Assembly (NCBI GenBank): GCA_033807695.1
Contig: CM066308.1
Span: 372,001-436,000 of the forward strand
Direction: 5' to 3'
Source of the DNA: Daedaleopsis sinensis
Lineage: Eukaryota > Basidiomycota > Agaricomycetes > Polyporales > Polyporaceae
DNA length: 64,000 nt
The notes beneath the pieces were generated by a model, which saw nothing but the letters and a program-made list of their open reading frames with translations, was not told the origin of the DNA and made no database searches. The translations under genes and the position numbers were made by a program. Of the stretch, positions 1 to 64,000 are shown in pieces (position 1 is the stretch's first letter; each line of letters starts with the position of its first letter).

Positions 1-837
1 TAGTGACACACCCCGCATGGCCTGCCCACCATGGTCCGCTGTCGTGCGTGTGCACAGTCGCTCGTTCCTCCCGGAGTGGATCGTCGAGCTGGAGACGGAG
101 ACGCGGTGGCTGTCGGCCGTGCGCATCTGCTCCATGCTCTTGCGCCATCACCTGGCGTGGCGGTGAAGGTTCCATGTGCTGCCTCTCGAACTGCGGAGTG
201 CTGGTCGGAAGGGATCGGACTGTATGGCGACCGGCGCACTCACTCCGTGCGGGAGCCTCACTACAGCATCCGCATGGCGGAGCCCCACCCTTACTCGTCA
301 CGGTCTACACTGTTCTATGGGACTAGCTCGTGCCGTCGACGTTTCAAAGAGTGACCTGCACGAGGCCGTTCATCCGGAGCTGTCCCGCTCTCGTGTCGCA
401 TCTACGCCGTAAGTCAATGTGCGAACTGAGTGGCGGCATATCTAGCACGCGTACAGACTGAGAGCGTACTTGTCGAGCCCGCCGGCGAGTGCACGCTACA
501 GCAGTGTGCGCGTCCGCCAACATGCATATGTCCTCCGCCGGAAATATCTGCTACTCACTGCGCCATCTAAGAACACACTCTGTATATACTGGGTACACTA
601 TTTCCTGAGGTTTCGATTCAAATCAAATAATACATTTTGCGTCCAGACATCCTGTCACCCGGCCTCTGTGCATGCCAACAACAAGTATGACCTTACAAAT
701 GTGCTCGATGATGACATCTGTGTGAGCTCGAAGGGCACGGACACGTTCATCAACAGCTGTTCCTGCGCTGGTTAAGCTTGCGAATGGACTACGAGTAATC
801 AGATCAGTGTTACTCACCACGAGTACCGCTCACGCCT
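1..837. repeat. Tail of a preceding duplication unit
   Basis: No intact gene is visible. The stretch 470-837 matches the sequence just downstream of the other F-box/WD40 copies (about 15700-16043 and 25100-25525), including the shared phrase GAGGTTTCGATTC near 608, 15853 and 25259. The first 350 bases resemble 23310-23510 of unit 2. It is therefore the end of a further unit lying left of the window. Short open frames here look like degraded coding sequence with shifts. Confidence 0.6.
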
Positions 838-1862
838 CTACCGCTCACTCTCCTCCATGTTAGATAGAATCTCTTCCATCTTCTTCACGCATACCGTCCC
901 ATTCTCAGCAGCTCCAGATGCGAGGATCCTTTCGTCGCCCGAGAAAACGACATGTGTCACCGCTGCCTCGTGCTCCGTGAACGTCCCGACGCACTCCCCA
1001 TCACACGTCCTCCACAGCCGCACCGTGCCATCGGCAGAGGCGGTCGCAACGTAGTCTCCTCGAGGAGTGAGTGCGAATGCATTAACCGCCCCTTCGTGTC
1101 CTTCCAGTAGGACACTGCTCCGGGAACGGGGTCTGCCAGTCGGTTGGGTTCCGGAAAGGTCGAAGACACGTACTGTCGCAAGGCCCGGACTTCGAGCAGA
1201 TCCACGCGAGGGATGGTCCGGACATATCCATGCGAGGTGCAGTCCAGAGTGGGAGAACGTGATGGACACGGTGTCGGAGGAGAGCTCAGATGCGTGTGAG
1301 AGCATCCATGGGCGGCACACTGGAGCACCCGTCTCGACGTCCCAACGCCATACGGCACCGCGGTTCGACACGCCGACAAGTTGGCACGAACCATAGCTTG
1401 CCTCCCCCGGGAGATTAAAGGATGCGGCCAAGAGCGACTCCGGGTGTAAAATCTGAGGCACCGAGGTCTGATCGGAGAGTGACGGAAAGGTGAAGCGTGA
1501 ATGTAGCGTTGGGTTCGGGGGGAAGATGTACCAGATGAGCACTATCCCGGGTGTGTGCCAGTCTGCGAGCCATTTCTGATCGGCTGATACGGCGAACGAG
1601 CCGGCGCGACGTTTCGAAGACACAGGATGGACCTGAGCGGGGATGCTCGGCCTGGTGTTTCGATTCGACATATGTGTGCTGTCTATAGAGACGGAGTGCA
1701 CGCGGCCGTAGGGAGAGATGTAAACGATCTCAGTGGGAGGTGAGCCACAGAGAACGTGAGTCAGAATTTCGCCGCAGTCAGAACGAAACATGTCCAAAAC
1801 ATGGTAGTCCTCCCGATCAACAACGGCAATGGATGACGTTTTCCAGGGCCCACTGGCTGGGA

Positions 1863-2044
1863 TGTTGAAAGTAACCCGGCGCTTGTAGAGCGCTTAGGGC
1901 GGTACTGTACAGCTCGGCCATGGCCGAAACCTTATTCCGCTTAGTATCTACTGTACATTGTAGATACATCAAAATCTCCAGTCCTGTTGCATCCTTCCGC
2001 TTCGCTCGTCGTCGCTCTGCTCGTGTTCTTGCCTATTTCCAATA
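1863..2044 (+). repeat. 5' LTR of gag-only Copia element
   Basis: It begins TGTTGAAAGT, typical of Copia LTRs, and ends CCAATA rather than the canonical CA. It is 182 bp and appears identical to 3091-3272. Confidence 0.9.
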
Positions 2045-2056
2045 GGTTATGAGCCC
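2045..2056 (+). other. Primer-binding site for half-tRNA initiator methionine
   Basis: GGTTATGAGCCC abuts the LTR end. It is the exact complement of GGGCTCATAACC, the anticodon-loop sequence of eukaryotic initiator tRNA-Met (CAT anticodon in the middle). Priming by an internal fragment of initiator tRNA is known for Drosophila copia and Ty5. This independently supports assignment to Copia. Confidence 0.8.
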
Positions 2057-2219
2057 TGCTGCTTAAACTGCTCGTTCTCACTTGTCATCGTCGTCAACTC
2101 GTTCGTAACCGCTCGCAAACGGTCGGTAGCCTCCCGAGCAACTTCAGTCCGACACACGTCTTCGACTCCGAGCCCACTGTCCTTACCCCCTCATCTCCCC
2201 CGCCGTCTCCCCCATCATC

Positions 2220-3056
2220 ATGGACGAAAGACCCAGTCAACACCGCATCACGCAGCTCATCGAGGGCAACTACGAGGTGTGGCGCGTTCAGATGAGTTCT
2301 ATCCTCGTTGCATTGGATCTCTGGGACGTTGTCCGCCCATCCTCCGAGGTCCCGACCGAGGAGATGATCCCCAAGGGTCCGAAGGGAGTGCGGGAGCAGC
2401 AGAAGAAGCGGGAGCTGGCTAGGTCGAAGATCATCCTTGCCATCGATCCCTCCCAGGTGCCTTTCGTGTTGGGCATGGAAAACCCTCGCGAGATGTGGGA
2501 AGCGCTCGAGCAGGTGCATCGTTCTTCGTCAGTCAATTCTGCCCTCTCTCTCCGTCGCTCCTTCCTTCGCATGGTCAAGAACGAGGACGAGTCCGCCATC
2601 GGCTGGATCGGTCGTGTTCGTGCACGAGCTCTCGAGCTCTCTCACACCCCTTGTCCCGCCACGACCATCGACATCATCCTCGTCATCACCGAAGGCCTTT
2701 CCCCCGAATATGCCCCCGTCCTCACGCAGCTCGAGTCCCTTCCGTTCGACTCGCTCACCATCTCTGCTGTCACCACTCGTATCACTGGCTTCGAAGCTCA
2801 ACTTCGTCGTGCCCAGGCCAGTGCTTCGGACTTCTCCAGCGCTCATGCGCTCGTCGCTCGTGGCGAAGTCACCTGCCACCTCTGCGGAGGTGTTGGCCAC
2901 TACATTCGTGAGTGCCCGACTCCCAAGTCGTTTGCTAAGCCGAAGAAGACTCGAGGCAGGGAGGAGGAAGGTGGTGATGGGGAGGGGCGTCTCTCATCGC
3001 ACGTTGCGCGTTTTGGGATAGACGATTCGGACACTGAGGTTCTCCGCTTGTACTAA
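2220..3056 (+). CDS. Copia-type Gag polyprotein, 278 aa
   Basis: This is a structural capsid protein of an LTR retrotransposon. The N-terminus (residues about 8-35: ITQLIEGNYEVWRVQMSSIL) matches the UBN2/gag-polypeptide pattern of Copia elements, in which a conserved NY-x-W-x2-M motif opens the capsid domain. Near residue 219 there is a canonical CCHC zinc knuckle (C-x2-C-x4-H-x4-C) followed by a basic segment. The frame ends at a natural stop 34 bases before the 3' LTR, so there is no room for pol. It lies in the opposite direction to the WD40 gene it interrupts. The start is the first ATG after the primer-binding site in a favourable context (CATCATG). Confidence 0.85.
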   Translation: MDERPSQHRITQLIEGNYEVWRVQMSSILVALDLWDVVRPSSEVPTEEMIPKGPKGVREQQKKRELARSKIILAIDPSQVPFVLGMENPREMWEALEQVHRSSSVNSALSLRRSFLRMVKNEDESAIGWIGRVRARALELSHTPCPATTIDIILVITEGLSPEYAPVLTQLESLPFDSLTISAVTTRITGFEAQLRRAQASASDFSSAHALVARGEVTCHLCGGVGHYIRECPTPKSFAKPKKTRGREEEGGDGEGRLSSHVARFGIDDSDTEVLRLY

Positions 3057-3090
3057 TGGCTCTTGCTCACAAGCGCAGGCTTAAGGGGCG

Positions 3091-3272
3091 TGTTGAAAGT
3101 AACCCGGCGCTTGTAGAGCGCTTAGGGCGGTACTGTACAGCTCGGCCATGGCCGAAACCTTATTCCGCTTAGTATCTACTGTACATTGTAGATACATCAA
3201 AATCTCCAGTCCTGTTGCATCCTTCCGCTTCGCTCGTCGTCGCTCTGCTCGTGTTCTTGCCTATTTCCAATA
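3091..3272 (+). repeat. 3' LTR of gag-only Copia element
   Basis: Second copy of the 182-bp LTR. The sequence TTAAGGGGCG just before it (3081-3090) is the likely polypurine tract. Confidence 0.88.
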
Positions 3273-4884
3273 TGGGAGAGTGACGATAAAGTATGGAGCA
3301 CGAAGAGACCCACCATATCCCGACATTTCTCCTCTTGTTGTAGGTGAAACACCCTCATATTTGATGTCCCATGAGTATACGTGGTCTGAGCCATAGCTCA
3401 CTATGAGCTCGCCTGCAGGATCAGCGGCAAGCATGCTTAGACCCTCGAGATGGTGCTGGTATGTCCAGCGGGATACAATGTGTTCTGCCGGTGTAATCCC
3501 GCGGCGTTCAGACTCCAGCATCTCATATCAGAAATGTATGTGAGGCTCACCAATTTTTGAGACGATGTGGCACAATGAACGTGCTATTGAACGGGGTAAA
3601 TAGCCCTCGATGGCCAACTTCCAGCGATTGGTGTCTTTCTGTGAGGCCCGAGGCAACACGATCCCAATGTCGCAAAGTTGTGCGTGTAGGTCTCTGGCAA
3701 CGGTTATGACTTGATCTAAATGCTCCCACTGCTGCAGCGTCATAGCACACTCTTCAGGATCGAAGACACGCCTTGATAGCTCAAGTGAGCTAAACTGTGC
3801 GAATTCAATGTTGAACGTTGTGACCGTGGGGGGTAACACGACTTCGATGATATGCACGACATAACGTAGGATGTCGATGTAGGGCCTCCTATAGTACGTG
3901 ATGATTCCAATCACCAACGTCAATGTCATGAGGTTGCGGTAGGGAGCGAGTGATCCTGGGGGGATAGCTTCGTACGCTACAAACATATCATGATCTTGAG
4001 TTCAGATTATCAAATCGGGCACAAACAAGGAAACTCACGTTCCAGGATAGTCCAGCGAGTTGTGACGGCGGCCTCAGCCATATCCACTGAAAGATGTTCG
4101 ACATGGGGTCCCACAGCCTCCTCCAGCATCTTTAGAAGCGACGCTGTAGGTGCATCGTAGTGCATCTCAACATCGTAGATCTGCAACCAACTGCTGAGCA
4201 TGGATAAGACTATGTGTGGTAGTACAACATGATCCTTACCTGCAGAACCGATAGCCGGAGTCGACTCCCAAGGCGATCTAGAAGACGGTCCAAGTACGGG
4301 CCTTCCTTTATAATGATGATCATCCTGATCTGCAGCGACCGAAGGACAGGAAGAGCAAGTAAAAGCTTAACGAGATCTGTCATGCGTTCGACAGCAATGT
4401 CAACGAGACTGAGGTCGTTGATGCCCGAATGGCGTGATAGGTATGCGAGAACGACGGTCCGCATTTGAAGCGAAGCACCGGGCAGGCCCTCCTTGCCGCG
4501 AAAGGTCCAACTGCACAAATTAGGAAGGAGCGGGAAGAGAACGAAGGGTGCAAAATCAAAGGTGTCGCTCGTCGACATCCCGGACTTGCGCGGCATCAAC
4601 AACTCCGTGTTTGCATATTTGGGAACTCCCTCGAGATCAACGCAATAGATAAGTGGCCGCAGAGTAGGGGTCGATATGAGGATATGGTGGAGGGACCTCA
4701 TGGTCTTCATGTCCACGATACGGACCGTGCGGAAGAGATTGGCGCGAGCTCGAGGGAGCCAGGCTTGACAAACAAGAGCGCAGTTGCGAAGATATGAATC
4801 ATGACGATCGTTGCCGAGTTGGTCTATGATGTTCTCTGCGACCTCAACGGGGACCCTGGGCTTCAGAGGTAGAGCGATGTCCAT

Positions 4885-6470
4885 GGTTGAGGATGAGAAA
4901 CCAGTGGAAGAACTTGAAAACGTTGCTGCGATCGATGCGATGTAAGAGTCCAATGCGATTGCAAGGAACCAGGCGCTTATAGAAGGAGGAGCAAGACGCC
5001 GAATTCGAACCATAAAATTTACTGAACCAGTTCGCGCGCTCCTGATAGTAGCATGTTACACGGGTAGGCAGATTGCAGCACAGCAGAGATGTCATGAGAC
5101 ATGAGATATATTGAAACCAGAAGATGGCTATCAATACACGAACGAGAGCACGCAGATAAAGTATGCCCACTGAACACTAGTATCGTGGTGGAGAACACCG
5201 TCTTTCGCCGAGGCTAGCGTCGACCACCGTCTCTTTCGTGTCCTGCAGCACCCTTAGTGAACCACTTTCAAACGCAGACCGCCTACCCTATGTCGGCACT
5301 TCATCAGGCCGCATTGGCACCATCTCCATGGACGGTTTAAAGAGGGCGTGCATAAAGAGACCGGGACCGTGCCCTCGCGGTCTCTGAAGCTGACTGGCTG
5401 TGAGCCTCTGCTAGTGTCCTGCCGCCTGGTGTAGCAGTACCAGTGATTCACTGAACAGCCTGAGTACAGAGCATCGTGATGCACATCAGAAACAGGTTGG
5501 ACTCACCTTCGACAGTAGGAACGAGTCCTCGGGTAGGTTTACTCGGCAGTCGTTGGCGAGTATTTCGTAGAAATACGAGACCCACGCGAGAAAGAGTATC
5601 CCGTTCGTATCATCGAAGAGCGGGCATCGCGCCGCCCGCTGCGTCCTGCGGATACGCGTGCGCACCACGTTGTCGTCCGGTGGCTCGTAGTCGCGCTGGG
5701 TGTTTGCGCACGATGTCGTCCGAAAGCTGTACGACATGATAGAGCTCAATTTAGTCGCCGTCCAGGTCCAGAAGCTGATTAAAAGCGCATAGTACTCACT
5801 ACCGCGTCGCGAGCACGAGCAAGCATAATCTTCGTCGCATCGTGCAGCGCCGACCCAAATCGGACTGCTCCCACTGCAGGTGCCCGCCGGCCGATCTACC
5901 CGGTGCAAAGGGGCGGGGAAAATTTTGAGGAGGGCGTGCGTGTCGCCGGACCGATCGGACGTGCGAAGGCAGAAGAGACGGGTGAGGTCGGGGGCGCTGC
6001 CGTCCCATCCCTCGGCGCAGAGGACATCGAGAATCGCGTGGACTGAGTGGACGAGGTTCAGTTAGATGACGGTGGGCTACGACGTGCGTTTCGGCTTTCA
6101 TGCTTTCGGAGCGAAGGATAATAAGAGCTCTCGAACACGGTGACAGAGGCGATCGGCCAGGTGGAGGGACACGGGCGAGCTCGGGCGTGCCGCCATCTTG
6201 TCTACCGAGGTTGAGCTCCACGACGGCGCGCCGCCAGACAGCGCATCCAGCAGGGTAAGGGCCGTCGGGTCATCGGTGCTGCATCGATCGCGAGCAAGAA
6301 ATGTCAGTGTCGGGATCTGTTGGAATATGCACGATAGGCCTGTCACCAAGGACCTCTACGTCGCCAACTCCCGAGCGTATCGCGCGAGCTAGTTCTCAGT
6401 GCGAAGCATGGAACAGGGTAGAGAGAAGTACAGCATCACAGCGAGCACGTACGCACCTAGAGCCAACGAA
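4885..6470 (-). pseudogene. Decayed uncharacterised gene, unit 1 copy
   Basis: About 500 bases upstream of the F-box start hold nothing recognisable. From 5480 to 6400 the minus strand carries exon-like pieces that recur in unit 2 (19140-20420) and in shorter form in unit 3 (28560-29090). Shared peptides include a FDDTN...F..EILAN block near 5500-5640 and a LARDRCSTDDPTALTLLD block near 6240-6310. Donor-like GTGAGTAC sites close several pieces. Frames shift repeatedly, so no single product can be made. I do not recognise the family. Confidence 0.4.
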
Positions 6471-6585
6471 TAACCTCTAGCCCCAGCAAACCTTCCTCCC
6501 CTCCTCCTTCCTCCTCCTCATCGCCAAATGCGTGGTGTTGCGAACACGCCGTCGAGGGCGAGGAGGCCATTAGTCCTGTAACCTC

Positions 6586-6950
6586 CGTGCTGCGACGCAA
6601 TATGAACGCATATACGCGTCTACATGATCACTCATGCGCCACGGCCGGTCCCAGGTCCGGCGTGTTAATGGAGGGCAGGGAGTCGGAAGGGGGGAAGGGC
6701 GACCAAGTGGGGCCCAACCTGTGCGCGGACGGCGGAAGTCGATATGCACGCGGCGCCAGCTCCATATCGGCCGAGGCCTGGTCTCAGAGTGGCGACGGCT
6801 CGAGGGCGGCGTGTATGGACGAGTCGAGCTGGCAGAGGAGGCGCGAGAAGAGAGAGAAGGAGAGAGAGCGAGCTTAGGCTCAGCCGTGATGCTCTCCGTC
6901 CCGCTCTACCTCCGCGCTCCCAAACCTGTCCGTCCCGCCCGCCGTCATCT
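6586..6950. repeat. Dispersed module of about 400 bp, copy 1 of 5
   Basis: The same module occurs at 8578-8990, 20450-20830, 22485-22930 and 31365-31800. Landmarks are a CTGCGACGC start, GGTCCC near 45, a GCGGAAGTCGATATGC block, a CTGGCA block and a purine-rich GAGAGAGAGCGAGC tract. Later copies are preceded by GTACTCAC, which on the minus strand reads as a splice donor, so the module may be a first exon or leader of a decayed minus-strand gene. Confidence 0.55.
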
Positions 6951-8577
6951 AAATACCTCGAGGCTCCTCTCCTTTGCCTCTCCTTGCTCGGCCGAGCGCT
7001 GATAGTGCATTGTAGGAGGCCCTCGAGGTGCCCTGTGAGAGCGTGCTCGTCTGCTGGGGCCGTGTGCAGGCAGGCCGACGCCAAGATGGTAGGACCGTTG
7101 AGCGGGGTCCCCGGACGAGGCACTTGCCATCGCTTCACCGGCAGCGGCACCTTCAGCCGTGCGGTGATCGCAGGAACGATCACCGCGGCCTCCGCCCCGC
7201 GCACCGACATAATTCTGTGCGGCGTCACGGAGTCTAGCGCAACGCGCGCGCGGGAGGTGAGGTCACGTAACCATAGCCGGCGGGATTGACGCGGTGCCCG
7301 TACAGGCGGCCCCGCCCTTCTCTTCTCTGACATTGGCGGAGCTCAAGCGCCATTTCGCGCGTCAGAACGTCGTGCGTGCGCAATCTGCACATGGGGCACA
7401 TCTGGCCTACAGGCGGAGGTGAGTACATGACCATCAGTAGGCAGTATGATGTTTCGACTGGATCACCACCGCTCAGGCTCACTGAGTCACTGACTCACGC
7501 ATGCTCCATGAACGGTGTAGCGCACGAGACCGCGTGCGCGAGTCGCACTCTGCACTCGCTATCGTGCGCACCCCGCAACGTCGCGGTCAGTCGCAGGAAC
7601 GACCTGCGCGGTCTGTGAGACTGTGCCACACGTCCTCGAGCCTCGGCGACGTCAGGCGCGTGCGACGTGCCGCCACTGCGGCGCCGGGCGGCCCCTGGTT
7701 GTTCTGCATGCAGAGGTCTGATGCGACGACGGGGAAGCGGATGGAGGGGAAGAGCAGAGGAGCAGAGGAGGAAGACGAGCAGAGACGAGTGAGAGAACGC
7801 ATGGCAGTGCCCGGATCGCTGAGAGGGGGATAGAACGAGGGAGCAGGCGGAGAGAACGGACGTACCGTAGCTAGTGGCGAGACGTTCGTCTCGCCACAGT
7901 AGATCGCGACCTTGCCGCCGTGGACGCCGCACATCCGCTGCAGAAGACGCAGGCGCAGACTCAGCTATAGTCGGAGTCGCGGATGAAGCTTTGGGAGTGT
8001 TGCCAGGGGTCGGAGTGAGACGAGGAACACGATCAGAGGGGGCGGGAACAGTAGGACTGCGATAGAGGAGGGGTAGGCCGAGGGAGCTGAGAGCCGAGCG
8101 ATGACTGATAGGGCATGGACCCAGAGTTTGGAGGAGGGGTGTGAGACGGTCGTACACCATGAATGAATATTAATGAATTCGGTATGAACGAGTTCGAGTG
8201 ATGACCAATCTTCGCTGTACTGACCTTGGTCTCTGACACAGCTCTGACGGTGGCGGCGGCACGGTGGCGAGAGGCACTTAGCCGTCTGCGGGAGACATGC
8301 CTTGTCAGCATAGCAGACGGTAGACAAAGGCGGGAGGGTGGCTGGAGGGTGTAGCGGACAGTACTGGGCGAATCCTCAATATTTGAGGCTAGACAGGTGG
8401 AGTGGGACCAATCGGACAGCAGGAGAAGGTCAAAGGCCGGCGCAGGCTGACATGTACAAGAATGAACGGCGGACAGGGGATGGAGCCAAGAACGGACTGG
8501 GGGAGGAAAGCAGGACGTCGAGGGAGATCTAGGATGCGCGGAAAGAGAGGAGGGCAAGAGAAGTACTCACATGACCT
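6951..8577. other. Degenerate segment without supportable gene
   Basis: It has many short overlapping frames on both strands, none with a recognisable domain. A minus-strand reading from 8286 starts ATGCTGACAAGG and encodes an Arg/Ser/Ala-rich leader ending at a GTCAGT donor. An equivalent leader is readable on the minus strand near 21880. It could be a mitochondrial targeting peptide, but this is weak. Confidence 0.3.
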
Positions 8578-8990
8578 GTCACCTGCGGGCTGCGACGCGA
8601 TGGGAGCGCATATATGCATTCCCTCATACTCCCTGCAGGCCGGTCCCGGGTCCGGGACTCAGTACTCAAGGGCGGCCAAGTGGGGCTCAGCCAGTGCGTG
8701 GACGGCGGCGGAAGTCGATAGGCGCGAACGACCTGAGCTGCATGCGAGGGCTCCAGCTCGGACGAGGCCTGGGCACAGAGTGGCGACAGGAGGGACTCGA
8801 GGGCGGCGTACGCAGATAAAGCATCAAGACGAAGAATAGGGCTGGTAGCACGCGAGAGCGGAGGCGATGCGAGAGGAGGAGGAGGAGAGAACGAGAGAGA
8901 GAGCGAGTTCAGGCTCTGCCGTGATGGCGCTCTCCGTACCCGCGCCTCCGCCAGCGTCTACACTCGTCCTTCCCGCCCGTTGTTACCGTG
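8578..8990. repeat. Dispersed module, copy 2 of 5
   Basis: Homologous to 6586-6950, with the same landmark order. It carries the GCGGAAGTCGATAGGC block and the AGAGAGAGAGCGAG tract. Confidence 0.55.
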
Positions 8991-9185
8991 GCCACTGGCA
9001 GTCTGCCTCCTCTCCTTGCTCTTGCGCGAACGCGGATACCTCTCGTACACGCCTGCCTTGTGGCTTGCACTATTTTGTACTTGCTCTCTTCGCCCATCGC
9101 AATCACACTCCGGGTGCAATGGAACGACTACTATTCGAACATGCGTCCAGCGCCCGGCGTACGCCGAGCGCAGTGCAGCGCCGTC

Positions 9186-9240
9186 ATCCCCCGCGAGATC
9201 AACCACAAGTGGCGGGGGAGTGTGGATGCAGTGCAGCGTA
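9186..9240 (+). repeat. Recurrent short exon-like block, copy 1 of 4
   Basis: This block (a DHKW-like peptide with GSVD following) recurs at about 13135-13235, 22985-23085 and 31950-32045. In the last two it continues to an RIF...D.TAYF peptide before a GTGAG donor. The peptide does not match any family I recognise. Confidence 0.45.
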
Positions 9241-9855
9241 CATCCACATCCGCGTTGAGTTCTACCAGGAACCGTCATCCCTAGCGGTAGCCCAATACTC
9301 AGTACTCAAGCCCCTTCCTTCCGACTGACAAGTGCTCCGATGTGCTGTAAGTCGTATTTCTTATTCGTGGGTACTTGTAGGCTAACGACGGTGTTTTGCG
9401 GCATGAAATACGAGTCTCTCAAGGACGCCGAGTCCGGTCTCGGCACGGGGCCGTTATCGTGATGGACAAGAGCACCGACATCGTCAAGGCCATCGCTTCG
9501 AGCATGTACGTCCCATCCCTCACTCTCCCTCCCACGTAGACCGACGCACACCGCCACGCCCGTCGCAGTTTTACAAGGACGAGTCCTTTGGGCAGTGCAC
9601 GCCCCGCCACGAGGGCACAACCTGGATGAAGAACACGATGGACTGGCACGCGTGCGAGATCGACATGCTCCACGAGCTCACGAAGCAGATAGAGGGTCGC
9701 ACGATCTGCGGCCATCCAGGCATTTATGCGCGTCTTTCGTTTAGACGTCGAGCAGCGCATCGCCGCGTTCCGCGAGAGCCAGACGGACCCGACGCTCACG
9801 ATCCCGGATAACTTGGGCGCAAATTTGCCCGAGGTAGTCTCGCCGCCGCTGGAGG
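9236..9855 (+). pseudogene. NDUFV1: Fragmented complex I 51-kDa subunit (NDUFV1) pseudogene, unit 1
   Basis: NDUFV1 is the FMN- and NADH-binding subunit of mitochondrial complex I. Three recognisable pieces occur in the right order. One is YIHIRVEFYQEPSS (9238-9280), from the YIYIRGEFY region of the flavin domain. The second is [13 protein letters not shown] near 9460-9505. The third starts at a splice acceptor at 9569 and reads [16 protein letters not shown]..., the cluster N3 region, continuing through [13 protein letters not shown]. Two of the N3 cluster cysteines are lost ([10 protein letters not shown] instead of the C-x2-C-x2-C pattern). Long stretches of the enzyme are absent and the frame shifts after 9715. 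Confidence 0.8.
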
Positions 9856-10289
9856 CGTAGGTAGTGAGTGTTTAGGCGTTAGATTGTTGGCTGGGGCGTT
9901 CGCGTGCAATATACAACTCTCCATCCTTTCGGACGGGCTCGGTGTGGCTGCATTCGCCGCTACCGACAAACTCTCGAAGATGGCCATCGGGTGATACCGC
10001 GGTGCGTTCTGATTTCGATCCATTTGCGGCACTGAGTGTGCGCTGTTGGAATGGTGTGGAGTCATTCGGCGGTAACTCACAATTCTAGGTCTAGGTCGTT
10101 ATTGTCACTAGAGTTCATACAACACAGCGCGCGGACACCGCTTAGTGACCCCTGCGATGGTTTTCAGAACCGTACAATCCGTGGCCAGTTGTCGACCAAG
10201 CACTTGTCCTCGGCTGCAACTTACATACCCATACCACACTACGCTTAGTCTTGGCCTGTCCTAATAACCGACCCACGAGCTTAACTCGC

Positions 10290-10870
10290 CACTGCCGGCT
10301 CTCCGGCTCCTGCCGCCGCCTCCATTCTCGACGGCACGTACCTTCGTCCTGAGCTCGTTCTTCTCATCGATTGCAGGGCGTAGCAGGGCTGTGGCACGCT
10401 CGTCATCCGCCCCCACCCGGGCTACCCCGCACAACATCGCCTCCTGTCCTGGTGCGTCGTCGGTTGCTTCAGGCAAGGCACCGGCTCCATCCGCCGCTTT
10501 CGTCCACTGGCCACAACCGGCTCTCCGACTGCTACCACCGCCTTCATCATCGACGGCAGATACCTTCGCCCTGAACACGTTCCTCACGTCTATAGCAAGG
10601 CGTAGCTGGGCCGCGGCACGCCCGCCATCCGCCCCCACCCCGCACACATCGCCTTCCTCCCGTCTTTATGCATCGTTTGTTCCTTCTGGCAAGGCACCGG
10701 CATTTCCATCCGCCGCCTACTCGTCACAACCGGCTTTCAAACTGCTACCGCCGCTTTCATTCTCGATCTTCTCATCGATGCCGGGGCGTAGCTGGGCCGC
10801 GGCACGCTCCTCATCCGCCCCACCCGCACAACGTCGCCTCCGTCCCGTCCTTCTGCGCCGTCTACTGCGT
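10290..10870 (-). repeat. Frame-preserving tandem repeat, three copies of 213-222 bp
   Basis: The copies start near 10299, 10521 and about 10734 and share a CCGGCT...CTGCGCC frame. The spacings of 222 and 213 bases are multiples of three. On the minus strand each copy encodes a peptide like GADDERATALLRPAIDEKNE followed by a Gly-rich spacer, so the repeat preserves a reading frame. Two further copies with a 222-bp spacing lie at 34720-35110. The repeat could be an exon of a lost protein with a helical, charged repeat, or simply a minisatellite. Confidence 0.55.
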
Positions 10871-11291
10871 CTAGTAGGAGGATCCCCAATCGCCGCCTTC
10901 GTCATCGTCAAGACAGCTAGTAAGCAGCGGCGCCTTCGAATTCAACCACTGCACGCCGCCCCAGTCGCACCCGGACATGCACCCGCGGGGCATGCACCGC
11001 TCGAGCAGGTGCCCACCGCCCGTTCATCTACCTCGACACGCTCTGCGTGATGCCCCGCCACGCAGAGCGGCTGCTGACATTCTGCGGCACCGCTAGGGCG
11101 TGCGTCAGGCGTGCGTCGTCCTCCCGTGGGACTCGAGAGGTGGCTCGCTCCCGCGAATTCGAGAGTGCGGAATGTTTGATACACGCTTGACTAGATTACA
11201 GAACTTGAATACATCTTATGGCTAGTGGTAGAGTGGCGATCTACACTGCAGTCATTCCTACACAATTTGTCTACTACTAGTAGCCTAAAGA

Positions 11292-12132
11292 CTATGACCC
11301 GGATGGTACGGTACTATCATCACATGGGTCCCCTGCAGTCAAAATAATGGCCGCGACTATCACGGCCTCGAGCAAATCTTTGTCCGCAGCTTCCGCTATG
11401 GTAGGGAGGATGTAGAGCTCGGCCGGAGAGTCCAAATGGGATAACTGAGCGACACATGGAGGGCTTTCGAGGATTGGTTTCGGATCTTCAACATACAGCT
11501 ATATCAACGTGGAGGGCCTTGCAGCGTTAGCCCATGTCCTGCTTGGACCGACTGGACAATATTGAATAGTGACACACCTGCCACTGGCAGTGCTGACTAG
11601 TGCACTTCCATAAGTATCGCTCCGTTTTGAACCTCATGTATATTTGGCTTTGCATCATGGATAACTCTTCAGTTATAACTCAACCAAAGCAATGTGACTG
11701 AAAACCGACATACCGGCTCTCCGGATCCGACTCGTAGAGGAAGTCACAGCGGGCGAGTTCCTGTTCACCATGCCGTTTTTTCCAGATTTTATCAGCGCGA
11801 AGAGCCCCATGAATCGAATCCCAAGTTATAGTTGCAACAGTAAGTTCCGTTCCTATGGCAGTCGAAGGTTGTTGTACCACGCTTGTGAATAGTTTGTCAG
11901 AGCTATTGACGGTTGGAGTACGGATGGTGTACGGTTTGTGGAACATTTGTCGTCGTGGTCCGTGCCCGGTGTTATAACCAAGATCGCAGTTCAGAAACTC
12001 AGGAAAAGGTCGAAGGTCCGGCGACTGGAGCTGCGGGACTAGTAGGAACTCCGTGTATCCATATTTTGGGGGCGATTCAGATAGGGAGGAGGGATCCGTG
12101 TGGCTGTGAACGCTGTTGCAATAAGAGTTCAT
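11292..12132 (-). CDS. Small three-exon protein, possibly DUF6593-like, 226 aa
   Basis: Exons are 12132-11714, 11632-11578 and 11498-11292. Donors are GTATGT and GTGTGT, acceptors ATGAG and ATATAG, and phases (2, 0) agree at both junctions. The product starts MNSYCNS. The core contains VATITWDSI, ARCDFLYES and, across intron 1, ESRFKTERYLWKC. The last exon has LYVEDPKP and a hydrophobic AVIVAAIIL segment. This arrangement (short Ser/Pro-rich head, beta-rich core with a terminal Y-x-W motif, hydrophobic end) resembles DUF6593 proteins of Agaricomycetes, whose function is unknown. A truncated homologue lies at 35480-36105. Keeping the frame across two introns suggests it is, or recently was, expressed. 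Confidence 0.55.
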
Positions 12133-13335
12133 GATCTAGTGATGACAGTAGTAATAGTCGCTATTGTGTCACGGGTGATGTTGATGTGAATGCTTCCGCA
12201 GAGTGGGTCTCTCTAGAAGGGTTATATAGGGGCCAGAGAAGTCAGAGAAGCCGATATGCACACTATCGCATGGGGCGGTGGGTCGTGCTACAGGCTAGAC
12301 TTTTTCGAGTTCATCAGGCTGGTAGATGACTTGACAAGTTGCTTCATCGAGCTCGTAGTGACCACAGCAGTCCCTGCAAGTAGTATATATAATAAGTAGT
12401 ATCAGCCTAGTAACTGATGTCAAGCATATACAATAGTAAAACTTAGGCATGGTGGCGGCGCATTTCTGAGGCTGAGGAACATTTTAGCAAGCACGAAGAG
12501 CATAATGCAAGCGCTAAAAATAGAAAAAGAAAGATATTAGTCGACCTCCTGAGATGTGCGCCACAGACCCCTTCTCGGGGAAATTTATGACGCAGAGCCT
12601 GTGATGAGCATTGTACGGCCCTACGCGGGTATTCGACAGTACTTACAGTTTGCGCATACTTACAGATTAGGCAACCTAGACGCCGACGGACTTTTCGAGT
12701 ACTTTCGGTCTGCTTAGTTTAGGTTTCATTACATCTTAGCATTGTACCACCATCTCCGTATTCGTAATCCAGTATCTTTGGCCCTCGTTCTCTCTTATCG
12801 TTCTCGTTTTCGCTCTCGTTCACGTTCGACTTTCGTCCGGACTACCGACTTTCGTTCCACGACTCACCCACGCCGACCTACGACTTCCGCCCGCTCGTTC
12901 CGTCCCCCGTCCGCTCGCACCGACTCCCCTTGTGAACACCTCGCCGGACTCTCGCACCTTTGACCGACACACCACTCAGAGCGGAGGTCATATACATCAC
13001 CGGGAGATGGATTATGGCAAGTAAGTACAGCATCGCTGTAAATGCGTACACACGCTGGCAGGTCAGACCCATCGCCTCCTCACTCTGGGTGCCATAGTTG
13101 AACAGCTACTCGAACATGGGTAGCACAGTGAAGTGCCACAGCCATCCCCCGCAAAAATTGACTGCAAGTCACTGGCGAGGGTGAATGTGAGGATCTTTGT
13201 GCTCGACCAGGACGCCCTACGTTGGTGAGTTGATTTCGTCGCTTCAAGCTTCATTAATCATTTGTCACTCTAGTGTTGGCTCTCTTGTCCACGAATGAAG
13301 GCACGGACTTCCTCCCCCAGGCCTTTATGTCATTT
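12133..13335. other. Segment without supportable gene; short repeat block inside
   Basis: No coding signal is visible in 12133-13100. A pyrimidine-rich, TTCGT/CTCGTT-repeating stretch lies at 12785-12850. The DHKW-like short block (copy 2 of 4) is at about 13135-13240 and ends at a GTGAG donor. Confidence 0.35.
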
Positions 13336-14734
13336 GGATAGATCCTACACCTGTAATAACAGTACAGGGGGATCTATCCTCGTCTGTAGCCACCCACAGA
13401 TGCATCTGTAATCTATCCCTCTGAGTAATATTTGCTGATCGTGTGCGAACTGGCAGCATGTGTCCTGATTCGGACACATACCCCATTTGGCTACTCATTC
13501 TATGGCTGTGAATTGGATACGCGCTCATCCATTTGACAGTATCCCTTTCCCGGTACTGCTTTCCTGCCACTCATCTTGCAACAATTAACACTATGGATAG
13601 GCTATAAGTGCATGTGGTACTACATATATCAGTAGCAACCATATATACTCCTGTCGAGGTGGCACACTAGCCTAATAGAGATGCTACCTACTAGTACTAG
13701 TGTACTGCCGGGCAGTACCTATCCCCACTGATACAAGGTCTTACATGTAAGAGAATGCTCGGACACTTACCAACTGGTCACTTGAAGATGCCCGGGCCAG
13801 CTTTCCCGGTCACAATAGTATGGCTGGTAGCAGCTTGATATCCGGGCCTCAGAGTCCGGTTGTGGCATAGAATGTAAAAGTAGCCTGTTAGATGTAGTTA
13901 GGTCAGTCAAAAGCATGCACTGATGCGAATGAGTTACTCAACAATCATATATACATGACACTAGAGGCCGGGCATACGGTAGTAAGGTGAGGAAGTGACG
14001 GTACTAGAGCAACCGGGCCCTCACAATACTTAGTGCGCATAACTGTCCCTTCACTGTAGATCGAGACATACCCATGTTACCTAGTAGTTCCGGGGTAGAA
14101 AACACTATCTGTCTTGTGTGCCATGGATGTACATTTGAATTCGCTTTTCTGATGAGTTTCTATAGATGTACATGAGGAGCAATTCAGTTTGTCATTTTCC
14201 AAGGTTATATGTTATGAGTGTCATATCGTTATTCGGGCCCTCATTGGCTGGGCTAATCCGGCGGTTCAAGCTTACCAGACGGATATTAACAGCTGTTACT
14301 GAACTACTTATGGAAGCTATCATTCCTATTCGTACATCATATCCTGTCGGACTCCCTATCGCATACAGCTTGGACTCTCAATACGACAGCTGGCCCTGCT
14401 AGCAGTAGCTCTATGTGTGTGTTAGATACCCACTAGTACCAGCAACCAGACAGTTGTCGCACCGGGGGTAGAGTGACACGCATGAGTCTCACGCATAATG
14501 TCATCAGGCGCGCGGGGCATGTATGCTAGGTTACCAATATGGTTATCTGTTTAAAACACGTCCTATGCGAAGACATTCCTGATGGAGTAAGTGCATTTGT
14601 TGCACCCTATGTAGCGCGTTTAAATGCTGACGCAATGAATGCCTTTAATAGGCTGAAACACCCATCTGTGGCTACAGATGAGGATAGATCCACCGGGACT
14701 GTTATCACAGACGGGGATCGATCCATCTGCCACG
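13336..14734. mobile_element. Non-autonomous element of 1.4 kb with imperfect inverted ends
   Basis: The left end (13336-13402) and right end (14663-14734) are inverted relative to one another over about 70 bp. Shared elements are GGATAGATCC/GGATCGATCC, ATAACAGT and GGATCTATCCTC-TCTGTAGCCAC. Each end also contains its own inverted pair (GGATAGATCC...GGATCTATCC). Outside the ends the sequence resembles unit 3 around 31950-32045 on the left and 32325-32370 on the right, where the element is absent. No transposase is encoded; the longest frame is 78 codons. Target duplication and superfamily could not be fixed. Confidence 0.5.
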
Positions 14735-16043
14735 TACAGGTGCCTCCCCAGATCGTGCACCATACTGAGATCAACGACTGTGAAAGACGCCGCTTGCTGG
14801 CTCAATAACCTCTTAGGAGGGGGAGTCTTCAACTCCGATAGTGCGTGTGTCGTCTTTACATTCAAAACTTAGTCTTACACGCATATGTGCGTGCACCGGT
14901 AACATTTGTAAGTACGCTGAAGTTGCGTCGTGTGACGTCGGAAAGGGGTGTTCAAGAGCTTCTATACAGATTGGCGCGTCCTTACTTCAGCAGGAGCGTA
15001 TCACCCACTTTGACATTTTCGAATGGTGAGTCCACTTCGCTTGACTTATCATACATATCTAGCTCTGTACCCAGCCAGTTAGCTGGAATCCACTTACCAT
15101 TATTTGTATGCTTGTGTCCCGTGCTCTGAGGAGCACTCTCCCAGGCTTGCCGTATATACTTGAGAGTAGCTCGCCTACAGCATTCCACCAGTATCTATCT
15201 CTCACATTTCGTCAACGGTATCGTCCATACTATGCTTACTAGTCCGTTTTGCCAGCCAGGCCGACCACGCTCTGAACAAGATGGCGGAGCACCTGAGAAA
15301 AAGGCATGCCCATCGACTGGCATCGGACGTCGTCTCGTGCTTCACGATACTAGACTCCTCCACTAAGATTCTGTTGGGCAAAGCGCTTCTACACGCGCCG
15401 ATCTCGTACTCGTCTACCCACATGTCTCCGACCAACATGCGTAATTCCCGTTGCTGGTGGCTGCAAGTAGTCGGGAATTGGGCATTGTAGTGTCGCAACC
15501 ACGTGCGTTCAAGTTGCTCGAGTGAGGCACACCCCGGACGATATTCATGCTGTTTACCGGCCTCAGGGTATCCTCGTTACTCGTTACTCGTGATTAGTGC
15601 TCACCCGTTCGCCGGACCCGAGGCTGAGCCGTGTCACTATAGGGTTGTGCACGTTGTGCACAACAGGCCGCCTGCCGCTGGGCCCGGAAGGGACGGTTAA
15701 TCTGAATGGTTCCGGTGCAGACTGATAGGAGCATTCTCGTCGGGCCCGGGTGCACGCTGCAGCGACGTCACCCGCGGGGAACACCTGCTGCTCACTGTGC
15801 CATCTAAACAGTTGTAGAACACACTCTGTATATGTTGGGTGCGCGTTGCTTTGAGGTTTCGATTCAATTCCTAATATTGTTTGTACTGCGTCTAGACATC
15901 TGAATTCGAAGAACACCACCATGTTCATAATCAGAGAAATTTCTTGCGCTAGTTCAGCTAATAGATTGACTACGAGTGATCAAGCAAGTGTTCCTCACCA
16001 CAAGTATCGCAACGCTGTCTTTAATCGCTCTCATCCTAGGCCT
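14735..16043. other. Duplicated debris between inverted-end element and F-box/WD40 copy 2
   Basis: Positions 14745-15030 match 32325-32610 of unit 3. A minus-strand open frame of 98 codons (15498-15202) has normal-looking composition but no family I recognise and no copy elsewhere. From 15700 onward the sequence is the shared 3' flank of the WD40 gene. Confidence 0.35.
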
Positions 16044-18670
16044 CTACTCCTCACTTTCTTTGGTGTTTGAGAGAATCTCTTCCATCTTCTTGACACATAC
16101 CGTCCCATTCTGAGCTGCTCCAGATGCGAGGATCCATCCGTCGCCCGAGAAAACGACATGTGTCACTTCCGCCTCGTGCTCCGTGAACGTCCCGATGCAC
16201 TCCCCGCCATGCGTCCTCCACAGCCGCACCGTGCCATCGGCAGACGCGGTTGCGACGTAGTCACCTTGAGGAGTGAGCGCAAACGAATTCACTGCCCCAT
16301 CGTGTCCTTCGAGTAGGACGCTGCTCCGAGCACCGGGTCTGCCTTCCCACTGGGCTCCGGACAGATTGAAGACACGTACTGTCGAAGAGCCCGGACTACG
16401 ATTAGATCCACGCGCGGGATGGTCCGGACATATCCATGCGAGGTGTAGTGCTGAGCGGGAGAAGGCGATGGACACGGTGTCGGAGGAGAGCTCAGATGCA
16501 TGTGGGAGCATCCATGGATGGCAAACTGGAGCACCCGTCTCCACATCCCAACGCCATACTGCACCGCGGCTCGACACGCCGACAAGGTGGCACGAACCGT
16601 TGCTATTCTCCTCCGGGATATCAAAGGACGCGGCCAAAAGGAGCTCCGGGTCTGATTCAAGCCCCGAGGTGTGCGCGGAGAATGACGGAAAGATGAAGCG
16701 TGAATGTAGTGTCGGATGCTCGGGGGCGATGTCCCAGATGAGCACTATCCCAGGTGTGTGCCAGTCTGCGAGCCATTTCTGATCGGCTGAGACGGCGAAC
16801 GAGCCAGCGCGAAGCTTTGATGACTCCCGATGAACCTGAGCAGGAATGCTATGCCTGGCCCTTGATTTCAAGATATGGTAGTCGTCCACGGAGACTGCAC
16901 GCACGCTGCCGTTGGGGAGGATGTAAACGATCTCAGTGGGAGGTGACCCGCAGAGAACGTGAGTCAGAATTTCGCTGTGGTCATGGCGAAACATGTCCAA
17001 AACGCGGTAGTCCCCCCGATGAACAACGGCAATGGATGATGTTTTCCAGGGCCCACTGGCTGGAAGGGTGACGATAAAGTATGGAGCACGAAGAGGAACA
17101 CCATATCCCGATGTTTCTCCTCTTGGTGTAGGCGAAACACCCTCATATTTGATGTCCCATAAGTATACGTGGTCTGATCCATAGCTCACTATGAGCTCTC
17201 CTGCAGGATCGGCGGCAAGCATGCTTAGACCCTCGAGATGGTGCTGATATGTCCAGCGGCATCCAGTGTGTTCTGCCGGTGTAATCCCGCGGCATTCAGA
17301 CTCCAGCATCATATATCGGAGATGTATCTGAGGCTCACCAACATTTGAGACGACGTGGCACAGTGAACGTGCTATTGACTGGGGTAAATATCCCTCGATG
17401 GCTAACTTCCAGCGATTGGTGTTCTTCTGTGAGGCCCGAGGCAACACGATTTTAATGTCGCGAAGTTGCGCGTGTAGGTCTCTGGCAACGGTTATGACTT
17501 GATCCAACTGCTCCCACTTCAGCATCATAGGAAGGTCTTCAGGATCGAAAAGACACCTTGATAGCTCAAGTGAGCTAAACTGTGCGAAATCAATGTTGAC
17601 CCTTGTGACCGTGGAGGGTAAGACGACTTTGATGATATGCGCGACATAACGTAGTATGTCGATGAAGCAACTCCCATAGTAGCTGAGGTTTCCGATCGCC
17701 AATGTCAATGTCACGAGGCTGAGGCAGGGAGCGAGTGATCCTGGGGGGATAGCTTCGTATGCTACAAACATATCATGATCTTTGAGTTCGAATTATCAAT
17801 TCGCGCACAAACAGCAGCACTCACCTTCCATGTTATGCCAGCGAGTTGTTATGGCGGCCTCAGCAACATCCACTGCAAGATGTTCAACATGGGGACCCAC
17901 GGTACTCTTCAGCATCTCCAAAAGCGACCCTGTTCGTGCCGCGTAGAGCCTCTGAACATCGTAAATCTGCAACCGCCTGCTGAGCATGGATACAACTCTG
18001 TGTAGTAGTACGACAGGATCCTTACCTGCAGAACTGATAGCCGGAGTTGACTAGCAAGGCAATCTAGAAGACGGTCCAAGTACGGTCCTTCCTTTGTAAT
18101 GATGATAAACTTGATCTGCAGCGACCGAAGGGCAGGAAGAGCGAGTAGAACTCTAACGAGATCTGTCATGCGTTTGACATGAATGTCAACGAGACTGAGG
18201 TCGTTGATGACCGAATGGCGTGATAGGTATGCGAGAACGACGGTTCGCATTTGGAGCAACACGCCGGACATGCCCTCCTTGCCGCAAATGGTCCAACTGC
18301 GCAGATTAGGAACAAGTGGGAAGAGAACGAAGGGTGCAATATCTAAGGTGTCGCTCGTCGACATCACGGACTTGCGCCTCCCCAATACCTGGGGGTATGG
18401 ATATATGGGAACTCCCTGGAGATCAATGCAATAAATAAGTGGCCGTAGGGTAGGGGTAGATATGAGGATACGGTGGAGGGACCTCATTGTCTTCAGGTCC
18501 ACGATACGGACCGTGCGGAAGAGATTGGCGCGAGTTCGAGGGAGCCAGGCTTGACAAACAAGAGCACAGTTCCGAAGAGATGGATCATGAGGATCGTTGT
18601 CGAGTTGGTCTATGACGTTTTCCGCGACCTCGACCGGAACCCTAGGCTTCAGAGGTAGAGCGATGTCCAT
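16044..18670 (-). CDS. F-box/WD40 fusion protein, intact copy, 834 aa
   Basis: It is likely a substrate adaptor of an SCF-type ubiquitin ligase: the F-box would bind Skp1 and the propeller would bind a target. Exons are 18670-18026, 17966-17825 and 17761-16044, with introns of 59 and 63 nt, GTAAGG and GTGAGT donors, and phases 0 and 1 agreeing. Residues 1-60 (MDIALPLKPRVPVEVAENVI then a CALVCQAWLPRTRANLFR block) match Agaricomycete F-box-like domains. The middle, about 60-330, is Leu-rich and divergent. WD40 repeats fill the C-terminal half; clear blades are GAVWRWDVETG and, near the end, LLEGHDGAVNSFALTPQGDY with TASADGTVRLWRT. The start is the Met conserved in all three copies; an upstream in-frame Met at 18736 is possible. 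The two sister copies are broken. Confidence 0.82.
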
Positions 18671-20449
18671 AGTTGAGATCGAGACACTGGCAGTGGAAGA
18701 ACTCGAAGTTGCTTCGATCGATGCGATGCAATCCAAGGAACCAAGCGCTTATAGAAGCAGCGAGCAGCCGAACCATACCGAACCAGCTCGCGCTGCTGGA
18801 AGTATCATGTTGTCAAGAGATATGAGATATAGTAAACCACAAGATCACTATGGATACGAACAAGCACCTATACAAAGCATGCCCGAGGCTGAACACTGTC
18901 ATGGCGGAGAATTCGGGATTGAGCTTCAACTCTTCTCATCTGCACCATCTCGCATGGACGAAAGAGAGGTACATACAGCGTGCATAAACCGGGCTCGTGT
19001 CCTCACAGTCTCTGAAGCTGGGCAGGTCATCATCCACTAAACGTGAACCTCTGCTCGTGCCCTGCTGGCTGATGCATTAGTATCAGTGTTCCATTGAGCA
19101 GCCTGATTACAGAGCATCGTGATGCACATCAGGTTCGACTCACCTACCGAAGTAGGAAGGAGTCCTTGAGTAGATTTACCCGCTGCTTGTTCGCGAGTAT
19201 TTCGTAGAAACACGAGATCTGCGCGAAGAAGGGTATCGAGTTCGTATCGTCAAAGAACGGGTATCACCCCGCCCGCTGCGTCCCCCCACCTCTGGTTTCG
19301 ACGCACGAACCAGGGCACACGCAAATGCAGAACGTACTGACGTTTTGGACCCTCCGACATCGTAGATCATTCAGTGAAGAGTACAAGACGGCCACGCACC
19401 CCGCCGACGATGCGGATGTGTGCTCACCACGTTATGATCCGATGGCTCGTAGTCGCCTGTGCGTTGCGCTAGATGTCGTCTGAGAGCTGTAAAACGTGAT
19501 AGAGTTCGGTTCAGTGGCCGTCCGGTTCAGGAGCCGACTATAGAAAATAGTACTCACTACCGCGTCCCGAGCACGATCGGCATTTTCGCCGGCTGAGCAC
19601 GTCTCGCACGACCTCGTCCCCCACAGCACCTGCATGTCCTCCGCGTTCGCGACGATCTTCGTCGAATCGTGCAGCGCCGACCCAAATCGGACTGCTGCCG
19701 CGTCCACGTCGTCTAGCGGGAGGGAACCGCTCCCACTGCGAGTGCCCGCCGCCCAATCCACCCTGTGCAGAGGGGCGGGGCGGAGATTGAGCAAGGCGGG
19801 CGGATTTCCGGACTGACCGGACGAGCGAAGGCAGAACAAACGGGCGAAGTCGGGGGCGCTGCCGTCCCATCCCTCGGCGCAGAGGACATCGAGAATCGCG
19901 TGGACTGAGTGGACGAGGTTCAGTTAGATGACGGTGGGCTACGACGTGCATCTCGGCTTTCATGCTTTCGGAGCGAAGGATAATAAGAGCTCTAGAACAC
20001 GGTGACAGAGGCAATCGGTCAGGTGGAGGGACACGGGCAAGCTCGGGCGTGCCGCCATCTTGTCTACCAAGGTTGAGCTCGACAACGGCGCGCCGCCAGA
20101 CAGCTCATCCAGCAGGGTAAGGGCCGTCGGGTCATCGGTGCTGCATCGATCGCGAGCAAGAAATGTCAGTGTCGGGATATGTTGGAATATGCACGATAGA
20201 CCTGTCACCAAGGACCTATACGTCGCCAACTCCCGAGCGTATCGCGCGACCAAGTTCTCATTGCGAAGCATGGAACAGGGTAGAGAGAAGTACAGCATCA
20301 CAGCGAGCACGTACGCACCTAGAGCCAACGAGACACCTCTAGCCCCAGCAAACCTTCCCTCCCCTCCTCCTCGTCGTTGTCGTCGTCGTCGACTGCGTGG
20401 TGTTGCAAATACATCGAGGGCGAGGAGGCCATTAGTCCTGTAACCTCCG
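18671..20449 (-). pseudogene. Decayed uncharacterised gene, unit 2 copy
   Basis: It matches 5200-6470 of unit 1 closely from about 19860 to 20340. The best minus-strand pieces are FFDDTNSIPFFAQISCFYEI (around 19250-19190) and a longer exon-like block at 19839-19560 with ALHDSTKIVANAEDMQVLWG and two Cys that closes at a GTGAGTAC donor. Interrupted frames indicate decay. The family is not recognised. Confidence 0.42.
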
Positions 20450-20830
20450 TCCTGCGACGCAGTGTGCACGCATATATGCGTCTGCGTCACTCATGCTCCC
20501 TGGCCGGTCCCGGGTCCGGGCGAGGCTCTGGATAGCAGAGAGCCTGAAGGGCGACCAATTGGGGCTCAGCCTGTGCCCGGAAAGCGGAAGTCGATATGCA
20601 CGAGCGGCAGCTCCAGATCGGTTGACACCTCGGTGCAGAGTGGCGACAGCTCGAGGACGACGTGTGTGGACGAGAAGAGCTGGCAGCAAGCGAGAGCGGA
20701 GGAGGCGCGAGAAGAGAGAGAAGGAAAGAGAGCGAGCTCAGGCTCAGCCGTGATGTTCTCCGTCCCACCCGGCCACGCTAACTGTGCTCTGAAACCTGTT
20801 CATCTCGCCTGCCGTCGTGTACCTTTGCCT
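20450..20830. repeat. Dispersed module, copy 3 of 5
   Basis: Same landmark order as 6586-6950, with high similarity in the GCGGAAGTCGATATGCACG block. Confidence 0.55.
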
Positions 20831-20984
20831 CTCCTTGCTCGGCCCAGCGCTGTTAGTGCGTGCAGGAGGGCGGCGTCCGCGCACTGTGAGCTCGGCGAGA
20901 GCGTGCTCGTCACCTGGGCCCGTGTGCAGCGGGTAGAGATGGCGCAGCCGAAGCGAAGGATCCCGCCGGATGGTAAGAAAGCGC

Positions 20985-21130
20985 CGTCGCTCAGGAGCGC
21001 GTTGAGCGGGGTTCCTTCACGATGCCCTCGACCAATCTCCGCGCATTCTCCTAAGACGTGTCTCCGTACACAGAGACAGACGACCCTGATCCTAGGGATC
21101 GCCGACCAGGCCCTCGAGTCTCTCCTGTGC
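20985..21130 (-). pseudogene. Short-chain dehydrogenase fragment, inverted relative to unit 3
   Basis: The stretch 21050-21115, read on the minus strand, matches the plus-strand SDR fragment of unit 3 (30470-30550), including the TCTGTCTCTGTGTACGGAGA core. A piece with CGCTCAGGAGCGCGTTGAGC at 20990-21010 matches unit 3 in the plus direction, so a small internal inversion has occurred here. Confidence 0.5.
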
Positions 21131-22484
21131 GTGCGGGATAATGAAGAGGCAGGCTCGCGTTGCAGACTGGGCTAACTGTACGCGGTCAGTACTCGTGCGA
21201 CACGCGATCGCTGGAGAGGGTAAGTGAGGAGCTGACGTAACGAATAAGATGCAGGGACTGACGGCAGACTGTTACAGGCTAGCACGAAAGCGCAGTCGAC
21301 GACGTGCCTAGTGTTGGCGAGCCCGCCCTTCTCCTTGCTTGCACTGGCGGAGCTGACTTTCGGTCGTCCCCTGGTCGTCCCCGTCAGGTCGCGGATTGAC
21401 GCGGTGCCGTACAGGCGAGTCCGCGCTTCTCTTTACTAACGTTGGCGGAGCTGACGGTCCGCTGCGCTCGTCAGATCGTTGTGCGTGCGCAATCTACACT
21501 TGGGGTACATCTGCGATATACGGAGAGGTGAGTACATGATCATCAGTATGACGTATCGACTGACTCCCCGCCGCTCACGCTTGCTCCGTGGATGGTGAAT
21601 CGCACGAGTCCGCGTGCACGCAGGCCCCGGATGAGGCATCCCGCGATTCGCACTTGCCATTGCGCACACCGGCAGCGTTACTGTCAGTCGCGCCGCGACC
21701 GCAAGAACGATCTGCGTGGTATGCGCCGCCCGTCCTCGCACTCATGCCCATTGCAGTGAACGAACCATAGTATGTACAAATTCGCTTCGTGACCATATCC
21801 GATGTACTGACCTTGGCGTCTGACAGAACTCTGGCGACGGCGCTGGGGAAGGCACCTGGGCTGTTCGCGGCGGACGGCTCTTGTCAGTACAGTAGACGGC
21901 AGCAGACGACGGCAGAAAAGTGCCTTACAGGGAGTAGCGGACAGTAGCGAAACTCCCGATAATAGGTGGGGAGACCAGGATACGGGTAGTCGGGGCTTGA
22001 GGTGCACTGGGGGACCAATGGGCGAAGAGGCGCCGCCGTTCAACGATAACATGCTAGCACTCAGTTTGAAGGCCTCAGGATAGATATCCGCCCTATCCAG
22101 AGCCTGGGCAAATCTCATGCATACGCAGTAGTCGCGCGGCGGAACGCCCTTGATGAAACTAGGCGGGTCAAATAAAACGGACCGGACAGCAGGACGACAA
22201 AGAGGAGTACCTTAAGGGAGCATTCATCGTGCAGACAAAGGCCGGCGCAGAGGGGCAGGACCGGATAGGTAGCTTCCACAGACGAGAATAAACCTGAATC
22301 CACTGAGAGCAACGGCAGCCAGGGGACCGAGCCAGGAACGGAGTAGACGCGAGAGTTCTGCATGTGACATAGAGAGGAGTACAATATCATCGGGGGGAAA
22401 GCAGGACGTCGAGGGAGAGGATGAGCGGAAAGAGAGAGGAGGACAAGGTAGTAGTACTCACATGTGACCATAAGTTATGTTACC
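21131..22484. other. Debris without supportable gene
   Basis: Repeated partial copies of neighbouring segments are present, for example CGGATTGACGCGGTGCC and GTGCGTGCGCAATCTACAC, echoing 7280-7390. No open frame has a recognisable domain. Confidence 0.3.
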
Positions 22485-22930
22485 TGCGTGCTGAGACGCA
22501 ATGCGAACGCGTATGTCTGTCCCTCATGCTCCCTAGCCGGTTCCGTCCGCGGGTGCAGGCGACGTTCTGCAGGATGGCAAAGAGCTAGAAGGGCGACCGG
22601 TGGGGGTCAGTTTGTGCGTGGACGGCGGGAGTCGATATGCGCGAGGCAGCTGCATGCGAAGCCTCCAGATCTGACGAGGCCTGGGCGCAGAGTGGCGACA
22701 AGAGGGACTCAAAGGCGTCGTACGTGGAAGAAGCGGAGAGCTGGCAGCAAGCGTGAAACGGAAACGGAGGCGACGCGAGAAGAGGAGGAGGAGGAGGGGA
22801 GAGTTGGGGGAGAGCGACTCTGAGAGCGAGACTCTGGCGCTCTCGGTCCGACACGGCCCGCGCACCCGACTCCACCGGCGTCTAAAGCCCCCGCCCACCG
22901 TCGTCCTCTGGTCGTCCTCCTCCTGTCCTT
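22485..22930. repeat. Dispersed module, copy 4 of 5
   Basis: Same landmarks as the other copies. It is preceded by GTACTCACATGTGACC, which is a splice donor when read on the minus strand. Confidence 0.55.
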
Positions 22931-23498
22931 CAAGCTCTCGCGTGAATACCTCTCGTATACACCCTTCGAAAGTGCGTCGCGCACGCGGCGCCGGAGTCAT
23001 CTCCCACAAGATCGACCACAAGTGCAGCCGTGGAGTCTGGATATCTCAAGAGGATCTTCATAATCGACAAGACTGCTTACTTTGGCGAGTAACATGTGTT
23101 CTCGTTGTTTAATGTATGGGGTCGTTAATCGCGAGGTCGCGCGGGATTGAGACGATGCGGTACCTAGCCTCATATCTATGGTCGGCGGAGTACGCGTTCA
23201 GATTGAGTGTCATGTATCTGGAGAAGGTGCGTATATCCACGTTGATCTAGGGTTGCTTTACTCTGCTAACCGGCGTAAAAGGCGCTGCCTAGACTTTCAC
23301 CGGCTCCCTCGAGCCTGTCCTCCCAGCAGGACCTGCCCTGCACGGTCCGCCACCGTGCGTGCGCACTGTCGCTCGTCCTCTCGGAGGCGTTGACGCGGAT
23401 ATTCGAGCTGAAGACGGAGTCACGGTGGGTATCGGACGTGCGGCATCTGATCCAGCTCTTCGCGCTACCACGCGGGGCGGCGGTGAAGGTCGTCCTTG

Positions 23499-23832
23499 CG
23501 CCGCCACGAATTCCCCAAATTCTCGTATTCCTGGCGCAATATCATTCTACCCCTCGGAAACCTCGGATATCGTGTTGTCGCCCCCGACTTGCGAGGCTAC
23601 AGTCGCACCACGCCTACTGGCAGGATCTCACGGCACCTGGAAACGGCGGCTAGGCGGGATACAAGGACGACCTCCGTCCGCTCTGTACGCTCGAGCTCGT
23701 ACACACCCTCGCCGCCCTCGTATATGCGCTAGGGTACGCGTCCGTCACATCGCTCATTGGACACAACTTCGGGTCCTCCCTCGTGTGGCACTGCGCCATC
23801 GTGCATCCGGACCAGTTTCGCGCTGGGGAGCC
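23499..23832 (+). pseudogene. Epoxide-hydrolase-like alpha/beta hydrolase fragment
   Basis: Epoxide hydrolases open epoxides through an aspartate nucleophile. Frame pieces read HEFPKFSYSWRNIILPLGNL, then RVVAPDLRGYSRTT, both hallmarks of the family's strand-3 oxyanion region and strand 4. After a frame shift near 23645 comes YKDDLRPLCTLELVHTLAAL and LIGHNFGSSLVWHCAIVHPD. The nucleophile elbow should read G-H-D-x-G but has Asn in place of the catalytic Asp, and the oxyanion motif H-G-x-P has become HEFP. Together with the frame shift and the missing lid and C-terminus this marks a dead fragment. Confidence 0.8.
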
Positions 23833-25525
23833 TTGTTGGTCGGCAGGGATCCTCCCCTCCGGGGACCGGCGGTAGGCGAGAGGAGTAGGGAAGAAGACAG
23901 CGAGCCGAGCCAGTACATGATGCGCTGGCTCTGGTGTGTGTGGAGAGCGGCCCTGCAGACCCGATGCGTTCTTGCTGAACTTCTCACATGGCCGGTAGTG
24001 TGCCCCATTCTCGACTCAACATCCGGTTTGCTCGATTCCGCTGGCCAGCCCTGTCGTCGTCCCCTGCGTGAACATGAACGTTAGCCCTACCTAGAAGCTT
24101 CAGCATACGCAGAAGACGTTCGCCTGCCAGTCGCGCATTGTCGAGCAGACAGCTCTCGGCCGCTCCGTCCGCTCCTGAAGTAGGTCCGCCCCAATTACCA
24201 CTTAACCTCGACGTCCCGGGCAAGGACCACACTGGCAAATGGCGAGACTCGGGGTCTCAATTCTGAACCACTCCCAGTCGCACAGAGGCGTCCTGCCTTG
24301 TGTGCCAAACGAGCAGTAGCAGTCGCAAAGCGAGAGACTGTCGAAATATCTGGTCACTTCCGCGCATCGACACGCAAGCCAGAGTCCGGGTCCCCCTGTC
24401 CTACACGGCCTCAGTGCTCAGTGGTCCCGCACGTTCAGCTTTCAACGGTCAGGCCGGCAGTCGACATGCTCCATGACGCTGTGCCCGTGTGCACCCCTCG
24501 CCGCTCGCCGCACGGCTCACAAAGTTGGCCGTGTCAATAGACGGGCCCGCGCTCGTGTGCACTTACACCCTGCCCCTAGATCCTTCACTCGCTCCTCTTG
24601 GGAGCCTCACCGCACTGCACATCGGAGCGCTGCTTTTACCGGACACTTCGGCATTCCCCCTGCAGAGCAGCTCGGACCGTCTACGTTCCGGACGAGAGCG
24701 TTCGTCCGGAGCCTGTCCTATCCTGGTGTCACGTCTACACCGGACGTCCGGATACTGTCGCCACCATGGACTTGTGCAAACCGAGCGGCGGTAGCTCCAC
24801 ATCTTTCGGCTCGGCTCGGTGGCCTGTGTATGGCCTCGCATTGTTACGTGAGTCCAAGTTGCCCGAGTTCGAGTCGCGTCCCGCCAGACAGCTCGTACGT
24901 CCCCCCAGCCCGGCCCGAGATGATGTTCACGCCGTTTAACAGACACAGGATCCTCGTTACTCGTGATCATTGCTCACCCGTTCTTCAGACCCGAAGTCGG
25001 ACTGCGTCGCAGGGCTGCGCACGCTGTGCACGGCGTACCGCCTGCCGTCAAGTCCATGCGGGGACGGTCAATGTGAGAGGGTGCCGATGCGGATTGGGGG
25101 CATACGAGTCGTCATCACGGAGCCCGGTATACGCTGCAGCAATGTGCACGTCCGCCGATCCGCGAGCTAGCATGTGTCACTCGCGACGCCTGCCGCTTAC
25201 TGCGCAATCTACACAATTGTAGTACACAATCTGTGAAAGTCGGGTGCGATCTGATCAGAGGTTTCGATTCAAACCTAATACTATACATTGTGCATCTAGC
25301 CATACTGCTACCCAGCCTTCGTGTGTGCTAGCGAGTATACCTTCTCGCGTACAAATGTGAATTGAAGATGAGATATGTTTGGGCTTGAACGACTCGAACG
25401 TGTTCATTGATCACTGTCCGTTCGTTAGATCAGCTCATAGAACGACTATGAGGAATCAGGTAAGTGTTACTCACCACGAGTACCGCACCGCTGTCCCCAG
25501 TATTTCACACCATAGGCCTTTACTG
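23833..25525. other. Debris and shared 3' flank of F-box/WD40 copy 3
   Basis: No gene can be supported in 23833-25090. The open frames are short, Arg/Pro-rich shadows. From about 25100 the sequence is the WD40 3' flank shared with 470-837 and 15700-16043. Confidence 0.35.
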
Positions 25526-28147
25526 CTAGCTCTCCTCTGTATCCGGTAGAATCTCCTCCATCTTCTTTACGCATACCGTTCCGTTTTCAGCTGCCCCAGA
25601 CGCGAGGACTCTTCCGTCGCCCGAGAAAACGACATGCGTCACCGGCGCCTCGTGCTCTGTGAACGACGCGACGCACCCCCCATCACACGTTCTCCACAGC
25701 CGCACCGTGCCATCGGCAGATGCGGTCGCGATATAGTCACCTCGAGGCGTGAGTGCAAACGAGTTCACTGCCCCATCGTGTCCTTCCAGTAGGACACTGT
25801 TCCGGGAACGGGGTTTGCCAGTCCGTTGGGTTCCGGACAGGTCGAAGACACGTACTGTTGAAGGGCCCGGACATCGAGCAGATCCATGCGAGGGATTGTC
25901 CGGACATATCCATGCGAGGCGCAGTCCTGAGTGGGAGAACGTGATGGACACAGTGACAGAGGAGAGCTCAGATCCATGTGAAAGCATCCATGGACGGCAC
26001 ACTGGAGCCCCCGTATCGACGTCCCAGCGCCATACTGCACCGCGGTTCGACACACCGACAAGGTGGTACAGGCCGTAGCTAGTGTCCCCCGGGACATTAA
26101 AGGATGCGGCCAAGAGCGACTCCGGGTCTGAATCAGGCTGCGAGGTGTGAGCTGAGAATGACGGAAAGATGAAACGTGAATATAGCGTCGGGTGCTCGGG
26201 GGTGATGTCCCAAATGAGCACTATCCCGGGCGTGTGCCAGTCTGCGAGCCATTTCTGATCGGTCGAGACGGCGAACGAGCCGGCGCGAACCTTTGAAAAC
26301 TCCGGATGGACCTGAGCAGGGATACTATGCCTGACCTTCGGATTCAAGATACGGTGGTCGTTTATGGGGGCTGCGTGCACGCTGCCGTCGGGGAGGATGA
26401 AAACGATCTCCGAAGTGGGAGGTGAGCCACAGAGAACGTGGGTCAGAATTTCGCCGCAGTCATGGTGAAATATGTCAAGAACGCGGTAGTGAACTCGATC
26501 AACAATGGCGATGGACGATGTTTTCCAGGGGCCACTGGCTGGGAGGGTCATGATAAAGTATGGAGGACGAAGAGTCACACTATGTCCCGGCGGTGTTCCT
26601 CTTGTTGTGGGTGAAAGACCCTCATATCTGATGTTCCATGAATATATGTAGTCTGAGCCATAGCTCACTATAAGCTCGCCTGCAGGATCGGCGGCAAGCA
26701 TGGCCAGACCGTCGAGATGGTGCTGATATGTCCAGCAGGACGTAGCATGTTCTACCGGTGTAAGCCCTGCCGTTAGACTCCAGCATCTCATATTGGAGAT
26801 GTCGCTGAGGCTCACCAACATCAGAAATGACGTGGCACAGTGAACGTGCTATTGACTTGGGTAATTGGCCCTCGATGGCTAGAGTCCAGCGCTTGGTGTC
26901 CTTCTGTGAGGCCCGAGGCAACAAGATTCTGATATTGCACAGATGTGGGTGAAGGTCTCTGGCAACGGTTATGACTTGATCCAACTGCTCCCAGTGCAGC
27001 CTCATAGGAACCTCTCCAGGACCGAAGAGACACTTCGATAGCTCAAGGGAGCTGAATTGTGCTAAATCAATGCTAACCATTGTGACCGTGGGGGGTAAAA
27101 CGACTTCGATGATATGCACAACATATCGTAGAATGTCGATGGAGAATTTCTGATAGTACGTGATGTTTATGATCACCAATGTCAACGTCACGAGGCTGCG
27201 GTAGGGAGCGAGTGATCCTGGAGGGATAGCTTTGTATGCTACACACATATGATTATTATCGATATCAAGTTGTCAAGTCGGGCACAAACAAGGGAACTCA
27301 CGTTCTACGACAGGTAACTGGTTTGTTTTGGCGACCTCAGCCATATCCACTGCAAGACGTTCAACATGGGGTCCCACAGCCTCCTCCAGCATCTGCAAAA
27401 GCGACGCTGCGGATGCGTAGTAGTGTATTTGAACATCGTAAATCTGCAACGAGCTGCTGAGCATGGATACGACTCTGTCTGGTACAACATGAGTTTTACC
27501 CGCAGAACTGATAGCCGGAGTTGACCCGCAAGACGATCCAAAAGACGATCCAGGCGCGATCCTTCGTTCTTTATGACCATAATCCTGATCTGCAGCGACC
27601 GAAGGGCAGGAAGCGCAAGTAGAAGTTCAACAATATCTGACATGCGTTCGACATAAATGTCAACGAGACTGAGGTCGTTGATGACCGAATGGCGTGATAG
27701 GTATGCGAGAGACATGGTTCGCATTTGAAGCAATGATCCGCCCAGGGCCCTCATACCGCAAAAGGTCCAGCTGCGCAAATTAGGCAGGAGTGGAGGGAGA
27801 ACGAGAGGTGCAATATCAAAGGCGTCGCTCGTCGACATCACGGACTCGGGGCGCCTCCTTGACAGCGGGGTGTCTGTATGGACAGGAACTCCCTGTATAT
27901 CAACACAATGAATAAGTGGTCGCAAGGTAGGGGTGGATTTGAGGATATGGTGGAGGGATCTCATTGTCCTCAGGTCCACGATACGGACCGTGCGGAAGAG
28001 ATTGGCGCGAGCTCGAGGGAGCCAGGCTTGACAAACAAGAGCGCAGTTCCGAAGAGATGGATCATGAGGATCGTTGTCGAGTTGGTCTATGATGTTCTCT
28101 GCGACCTCGACCGGGACCCTAGGCTTCAGAGGTAGAGCGATGTCCAT
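25526..28147 (-). pseudogene. F-box/WD40 fusion gene, copy 3, frameshifted
   Basis: Exon 1 is 28147-27500, exon 2 27443-27302 and exon 3 from 27238, in the same phases as the intact copy. The first donor has drifted to GTAAAA and the last exon-1 Gln is Arg. Exon 3 is open to about 26775, where two bases are missing compared with copy 2 (GCCCTGCCGTTAGAC against TCCCGCGGCATTCAGAC). The WD40 half then continues in another frame for 431 codons to a stop at 25526. Apart from this lesion the propeller is well preserved, so inactivation seems recent. Confidence 0.8.
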
Positions 28148-30439
28148 GAGAGACCAGTGGAAGAACTTGAAGTTGCTTCGATCGATGCGATGTAATCCAA
28201 AGAAGCACGCGCTTATAGAAGGAGCAGGAAAGCTGAACCAAACCGAACCAGTTCGCGCTCCTGAAAGTAGCATGTTGCACGGGTAGGCAGAACACGCAGC
28301 AAATGACATGAGATATGGCAACCAGAAGATCGAAACCACCAGATTATAAATACATGAACGAGGGCGCGTATACAAAGTATGCCCGCCGAACACTATCATG
28401 GTGGACACTACCGTCTTTCACCGAGGTAGCGTCGACGCCGTCTCTTTCGTGTCCTGCAGCACCGTTAGTTAGGCATTCACTTTCAAACACAGACCGCCTA
28501 CCCATGATTGGCACTTCAGCAGGCCGCGTTAGCACCATTTTTATGGACGGGAAGAGGGCGTGTATAAAGAAACAAGTATGATTCACCTTCCGACGTAGGA
28601 ACGAGTCCTCGAGTAGATTTACTCGCTCAGCTTGTTCGCGAGTAGCTCGTAGAAACATGAGATCGGCGCGAAAAAGCATATCGCGTTCGTATCGTCGAAG
28701 AACGGGTTTCACGCCGCCGCTGCGTCCCCCCACCTCTGGTCAGCGTCGACGTACGAACCAGGGCACACGCAAGTGCAGAACGTACCGACGTTTTGCACCC
28801 TCCGGACGAGCGAAGGCAGAAAAAACGGGCGAGGTCGGGTGCGCTGCCGTCTCATCCATCTCAGCGAAGAGGACGTCGAGGATTTCGGAGCGAAGGGTGT
28901 TAGAGGTCTTGCGCACGGTGACTCCCGTCTTTGCTGATGCTTGCCCAGTTCGGAGGCGATCGGTCGAAAGAAAGGACACGGGCGAGCTCGGGCGGGCTTG
29001 CCCATCGAGCTGGTTGACGACGCGACACGACGGGTGTCTCGCTTTCCGTGCACTCGGAGCGAGCACCCAGGTCTGGAGACGGTAAGGGTAAGTCGCTGGT
29101 CAGGAACATAGCGATTTAAACTTAGGCCAATGAGCACCAGCTCACTGACTCTTCGGTAAGCCAAGGAGACTGTGAGGACACGACGCACAACCGAGAAGAC
29201 CGGAGCTCGCGATGCGCATCTCAGGTTTTGCATCTCACCGGACTAGACTAGGAGCCGGGTACTCACCCGTTCGCTCCCTGATGGATGCCGGGGATCTCCC
29301 CATACTTGACTCGCAGACGAGTAAGGCCCCGGCGGACACAGCAGCGCACGCGAGAGTCATTCGGAGCGTCCAGTCTTGAGGGCGCTGGCCTAGAACGTAG
29401 CAGTGGACGGCTGGGCGGAGCTCGTACGTCTACGATGTGCCCTACTCGCGCCCGTCTCCGGACAGGACCTGAGGGATGAGCACGAGGAGGTGGACTGGTA
29501 TGGACTGAACCAAGCGTCGGGCGTCGCAAGTGGCACCTTCTTCCCACGCTTCGAGCATCCAGTAGAAGGACGAGAAGAGGGCGAACGTAGTTACAGTTGA
29601 GATGCTGCATATAACCAACGAGGGGAGAGAACTTACCAGATCCGCTTCGTGTGAGAGGCAGGAGCTTGGAGATGCACTTCTGCTTTTGCCATACGCCGAG
29701 CTCGAGCTTTATCCTCTCGACGATTCCGTCATTACCCTCCTGACACCGTAGTCGCTGAGTGTGTTCTTGTGCGGAGGCGTTAGAGTAGAGCTTGACAAGT
29801 GGTGAACAGATGAGATGGTAGATGTAGGCGGGCTATCGAAACAGAAAGTAGGATGTAGAGAGAACTCGCTGTATGCGAGGTTGAGAGAAAGCGAGAGTAC
29901 AGCTGCAACGACTTGAGGGCAGTGGACGAGCGTCCGTGTCGCACAGGTGTTCGGGGGGACAGGGGAGAAGTTCGAGATAGCACCGGCGAAAGAATCCGCT
30001 ACCACCGGTGACATGCGAGCTGCGTAGTGTCCAGCAGGTGATACCGAGAGCGACTTGTTGACCAAGACTAAGGTAGCCGGTGATGTGGATGGTGACACGG
30101 TGGTCAGTCTCTGACAAAGGGCACTACAAGGATGCATGGTGAGTGCGTCAGTTACGTGTACACGGTATCGAACGGAGAGCGGCACGTCGCATGCATACTT
30201 TCGACAACTTGATGTGCGCCGGTCCCCGGTGGATCCGTAATGGAGGACCGATCGCGAGTGCATGTCTCCTACTAGTGACGGCGGCGGGAAGGCATACGGA
30301 GTGTCAGTAGACTGTTCAACGCAGGAGAATAGGGCCGACACTTGCCTGTCTGCACGGTCGACATGTATAGAATTTTGTAGATCGTCAACTACTTGAATGC
30401 GCCGTCGCTCAGGAGCGCGTCGAGCGGGGCCTGCGATGC
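28148..30439. other. Unit 3 debris, partly unique
   Basis: 28560-29090 is a shortened copy of the uncharacterised decayed gene (minus strand). The block 29090-30380 is not obviously present in units 1 and 2. On the minus strand 29730-29637 reads as a plausible exon (ERIKLELGVWQKQKCISKLL...) ending at a GTAAGT donor, but I cannot name it. The 335-codon minus-strand frame at 30716-29709 has no recognisable domain and overlaps the SDR fragment. Confidence 0.3.
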
Positions 30440-30640
30440 GAGTGTGCTTCTTCAATGTCCCGCGCGCATGTGAGCTGGTCGGAGAGCTCAAGGCGACGAT
30501 CCCTGGCATCAGAGTCGTCTGTCTCTGTGTACGGAGACGTGTCCAAGGAAGAGGATGTGCAGGGATTAGTCGAGAGTGTCGTGCAGGAGCTGGGCGGACT
30601 GTACTACTACGCAGTGAGTACTCGTGCAATACGCGATCGG
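30440..30640 (+). pseudogene. Short-chain dehydrogenase/reductase fragment
   Basis: The plus strand reads CELVGELKATIPGIRVV, then in another frame VYGDVSKEEDVQGLVESVVQ followed by ELGGL. This is the segment after the Rossmann dinucleotide motif in classical SDR enzymes (the D-V-S-x-E-x-D-V signature, adenine-binding Asp, then helix D leading to the NAG motif). The frame breaks near 30525 and the sequence degenerates where NNAG should appear. Neither the catalytic Y-x3-K nor the Gly-rich motif is present. Confidence 0.72.
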
Positions 30641-31364
30641 TAGGGAGGGTGAGTGAGGAGCTGACGTACCGACCAAGATGCCGGGACAGACCGCGACCCG
30701 TTACAAGCTGGCACAAGAGGGGGGTGGACGACGTTGAGGCCCGCCGTTCTCCTTGCTTGCGCAGCTGATCGTCGGTCCTCCCCGCCAGGTCTCTATGCGC
30801 GCACAGGCCGTGCGGCCTACCTGCACCATAGGAGGAGGTGAGTACGTCTCGGAGACGTCGGGCGCATGTACAATGAATGGATTCTGGTCGTGCAGATTTG
30901 ATTTAGGGCCATATTCAGTATATTGAGCTTTAAATGTGCTCGCGGTGGCACGTACCTGGCTGTCTGCGATGCACGGCCCTTGTCAGCATACTAGTGGGCG
31001 AATTGTTATTACATAACGTGGTAGTCGCGAGGCGGAGCGGCTATGCGGGACGAGTGGGACGGATCGGACAGGATGATGAGGAGGAGTGCAAGGGCGCGTT
31101 CCCGTGCAGAAAAAAGGCCGGCGCGGAGGGGCAGGACTGGATAGGCAGCTTACACAGACGAGAGAATAAACCGGAATCCACTGAGAGCAACGGCGTGCAA
31201 GGGACAGAGACAGGAACGGAGTAGACGCGAGAGTTCTGCGGGTGACATTGAAAGGAGTACGTTATCATCGCGGGGAAAGCAGCACGTCGAGGGAGAGTAC
31301 GAGCGGAAAGAGAGCTCGAGCTCTCGAGGGCCAAGGTAGTACTCACATGTTACCATAAGTTCTG
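30641..31364. other. Debris without supportable gene
   Basis: Matches parts of 21180-21250 and 22160-22470 of unit 2 (for example GGAATCCACTGAGAGCAACG). No coding domain seen. Confidence 0.3.
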
Positions 31365-31800
31365 TGACCTGCGTGCTGCGATGCAATGCAAACGCATATG
31401 TCTCTTCCTCATGCTCCCTAGCCGGGTCATTCCGCGGGTGCAAGCGAAGCTCTGCAGGCCATGGCAGAGAGCTGGAAGGGCGACCAAGTGGGGCTCAGCC
31501 AGTGCGCACTGCGCGTCCGGCGGAAGTCGATATGCGCGAGCGACAGCTGCATGCGAAGGCTCCAATATTCGTTTGAGGCCAGCTGGGCGCAGTGCGACAA
31601 GAGCAGGGACTCGAGGGCGGCGTACGTGAACGAAGCGTCGAGCTGGCAGCAAGCGAGACTAGAGGCGGCGCGAGCGGAGGAGGAGGAAGAGAAGGAGAGA
31701 ACTTAACTCAGGCTCTGCTGGCGCTCTCCGCACGGCCCGGCCCTCTCCTCCGTCAGCGTCTACAGTTGTCCATCCCGCCATCCCGCCCCCGTCGTCTCCT
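31365..31800. repeat. Dispersed module, copy 5 of 5
   Basis: Same landmark order as the other four copies, again preceded by GTACTCACATGT. Confidence 0.55.
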
Positions 31801-33136
31801 TGCTCTTGCGCGGACACCTCTCGTACACACCCCCTTGTGGCTCACAGCTAGCGCATACTTGCTATCTTGGCTCATCGCCTTCACCCACCTGGTGAAATAG
31901 GACGATTACTTACTCGAACGTGCGTCACGCGGCACGAGAATGCGACGCAGTTATCCCCCGGGCGCGCGAGACCGACCACAAGTGGCCGGGGAGTGTGGAT
32001 GTGCTCAAAAGGATCTTTGGTCTTGACCAGACTGCGTACTTTGGTGAGCAAGATGTGTTCTTTTGATGCCAGGTTGTTAATCGCGGGGTCGCGCAGGATT
32101 TGGACGATGCGGTACCCAGCATCAAGTCAGATCAGATGGTCGGAGGAGTATGAATACACGTCTACCTTCAGGGATAAGTTCGAACACAGGGTGCGTATCG
32201 TCTCTATCTCAGCGTCATACTCTATCGGGAACGAGTTCCTTTGCAGGTCTTGACTGCTGTGCCCGAGTCCGTCAACGTACGTATATGCTCTATACGGTGG
32301 TCGATGATCAAAGGCACAACTGCTGTCACCAGATAATGCTCGCTACGGAGCTCAACGACTGTGAGAAGTGTAAGAACAGCTCATACGCTGTTAGGATTGG
32401 GAGTGGTCAATTACGATGGTGCGTCCTCCGTCCTCATCTTCACCACCCACACGCATGTGCTTGCGCACAGGTGAAAAGTCGACGTACGTCGAAAATGACT
32501 CCGTATGCCGTGTTGAACTGCTACGCAGGCTCCATCGGCCGACGACTCGCCCCTTCTTCACTGGCAGCAGGGAGCGTATCATCCCCACTTCGACACCTTT
32601 GAACAGTGAGTCTAGTGTCTCTCATCACTGCAAGACTCTATCTATCATGCCGTCGCCTCTACCTGCATGCTACTTCTGCCACCAGCCGGTTAGGGTGCGT
32701 CTCCAATTGGCAACGAGAAAGGAGAGAAAGGAGACGTACCCTAATTGTCTGGAAAGCGGTATGGTTGTGTCACAGAAGTCTTGCCACCACGGACCGTTGC
32801 TCTGCGTGCTATACACGAGAGCCGGACCATCCGCGCGACTGTGATTGTATACGCGACTACGCGTGTCCTACTGCTTATACGCGAGAGTAGTGCCCGGGCT
32901 ATAAGACTCGCGCCATGGACTTGATAATGCATGCGAGGTCGACGGGAGCTAGAACAGAACGTAGCTTGTTGCACTTTGCACCTTCGCACCAGGACATCAG
33001 TTTCCCCCAGAGTATCAGACACGAGCGACGACGTTGTGTACCACGATCTTGTAGCCATAAGGCCAGTGAGCATGCATTTATGCGTGATTCACTAGTGTCT
33101 GTACATCCGTATACTAACTACTCGTTCTTTTAGCCT
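31801..33136. other. Unit 3 segment with short repeat block
   Basis: The DHKW-like short block (copy 4 of 4) is at 31950-32045, ending TTTGGTGAG. 32325-32610 matches 14745-15030 of unit 1. No intact gene is visible. Confidence 0.35.
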
Positions 33137-34275
33137 CGCAGTGAGTGGTACAAACCGAAAGATATCACCCTCAAGGTCGCTCGGCTCCATCGTTCTCCCA
33201 ACCGAATCGCAGTCCACGCTACCTCGTCGTCAACGCCGACAAGGATGAGTCCGCCGCGAGATCATGCATGGCGACCCGCACGACCTCGTCGACCCGTCTC
33301 TCCCCCTGCTCCGCTCCAGTCCACTAACGCGCCCCGTCCGTCGCACTTCTACAAGCAGGAGTCCTGCGGGCGGTGCACGCCCTGCCGCGAGTGCACGACG
33401 TGGATGATGAACATGATGGACCGCTCCTCGGAGGGCCGCGGGCACGCGTGCGAGATCGACATGCTCCTCGAGCTCACGAAGCAGATCGAGGGCCGTACGA
33501 CCTGCGCGCTCAGCGACGCCGCCGCGTGGCCCATCCAGGGCCTCATGCGCTACTTCCGCTCCGAGGTGGAAAAGCGCATCGCCGCGTTCCGCGCGGAGCA
33601 CGGGCCCAGACGACTCACAGAATTTGCGGCTGTCTTATACCGCTCGACTATACATATCTCTGGCTGCCTCGAGAAGCACTATGACGGCGTCCGCGGCGGC
33701 TGGGACAACTTCATCCGTGGTCCATGCTGCAAAACGCCGTGGTCAGCTATGCAGCCCCCGTGATGAGTAGATACGACATACAGCTCTTCGGAGAGCTTGT
33801 CGATCGGAAGGACCGGCACAGAGCTACAGCTAGGGATGATACCACTCTCCCAAGAATGCCCAGTCCGCTCTCCTGGGCAAGGGCGCTGTCATCGTGATAG
33901 ACAAGAGCACTGACACCGTCAAGGCCATCGCGTGCTTCGCACACGTACGTCCCATCACTCACTCTCCCTCCCGCGCAGACTGACCCACATCCCGCAGTTC
34001 TACAAGCACGAGTCTTGCGGCCAGTGCATGCCCTCGCCGGGGATCGACATCATCCATGCTCCTCGAGCTCACGAAACCGATTGCAGTCCACACCATCTAT
34101 TGCCCCTCCAGAGCCTCATGCCCCACTTCCGCCCGGACGTCGAGCACGTTTCGCCCCGTACATGACCCAGTGCTGTTTGGCGGCCGCCTCAAGAGCCCTG
34201 AGATGTACCTGACACTGGCGATTTCGGATAATCTGGGCGTGAATTTGCTCGAGGTGGCGGCCCCGCCGTTGAGTG
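33137..34275 (+). pseudogene. NDUFV1: Rearranged complex I 51-kDa subunit (NDUFV1) pseudogene, unit 3
   Basis: Starting after a splice acceptor (TCGCAG at 33133-33138) the plus strand reads [12 protein letters not shown], then [13 protein letters not shown] and, after a shift, [12 protein letters not shown]: the N-terminal NADH/FMN region. It jumps directly to [16 protein letters not shown] (33345-33400), with the three-cysteine part of cluster N3 preserved, and continues to [19 protein letters not shown]. Next comes [16 protein letters not shown] (33670-33720), which in the real protein lies before the cluster. A second, poorer copy of GKGAVIVIDKSTDTVKAIA and FYKHESCGQCMPS follows (33870-34040). 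The order is scrambled, so this is a mosaic of at least two partial copies. Confidence 0.82.
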
Positions 34276-34719
34276 TGTACGTAGAGTGTGGCTGAGCGTT
34301 GTGACGTTCGTGAGCAATAAACAACTCTCCATTCTGCCGGACGGGCTCGGTGTGGCTGCATTCGCCGCTACCAACAAGTTGTCAAAGATGGCCATCGGAT
34401 GATACCGCTGTGCGTTCTGATTCCGATGCATTTTCGGCACTAACTACGGGCTGTTGGAATGGTGTGGAGTCATTCGACGGTTACTCACAACCCTGGATAT
34501 AGATCTTTATTGTCCCCAGAATTCATACAACGCAGCGCGCGGGCGGCGGACACCGGTTCGCGATACCGGCCCTACGGATTGTTGTCCTGCGTTGAAGTTC
34601 CAGAACCATACAATCCGTGGCCAGTTGTCGACCAAGCACTTGTCCTTGGTTGTAACTTACATACACCACGCTTAGTCTTGGCCGGCCCCGATAACCGACC
34701 CACGAGCTCGACTCGCCAC

Positions 34720-35110
34720 TGGCGGCTCTCCGGCTCCTACCGCCGCCTCCATTCTCGACGGCATGTACCTTCGCCCTGAGCACGTCTTCTCATCGATTTC
34801 AGAGGGTAGCTGGGCCTCGGCATGCCCGTCATCCGCGCCCACCCCACCATCGCCTCCCTCCTGTTTTTGTGCATCATTTGTTACTTCTGGCAAGCCGCAA
34901 GGCACCGGCACCGGCATCCGCCGCCTTCATCTACTCGCCATAACCGGCTCTTCAACCGCTACCGCCGCCATCATTCTCGACGGCACAGGCCTTTGCCCTG
35001 AGCGCGTTCTTCTTATCGATTGCAGGGCGTAGCAGGGCCACGACACGCTACTAGACATCCGCTACAACATCGCCTCCGTCCTGTCCTTTTGCGCCGTCTG
35101 CCGCCTCTAG
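34720..35110 (-). repeat. Frame-preserving tandem repeat, unit 3, two copies of 222 bp
   Basis: The copies start near 34726 and 34948 and are homologous to the three copies at 10290-10870. Confidence 0.5.
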
Positions 35111-35479
35111 CATGAGCATCCTCAATCGCCGCCTTCGTCTTCGTCAAGACGGCCAGTAGGCTCGGTGCATAGCGGCGCCTTCGAAGTCAACGCCTGCAAG
35201 CCGCCCCAGTCGTACCTGGACATACACCCGGGGGGCGTGCACCGCTCGAGCAGGTACCTGCGCGCCACCGCTAGGGCGTGCGTCGTCCTCTCGTGGGGCT
35301 CGAGAGCCTGCTCGCCCCCGCGAAATCGTGATGTGCAATGTCTGATACACACTTGACTAGATTACACAACATGACTACATCATCAAGGCTAGTAGTAGGG
35401 TGGCGATCTACACCACAGCCATTCCTACACGATCTGTGTGTGGCTTGGACTCGGAGGCATACTACCAGTAGCTCAGGGA

Positions 35480-36105
35480 CTACGACCCGGATGGTGTAGT
35501 ATTGTCGTCACAGGGGTCTCCTACGGTCAAAATAATGGCCGCGAGTATTACGGCCTCGAGAAAATCTTTGTCCGCTTCCTTGATGATGCAAAGCCTAACA
35601 AAAGTGTCTAAATGGTATACTTGAGCCACACATGGAGAGCTTTCGGGGGTTAATGAAGTCGGATCTTCATGATACAGCTGTACAACGGAGCACTAACGTG
35701 AGCTCATGTCCTTAAGAACGACTGGACAATAAATTAATTGACACACCTGCCAGTGGCGCCGACTTTGTGGTCCGCCTGCCTCACACTCCCACAAGTACTG
35801 CTTGTCTTTGAACGTCATGATTATCTGGCTTTGCGTATGTGATGACATTTCAGTGATAATTAACAAACCAATGTGAATAACTTGAACCCACATACCCGCT
35901 CTCGGGGTCCGACGTGCGAAGGAAGTCTCGCCGGCGGGTTCGCTGTTCATGTTCACAATGCCATTGTGTCCAGATTTGATCAGCGCGGAGAGCGGTCCCA
36001 TCATTGACGGAAGTCCATGTAATAGTTGCCACTTCAAGTGTTTGACTCAAGGGCTTCGGTACAGCCGAAGTTTGTACCACCCTTGTGAATGAATTGTCGA
36101 GGTTA
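35480..36105 (-). pseudogene. Truncated copy of the possibly DUF6593-like gene
   Basis: It is homologous to 11292-12132. Readable pieces are EVATITWTSV and FLRTSDPESG in exon 1, FKDKQYLWEC in exon 2 after a conserved intron, and LYHEDP...EAVILAAIIL in exon 3, ending at TAG (35480-35482). Homology to unit 1 stops abruptly near 36105, inside exon 1, so the N-terminal third is missing. This point is the right edge of the segmental duplication. Confidence 0.6.
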
Positions 36106-38083
36106 CATCAGCAAAACCCACAACGGACTTGATTTGCATTTGGGTCTTATTTTTGTCTTAATTCTCGCGTCTAAGTCGACTCAGGTACATAAGTAGATCT
36201 AAGTTGATCAATGCACCCTTCTCAAGACGGTATAAGCCGGTAAGAACGGGTGCTAGCAAGAGGTTCTGGCATAACAAGTAGATAATTATTTGTAAGTAAT
36301 TCAGTGTAACTTTCACGTTCGGCGCAAGTCAAATCAAGGCTATGTGGACCATAAGGACCAAAAGCCGCCAGGCGGTCAAGAAAATCTCAGGCGATTCCAT
36401 CGATCCAAGTAGCTGGCCCCACCAAGTAGCCATTGCTTCAAGCTGGTCAGGAGAAATCCAGACGCCAAGTCAAGGAGTCTACAACGAATGACACTTACAA
36501 TGCAACATAAGATCGTTCAAAGCAGGGCTTCAAACTTCAAGCTTTCAAGTGCGGCCGCAGTGGGCAAAGGCAACTCGAGGCTAGAAATCAATGTGCTCTT
36601 CAACCTACCAAATTCTAGTCCCGGCAAGTTGACGGTCGATTCGGATGCAGTCAAGGAGACAATAACGATGAGTAATCTGAGTCTAGCTTCACGGATAGGG
36701 ATTGTGCGTTAGGCGCAATCTTCATCGCAGAGATGAAACAAGGAGATAGCTGATGTACCATGAAGAGGCAGCTTCTGGTGATAAGACGACGAGGACGATA
36801 GCAGCGGGGTGTATGTCAGTCGTTGCAGAGCTTTCTATAGCAGCATGCATCTGGTTAATGAGACGGTGTCAACATGTAGACGGGAATTGTGTGTGAGGCG
36901 CAATATTCATCGCGGGGACAAGAGGGGGGCAACTAGCGGGTGTGTGGTCGTCAGAGAGGTCTTCTTTGAGGATGCGTCTACGAGCGCCTGAAATTTCCAG
37001 CCCCCTCCTCTAGCAGACTCGGAGCGGGCCCTTGGTGATGACGACGCGCATGGGGATTGTTGTGACTCAGTCAACGGCTAGGACATGGTTGTCGGAGAAG
37101 CTTGAAGAGTACCGCATACCTAGTCAAGAAGATGTTGGTTAGACGATGTCAAGTTGTTGTAGTACCGGGTGGTCAGTATGGCAATCCACAGCATTGCATC
37201 GCAGAACGGTGTAGAGGTATATGCAGTTCCATAATTCTTGTACAATCACATATCTATCGGCGTCACCGATGTTGACCGTCAGCCTGAAACTTGTCAGCAA
37301 GGCACAGGGGGAAATATTGAGCACGTAAAGCTCACAGACTTGGACCGAGAGGAAGGCTGCGTTCTAGCGAATTCAAACGGGACTTACAGCTGGCACTTGG
37401 TATGCGTCGCCATCAATGTTGCGCCCCATGTAGGGGAATGAATGAGCGAACGAGAGCGATTCACTGCTTGATGTAGTAGAGCTCTGAAGCGTTCACCCTG
37501 CTCCAGAAATGCGCCTATCACAAAGCAGGTCGAGCGTATCCTCTAACTGTACCTGAGACTAGAGACGCCGATGAGCTGGCAACGAATGGTCGAAGCCTTA
37601 TTGTGTACGCACCTTAAACTCAGTTCTTTTGAGCTCCCCAGCTTTCCATCTACTGCCTCCAAGTCTGTGGAACCTACACCAGCTCCGAGCTCTGCTTGCC
37701 CACTGGCAGGGGCGCCGGTACTAGTACCAGCTACTGGTGCCATTAGTCGGGCACGTCTGAGTCTGAGAGGCTGCAGACGCTGCTCACCACTTCTAGTTCA
37801 CGTTTCCGGGACCAGATAGACGAGCAAAGATGTTTGTGCCTCAGCGCAGAGTCTCCACGCGCCAGGTCTCACTGGTGGTGGTCGAGGGTGGAAGAGAAAC
37901 GACATCGGCGTCAACATGATCTTCCCCGGAATTTCGTGTTCTTAAGACGCCGGCCTACTACCTCCAGCGACTCGGAGTCGGGCTCGACATCATGATACCC
38001 AATCGTCGTATACAACATTCTGATGTGGTGAAGAATACAAGTGTATATAACTGGTGTCCATTGTCCAATGTACAAAATTATAT
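36106..38083. other. Intergenic region, no gene recognised
   Basis: The base composition becomes more AT-rich than the duplicated block. Only short frames occur (up to 82 codons) with no domain that I recognise. No inverted or direct repeat that would mark a Plavaka element end could be picked out by eye. Confidence 0.4.
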
Positions 38084-41000
38084 CTAACGCTGTCCATCGG
38101 GTTGAGATGCGGGTACGGTGTGGAGAAGGTCGAACGCATGATGATCTATATACTTGTTGACGAAGAAGCTCTTGAAGTGATCAAGGCTTCGAGAGCTCTG
38201 TAGGGTATGGGGAACAGGTCGGCCTACACTGACGCCGATGAGATGAGCAGCACGAACAATGGTGTTGAGATGGATAACGGAAATGAGAGGAGTACGTCGC
38301 CGCGAACGGCCCAAAGCGACGAATGCCGGCTCCACGACCCACATGCCCGTGTCTTCATCTGGCTGATCATCGGTTCTCCAAAACCAATGCACCGCGGCGC
38401 AAGGATATACTACCCCCTGGTACTGGAAGGAAAAGAGTAGTTTCACCCGGGCAACGTCTAAACCAAGCAGACTGGGCACGTGGTTCCGCTTGTTGACAAG
38501 TACGCAATCGTACCTCACGGCACCATTTCTCCACTTGGGAGTCGCCCGGATGAATTCGCGGTGCATTCCTCCAATACCGGAGGGATCACTGGGTGCATAG
38601 TAAGTCGCAGCTGCAGAATAACGTACGGAGATTGGTTCGTCTTGAAAGGGAGGACAATCGTTGAGAGAGAGGTCCGCTCCGGAGATGCCGCTGTTAGGAT
38701 GTTGTTGATGGAAGAGGAAGCGTCGGATGTGGTTGCGTAGGTCAGGAACCGAGAGCTCCTGGTCCAGGCCGTCTGCCGTCTTTGAATGCTGGCGCTCTAT
38801 AAATTGTATGAGTAGAATCATAATTGTAGCACAAATACGCGTACGTACGGGGAGTGACGGCCAGCGTGACATACGCAAGCACCGTTGGTCCTTCGACTTC
38901 ACCATCACCTCCAATGCGGCCTCCCATGTGTGCATGTACGCGTGCCGAGCTTCCAGTAGCAGCTAGGACCGGCGCAACATCGCCGTCATCGTCTAAGAAA
39001 GGAGATGCCCAGGGCCAGTCAGATGCGGTTTGCAGAGAACGGCGTTGCGAACCATCGTACCAACTCCAGTCTGCGCTGATGATAAGCATGTTCCTTCTAA
39101 CATTCCTCGCTCAGCAAAGTCAACGCGCGCTGCTGCAAGCTTGTCCAGCCGCTGATTTGTAAGTAGCATTTGATCCAAGGTGTTATAGCGGTTGGAACGT
39201 CGCCAAGGCTCCTTCACAGCTTGGATATGCTTTGACTCCGTGATAGAAGAGCAGAGAGCGTTTGGAGCAGCAAAATCCCAGATGCGGTCCTCATAGTGTT
39301 CAAGCGAGTGTTGCCTAGGCAAAGAGAATCCTTCTGCACGAACGCCACCGGTACGAAATATTTCCCGGTAACGTCTGAACATGCGCAGCGATTCCCCCAC
39401 TTGGTCGATGGTCTTCGCGTTGTGCGTGTCGCGCCTCACAAGATAGCAAAACTCAAGAAAGTAGCGGAAGGTTTTGACCACATCGGTCGGCAGCAGCCCA
39501 TCAATCGCAGGCAGGTAAACCTATCGCCACAGATCAGATTCTGGAAGATACTCAAATGAGATTATGCCGCACACCTTCATCAACGCCTTGGAGTCGTCCC
39601 CAGTCCATTGCTTGAAGCCTCGCCCCTCGTGGAAGTTTCTCAGCCTGGAAAAGGGGGGGGCGACGGCGATGCTAGATGATCATAAGCTATTGGTCGAATG
39701 ATTTGCACCGCGCGGACAATCACACTTACCGACGATCTATCTCTGCCATCACCTCCACGGCTCGTGCGTCGGCGTATTCCCGCCGCAAGTATTGTTCGAC
39801 CCAGAGAACAAGATGATCCTTGAACGTTCCTTTGACTAACTGATGCAAGATATCAGGAGAGAGCAGCTCATGGATGTCGGCGCGAGGGAAGTCGTTGGTG
39901 AAGGGCTATGCACCATACGATTGACAGTTGAGCGAACGATCCTGTGGAGATCAAATAGAAATCTTGCCTACCACTACATCTCCTACGATGCCGTACTCAT
40001 TCCATAAGGGACCTAACTCGAACAGTGCCGTCATACGATCCACCGCTTCTCTGGTTCGTCGCACAGCGGACTCATCCTCGTCGAGACGCTTGTTTGCTGC
40101 CATACATCTAACAATGGGGTTTAGCCAAATACTCAGCCAACAAATTCATCCAGCGATACGCACATTGGACACCAGCCCTGAACGATGCTGGCGACCAACG
40201 CCTGCTCAGGATAATCTGCGATGTAGGGACCAATCCCGTAGAGGACTCGACGAAAGTAGCGGTCGCCGCAAAGCATTATTTCTGGCCTCGTCATCCCCGG
40301 GCGCAAACTGCTCAACACCCGAGAGAGAGAGGAGTGAAAGAGCTGGCGGCGAAACTTTCGGAACTCCGCGTTGTTTGCATGTTGTCTAGTAGCTATGTCG
40401 GAGGCGCATATCAATTAGCAACCCTGTCAACGTAAATGTTAAAGTTGGCCTGAACATACTCTTTGGGATGGCCAAGAATGCTATCACCGCGACGGCGTTT
40501 CGATGAGCCCGCCTGACGTTGTTGTGGACGTTGCCGATTGACATGTACAAGGGGTAATAATCGTTCTGTCCTGTCGCCACGGAGACGGTGGTCTTATCGC
40601 TGCCCAAGATGATCGGTAAAAAGGACGAATCCTTCGTGTCAGGAAGCTTCTGTATCTCGTCCTGAATAGCTGAGGTTAGTACGTCAAATGCTAGCACCAA
40701 TCGGAAGACAATGACTCACAGCCTGTCTCCACGCCCAATCTCCGCCCATGAAATTTCGCAGTCGCCGATTGCGATTCTCAAAGTTGTCGAACTCCCGCAG
40801 AGGCGCAAAGTCGATCTCATCCTTGAAGTCAGGATTGGCCAGCATATTCTTGATGATCTCCCTGGGATCGCGGAAGTGAACGATGTGCCGGTCGGTCATC
40901 CAAGTGGGTACCTCGCCGTCGGGCTTCGGGCCGCCATAGGACAGATGGAAGCTCTGCCATCGTACATCGCCCAGAGGTGTTCGGTCGATGGTTTCGTATA

Positions 41001-42845
41001 GATCGCTGTGGTCTTTGAAAGGAGGAGGAGCACCGTGAGGGACTAGAGATGCGGCCCACATATCCAGGAGCAAGTCGATATTCCCGCCTGACATCTGCTC
41101 CTTCCGGTATAGTAGGTCTGCTAGTTCGAAAGAAATGCGATCCGCGTAAGGATGCCATTTCTCGGAGGCCGGAGGGGAAGGGTCCGGGAGAGCGCCGTCG
41201 GGCAGGGGGGCTCCGGTCTCATCACACGGTTTTCCTGATGTTGGACATTCAATATATGGATAGCAAGCGCCAGTGAACGACTTGATTTGCGCTGAAGGGG
41301 AGTTCGAACCTACGATGGGTTGTACCTGGATCCCACCAGGTGAATTAGAATCCAACGGGGTTATAGCCTGGTTTGATCAACAGCACAGTAGCTCAGTGGT
41401 TGAGAGCACCCACGAGCGCAGAAAAGGAGGTCGCTGGTTCGAATCCAGCCTGTGCCGCTTTTCCTTGGTGATCATTTCCTTTACCTCATTATCTGGAGCC
41501 CACCGCGAGGGCGAGTCTCTTCTAAGAGATTCAACTCTAGAATGAGGGGAGTGGTTGCCCGGGGGTCAACATCTCATAACGTTGGGATGGGGTGAAGGGG
41601 AGTTCGAACCTACGATGGGTTGTACCTGGATCCCACCAGGTGAATTAGAATCCAACGGGGTTATAGCCTGGTTTGATCAACAGCACAGTAGCTCAGTGGT
41701 TGAGAGCACCCACGAGCGCAGAAAAGGAGGTCGCTGGTTCGAATCCAGCCTGTGCCGCTTTTCCTTGGTGATCATTTCCTTTACCTCATTAGCGCTCACC
41801 TGTAAGCCACGGATGATATTCATAGATAACACCTGCGGTAGTCGGTGGAGTGTTGCTTCGACTGGGATTCGGAGAGGAAGGGGCCTCGCCGCTATGCTCG
41901 GATACCGGCGGCGAGTCGGAAGGCATAGACGCAACAGCAGGCGAAGCAGCCTGAGGGGTGTAAGGACCGACGTCAGGATACTCGTACATTGGTTCATAGT
42001 CATCGTCTTCATCCTCGTCTTCCCAGTAGTCCGATAGTTGCATCGGAGGGGGATACTCAGAGTCGGAGTCTGAGTCTGAATCCGAGCGGTTGGAAGGGTC
42101 GGCAGATTTGTTGCTGGGAGAAGAACTGGGGGGTGTTGGCCCGGGGGTCGATTCGCGTGAGAGGAAGTCCGGAGCCCTAGTACAATCCATGCTCTGAATT
42201 ATGACGTAGCATCAAAATAGCTAACACATACCTCACGGGCTCGCCGGCAGCAATGCGCTCAGCTGCTGCAAGTCGTTGACGTGGTAGAGGCGTTCTGTGC
42301 GTGATTTCCAAGTCAGAGCCCTCGTGCAGATCTTCATCGTCTTCTCCCTCATCACCCTCGTCACGGTGATCCTCGATGTCCCAACTTGCATGCTCCTCGT
42401 CCCCGTTGTACACATGGCCCTGGTCATCGCCGTTGTTCTTGAAGCTGTCGGCGTCATCGTCTTCATCATCAGAGTCGCTGCCGTCGTCGTCAACTTCCTG
42501 GTCATCAGAGCCGCTGCCGTTGTCGTCGTCTTTCTGGTCATCAGAGCCGCTGCCGTCGTCATCGTCTTTCTGGTCAAAGTCGCTGCCGTCGTCTTCATCA
42601 TCGGAGTCGGAGTCGGAGTCGGAGTCGTACGTAACGGGAAGCAGAGGAGGCATGTCGTCCTCAAGCCAGTCGGAATGACATTTGCGCATGTGCTGAGTGT
42701 AGCCTGTCCGATTCCGTAGGATGCGGAGGCATGAAGGCACAGGGCAGGGATAGTCGATTGGCATCGGGCGTCGATAGTAGATGAGAGCGGGTTCTGGGAT
42801 GTTGGGAGTTGGCGAGTTGTCGAGTATGCTACCAGTGTCTAGCAT
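38084..42845 (-). CDS. Plavaka-type (CACTA-like) transposase, 11 exons, 1220 aa
   Basis: It would cut and move a class II DNA transposon. Exons: 42845-42232, 42176-41800, 41234-40720, 40661-40460, 40392-40164, 40107-39972, 39905-39730, 39671-39575, 39520-39061, 38992-38849, 38796-38084; all phases agree. The N-terminus has a C2H2 zinc finger (CPVPSCLRILRNRTGYTQHM, then KCH) followed by a long Asp/Ser-rich acidic linker. Exon 3 carries the FELADLLYRKEQMSGGNIDL block typical of Plavaka. Candidate catalytic acids are Asp in LGSDKTTV (about 524), Asp in RADIHELLSPD (about 701) and Glu in SSITESKH (about 877). The C-terminus has EDTGMWVVEPAF and FVNKYIDHHA. Intron 2 is 565 nt, the others 52-68 nt. 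The frame appears intact, so the element may be active; its terminal repeats were not found. Confidence 0.85.
41382..41462 (+). ncRNA. tRNA-like Pol III unit, copy 1
   Basis: Box A TAGCTCAGTGG (41389-41399) and box B GGTTCGAATCC (41436-41446) are perfect consensus. The acceptor arms GCACAG (41383-41388) and CTGTGC (41450-41455) pair over six bases, a D-stem GCTC/GAGC and a T-stem GCTGG/CCAGC form, and TTTT at 41459-41462 would end Pol III transcription. The anticodon arm does not fold (CCCAC has no partner), so this is probably a tRNA-derived SINE head or tRNA pseudogene rather than a working tRNA. Confidence 0.6.
41682..41762 (+). ncRNA. tRNA-like Pol III unit, copy 2
   Basis: Identical to copy 1 with an exact 300-bp offset; box A at 41689-41699, box B at 41736-41746, TTTT at 41759-41762. 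Confidence 0.6.
42470..42630 (-). repeat. Coding minisatellite in transposase exon 1
   Basis: Tandem units of about 39 bp encode an Asp/Gly/Ser-rich peptide (DDGSGSDDQKDD type) in the acidic linker behind the zinc finger. Length variation here would keep the frame. Confidence 0.7.
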
Positions 42846-44969
42846 TTAAGCGTCGAGTTAACCCTAAGCCCTGCAGCAAATCATGCCCTTGACCTTAGCG
42901 AATTTCTGGATAAGCTCAAGGTTATCAACGCACCATCGACGTAGCGATACCCTTCAGCCACAACACTCCTGTTTTCTCCTCGATCTCGACTCCAAGGGTG
43001 CAGGGCTGAGGGCAAGTCTTGCAAAAGGGGTAAAGCCGCACATAGATAGAGCATCTGAACGTCAAATGTATACGGTCGCTACACAGAAATATTCGATAGC
43101 AGAGGGATCTACTACAAGTCTAGTAGACATCGATAAGTGCACGAGTGCACGGAGGAAAATATGCGTTACACACCTACGAGTATGGCCGAGCTTGTCACGC
43201 TGAAGACCCCGAGCCATAAGAAATTGCACCCTAAGGCCTACCGCCATATAGTCGGAGCGATAACGAGACCCTGAACCCTGGTAAATGGTAAGTGGCCAAA
43301 CGTTCGAGCCAAGAAATCGACATGAATCGCTCACCTTGCTCGTCTAGGCTGGGTGTGAGGTTTCCTGAAAGGAAACGCAAGCGATATGGTGAGACCTTGC
43401 TCTCGGATTGCACGGTGTTTAATATTGCAACTCGACCGTCTACTACTCACGCGTTGTGGTGCACCCAAAACTCGAAGACCTACTGACCGTGTTAGCAGCA
43501 TGAGAGGAATACATCGGATGCGGGGAGATATGAGAGAAAGAGTTGCGGCGACCTTGCAGTCGATGCTAGCAGATTTGGATTTGAGATAAATGCGTCACGA
43601 ATCGCGCACAAAGCTTTTCAGTGGCTTCGTGATTGTAGTAATGGTCCTAGATAAGCTTCAGGGATCAGAAAGCGTCGAGATGGCGCCTTGTACTTGCGGT
43701 AAGAGGTAGTCAGACGTGCAGAGATCTTGGACCATCTCTCGGATAGGGAAGGATATCAACAAGCTGTAGAGAAAAATAAGCACACAAGTACGTATAGAGC
43801 ACGATAGTCTTGTAGTTCAGCCCTTCTAGCTCGTCAGGTACGCGAGATCAAGCAAAAATTGTGTTGAGTAATGCATGTAACGCTGCAACGTCAGCGTTCA
43901 TCAGCATCCACTGCTTCTGCAAGGCGCACACCATTCACCTTGAGCACCGTCGAAGTTCAGGATGTCAGGTGGATGTGAGCTTGAAGTTGTTGTACTGGTC
44001 GCGTCCGCCTGGCAATTGTGGAAAGAATTGCTGCGGTGTCGGCAATGGAGCTCGTCTTGGGCCGGATGTCGTCTTAGTCAAATCGATTAGGCTAGTTGCC
44101 AGTACTGGTCGCAGTCGTCCCCTTACAAACATTTGCGTCAGCGTATGTTGAACCTGGGCAGGAAATGCACAAACCTCACCCTCGACATTAGCTTAGCCGT
44201 CAGCTGGCTCTTGTTGAGGGATTTGTTGTTCAGAAAGATAGTCGCCCCGTCGATCTCCATGCCCAGCAAGTCGGCCGTCCGTCCAACGACTATCATAGTC
44301 CCACTACTCAGGCTCGAGCCGGAGGGTTGGTAAGGGCACATGCGGGCTTGTCCCTTCGCAGAACATGGTGCACATCGCACGAGACTGAGCAAATGAACGG
44401 GCTAACAGTCATGTTCATGCCTGCGAAGCATTTGGCCTGGCGTTTGGATGGGGATCGATGCATGCTGGGGCTTACCTTCGCCTCCCTGCCATCACGTCGT
44501 CTTCGACCGCAACTTGACCACCCTGAGGATGCTAAGACTGCTCTAAACCGCTGTGCACAAAGCAGGTCTCTCTGGATTATGTTTGCGCACCTCGATGAGA
44601 TCAACACTTGCAAAGCATCCGTTTATTAGCGCATTACGCCGCGGTTGCGCCTGGCATGAGCGTCGTACCACCAACGGAGCCGCGTTAAATCTTCCCCTGA
44701 GGAGCTCCATCCGTCCTGTGGTTGGGCGAGCCGGGCCCCAAGTACCTAACCTTGAAGACTCAAGGGATCACAGATGCATGCATGTTGATACAGTGCTCGA
44801 GTATTGCCCTCGAGGCAGGCCGGCTCGGTTCTTCTGCCAGCCAGCTTGCCGGTGTTCGGTAGTAGAGCGATGACGCCGATTGGATGCATAGGTATCCTGC
44901 ATAGGTATCCGTAGGCGTAGTGGTACTATCATGCAGAGTGGACGGGAGCAAGCATAGTGTGTCGACCGT
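42846..44969. other. Intergenic region, no gene recognised
   Basis: The first few hundred bases should hold the promoter of the transposase gene. Only frames below 110 codons occur, none with a domain that I recognise. Minus-strand pieces near 44040-44390 have protein-like composition but contain stops. Confidence 0.4.
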
Positions 44970-45559
44970 TGATGAGCCTCAGGACCAGCTAGGCCCCGGA
45001 AACACCACGCAGCCCATCACTATTCGCGCCCGTCAGTCAATTCACGCAGTATGAAGACGAGCGGCTTCACAAGGAAGGCGAGCGACTACCGAAGGAGCGA
45101 GTACGGAGACATGCCATTCCAAGGGTCGAAGGAGCCGATGCCGAGCTGCCGGCGGCTGACCGAGGTCGCCAGAGCTCTAGCCAGGACAGAGGAGGCGATC
45201 GATCGAGGGTCTGGTCTAGGCGACCGCCACGGAGTCCAGCAATTGGTACGAAGGTCGTCGGAAGAGGCCCGGAAGACAAGGGAGTGAGGGGGACGGCCTT
45301 CCGAGGCCTATGAAGACGAGCGGATGGACTTCAGACGCGATCACGTGGTGACGCGCCACAAGACTAAGCGCTCTCGTGACCGCGGATGCAAGTCGAGCGG
45401 CGACGTGATAGGCTCGGTGCAAACACCTACCTAACCACCGGAGTGCGCCGTAGGGGTTCAGGAGAGGAGGATCGCGACGTGAGCGTGGGAGGAGCAGGGT
45501 TTCCTATGATTGGACGATTGGTAGGATAGTTGTAGTTTATTTGGTGACGATTTGTACAG

Positions 45560-45566
45560 TATATAA
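45560..45566 (+). promoter_or_regulatory. TATA box in LTR
   Basis: TATATAA within a GTACAGTATATAAGTCAG context is the likely Pol II core promoter for the sense genomic RNA. The same site is at 57346-57352 in the 3' LTR. Confidence 0.65.
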
Positions 45567-45700
45567 GTCAGCGGGATTGCGGCCCAGCAAAGCAGCGCAG
45601 TAGCTCCAGAGATCGAGTCCGAGTCCAAGAATCATCTAGTCGACACTCAATTGAAGACCGTCCATCTTCAAACCTCCTCTTGCAGACTAGCCTCACCCAC

Positions 45701-45738
45701 GGAAGTTGCTTGACTTCCATCTGAAGTTGCTCAACTTC
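45701..45738. promoter_or_regulatory. Pair of dyad-symmetric motifs in LTR
   Basis: GGAAGTTGCTTGACTTCC (arms GGAAGT/ACTTCC) is followed four bases later by GAAGTTGCTCAACTTC (arms GAAGTTG/CAACTTC). They lie downstream of the TATA box, within the likely transcribed R/U5 part, so they could be factor-binding sites or RNA hairpins. Confidence 0.45.
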
Positions 45739-45877
45739 CTTGTCTATCGTCGACGGGCTACGTGAAGAAGAGCGACTACACCGGGAACCTGTCCTCCACC
45801 TCGCACCCTACTAGGTAGCTGATCTCGTGCTCGTTTGGGTGTGTGTTTCGCCCAGCGACCCAGAGTTACCCCATCAT

Positions 45878-45897
45878 TCTGGAGCCCACCGCGAGGG
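45878..45897 (+). other. Primer-binding site candidate of Gypsy element
   Basis: TCTGGAGCCCACCGCGAGGG starts two bases after the LTR end. From its TGG it would pair with a tRNA 3' end reading ...CCCTCGCGGTGGGCTCCA. I could not assign the tRNA. The same 20 bases occur at 41493-41512. Confidence 0.55.
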
Positions 45898-46310
45898 GTT
45901 CAAGAACAGTCTCCACCGGTTCCGGCTCAAGAATCCCACGTTTGCGGCCGACGCGGAGCGAACGTATCCGTCGCCTCCATCGACAAACCGAACAGGCTTT
46001 AGAGGAAATCGAAGCAGAAGACCCCGAGAGAGCAGAGCAGCTCACTACCGTTATCGAGAACAACTTCGCAGTTTTCGCAGACTCTCCGCTTACCGAACTA
46101 GAGGACGCTTCCGAAGACGAGCAGGAGGACATTGAAGTTCCGGACCATCCGTTCCTGACTTCAGAATCAATTAGTAACCCAAGACCTACGCTATCACATA
46201 CCGCAGGGGCCTTCAACCTACCTAGGAACCCCCTTCCTTCCCTGCTAGCCTACGCCGCTCAAATATTACCTACGGCTCTACCACCCGTAGTACCACCCAC
46301 AATCCATTCA

Positions 46311-48725
46311 ATGGCTAGCGCAGATCTATCGAAACTACCGTTGCGTACGGAAAGGAGTGCGCCCCAATTCGATGAGGAATCTAAGGACACCGTCGAGCGG
46401 TACTTTGACGACCTTGCCCGACTTCTGAAGAAGCATAGCATCACTGATGAACAAGCTTGCAAGGCGGCGGCGGTTGACTACATACCAGCGGGAGTCGCCA
46501 AGCGATGGAAGTCCCTGCCGACGTTCTCGGACACCCAGAAGACGTATGAAGAATTCAAGACGGAGGTTCTATCCTTCTACCTCGGGACGGATGCCCAGTA
46601 CACCTGGACACTGCGAGAATACAATGAAGTCATCGGGGAAGCCGTACGTACGGGGATATCCAGCCTCGAAACCTACATGAAGTTCTACGGCAAATTCTAT
46701 CCCATCTACCGGTACTTGCATGCGAAGACCGAGCCAGAGCTAACGGAGCGCGACGCGTCGACAGCCTTGCTACGACTAGTTCCTATGCAGTACACAATGG
46801 CGGTATCCGCGCGGTTAGCACACCAGGTGCCTGCAAAACACAAAGAAGAAGCTTACACGGTCGCGCAAGTGCATGAAGCAATTTCCTATTGTCTGGCGGA
46901 CGGAGGCCCGTTCGGCGGGATCGGAAGTTGGTCAACTGCGACGTCCGGTAACCTCGCTCGAGTCAATCCTCCGGCTCCAGCCATGGCCTCCACGGTTACG
47001 GTGAAAACCGAGCCGGATCTATCGGCCTTCAAGCGGGAGATGATCTCCATGATGAGTTCGACCATGCGCGACTTCGTGAGCCAGCAGAGGATGCAAGCCA
47101 CGCAACCGCCGCAACAAGGGGAACAATACCCTCCACCACCACAACCTCCCCAGGGAAGGTACCAGCAGCAGCAGGGGGGCCTATACGGACGTAATCCACC
47201 CGCTAACGACGAATGCATCTACTGTGGCCTACCGGGATGTCGGTTGAAGACGTGCCCGAAAGTCGCAGAGGACATGACGGCGGGACTCATCCGGAAGGAC
47301 GTATACGACAAAATCATCCTACCAGGAGGCGGTGTGATCCCTCGTAGTCTGCCAGGGAACTGTATGCGCGATAGAGTCAATGCTTGGCACGAAAAGAACC
47401 CAAACCAACGAGCGCGAGGAACCATGAGCAACATCTATCAGTTCGAGATGCAGGAAGACGAGCGTACCTTGGAAGAGGAGTTAGAAGTCCTCATGCACAA
47501 GGCAAACATGGTTAAAGAGCGCATGAACACTCGCTCGGGACGGCAGGTTTTTGATGGAGTCGAGCTAGAGACGCGGCCTCGACGTATTACGCGCAACTCG
47601 GAGAAAGGGAGGGACGACACGCGGGCAGGGACGCCCGAGCGTGATCAGCCGCCTCACCAGCCGACGAGAGAGAAGGGAAAGGAGAAGGAGAAGCACGTTA
47701 CCTGGGACACGAGGGCAAAAGAGCCTGAAGAGACCTTCCATCCCTATGCGCCGACTGTGGTACCCAGAGGCCAGGAACTGCCGAAGAAGGACGAACCACC
47801 GGTCAGAAGGACCGCAGCGATCATCGACCCGACCGCGGAAGAAAGAGTCTTCAACCGAAGCTTCGGAGACAGCCAGAGTATCACAGTGTCACCAGCCGAG
47901 CTACTCAGTATTTCTCCAGGACTCAGGAAGCGAGTGCATGAGGCCACAGCTCTCAGGCGAACGCAAGTCAGAGACGAGCAACTGCAGGAAGTGACCAACC
48001 GGGAAGGCGAGCGGCCTCGGAACAAGGTACTAGTGACCGAAGTCGCTGAAGACGAAGACTTCCTGGCAGACAACCTCCAGACAGCAGGAAGTTCATCCTC
48101 AGGGACTGGAAGGCCAACGCTTGGATCCTTTGCATTCGTAGACCTGGACTATGAAGGCAGCGAGGACGAGGACGAGGAGCCAAAGTCGCACAATGCACCG
48201 TATGTAGCTCCGGGACAAGGCTATCCTGCGAGCAGTCGGCGGAAGTCAACCATCGTAGCCTCGGAATCGGAGAAGCTGAGGTCGCTGTTCACCTGGGTAG
48301 CTCGAACGGACACGCCGACAGAGTGTACACTCGACGATGGGTCCCAGATCGTCGGTATAAACGACCAAATCGCTTATGCGTTGAAGATCCCCTACGATCC
48401 TACCAAGCGAAGGAGGATGATCAGCGCAAATGGGACGGTCGACATGACACTCGGTCTAGCAAAGAACGTGCCTGTAGAATTAGGTGGCGGGATCGTGGTC
48501 TACCTCCAGATGCATGTTGTGAAGGCAGCGCCTTACCAGATCCTCCTAGGAAGGCCGTTCATGACGGTGATGCGTGCGAGGTCGAGCAACTCTATGGATG
48601 GCCAATTGTCAATTACCGTCACTTGCCCTAACTCGAACCGCGAATTGACGCTACCGACCTACGCGCATGGAGACTCTCCGAGTTATGGACTCAGAGTCGA
48701 GGGTTTTCGGGCTTCGAGGATCTGA
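46311..48725 (+). CDS. Gypsy Gag-protease polyprotein, 804 aa from first ATG
   Basis: It forms the particle and processes the polyproteins. The capsid domain begins SKLPLRTERSAPQFDEESKD and continues through the conserved RYFDDLARLL and YEEFKTEVLSFY blocks of basidiomycete Gypsy Gag. A zinc-knuckle variant near residue 302 is C-x2-C-x4-C-x4-C, with Cys in place of the usual His. The C-terminal part holds an aspartic-protease-like segment (TLDDGSQIVGINDQ, Asp about 675; then SANGTVD and ILLGRPF). The frame is open upstream to about 45843 without an ATG, so an N-terminal extension with non-AUG initiation cannot be excluded. It ends at TGA 48723-48725, overlapping the pol ATG by one base. Confidence 0.88.
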   Translation: MASADLSKLPLRTERSAPQFDEESKDTVERYFDDLARLLKKHSITDEQACKAAAVDYIPAGVAKRWKSLPTFSDTQKTYEEFKTEVLSFYLGTDAQYTWTLREYNEVIGEAVRTGISSLETYMKFYGKFYPIYRYLHAKTEPELTERDASTALLRLVPMQYTMAVSARLAHQVPAKHKEEAYTVAQVHEAISYCLADGGPFGGIGSWSTATSGNLARVNPPAPAMASTVTVKTEPDLSAFKREMISMMSSTMRDFVSQQRMQATQPPQQGEQYPPPPQPPQGRYQQQQGGLYGRNPPANDECIYCGLPGCRLKTCPKVAEDMTAGLIRKDVYDKIILPGGGVIPRSLPGNCMRDRVNAWHEKNPNQRARGTMSNIYQFEMQEDERTLEEELEVLMHKANMVKERMNTRSGRQVFDGVELETRPRRITRNSEKGRDDTRAGTPERDQPPHQPTREKGKEKEKHVTWDTRAKEPEETFHPYAPTVVPRGQELPKKDEPPVRRTAAIIDPTAEERVFNRSFGDSQSITVSPAELLSISPGLRKRVHEATALRRTQVRDEQLQEVTNREGERPRNKVLVTEVAEDEDFLADNLQTAGSSSSGTGRPTLGSFAFVDLDYEGSEDEDEEPKSHNAPYVAPGQGYPASSRRKSTIVASESEKLRSLFTWVARTDTPTECTLDDGSQIVGINDQIAYALKIPYDPTKRRRMISANGTVDMTLGLAKNVPVELGGGIVVYLQMHVVKAAPYQILLGRPFMTVMRARSSNSMDGQLSITVTCPNSNRELTLPTYAHGDSPSYGLRVEGFRASRI
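48701..48707 (+). promoter_or_regulatory. Candidate -1 ribosomal frameshift heptamer
   Basis: GGGTTTT is phased G-GGT-TTT in the gag frame (codons GAG GGT TTT at 48699-48707), fitting the X-XXY-YYZ rule. A -1 slip leads exactly into the pol frame, which is open from about 48632. The gag stop follows 15 bases later. A short perfect hairpin GAGAG-GTCG-CTCTC lies at 48738-48751, further away than the usual 5-9 nt spacing. Confidence 0.45.
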
Positions 48726-51700
48726 TGAACAGTCAGGGAGAGGTCGCTCTCGTCCTCGACTATGACACAAGAACGGGTCAAGTTTTCACGACGGCGTACA
48801 AGGACTTAGAAAACCTAGAAAATTCCACAATTCAGTCAGCATATCTATCGGCCTGTGACGACTCCGAGACAAAGCAGAAAATCAAAACCATGTTCTCGAA
48901 AGTACCGATCCAGGAATCGGAAGGGGATAGAATGCGGAGCCGACAACCACATCGCGAAGTCGACCGAGCCCTCTTCCGAGGACGAGCACTCCCAGTATAC
49001 GCTACGAAAACCAGAGGCAGAAGAGCAGTCAGAACCCGGTCTAGGTCCAGCGAAGCAGCAAGAGCGAGCGAGAAATCTGAGCCGAGCGAGCAAGAACAAG
49101 AGGCGGAAGGCGAGCAACTTCCAGAAGACGACGAGCGGCAAGCAGCCACCGAGGACCCCGAGAGCGTACGCAGCTACGTGAAATCGAAGAAGAAGTACAA
49201 GCCAGTGGATAAGAAAGTACGACCAGTGATTGGGGAGCTTCCAAAGCAATACAGAATTGTACGGGAGATAATCGGCGACCCTCTCGAAGGGATGAAGCCG
49301 CTTGACCTCAATCCAAAGCCTTTTGAACCAACTGGGCGGTACACAGCTGAACGACGCGAGAAGCTCCACAAAGTCAATGCTCACCTATCGGAAGAAGAGC
49401 TAGCTTTGCTAGACGACATGATGTGCAAACAGGAGCAGGGATTCGCTTGGGAAGACAGCGAGCGTGGCCACTTCAGGACGGACATGTTCCCACCAGTGAA
49501 GTTTGCGGTTGTGCCTCACACTCCGTGGATTGAAACGAATTTCCCCATTCCACCCGGAACCTACCGACAAATCTGCGAGATCATGAAGAAGAAAATAGAA
49601 TCAGGCGTATACGAACCCTCAAATGCGTCTTACCGATCCAGGTGGTTCTGTGTGCTGAAGAAGGACGGGAGTCTGAGGATCGTCCATAGTCTGGAGCCGC
49701 TCAACAGAGTCTCTATTCAACACAGCGGTGTACCACCGATACCCGACCACATGGCAGAACGCTTTGCAGGGCGTGCGTGCGGGACGACCTTGGATCTATA
49801 CGTTGGATACGACGAGAGGATCCTGGACGAAGAGTCGCGCGACCTCACGACCTTCCAAACGCCTTTCGGAGCCATGCGACTGACGACGCTACCAATGGGA
49901 TGGACAAATTCAGTACCCATCTTCCACGACGACGTGACCTACATATTGCAGCCTGAAATTCCGGATACGACGATTCCCTACATCGACGACGTACCTGTCA
50001 TTGGACCGGAGTCTTCCTACGAACGGGAAGATGGTTCTTTCGAGTGTATGAAGGGGAATCCAGGCATCAGGAGGTACATCTGGGAGCACATGCAAGACGT
50101 CAACAGGATTGTACAGCGGATGAAACATGCGGGAGGTACCTTCTCGGGCAAGAAGTTCGTCTGCGCGGCGCGCGACTTCGTAGCGGTGGGACATCGATGC
50201 ACACCGGAAGGCCGTCTTCCAGAGAGAGGTTGCGTGGATGCGGTACTCAAATGGGGACCGTGTAAAAATGTTTCCGAAGTACGGTCGTTCCTGGGAACGG
50301 TAGGCGTTGGGAGGATCTTCATCAAGAACTTCGGGAAGAAGGCCGCGCCATTAGTCAAGCTCACGCGGAAGGACGTACCGTTCGAATGGGGAGAGGAACA
50401 GGACAAGGCCATGGAGGATCTAAAGACAGCATTAGTGGAATCCCCGGCCTTGAAGTCGATCAACTACGAGTCGAAGGCCCCGGTAATTCTAGCGGTGGAC
50501 ACCTCTTATATCGCGGTCGGCTACCAGCTGTGTCAAGAGGATCCGGAAGACCCGCGGAAACGATACTACAACCGCTTTGGATCCATTACCTTGAACGAAA
50601 GGGAAGCCAGATTCTCGCAACCGAAGCTCGAGCTATATGGTCTGTACCGAGCATTGAAGGCGCTCCGCTTCTGGCTGGTCGGGGTACGAAACCTAATAGT
50701 AGAAATGGATGCGACATCTACGAAAGCCATGATCCAGAATCCGGATGTCGCGCCGAATGCAGTCATGAATAGGTGGATCATTAGCATCAATATGTTCCAC
50801 TTCGAAATGCGGCACGTACCTGGAATCTCCCATGGACCGGACGGTCTCAGCCGACGACCTGCGCAGCCTGAAGACGAACCAGAAGAAGCAGACAACGGAG
50901 AATTCGATGACTGGGTGGACAACATGTACGGCTTTACACACCTCATAAATCCACCTCCACACTTGGGAGACGCTCCTCTACAACACGAGGTTAAGCGGAA
51001 AACGAGCAACTTCAAGACGGAAGCGATGGGCTTCAGTGCGCTCATGCAGCAGACAAGCGGGACGGCGGGCAAGCTACCGGACATTCCAGAAATTGACTAC
51101 GCAATCGTACCGCGCACGGAGGTTGCCCAGAAGTTTGACCACAGAATAGCGAACGTCTACGAATTTCTGTGCACCAAGAGAAGACCGAAGCTGGTTCAGA
51201 AGGAGCTCGATGCGTTCGTCAAATACGCAGGACAATTCTTCGTGAAGGATGGCCGACTATGGAAGATAGCGAAGAATGGGAACCACAGGAGAGTACTACC
51301 CCCAGAACTACGGGCGAAAGCGTTCGTGAGCATGCACGACTTCATAGGACACAGAGGCGTACAGGCGACAATCTCCTTCGTGGCCGAACGGTTCTGGTGG
51401 CCAGAAATGAAGGCGGATGTGGCCTGGTATGTGAGAAGCTGCCACCAATGTCAAATTCGACAAACTACGCGGATCTACATACCACCTTCAGTTTCCTATC
51501 CTGCGGCGCCGTTCGTACGAGTTCACGTCGACTCTATGGACATGCCTGGCTCGTACAAGCACTTCTTCCATGCGAGGTGTGCAACCACAAGTTATGCTGA
51601 AGGGCGGGCAAGTACAGTCCAAACAGCGAAGGCGGTCGGCGACTGGATCTATCAAGACCTGCTGTGCAGATGGGGAGCGCTGTCCGAGATCGTGTCAGAC

Positions 51701-52495
51701 AACGGAAGTCCATGGGTTGCAGCGTTGGAGTACCTGGCAAAGCAATACCACGTCAAGCACATACGGATCTCAGGATACAACTCACGAGCGAACGGAATCG
51801 TCGAGCGGCCTCATTTCCACGTCCGGGACGCGCTCTTCAAAGCATGCGAAGGTGATACGACGCAATGGGTGGCGCGGGTATATTCAGTACTCTGGGCGGA
51901 CCGAATCACAGTACGCAGGAGAATAGGGTGCTCACCCTACTACGCGGTAACTGGGACGGATCCAATCCTGCCCATGGACATCACAGAAGCCACGTACCTG
52001 CTGCCTATACCGACGAAGCTCGTGTCCACAACGGAGTTGATCACCAACAGGGCGATGGCATTGCAGAAAAGACCGGAGGACATAGCGCGGTTGCGGTCAA
52101 CCGTCTACCGAACACGCGTCCAAGCTGCGGAGCTATTCGAGAAAGAACACAGCGCAACCATCCGAGACTTCAACTTCCAGCGAGGAAGGCTGGTTCTGAT
52201 GCGGAACACGGCAATTGAGAAGTCGCTCAACAGGAAGATGAGACCACGGTACCTAGGCCCTCTAGTAGTGATATCGCGCAACAGAGGCGGCGCGTACATC
52301 ATTGCAGAACTCGATGGGACCGTCTTCGATCGACCCATAGCGGCCTTCAGAATCATCCCCTACCTAGCGCGTGAGGACCCAATCAACTTCAATATTGAGG
52401 AACTGGACGCACCACAGAGCCGACTGCAAGAATTAGAAAACACAACAGAAAACTACGAAGAGGAAGGATTAGCAGACGACGACGAACACGGCTAA
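48725..52495 (+). CDS. Gypsy Pol polyprotein: RT, RNase H, integrase; 1256 aa
   Basis: It copies element RNA into DNA and inserts it. After a charged N-terminal 200 residues comes reverse transcriptase, with the active-site YIDD at 419-422. RNase H follows, with its first catalytic Asp near 592 (VILAVDTSYI). The integrase has an H-H-C-C zinc domain (HDF..HRG....CHQC near 870-915) and a D-D-E core at about 936 (VHVDSMD), 992 (VSDNGSPW) and 1027 (NGIVER), with 34 residues between the last two. The C-terminal tail has a GPLVVISRN fold but no chromodomain. Translation may begin at its own ATG, which overlaps the gag stop as TGATG, or by -1 frameshifting from gag. Confidence 0.93.
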   Translation: MNSQGEVALVLDYDTRTGQVFTTAYKDLENLENSTIQSAYLSACDDSETKQKIKTMFSKVPIQESEGDRMRSRQPHREVDRALFRGRALPVYATKTRGRRAVRTRSRSSEAARASEKSEPSEQEQEAEGEQLPEDDERQAATEDPESVRSYVKSKKKYKPVDKKVRPVIGELPKQYRIVREIIGDPLEGMKPLDLNPKPFEPTGRYTAERREKLHKVNAHLSEEELALLDDMMCKQEQGFAWEDSERGHFRTDMFPPVKFAVVPHTPWIETNFPIPPGTYRQICEIMKKKIESGVYEPSNASYRSRWFCVLKKDGSLRIVHSLEPLNRVSIQHSGVPPIPDHMAERFAGRACGTTLDLYVGYDERILDEESRDLTTFQTPFGAMRLTTLPMGWTNSVPIFHDDVTYILQPEIPDTTIPYIDDVPVIGPESSYEREDGSFECMKGNPGIRRYIWEHMQDVNRIVQRMKHAGGTFSGKKFVCAARDFVAVGHRCTPEGRLPERGCVDAVLKWGPCKNVSEVRSFLGTVGVGRIFIKNFGKKAAPLVKLTRKDVPFEWGEEQDKAMEDLKTALVESPALKSINYESKAPVILAVDTSYIAVGYQLCQEDPEDPRKRYYNRFGSITLNEREARFSQPKLELYGLYRALKALRFWLVGVRNLIVEMDATSTKAMIQNPDVAPNAVMNRWIISINMFHFEMRHVPGISHGPDGLSRRPAQPEDEPEEADNGEFDDWVDNMYGFTHLINPPPHLGDAPLQHEVKRKTSNFKTEAMGFSALMQQTSGTAGKLPDIPEIDYAIVPRTEVAQKFDHRIANVYEFLCTKRRPKLVQKELDAFVKYAGQFFVKDGRLWKIAKNGNHRRVLPPELRAKAFVSMHDFIGHRGVQATISFVAERFWWPEMKADVAWYVRSCHQCQIRQTTRIYIPPSVSYPAAPFVRVHVDSMDMPGSYKHFFHARCATTSYAEGRASTVQTAKAVGDWIYQDLLCRWGALSEIVSDNGSPWVAALEYLAKQYHVKHIRISGYNSRANGIVERPHFHVRDALFKACEGDTTQWVARVYSVLWADRITVRRRIGCSPYYAVTGTDPILPMDITEATYLLPIPTKLVSTTELITNRAMALQKRPEDIARLRSTVYRTRVQAAELFEKEHSATIRDFNFQRGRLVLMRNTAIEKSLNRKMRPRYLGPLVVISRNRGGAYIIAELDGTVFDRPIAAFRIIPYLAREDPINFNIEELDAPQSRLQELENTTENYEEEGLADDDEHG

Positions 52496-52945
52496 CACTC
52501 ACGTTGACGAGGACGTCAAATGGAAAAAGTGGGGGGGAGGAAGTCGCTTGACTACGGAAGTCAATTCCTCTACAGGCCGAAGAGCGCTTCAAGAGGCGCT
52601 TCGCGCGTCGGTCATCTCGGAGATCACACAAGAAGAAGAGCAGAAGGCGATGCGATACATTCGGGATACTAGATACAGTACAGATTAAGACGGACAACAG
52701 AAGCTGAGCGCGACGGGATACGGGAAAGAAAACCAGAAGGAGACATTACAAAGCCCAGAGCGACAGGAGGGAGACGGAGAGACTAGTCCGCGGGAGACAG
52801 AGACGAGCAGAGGAGATATATGCGAAAAACAGAAAACAAGACAGCGCGAGCCGCGCGACGACAGGACGAGACGACGACCAAGCAGGAGATGACAAGAAAA
52901 GCTAATAACAAGAAGTCCGTGGACGCGCGCGCGTCGAAGAAGTCC
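52496..52945. other. Spacer between pol and antisense cassette
   Basis: It contains the internal polypurine tract and then about 400 bases that are strongly purine-rich on the plus strand, probably the 3' untranslated part of the convergent antisense gene A. No gene of its own. Confidence 0.6.
52527..52540 (+). other. Internal polypurine tract copy
   Basis: AAGTGGGGGGGAGG is identical to the tract next to the 3' LTR at 56742-56755. It lies 32 bases after the pol stop, where the 3' LTR of a cassette-less Gypsy element would begin. Confidence 0.7.
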
Positions 52946-55210
52946 CTACTCGGCATTGCGAAGAAGCTCGAGGAGATCCTCACGATAGCCATTGGACGCC
53001 ACCAAGTCCTTGAAGGACCGCACGTCGTCGCACCCTTCGATCTTCACGCCAAAATCGAGCTGGGTCTGTCGAGTCTCGCGGCGGGAAAGCTGCCGAATGG
53101 ACACCAAGTCCTCGACGATGCGCGCGCGTGCGAGGCTGACCTGCGAGCGAAGATGGTTGACCTTCGCGACGACCTCCGGCGAGAAGCTGACCGGCTCCGG
53201 CGACCTGCGCTTGGAAGATGAGGACTTGATCGAGATCTTGAGGGGCGTCGCCGGTTGGGAAGTCGACTTGGAGGGGCTCGGCTTCTCCTTCTTGACGCTG
53301 CCAGAAGCGCGAGACGAACGAGGAGGCGGCGTAGAGTCGTCGGGTTCGGCCTTGCTGTTGCCATAGTCCTCGAGCAGGCGGCCCTTCTCGTCGAGCGAAG
53401 GATAACGCGTAGGACCCTCCGGGTACGGGTAGACGGGGGTGTCCTTCCGGATGGTCTTCGGACGAAGACGCTCCTGGAGCGCGGCCTTGTCGACGGAGAG
53501 GAATTTGTGCGAGTTCCTCTCGAACTGGCGGACGAAGTCGACGGCGAGAAGACGGTCGGCGGGCGGCAGCTGCGAAGGTTCCCGGAAGGAAAACCCAACG
53601 CCGTTGTACATCGCGCCGATGCGGGCGTGCACTAGAAAGAATACAAGAAGTCAGCAAGAAGACCAAGAGAAGAAGGGGGAAGGTACTGACCTTTGACCGT
53701 CCCCTGGACACTCAGGTGGTCGTACGCGCAAGAGAAGCTTTTCCCCTTCTTCTTGCAGAAGTTGCAGCGGAACGCGGAAGGGTCCGGACGTCTGCAGGTG
53801 ACCCCGGCGCGACGGCACTCGTCGCAGTCGCCCTCGATCTGCACGGCGCTGGACAACTCCACGGAACCTTGGCGAGTGGAAGGAGGCTTTTTGTCGCGCT
53901 TCTTGACCCTAGGCGACAACTCGACGACGGGAGGCGGACGTTTGCGGGGCGAGGTGCGGGACTTCTTCTTAGGAGGCTCCTCCTCCTCGAGTTGGTCGAC
54001 TTCTTCTTCGCCTTCATCGTCCACCTCGCCCTCAGCATCGCGGTCGGAATCGTCCGCGGGAGGAGAAACCGCCTTACGCTTTCCCTTGTCGACGGGCTTC
54101 TTGGGCGGCTCGCTCTCATCGGTGCTGAAGAAGAGGGGCGTCTTCTTCCTCTTCAGCGGCAGCTGAGACAGCGGAGGAGGAGGAGGTTGGTCAGGCGAGA
54201 GGGGGGAGCGTGTGCGGAAACGACGAGGAGAGTCGCGCTGGGCAGCGTCGGCCAGAGGCTCGTCGTCAGAAGCTTCCTCTTCGGGAACGTACTCGACACC
54301 AGTGACCATCGCAGCCAGGAAGGCGTCGCCAGGAAGGGCATCGGGGTCAGACGAAGGCGCGGTTGACGAGGAAGTGGGGCGTGTGACGAGAATCCTCGTG
54401 AGACGCTTCTTGTCGAGGACCGGGACGTAACGCATGCCGGACAGCAAAGGCAAGAACTGGTCGACGCGAGTGTCGATGGTTTCACGAGAGGCGCGCATGT
54501 CGGGCGGGTAATCGGCGACCTCCATCCAGCGCGGCTGGATGATCTCGTGGTACCAATTCACTGCAAGGAAGAAGCGGTCTTAGTCAAGCAAGAGTGAGGG
54601 CGAAGAACGTGAGTACTTACGCTCGAAGAAGCCCAGCCGAAGGCGGTGAGCCTGGAAGGCGATGTCGATCTCCAGCGGGGACTCCGTGACGGTGCTCGAA
54701 ACCGCGAACAACCGCAACCGGCGAGAAGCCAGCGCGTACGAGCGAAAGAACTCCGAGACCAGGGAGGGCGGCGCGTAAAACTCGAACGTCGGGAGCGCGG
54801 CGAGGAGCAGGGGATCCAGGTACCAATTCCACTCCGGGACGAGACGGTGCTGCGAAAAAGGAATGTGTCAGCGAGACAAGACTTGGAAGGCCGGGACGGC
54901 GTACCAGAGCCATGACGATACGATCAAACATGGCCTTGAACGTGCCATATGAGAACGTAGCGAGCTGGTCGTCGGTGTACTCTTCCAAGATCGCCCGGAA
55001 GTCGCTGATCGTCAGCGGAGCGGCGTCCTGATCGCGAAGCTCGTCAGGCGTAGTAGGAACGGGCTCCTCACAGCCAAGTCGATCGGATTCACGCGTGAAT
55101 TGCAACGGGAGCCACTTGAACAGCTCCTTGGGGATCGGTCGCCGAGGAGCATCGCAAGACGAGCGAGTGGCGGCGACGTTGGAAGACGAGCGACGGTTGG
55201 AAGCGGACAT
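52946..55210 (-). CDS. Antisense gene A: Zn2Cys6-like protein, 4 exons, 696 aa
   Basis: It is encoded inside the retrotransposon against gag-pol. Exons are 55210-54905, 54849-54621, 54560-53691 and 53631-52946; donors GTACGC, GTAAGT and GTCAGT, acceptors CGCAG, TGCAG and TCTAG, phases 0, 1, 1. Residues about 424-456 carry six cysteines spaced C-x2-C-x6-C-x9-C-x2-C-x8-C, which fits the fungal Zn2Cys6 binuclear cluster. Before it lies a long acidic stretch and a basic PPKKKSRTSPRKRPP, a likely nuclear signal. The N-terminal 180 residues include HRLVPEWNWYLDPLLLAALP. The start has a CACCATG context. Role inferred: a DNA- or chromatin-binding accessory factor of the element. I do not know a named family for the whole protein. 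Confidence 0.78.
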
Positions 55211-55275
55211 GGTGGGCGATGGATGAGAAGACGAGAGGAGAATGCACGAAGGCGGACAACCAGAAGGCCAAAACG

Positions 55276-55281
55276 TTTATT
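55276..55281 (-). terminator. Polyadenylation signal for antisense gene C
   Basis: AATAAA on the minus strand, about 100 bases after the gene C stop and 66 bases before the gene A start. Confidence 0.45.
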
Positions 55282-55383
55282 AAGGGCGACAGTCAGAAGA
55301 ACGTGAAGGGAACCGTGAAGTACAACGTCCAAATGCGGTAATCTAAGCGCTCTCCGCGCGACGGCGATCGAGGGCGGCCCCAA

Positions 55384-56038
55384 TCAGTCGCACATCAAAG
55401 GAATAGAACCGAAGACTTCATCCTCGTCTGACAGAGAGGACGGCGACCTTTCCAGCTTCTTGATGGCCGCGTGGAGGGCGGACTGCTCAATACGCACCCC
55501 GCGCAGTTCAGCGGCGACCAATTCCAGACGCGCGAGTACTTCCGAAAAATGAACGCGGTACCGGTCGTCGCGCGCCAGGTCGCGCATGACCTCCAAGAGT
55601 TGAAGTTCGTGTTGCAGAGTGGCATGCACTGAGTCCAGGAAGTGGAGGCGGTACGGCAGGCGGTGCGTCTGGACCAGGTCGACAAGGAACGCCTCAAGGC
55701 CGTTGGAGTAGAAACACTGGTCGATGGCGATGGACACGCGGGCAAGTAGGTCGGAAACGCCGACGAGAAGGCCGTCATGAAGCATGCTCCAACCATACTG
55801 GGAAGGTGTCAATCAAGCGCGAGAAGCATCAGGCCGAGAAGCTCACCAAAAGTTGTCCTAAACGGGAAAGCGCGTGTTCATACACAACGCGGGGACAGCC
55901 GTGGTCGACGGATACCATCTCGAAGAACTCGATTTGCTCAACAATGTGCGCACGAAGCGGGGGGAGGAGTTCAAGGGCCAACTCGCGGTGCGAGCTGACT
56001 TGGAGGGCGAGCGTACGCGGGAGGACGGTCGACGACAT
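55384..56038 (-). CDS. Antisense gene C: helical protein, 2 exons, 201 aa
   Basis: Exons are 56038-55847 and 55797-55384, with a GTGAGC donor, CCCAG acceptor and phase 0 junction. The product begins MSSTVLPRTLALQVSSHREL and is Leu-rich with heptad-like runs (LHFLDSVHATLQHELQLLEV and a closing IEQSALHAAIKKLE), suggesting coiled coils. No catalytic motif is seen and the family is not recognised. It lies 62 bases after the stop of gene B and 173 bases before gene A. Its frame stays open upstream to a TTG at 56104, overlapping the gene B stop, so a fusion by frameshift is conceivable. Confidence 0.65.
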
Positions 56039-56100
56039 GAAAAATGGAAGTTGATGAACTTCGAAGGCAGTTACAGCGGCTTTATACGACACGCGGCTAC

Positions 56101-56671
56101 TCAAAAGTGGATGTCCTCTCGGAGGCTGGCAAACTCCTGATCTATCTCCTCCATTTCCTTTTCGACCTTCCGGATCCGGGCATCAACCAGAATAGACTCC
56201 GTGATCAAGGATCCTCCGGCGCGATTGAGGACGCGGCGCGCGCAGAGTTGCTTCCGGAGCCGCTGCTGACAGGCAATGCGACGAGCATCGAGGTCGGCCC
56301 GACGAGCGCACCGACGGGACCGGGCGACAAGCTCTTGGAAAAGGAAGAGCTGACGGTCAGCCAAGGCAGGCCAGCCCTCGGTGATCGTATTCTCGGTCCG
56401 TTTCACGAAGTCCGCGGCAACCTCGCCATCGTCCCCCAAGGTGATCAAAGTGTCCTGCCATGAAGACAGTCAGCCACGAAGACGAGGGCCTACACGCGGA
56501 AGGAGGACGACGTACCACCAGTTCAGCGATATGGTCGTAAGAATCGTAGATGATTCCAACGTCCTCTTCAGTACGAGCGGCAGCAAGAGCCTCGAACTCA
56601 GAGATCGCGACTTCAAGCTGACGGACAGTCTCCGTGAGGATGGGGACGTTGAGGAAGATGAAGGCAGACAT
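56101..56671 (-). CDS. Antisense gene B: coiled-coil protein, 2 exons, 169 aa
   Basis: Exons are 56671-56516 and 56454-56101, with a GTACGT donor, GGCAG acceptor and phase 0 junction. The product begins MSAFIFLNVPILTETVRQLE and is strongly helical. The C-terminal half is Arg/Lys/Glu-rich (RRADLDARRIACQQRLRKQL; RIRKVEKEMEEIDQEFASLR), typical of a coiled coil. It is the gene nearest the 3' LTR and has its own TATA box 36 bases upstream of the start. No enzymatic motif is visible and no family is recognised. Confidence 0.68.
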
Positions 56672-56706
56672 TGCGAAGGATGAAAACCGAGGATGGAACG
56701 AGGGAG

Positions 56707-56714
56707 TTTATATA
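56707..56714 (-). promoter_or_regulatory. TATA box of antisense cassette
   Basis: TATATAAA on the minus strand, 36 bases before the gene B ATG and 41 bases inside the 3' LTR boundary. It is a likely core promoter for antisense transcription, independent of the LTR promoter. Confidence 0.6.
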
Positions 56715-56741
56715 CGCGCAAACCGAGGACGGTTCGAATGC

Positions 56742-56755
56742 AAGTGGGGGGGAGG
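56742..56755 (+). other. Polypurine tract at 3' LTR
   Basis: AAGTGGGGGGGAGG lies directly before the LTR TGATG; it would prime plus-strand DNA synthesis. Confidence 0.85.
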
Positions 56756-57662
56756 TGATGAGCCTCAGGACCAGCTAGGCCCCGGAAACACCACGCAGCC
56801 CATCACTATTCGCGCCCGTCAGTCAATTCACGCAGTATGAAGACGAGCGGCTTCACAAGGAAGGCGAGCGACTACCGAAGGAGCGAGTACGGAGACATGC
56901 CATTCCAAGGGTCGAAGGAGCCGATGCCGAGCTGCCGGCGGCTGACCGAGGTCGCCAGAGCTCTAGCCAGGACAGAGGAGGCGATCGATCGAGGGTCTGG
57001 TCTAGGCGACCGCCACGGAGTCCAGCAATTGGTACGAAGGTCGTCGGAAGAGGCCCGGAAGACAAGGGAGTGAGGGGGACGGCCTTCCGAGGCCTATGAA
57101 GACGAGCGGATGGACTTCAGACGCGATCACGTGGTGACGCGCCACAAGACTAAGCGCTCTCGTGACCGCGGATGCAAGTCGAGCGGCGACGTGATAGGCT
57201 CGGTGCAAACACCTACCTAACCACCGGAGTGCGCCGTAGGGGTTCAGGAGAGGAGGATCGCGACGTGAGCGTGGGAGGAGCAGGGTTTCCTATGATTGGA
57301 CGATTGGTAGGATAGTTGTAGTTTATTTGGTGACGATTTGTACAGTATATAAGTCAGCGGGATTGCGGCCCAGCAAAGCAGCGCAGTAGCTCCAGAGATC
57401 GAGTCCGAGTCCAAGAATCATCTAGTCGACACTCAATTGAAGACCGTCCATCTTCAAACCTCCTCTTGCAGACTAGCCTCACCCACGGAAGTTGCTTGAC
57501 TTCCATCTGAAGTTGCTCAACTTCCTTGTCTATCGTCGACGGGCTACGTGAAGAAGAGCGACTACACCGGGAACCTGTCCTCCACCTCGCACCCTACTAG
57601 GTAGCTGATCTCGTGCTCGTTTGGGTGTGTGTTTCGCCCAGCGACCCAGAGTTACCCCATCA
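56756..57662 (+). repeat. 3' LTR of Gypsy element, 907 bp
   Basis: It appears identical to the 5' LTR at an offset of 11786 bases. Confidence 0.93.
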
Positions 57663-57922
57663 CCGTCTAGAGACTTGGTAGAACGAGGTTAAATCCAAAC
57701 TGTGACTCGGACGTGAAGCGGCCCCAAGAGTGCGGCAAAGGCGCCTCTAGTAGCGCCCTGGCCTTCAAGGTAGTCTCCGAGCCCTCGAGACTCAAACGGC
57801 TTTTGCTATCGGTTGACGTTAATAACAGCGGTCCCACATGTGAGATCAGCCGCCGGGGGTCCCTGAGGCGAGCGAGGGATCAATGAAGGTCGGTTGTAGT
57901 ACGTATGTAATATACAAAAGGA
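57663..57922. other. Flank between Gypsy element and next gene
   Basis: No gene. It holds the right copy of the target duplication and the 3' region of the minus-strand gene that follows. Confidence 0.5.
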
Positions 57923-60544
57923 TTATCGCCGGGCTTTGAAAGTACGTTGATACTTACATAGCAAGTGCTCTACCATGATAGGATCGTACAGTATGAAGTT
58001 ACGGTCCTCTTCGCCTAGAGTCTGCAGAAGATAATAGTAAACACGTTTGAAAGCCTGGGTCACCTCTGCCTCTGAAGCATCCTCCGAAGCGACCTGATTT
58101 GAGCGTACCAGTCCTTTCAAGGAGCCCAGTCCGTTGAAATGAACCAACCGTCCCATCTCCTCTAAAGATGGGCATGCGACCTTGCCAGTGTATACCACAT
58201 CGGCGGTGAGAAGATATCCGGTTAGCCCGCCAACCATCCTCAGCTTGGTCCCGATATGCGAAAATCGGCGTTTGCCCTTCGCATCGCGCTGAACTTCCAC
58301 CTTGCCTTGAGTCCAGAGAAAGAACTCCTCGAATGGCACAGGCTTGCCCGCGTGCTTCTTGAGGAGTTGAATCCAGTCCGACTCGGCCTCAAAGTACTGC
58401 AAGGCGATGTTGTGTCCGTTGTTGCGCTCGTCCTGTGGAGATCCGTAGCAAGAGATATTGAAGAAGTGCTTGAGAGACTCCGGGGATGTAGAGTCGAAGC
58501 GCTCCGACTCCAGGAAGGATTTCCACGCGGCGACATCGCGGAAGTAGCAACGGGTACGCCGATGAAGGACGGGTGAGTTGTATAGGAGGGCTCGGAAGAT
58601 GACCCAACTTGGGAAGGCCCCTGGGTGATCACAAAGGTCGCGGTGGAATGGTTCCCCCGATGCCGTGACGCGCAGTCGGGAAGGGGCAAGCTCGCGGAAC
58701 GGGAGGTAGAAATCGACGTCCTCGAGCACAAGCTTTTGAAGCGTTGTGGGAGAGGGAATAGAATGTCCACGCGCGATTGGTAGAAGATGATGCACGAACT
58801 CGCTGAGATCGCACAATCCAGCATCCTCCAGCGATGTTAAAGGGTGTGCAAGTACGACCAGCGGCGGTACATGAGCGGCGGGTTCGGAAGGGGAACACCC
58901 GACGTTGGTGGATTCGGAAGGGGAACGCGTTCCCTCTGCACTACGGATGCGCTGAACTGATGCATCGGTCCACGCGCGAAGTCCTGGGAAGCATCGATCT
59001 ACGACAGACAAATACTCGTGCATAATCTTCTCCTCCGAAGAGTTAGAAGAAGCCAGAGGCAAGCGAGCCAGGGCTAGAGCGAAGGGCTGCAGCATTGACA
59101 CACGCGCATCCTTTGGTCGCTGTTTCTTGCCAAAAACCGACTTCGAAATTGAACGATATGCGTCCCAGATGCCGTCCAGCAAGAGCACATCCGAGTTTTT
59201 GAACGTTCCTACGAGGCATATGATGAAGTATGCAGACGCCATTGCGGTGTTATTTGGGAAGTTAAGCCACTGACGGACGATGGACAGGACATTGCGCGTG
59301 GTGACGTCAGGAATCTCGGAATCGAGGATACGGGGAAGGGGAAGGCAAGCGGTAGAAGAGCTGTCAAGTCCAGATAGATAGTCATCTGAGCGGTAGCTCC
59401 CTTCACGTCGATTGCGAACGTCGTCATAGACCGAGACGCATAGGCGTTCAAACCATCCAGCCTGCCTAGTAGCCGTTTGAGGAGCGGAACTTGATGAAAC
59501 CTCGCCACCAAGCTCCTCGATCAACGTCCGGCATTTGTCAGCGCACACGTCACAAAGCCAATACCACGCCGCCGCGCTGGAAAGCATGAGGCGACGTCGC
59601 TCGATAGCACGTCGAAGGGACCCAATGCCATCTGAGGTGTGCGATGTGCGATGAGCTGGCCACATCCGTAAGATGCACTGGGCGATGTCTGTGGAGACGT
59701 CGTCGGCCTGGAAAGCGCGGATAAAGTTGTCGACCGCCTCCCGCGCATTTCGCACTTCAGACGGTTCGACGGGAAGTGTCCGTGCAATATTGCGCATAAC
59801 GCTGAGTTGGGTCTGCAGGCGGTCGAGCGAGAACAGTTCCAGCACTTTCTGAAAGGCTATAATTCGCGTGAGATCGACTGTGCTGGGAGTAATGAGTACA
59901 ACGTACGTGGAGGGTCTGACAGAGTATCGTCCGGACTATCGCTGGTCCTAGCCTGCACAGACGGTGACGATGCGCTGGGCTCCCGGAGAGGACTGAAGTC
60001 TGACGATGAGCTGGGCGGATGGACATCCCCTTCCGCTGCACTTGAGAATGGAGGTACCATGGACAGGCCGTCCGAACGAGTGGGTGTGATTGCTGGCATC
60101 TGCCCAGCAACATCTGGGTCTAGAAGCTCTAGAAAGCCTGAGCGAGCTTGGTTCTCCTCTCCTAAGTGCGCATCAAGATCAGACCGTTGTCAGGAAGGTA
60201 TTTCGGTTGACTGACCAGGATCCGTCGGACCTATTGATATCGCTGCACGCTCAACAGACGGAACCGAGGAGCATGAAGCTACGCCGTTCACATGGCCCTC
60301 CTCAACTCTGGAGTCATGGTCTTCCAGATCTTCATCGGCTTCGTATCCATCCTCCAATCCAGAGTCTTCGGAGTCTTCTGAAATTAGATTTAGATGTTCG
60401 TTCATTTGTTAAGCTGCAGCAGCACTCACCGCAATAGTCGGAACATAACGCATCCAGCACGGACGTATAGACCGTCAAGTCAGCGTCTCCAAACCGGTCA
60501 GGTAGATCAAAGCCGCTATCTGCTAACGAGAAGTCCAAGTTCAT
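57923..60544 (-). CDS. Uncharacterised multi-exon protein
   Basis: The main exon (from about 59845 to the stop at 57923) gives 640 residues of well-formed protein sequence; segments such as WLCDVCADKCRTLIEELGG and GTKLRMVGGLTGYLLTADVV look conserved, but I do not recognise the family. Upstream exons 60544-60430, 60377-60216 and 60161 onward join in phase (GTGAGT and GTCAGT donors) and encode an acidic, Ser/Pro-rich N-terminus (SEDSGLEDGYEADEDLEDHD). The junction of this region with the large exon is unresolved: the likeliest donor (GTACGT near 59907) and the acceptor TTTCAG near 59852 differ by one phase. Either the true donor differs or there is a frameshift. A short last intron near the C-terminus is also possible. 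It lies 261 bases from the Gypsy 3' LTR. Confidence 0.6.
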
Positions 60545-60617
60545 CGGTGCTTCTTCAAGTTCATCTACTTAGATACCGGTATGTCAATCATGATGGGCGC
60601 AATTCGAAATAGTTATA

Positions 60618-63600
60618 CTAACGAGGATGCAGCCGAGACGCATATACACATTCTACTGACACAGATCTAGCCCTCAGGCTGCGCGTAGCCCGCATGTTGT
60701 TTATTGTATGTGCCGGTCCAGGGCGGTCTGAGAGTGCTGCGTGGTCTTGAGAGTGCTGGGGCATTGAGCGTTGCGAAGCATTGGTGATAGAACCGCCTAC
60801 TAGCAAGGGAGGCCCATCAACACATAAGTTGTATACTATGCAGATGTAACACCTACGACGTAGACGTATAGATGCCCTTGTAGCATGTGGTGAAGGACGA
60901 TCTGTCGCAGACGAATCACGTTCCTCCTGGTCGTTACCAGTTCGACGTCTCTTGGAGGGCTCTGACCCGGGAACCGGCATCAGCCCAAGTAGACGCAGCT
61001 CTCGTCGTAATCATCGAGTACTTACCTGCATCAGGGACACTGGCATCTGAACGTTTCCGCTTGCGTGATACTTCCATGGGCTCAGACGGCGCCGATGTTT
61101 CTGCGCGCGAGGTGCTCCGAGTTGCAGGAACGGCAGCTCCGCGCGTGGCCTTCTTTGCGCTCGCAGCGGCCTTCGGACGACGCGAAGCGCCAGCTGGCCT
61201 CGCCGCCTTGTTCGTGGCCGCCTTAGACCCACCTGCTAAACCATCATCAGAGCGACAGGTATGAGCTTCGTGAACACCAGACTCGCCTTTTTTCTTCTTC
61301 AGCTTGTGCACCACGTAGGGGATGCATTCTGACTGTTTAGCGATATAACTGTCCCACGCTTCGACGGCCTGCTCGCGCGTGCATCCAAACTCCTGCGACA
61401 CTAGTTTGGACCCCGGGTGGAGCTCCCAGAACTGAGCCTGGTGGCGAGTACCTTCCTTGTCGACAACTGAGAAGCACTCGGCGAGCTTCTCGTAGTCTAC
61501 CTCCATGCGCGCTTGCTGAGGTACTTGCCGCCCAAAATGATGCGCGATCTGACACAGTCCTTGATAATAAAACTGGAGGAAGGACTTCGGCGACGTCAGA
61601 TAGTAGCCTGAATTGATCCAGTTGGCAACATTCGTCTGAATGGGGGTGTCGTCGTGGCTGCCAACCAGAAATATATATAAGTTTCACGCTGCATCGAATT
61701 TGGCGCAACACTTACCGCGGATCGATAAACTCTGGTGGCATCCAAAAGAACTTCTTTCCTGGCAGAGCTGCGAAGCTTAATACGGCGCTGCCATTAAGCA
61801 TGGAGCGCGGCGGATAGCAGACGATTGTAAAGCGATAGGCCCAGCGTTTCGGCTTCTTGCCAGGCGCCGCAGTTGGTGGGTATCCACCGTGCCAGCGCAG
61901 CCCGCAGAAGTTGACGACGATTAGATCTTCAAGCACTGAGAAAAAGAGTGAGAAGTCATGGCCCATGTACATCATGAGTGCCTACCGGTACTTACAGACC
62001 GCAACGCCGAGGTCCAAAACGATGAAGTAACCCGGGTCATCGTCCTCCGCGAGATCGCTGAAGGTTATCATCGAGGTGTAGCCCCCTTCGCTGTCGTGGC
62101 GATCAAGGTGTTTCCCACCAAAACTGCCAAGGTCTTCCTTCATGTGAGTCACTACAAAGATCTAATCAGAGCGAAGCGAGACATCGAGTAGGAGTGAAGC
62201 TTACATGCGTTTGCATCTGCTCGCTGGACCGGCGCCAGGTTAAGTTGCATAGTGGGATAGGCATAATTGTTGTCGGAGCCGATGCGAGGCAGGTTTGTCA
62301 CGTCGGCCTGTAGCTTCAGCGCATCGCTGATCTCGGGAGGAGCTGCTTCCAGGGAAGTAATTGCGAGAGGAGCTGCGGCCTGATAACAAAATGCAAGCCG
62401 AAGTTCAGCTAGGCTAGTGGCGCGGGGCTCATGATCTGCTCACCTGAATGATCTGCTCGCGCAAGCGGAGGTGTGCGCTGGGCTCCTGCCCCATGCCGAC
62501 CTTCACCGTGGCTGTAGGTCCAACAGTATTGCGCTGCACCTGATAAGATTGAGCGAGAGTATAACACCGCTGCGAGTTGGCCACCGGCTCGAGGTGGTCA
62601 TGAGATTCGAACGCAGTTCCTCCCTCGTATGTGCCGTCCAGCCTCTTCTGCGGTTTCGTCGCCGTGCGTGTCTTCTGAGGCCCAAGCGCAGCCTCTCGGG
62701 CCTCGAGGACGCCGGTTCGAAGCTCTCGAGTGATTTTGCCCCTGACCCGGGCGTTAGAATTAACAACGGAGGAACGACCATGTACACTTACTTAGGTGTA
62801 ACCCATAATTGTAAACGATCATCCTCCTCTTTCTTCGACCCAGCAACATTCCTACAAAACACATAATCTCCTGGTCGTAGAATGTAGAAACCTTGATCGA
62901 GTGCTGTGAGATGAAGGGGGCGATGCGGGGAGAACGCTACGTACCTGCCGCGGCAAGGCCTAGTTTGGTACCCACGGGGAACAACATGGATTTGAGGTAA
63001 TGATAATAAGAATCCATCGAAGATGTCGAGCAGTCTTGCAAATATACAAAAACCCTTTTGGCCCCCCATCGCGGGTCTACCTTCTTATGGGATCGTACGC
63101 GATAGAATGTCGGCAGGCGAGGGTCGCGGTTATGAACGGTCCAGATCTCGTTGCTCGGACAGGGTACATCTTGACAATGATAGAGCGCGTTCACAGCGGC
63201 GTCGGATTTGAAGAATGGTAATGTACGGACCTTTGAAGACGGCGTCGTATCGCCTTGGCATCGTGACGGATGGGAACAAACGAGGCTGAAGAGGCCAATG
63301 ACGACGTGTCGGAAGCTTCTTGCAGCTGAGTGAGGCTGCGGGAGTGGTGATGGTGAGGGGGAGGAAGTTGGATGGAAGTTTGGTGCGAGCAGGGGGTCAA
63401 GCAGTACGATATCGAGACCTAGCGGACGACCACCCAAAAGATGCCCTTTGCCCAGAGAAATACCGATTAAGGCCGAACAAGACTGCACCGCGCTCACGCA
63501 GTGCAGTTCATCTCGGGCCAGGATCCGACGATGGGTGGAGGGCAATGCCGGATCACACATCTGTAATCGATGGCCTTGCGATGACCACCCATGGAGATGA

Positions 63601-64000
63601 GACGTGAGCGGAAAGCACATGGAGACTGATGGAGTATCCGCTCACTTGTCTAATTCATCTCGATGAGCATATGACAATATGGATCAGCCCACCAAGCCGG
63701 AACCATTTTATCGACCGTTGCACTCGATACCCACCGCCCATACGGCGTGGCTCATGCACTCCTTCAGCGACCGACAAGATAAAGGGGCCCGTGGATGGTG
63801 CGCACAGCGTGACCAGGCGGTGAGTGCTGAGAAGTCATATGGTCAGCCCAGAATTGACGCGTATTCGTCCAGAGACCACATACCTGACCATGCAGCACAT
63901 GCATGATCTCGTCCGCCTGATCATTAACCTCTTCAAGTCCTGGCTGGCGGTCTGACGTGGAGCTGGGACGGATTAGCAGGTACGTTTTGGATGGTCGATC
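60618..64000 (-). CDS. Putative Fe(II)/2-oxoglutarate dioxygenase, TET/JBP-like, partial at right edge
   Basis: The gene has at least nine short exons in the window and continues past 64000. Readable exons include 63939-63884, a block ending in SMLFPVGTKLGLAAAG (to about 62945), GFYILRPGDYVFCRNVAGSK (about 62908-62810), VQRNTVGPTATVKVG, and LTHMKEDLGSFGGKHLDRHD...DPGYFIVLDLGVAV (about 62148-61995). Next comes VVNFCGLRWHGGYPPTAAPG...WAYRFTIVCYPP (about 61940-61800). HxD (KHLDRHD), a distal His (RWHGG) 52 residues on, and an Arg 19 residues later (WAYRF) fit the double-stranded beta-helix dioxygenase pattern; fungi have expanded TET/JBP oxidases of this kind. A basic C-terminal region follows (KRKRSD, SKRRRTG; stop at 60618). 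The substrate is unknown. Confidence 0.5.

Follow-up and report, generated by a model that had tools for sequence, protein, structure and literature searches.

Three predicted intron-bearing antisense genes under selection in a young Ty3/Gypsy retrotransposon of Daedaleopsis sinensis

The window analysed is a stretch of 64,000 nucleotides of Daedaleopsis sinensis (contig CM066308.1, positions 372,001 to 436,000 of the forward strand), and all positions are given within it unless a contig is named. The interval 44970-57662 is a young Ty3/Gypsy LTR retrotransposon, with the following features on the plus strand:

44966..44969, plus strand, second copy at 57663-57666: target-site duplication CCGT (4 bp), in the flanking sequence
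44970..45876, plus strand: 5' LTR, 907 bp, TGATG...CATCA, no mismatch to the 3' LTR
45880..45898, plus strand: probable primer binding site TGGAGCCCACCGCGAGGGG, directly after the 5' LTR
45819..48725, plus strand: gag-protease ORF, stop to stop, from the ORF listing
48701..48707, plus strand: slippery heptamer GGGTTTT in X XXY YYZ register, inside the gag-pro/pol overlap
48632..52495, plus strand: pol ORF with RT, RNase H and integrase zinc domain, from the ORF listing and Pfam
56740..56755, plus strand: polypurine tract region GCAAGTGGGGGGGAGG, directly before the 3' LTR
56756..57662, plus strand: 3' LTR, 907 bp, no mismatch to the 5' LTR

The LTRs, the target-site duplication, the polypurine tract and the order RT, RNase H, integrase are those of a Ty3/Gypsy element. 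Pfam located RT at 346-511, RNase H at 586-721 and the integrase zinc domain at 890-945 of the pol ORF; neither an integrase core family nor a chromodomain, as would mark a chromovirus, was among the pol matches at E ≤ 1. Two aspartyl protease matches in the gag-protease ORF (E 1e-5 and 4e-4) were both slightly below the curated cut-off. The gag-pro and pol ORFs overlap by 94 nt in the −1 frame. Copies of the element form family F1, and related families of the same genome are called F2 to F5. Flanking 4-bp repeats were also present in F4 and F5 (one copy of each read), and the 19 nt of TGGAGCCCACCGCGAGGGG recurred after the 5' LTR of the F2 copy L043 and of F5, with 18 of them in F4.

Between the pol stop (52495) and the 3' LTR lies a block of 4260 bp. 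The sequence-only reading had placed three antisense genes of 169, 201 and 696 aa in this block, and models rebuilt on the minus strand with GT..AG introns reproduced these lengths for genes A, B and C, respectively:

56516..56671, minus strand: gene A exon 1 (gene model)
56455..56515, minus strand: gene A intron of 61 nt in phase 0, its position shared by F2 and F3
56101..56454, minus strand: gene A exon 2 (gene model, copy comparison)
55847..56038, minus strand: gene B exon 1 (gene model)
55798..55846, minus strand: gene B intron of 49 nt in phase 0, its position shared by F2 and F3
55384..55797, minus strand: gene B exon 2 (gene model, copy comparison)
54905..55210, minus strand: gene C exon 1 (gene model)
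54850..54904, minus strand: gene C intron 1, 55 nt, common to F2 and F3
54621..54849, minus strand: gene C exon 2 (gene model)
54561..54620, minus strand: gene C intron 2, 60 nt, in F1 but not in F2 or F3
53691..54560, minus strand: gene C exon 3 (gene model)
53632..53690, minus strand: gene C intron 3, 59 nt, in F1 but not in F2 or F3
52946..53631, minus strand: gene C exon 4 (gene model; TAG stop checked in copies)

Coding sequences and introns of A-C account for about 3.5 of the 4.26 kb. The exon numbers four, two and two given before were recovered, but in another order (two in A, two in B, four in C). The junctions are open with GT..AG introns as had been claimed, but since many other GT/AG combinations also leave A and C open, open phase alone is weak evidence for these two models; matching intron places between families provide the stronger argument for the predicted structures.

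The genome searched (51.6 Mb, 24 contigs) contains 34 places at least 96% identical to a pol segment, the window included. In protein searches, 28 of these 34 pol copies had matches to A, B and C in antisense orientation downstream of pol; presence of C was scored by exon 4 and that of A and B by exon 2, so that exons and not whole gene models were matched. One or more gene matches were missing from the expected range in the remaining six, one of which sits 3.5 kb from a contig start. Some copies are close together, for example those with pol at C9:1141279, 1149904 and 1164649. The F1 loci L024, L025, L027 and L029-L032 duplicate copies in L013, L015-L017, L019, L021 and L022, and L006 and L028 are the window copy; all counts are of distinct copies. 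Where the gene was covered in young F1 copies, A was intact in 11 of 11, B in 15 of 16 and C in 8 of 8. The sole lesion was a 46-nt deletion in B exon 2 of L011; this excepted, no stop, frameshift or lost splice site was found in the covered young copies. The TAG stop of C was present in all eight young copies and in L046 and L044. The more diverged copy L046 has A, B and C all open, with nonsynonymous/synonymous variants of 4/12, 9/9 and 47/77, respectively, and the old, damaged copy L044, in which 537 nt of C coding sequence and the B stop are gone, retains variants of 8/19, 24/20 and 57/81 (ratios 0.13, 0.39 and 0.23).

Unique variants of the distinct F1 copies (11 for A, 16 for B, 8 for C) were scored against the window copy. 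Nonsynonymous/synonymous counts of 0/10 in A, 9/13 in B and 20/59 in C gave per-site ratios of 0, 0.23 and 0.11, and pol, compared at eight search loci of which one is the window itself, gave 13/27 and 0.14. Nonsynonymous variants were fewer than the sites predict in all four (binomial p 7e-7 for A, 6e-4 for B, 1e-20 for C and 2e-9 for pol). Of 240 variants in all eight exons (L046 included), 156 fell at third, 49 at first and 35 at second codon positions. The density of unique variants per site was 0.074 in introns, 0.048 in intergenic sequence, 0.035 in exons and 0.021 in the LTR, the last value not being comparable with the others because fewer loci reach the LTR. Over C exon 3 the ratio was 0.12 in the frame of C and 0.26 to 2.27 in the other five frames; the 0.26 belongs to one sense frame, presumably that in which the degenerate sites are also degenerate in C. 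A 317-aa sense ORF within the block (53413-54366) had a ratio of 2.08 and was rejected as a shadow of gene C. Conservation of A-C within F1 is similar to that of pol, the dN/dS comparison suggested earlier thus pointing to purifying selection, and between families A-C diverge faster than pol. The counts and the codon-position bias reject chance ORFs; that the frames are more than chance rests on selection, not on ORF length. By this evidence A, B and C are almost certainly real antisense protein genes under selection.

Families F2 (L033-L039) and F3 (L040-L042) carry A, B and C in antisense orientation, in the same order and at the same place as F1, so that Gypsy elements with homologous antisense frames, for which a search of related Agaricomycete genomes had been advised, were found within the same genome. 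Their pol is about 65% identical to F1 and 92% to each other at the amino acid level, and their genes are 30-32% (A), 21-24% (B) and 27-28% (C) identical to those of F1 in protein sequence. At this level of identity the introns of A and B and intron 1 of C are at matching places in F1, F2 and F3; introns 2 and 3 of C are confined to F1 among the three. The F2/F3 omega was 0.12 for A, 0.14 for B, 0.40 for C and 0.05 for pol. Omega values of F1 against F2 or F3 (0.43-0.77 for A-C) were obtained at dS above 1.2, with pol dS saturated, and are left out of the evidence. With the reference L033 counted, A and B were intact in all seven near-complete F2 copies and C in six, L038 having a frameshift and a changed acceptor in C; in F3, A and B were intact in all three copies and C in two, being interrupted in L042. 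An eighth F2 copy, L043, had no match to B or C and left the start of A unmatched; its interpretation as a separate lineage was rejected, and it is a deletion derivative of F2 without detectable B and C. In the F2 copy L037, C is 12% different in exons and 34% in the intron (omega 0.17) and its flanks are mostly 1-3% different; such a diverged C between flanks this similar has been exchanged by recombination.

Two further families were found by pol search, F4 at six places (68% to F2 over the RT-RNase H segment) and F5 at two full-length places at 60% together with partial ones. One copy of each was read (L050 and L052 for F4, L051 and L053 for F5), with identical LTRs of 747 bp in F4 and 662 bp in F5. 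F4 contains an antisense C homologue (hhalign probability 96.6%, E 6e-10) and one small two-exon antisense gene adjoining the 3' LTR, which is closer in alignment to B (77%, E 2e-5) than to A (21%, E 1e-3) and whose predicted intron, judged by eye, is at the corresponding place. F5 has about 170 nt between the pol stop and the 3' LTR and therefore lacks the antisense gene block. With A-B-C in F1-F3, one A/B-like gene and C in the F4 copy read, and none in that of F5, the block is selected but dispensable in this clade. The alignment of A with B is weak (probability 0.3%, E 0.17), and the intron places of the two fall on the same column of it, from which it may with caution be concluded that A and B are probably old paralogues.

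The full A, B and C proteins matched no Pfam family at E ≤ 1. A structure model of B exon 2 was helical with a mean pLDDT of 69, and the structure search with it gave 387 matches at E ≤ 10, none below 0.001. Searches of 5.8 billion proteins returned seven fragments (1, 1 and 5), six of them with 'lgn' as source and the seventh with 'ena'. In by-eye comparison with the models, three of the seven (P0001, P0002 and P0005) read through intron positions, and for this reason look like DNA and give no evidence of splicing.

Candidate promoter elements and a dyad were located near the polypurine tract and upstream of gene B:

56707..56714, minus strand: TATA box TATATAAA, 36-43 nt upstream of the gene A ATG
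56081..56086, minus strand: TATAAA, 43-48 nt upstream of the gene B ATG
56721..56734, no strand assigned: dyad/hairpin AACCG-AGGA-CGGTT, adjoining the polypurine tract

The four families with antisense genes (F1, F2, F3 and F4) all have a TATA box 36-50 nt ahead of the start codon of the first such gene, and none was seen in the pol-3' LTR interval of the F5 copy read, which has no antisense genes. F1, F2 and F3 have a TATA-like box (TATAAA or ATAAA) ahead of B as well, its distance from the gene varying; for C such a box is less clear, and in L040 it is absent. The dyad with an RGGA loop by the polypurine tract was present in the copies read of all five families (AACCG..CGGTT, GGACCG..CGGTCC or GGACTG..CAGTCC), the changes between families being paired. 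As it also occurs in F5, it is not specific to the antisense genes. CCG-N4-CGG as a target of the C protein found no support: it was not enriched, and F5 has the dyad too.

Gene C encodes a further feature:

53728..53826, minus strand: six-cysteine cluster CX2CX6CX9CX2CX8C, gene C aa 424-456

Two of three family fragments of this cluster had Zn_clus (PF00172) as their top Pfam match (E 0.02 and 0.04), with 15.4 and 14.4 bits for the F1 and F3 fragments against a gathering score of 21, for which reason the cluster is called Zn2Cys6-like only; the F2 fragment and P0001 had no PF00172 match. The Zn2Cys6 consensus is C-X2-C-X6-C-X5-12-C-X2-C-X6-8-C. The cysteine spacing of F1 (2,6,9,2,8) fits it, and those of F2/F3 (2,6,9,2,9) and F4 (2,8,8,2,6) do not strictly. 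Foldseek with a model of the cluster gave seven PDB matches, namely Pho7 (two), Gal4, Ppr1, Leu3 and two kinetochore CBF3-type chains, all of which we take to be Zn2Cys6 proteins (the Ppr1 title states so); a PDB sequence search with the cluster gave no E below 0.6. The likeness to fungal Gal4/Leu3-type regulators thus consists in six cysteines with two CX2C pairs and in the best, weak Pfam and structure matches; unlike in those regulators, the cluster is internal (aa 424-456 of 696), scores below the cut-off and varies in spacing between families. A scan of C from three families found NLS-like K-K/R-x-K/R motifs in each. Most likely, C regulates the element as a nuclear DNA-binding protein of Zn2Cys6-like type.

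The genes, their conservation and selection, the matching intron places, the TATA boxes and the modular loss and exchange provide the basis for a mechanism in which transcription, splicing, nuclear location, DNA binding and regulation by A-C are what we infer. RNA transcribed in sense from the 5' LTR would be both the genome and the message for gag-pol. Separate minus-strand promoters by the polypurine tract and upstream of B, perhaps also of C, would drive the accessory genes, whose transcripts would be spliced like ordinary host-type pre-mRNAs. C would regulate the element through its LTR, the antisense promoters or its chromatin state, with A and B as small partner proteins. Introns antisense to the genomic RNA cannot, owing to splice-site polarity, be removed from it; they would be copied at every retrotransposition and persist, as the sequence-only reading had rightly argued. 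This indicates that a retrotransposon can retain spliceosomal introns over long periods when they are antisense to its genome, and that antisense introns have been gained or lost between families. Being kept intact in many copies and related families, the antisense genes probably contribute to the element's control over its life cycle. An ambisense element with a self-encoded, probably nuclear regulator is the reading we favour, with some confidence. Of the regulatory or particle-associated proteins envisaged before, the zinc-cluster-like domain and NLS-like motifs of C favour the regulatory ones, and the particle-associated ones are unsupported. More speculatively, the families may form a truly ambisense Ty3 clade with an antisense cassette of intron-bearing genes under their own promoters, in which C, as a self-specific zinc-cluster transcription factor, and two paralogous partners would switch between production of genomic RNA and silence; modules would be gained, lost, trimmed and recombined, and antisense introns would mark inherited copies as sense-derived.

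Other explanations were weighed against this regulatory reading. The anti-silencing VANC proteins of VANDAL transposons offer a parallel for a C protein that binds element DNA and counters host methylation or heterochromatin. An arms race of this kind would fit the faster divergence of C than of pol (F2/F3 omega 0.40 against 0.05) and the exchange of the C gene in L037; however, omega stays below 1 and disordered regions alone can raise it, and we consider anti-silencing rather unlikely. The proteins might instead act after reverse transcription, C binding DNA or chromatin and tethering the integration complex or directing target choice, with A and B as assembly partners. The basic NLS-like motifs and zinc-cluster-like domain of C, as well as the closeness of some copies, agree with tethering, but clustering may equally result from selection against other sites, and separate antisense genes do not favour particle parts; we consider such a role quite improbable.

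Selection might also act on antisense transcription itself (dsRNA, siRNA or interference with pol), the proteins being secondary. The messages would overlap the 3' end of the genomic RNA, and an antisense-RNA role is discussed for plant elements in PMC7264820; against it, selection is on codons, with a third-position excess, F1 ratios of 0-0.23, and frames and splice sites kept, so that this explanation is very improbable. Hitch-hiking of a captured host gene cluster or a nested second transposon would account for introns typical of host genes. Yet no inverted pair of at least 25 nt was found in 43000-60000, by which a nested transposon was rejected, and the A-C genes are at the same place in several families. 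In addition, own-genome searches with F1 A, B and C and F2 B and C matched the F1-F3 elements, damaged pieces (L043-L045) and two B-like fragments at C12:16587 and C3:4683699, considered apart from their surroundings, and identified no free-standing host gene. We regard this origin as extremely unlikely.

It was fair to remark earlier that such genes are missing from most LTR retrotransposons, but ORFs of this accessory, antisense type between pol and the 3' LTR are documented, as far as PMC7264820 describes them, in the Ty3/Gypsy elements Grande (gene23) of maize, RIRE2 of rice and Retand of Silene, and in Boty. According to the descriptions in PMC7264820 and PMC11963269, the plant elements share the place, the antisense orientation and the presence in most copies; nuclear or DNA-binding proteins are suggested for them, and an own promoter is reported for Grande. 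In F2 the pol-3' LTR region also holds a tandem repeat, as it does in about half of the Retand elements surveyed. The element described here differs: it has as many as three genes, and all of them contain predicted introns in conserved positions; no word beginning with 'intron' occurs in the main text of PMC7264820 or PMC11963269. The antisense TRP28 domain (PF04195) of the Retand lineage is absent from A, B and C, which have no Pfam family at E ≤ 1. Boty (BcGypsy1) of Botrytis cinerea is likewise a fungal Gypsy element with an additional antisense gene, brtn (Zhao et al. 2011, as cited in PMC7264820 and PMC8365987). A single gene is named there against three here, a comparison made with the citing descriptions. 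HBZ of HTLV-1 is spliced and is a bZIP protein; no bZIP domain was found in A, B or C (Pfam, E ≤ 1). HBZ is an antisense-encoded nuclear protein of a retrovirus (PMC11963269), and for HTLV an antisense promoter is described inside the 3' LTR (PMC7264820), whereas the TATA boxes here are outside the LTR and the genes are three.

What antisense accessory genes do for LTR retrotransposons is unknown according to PMC7264820 and PMC11963269. The question is now directly testable, because the present case is young, multi-copy and compact, with clean selection signals, sister homologues, the gene-free young F5 as a natural control and a candidate DNA-binding domain. No description of such an element was found among titles or abstract starts in open-licence PMC. 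Antisense accessory ORFs are thus known as a kind, and, as far as these sources go, the gene number, the conserved introns, the TATA boxes tracking gene presence, the zinc-cluster-like protein and the modular history are new.

A dyad adjoins the polypurine tract, at 56721-56734 in the window element and at the corresponding place in the four related families of the same genome (F2 to F5). The RGGA loop and covarying arms of this dyad were common to all five families in the copies read, including the F5 copy, which belongs to a family without antisense genes. The dyad may form an RNA hairpin with a role in plus-strand priming or in packaging; alternatively, it may be a protein site. In L018, an F1 copy at C10:1681592, the match to the window ended at 56739, beside the expected start of the 3' LTR. 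The gag-pro/pol overlap of the window element contained the following site:

48701-48707, GGGTTTT, a canonical -1 slippery heptamer

In the F2 copy L037, gene C and its neighbourhood (3500-5990 in the coordinates of the F2 reference copy, L033) were replaced by a diverged allele, and this replacement came through recombination. A 28-bp minisatellite, located between genes A and B (about 7088-7400 in L033), differed among F2 copies. L043 is a deletion derivative of F2 with LTRs 99% identical, in which neither antisense gene B nor gene C was matched; an insertion with matching inverted ends, both strands of which gave the same translated stretch, adjoins the minisatellite.

Three F4 pol copies were found on one strand of contig C4 of the searched genome (G000 C4:1833733, 1849742 and 1865751) with a spacing of exactly 16009 bp; the LTR-to-LTR spacing in the F4 copy read is shorter, at 12.1 kb. 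This array may be either a tandem segmental repeat or an assembly effect. The F5 copy (L051, L053) was flanked by repeats of a protein-kinase-like gene, which we take to be FunK1.
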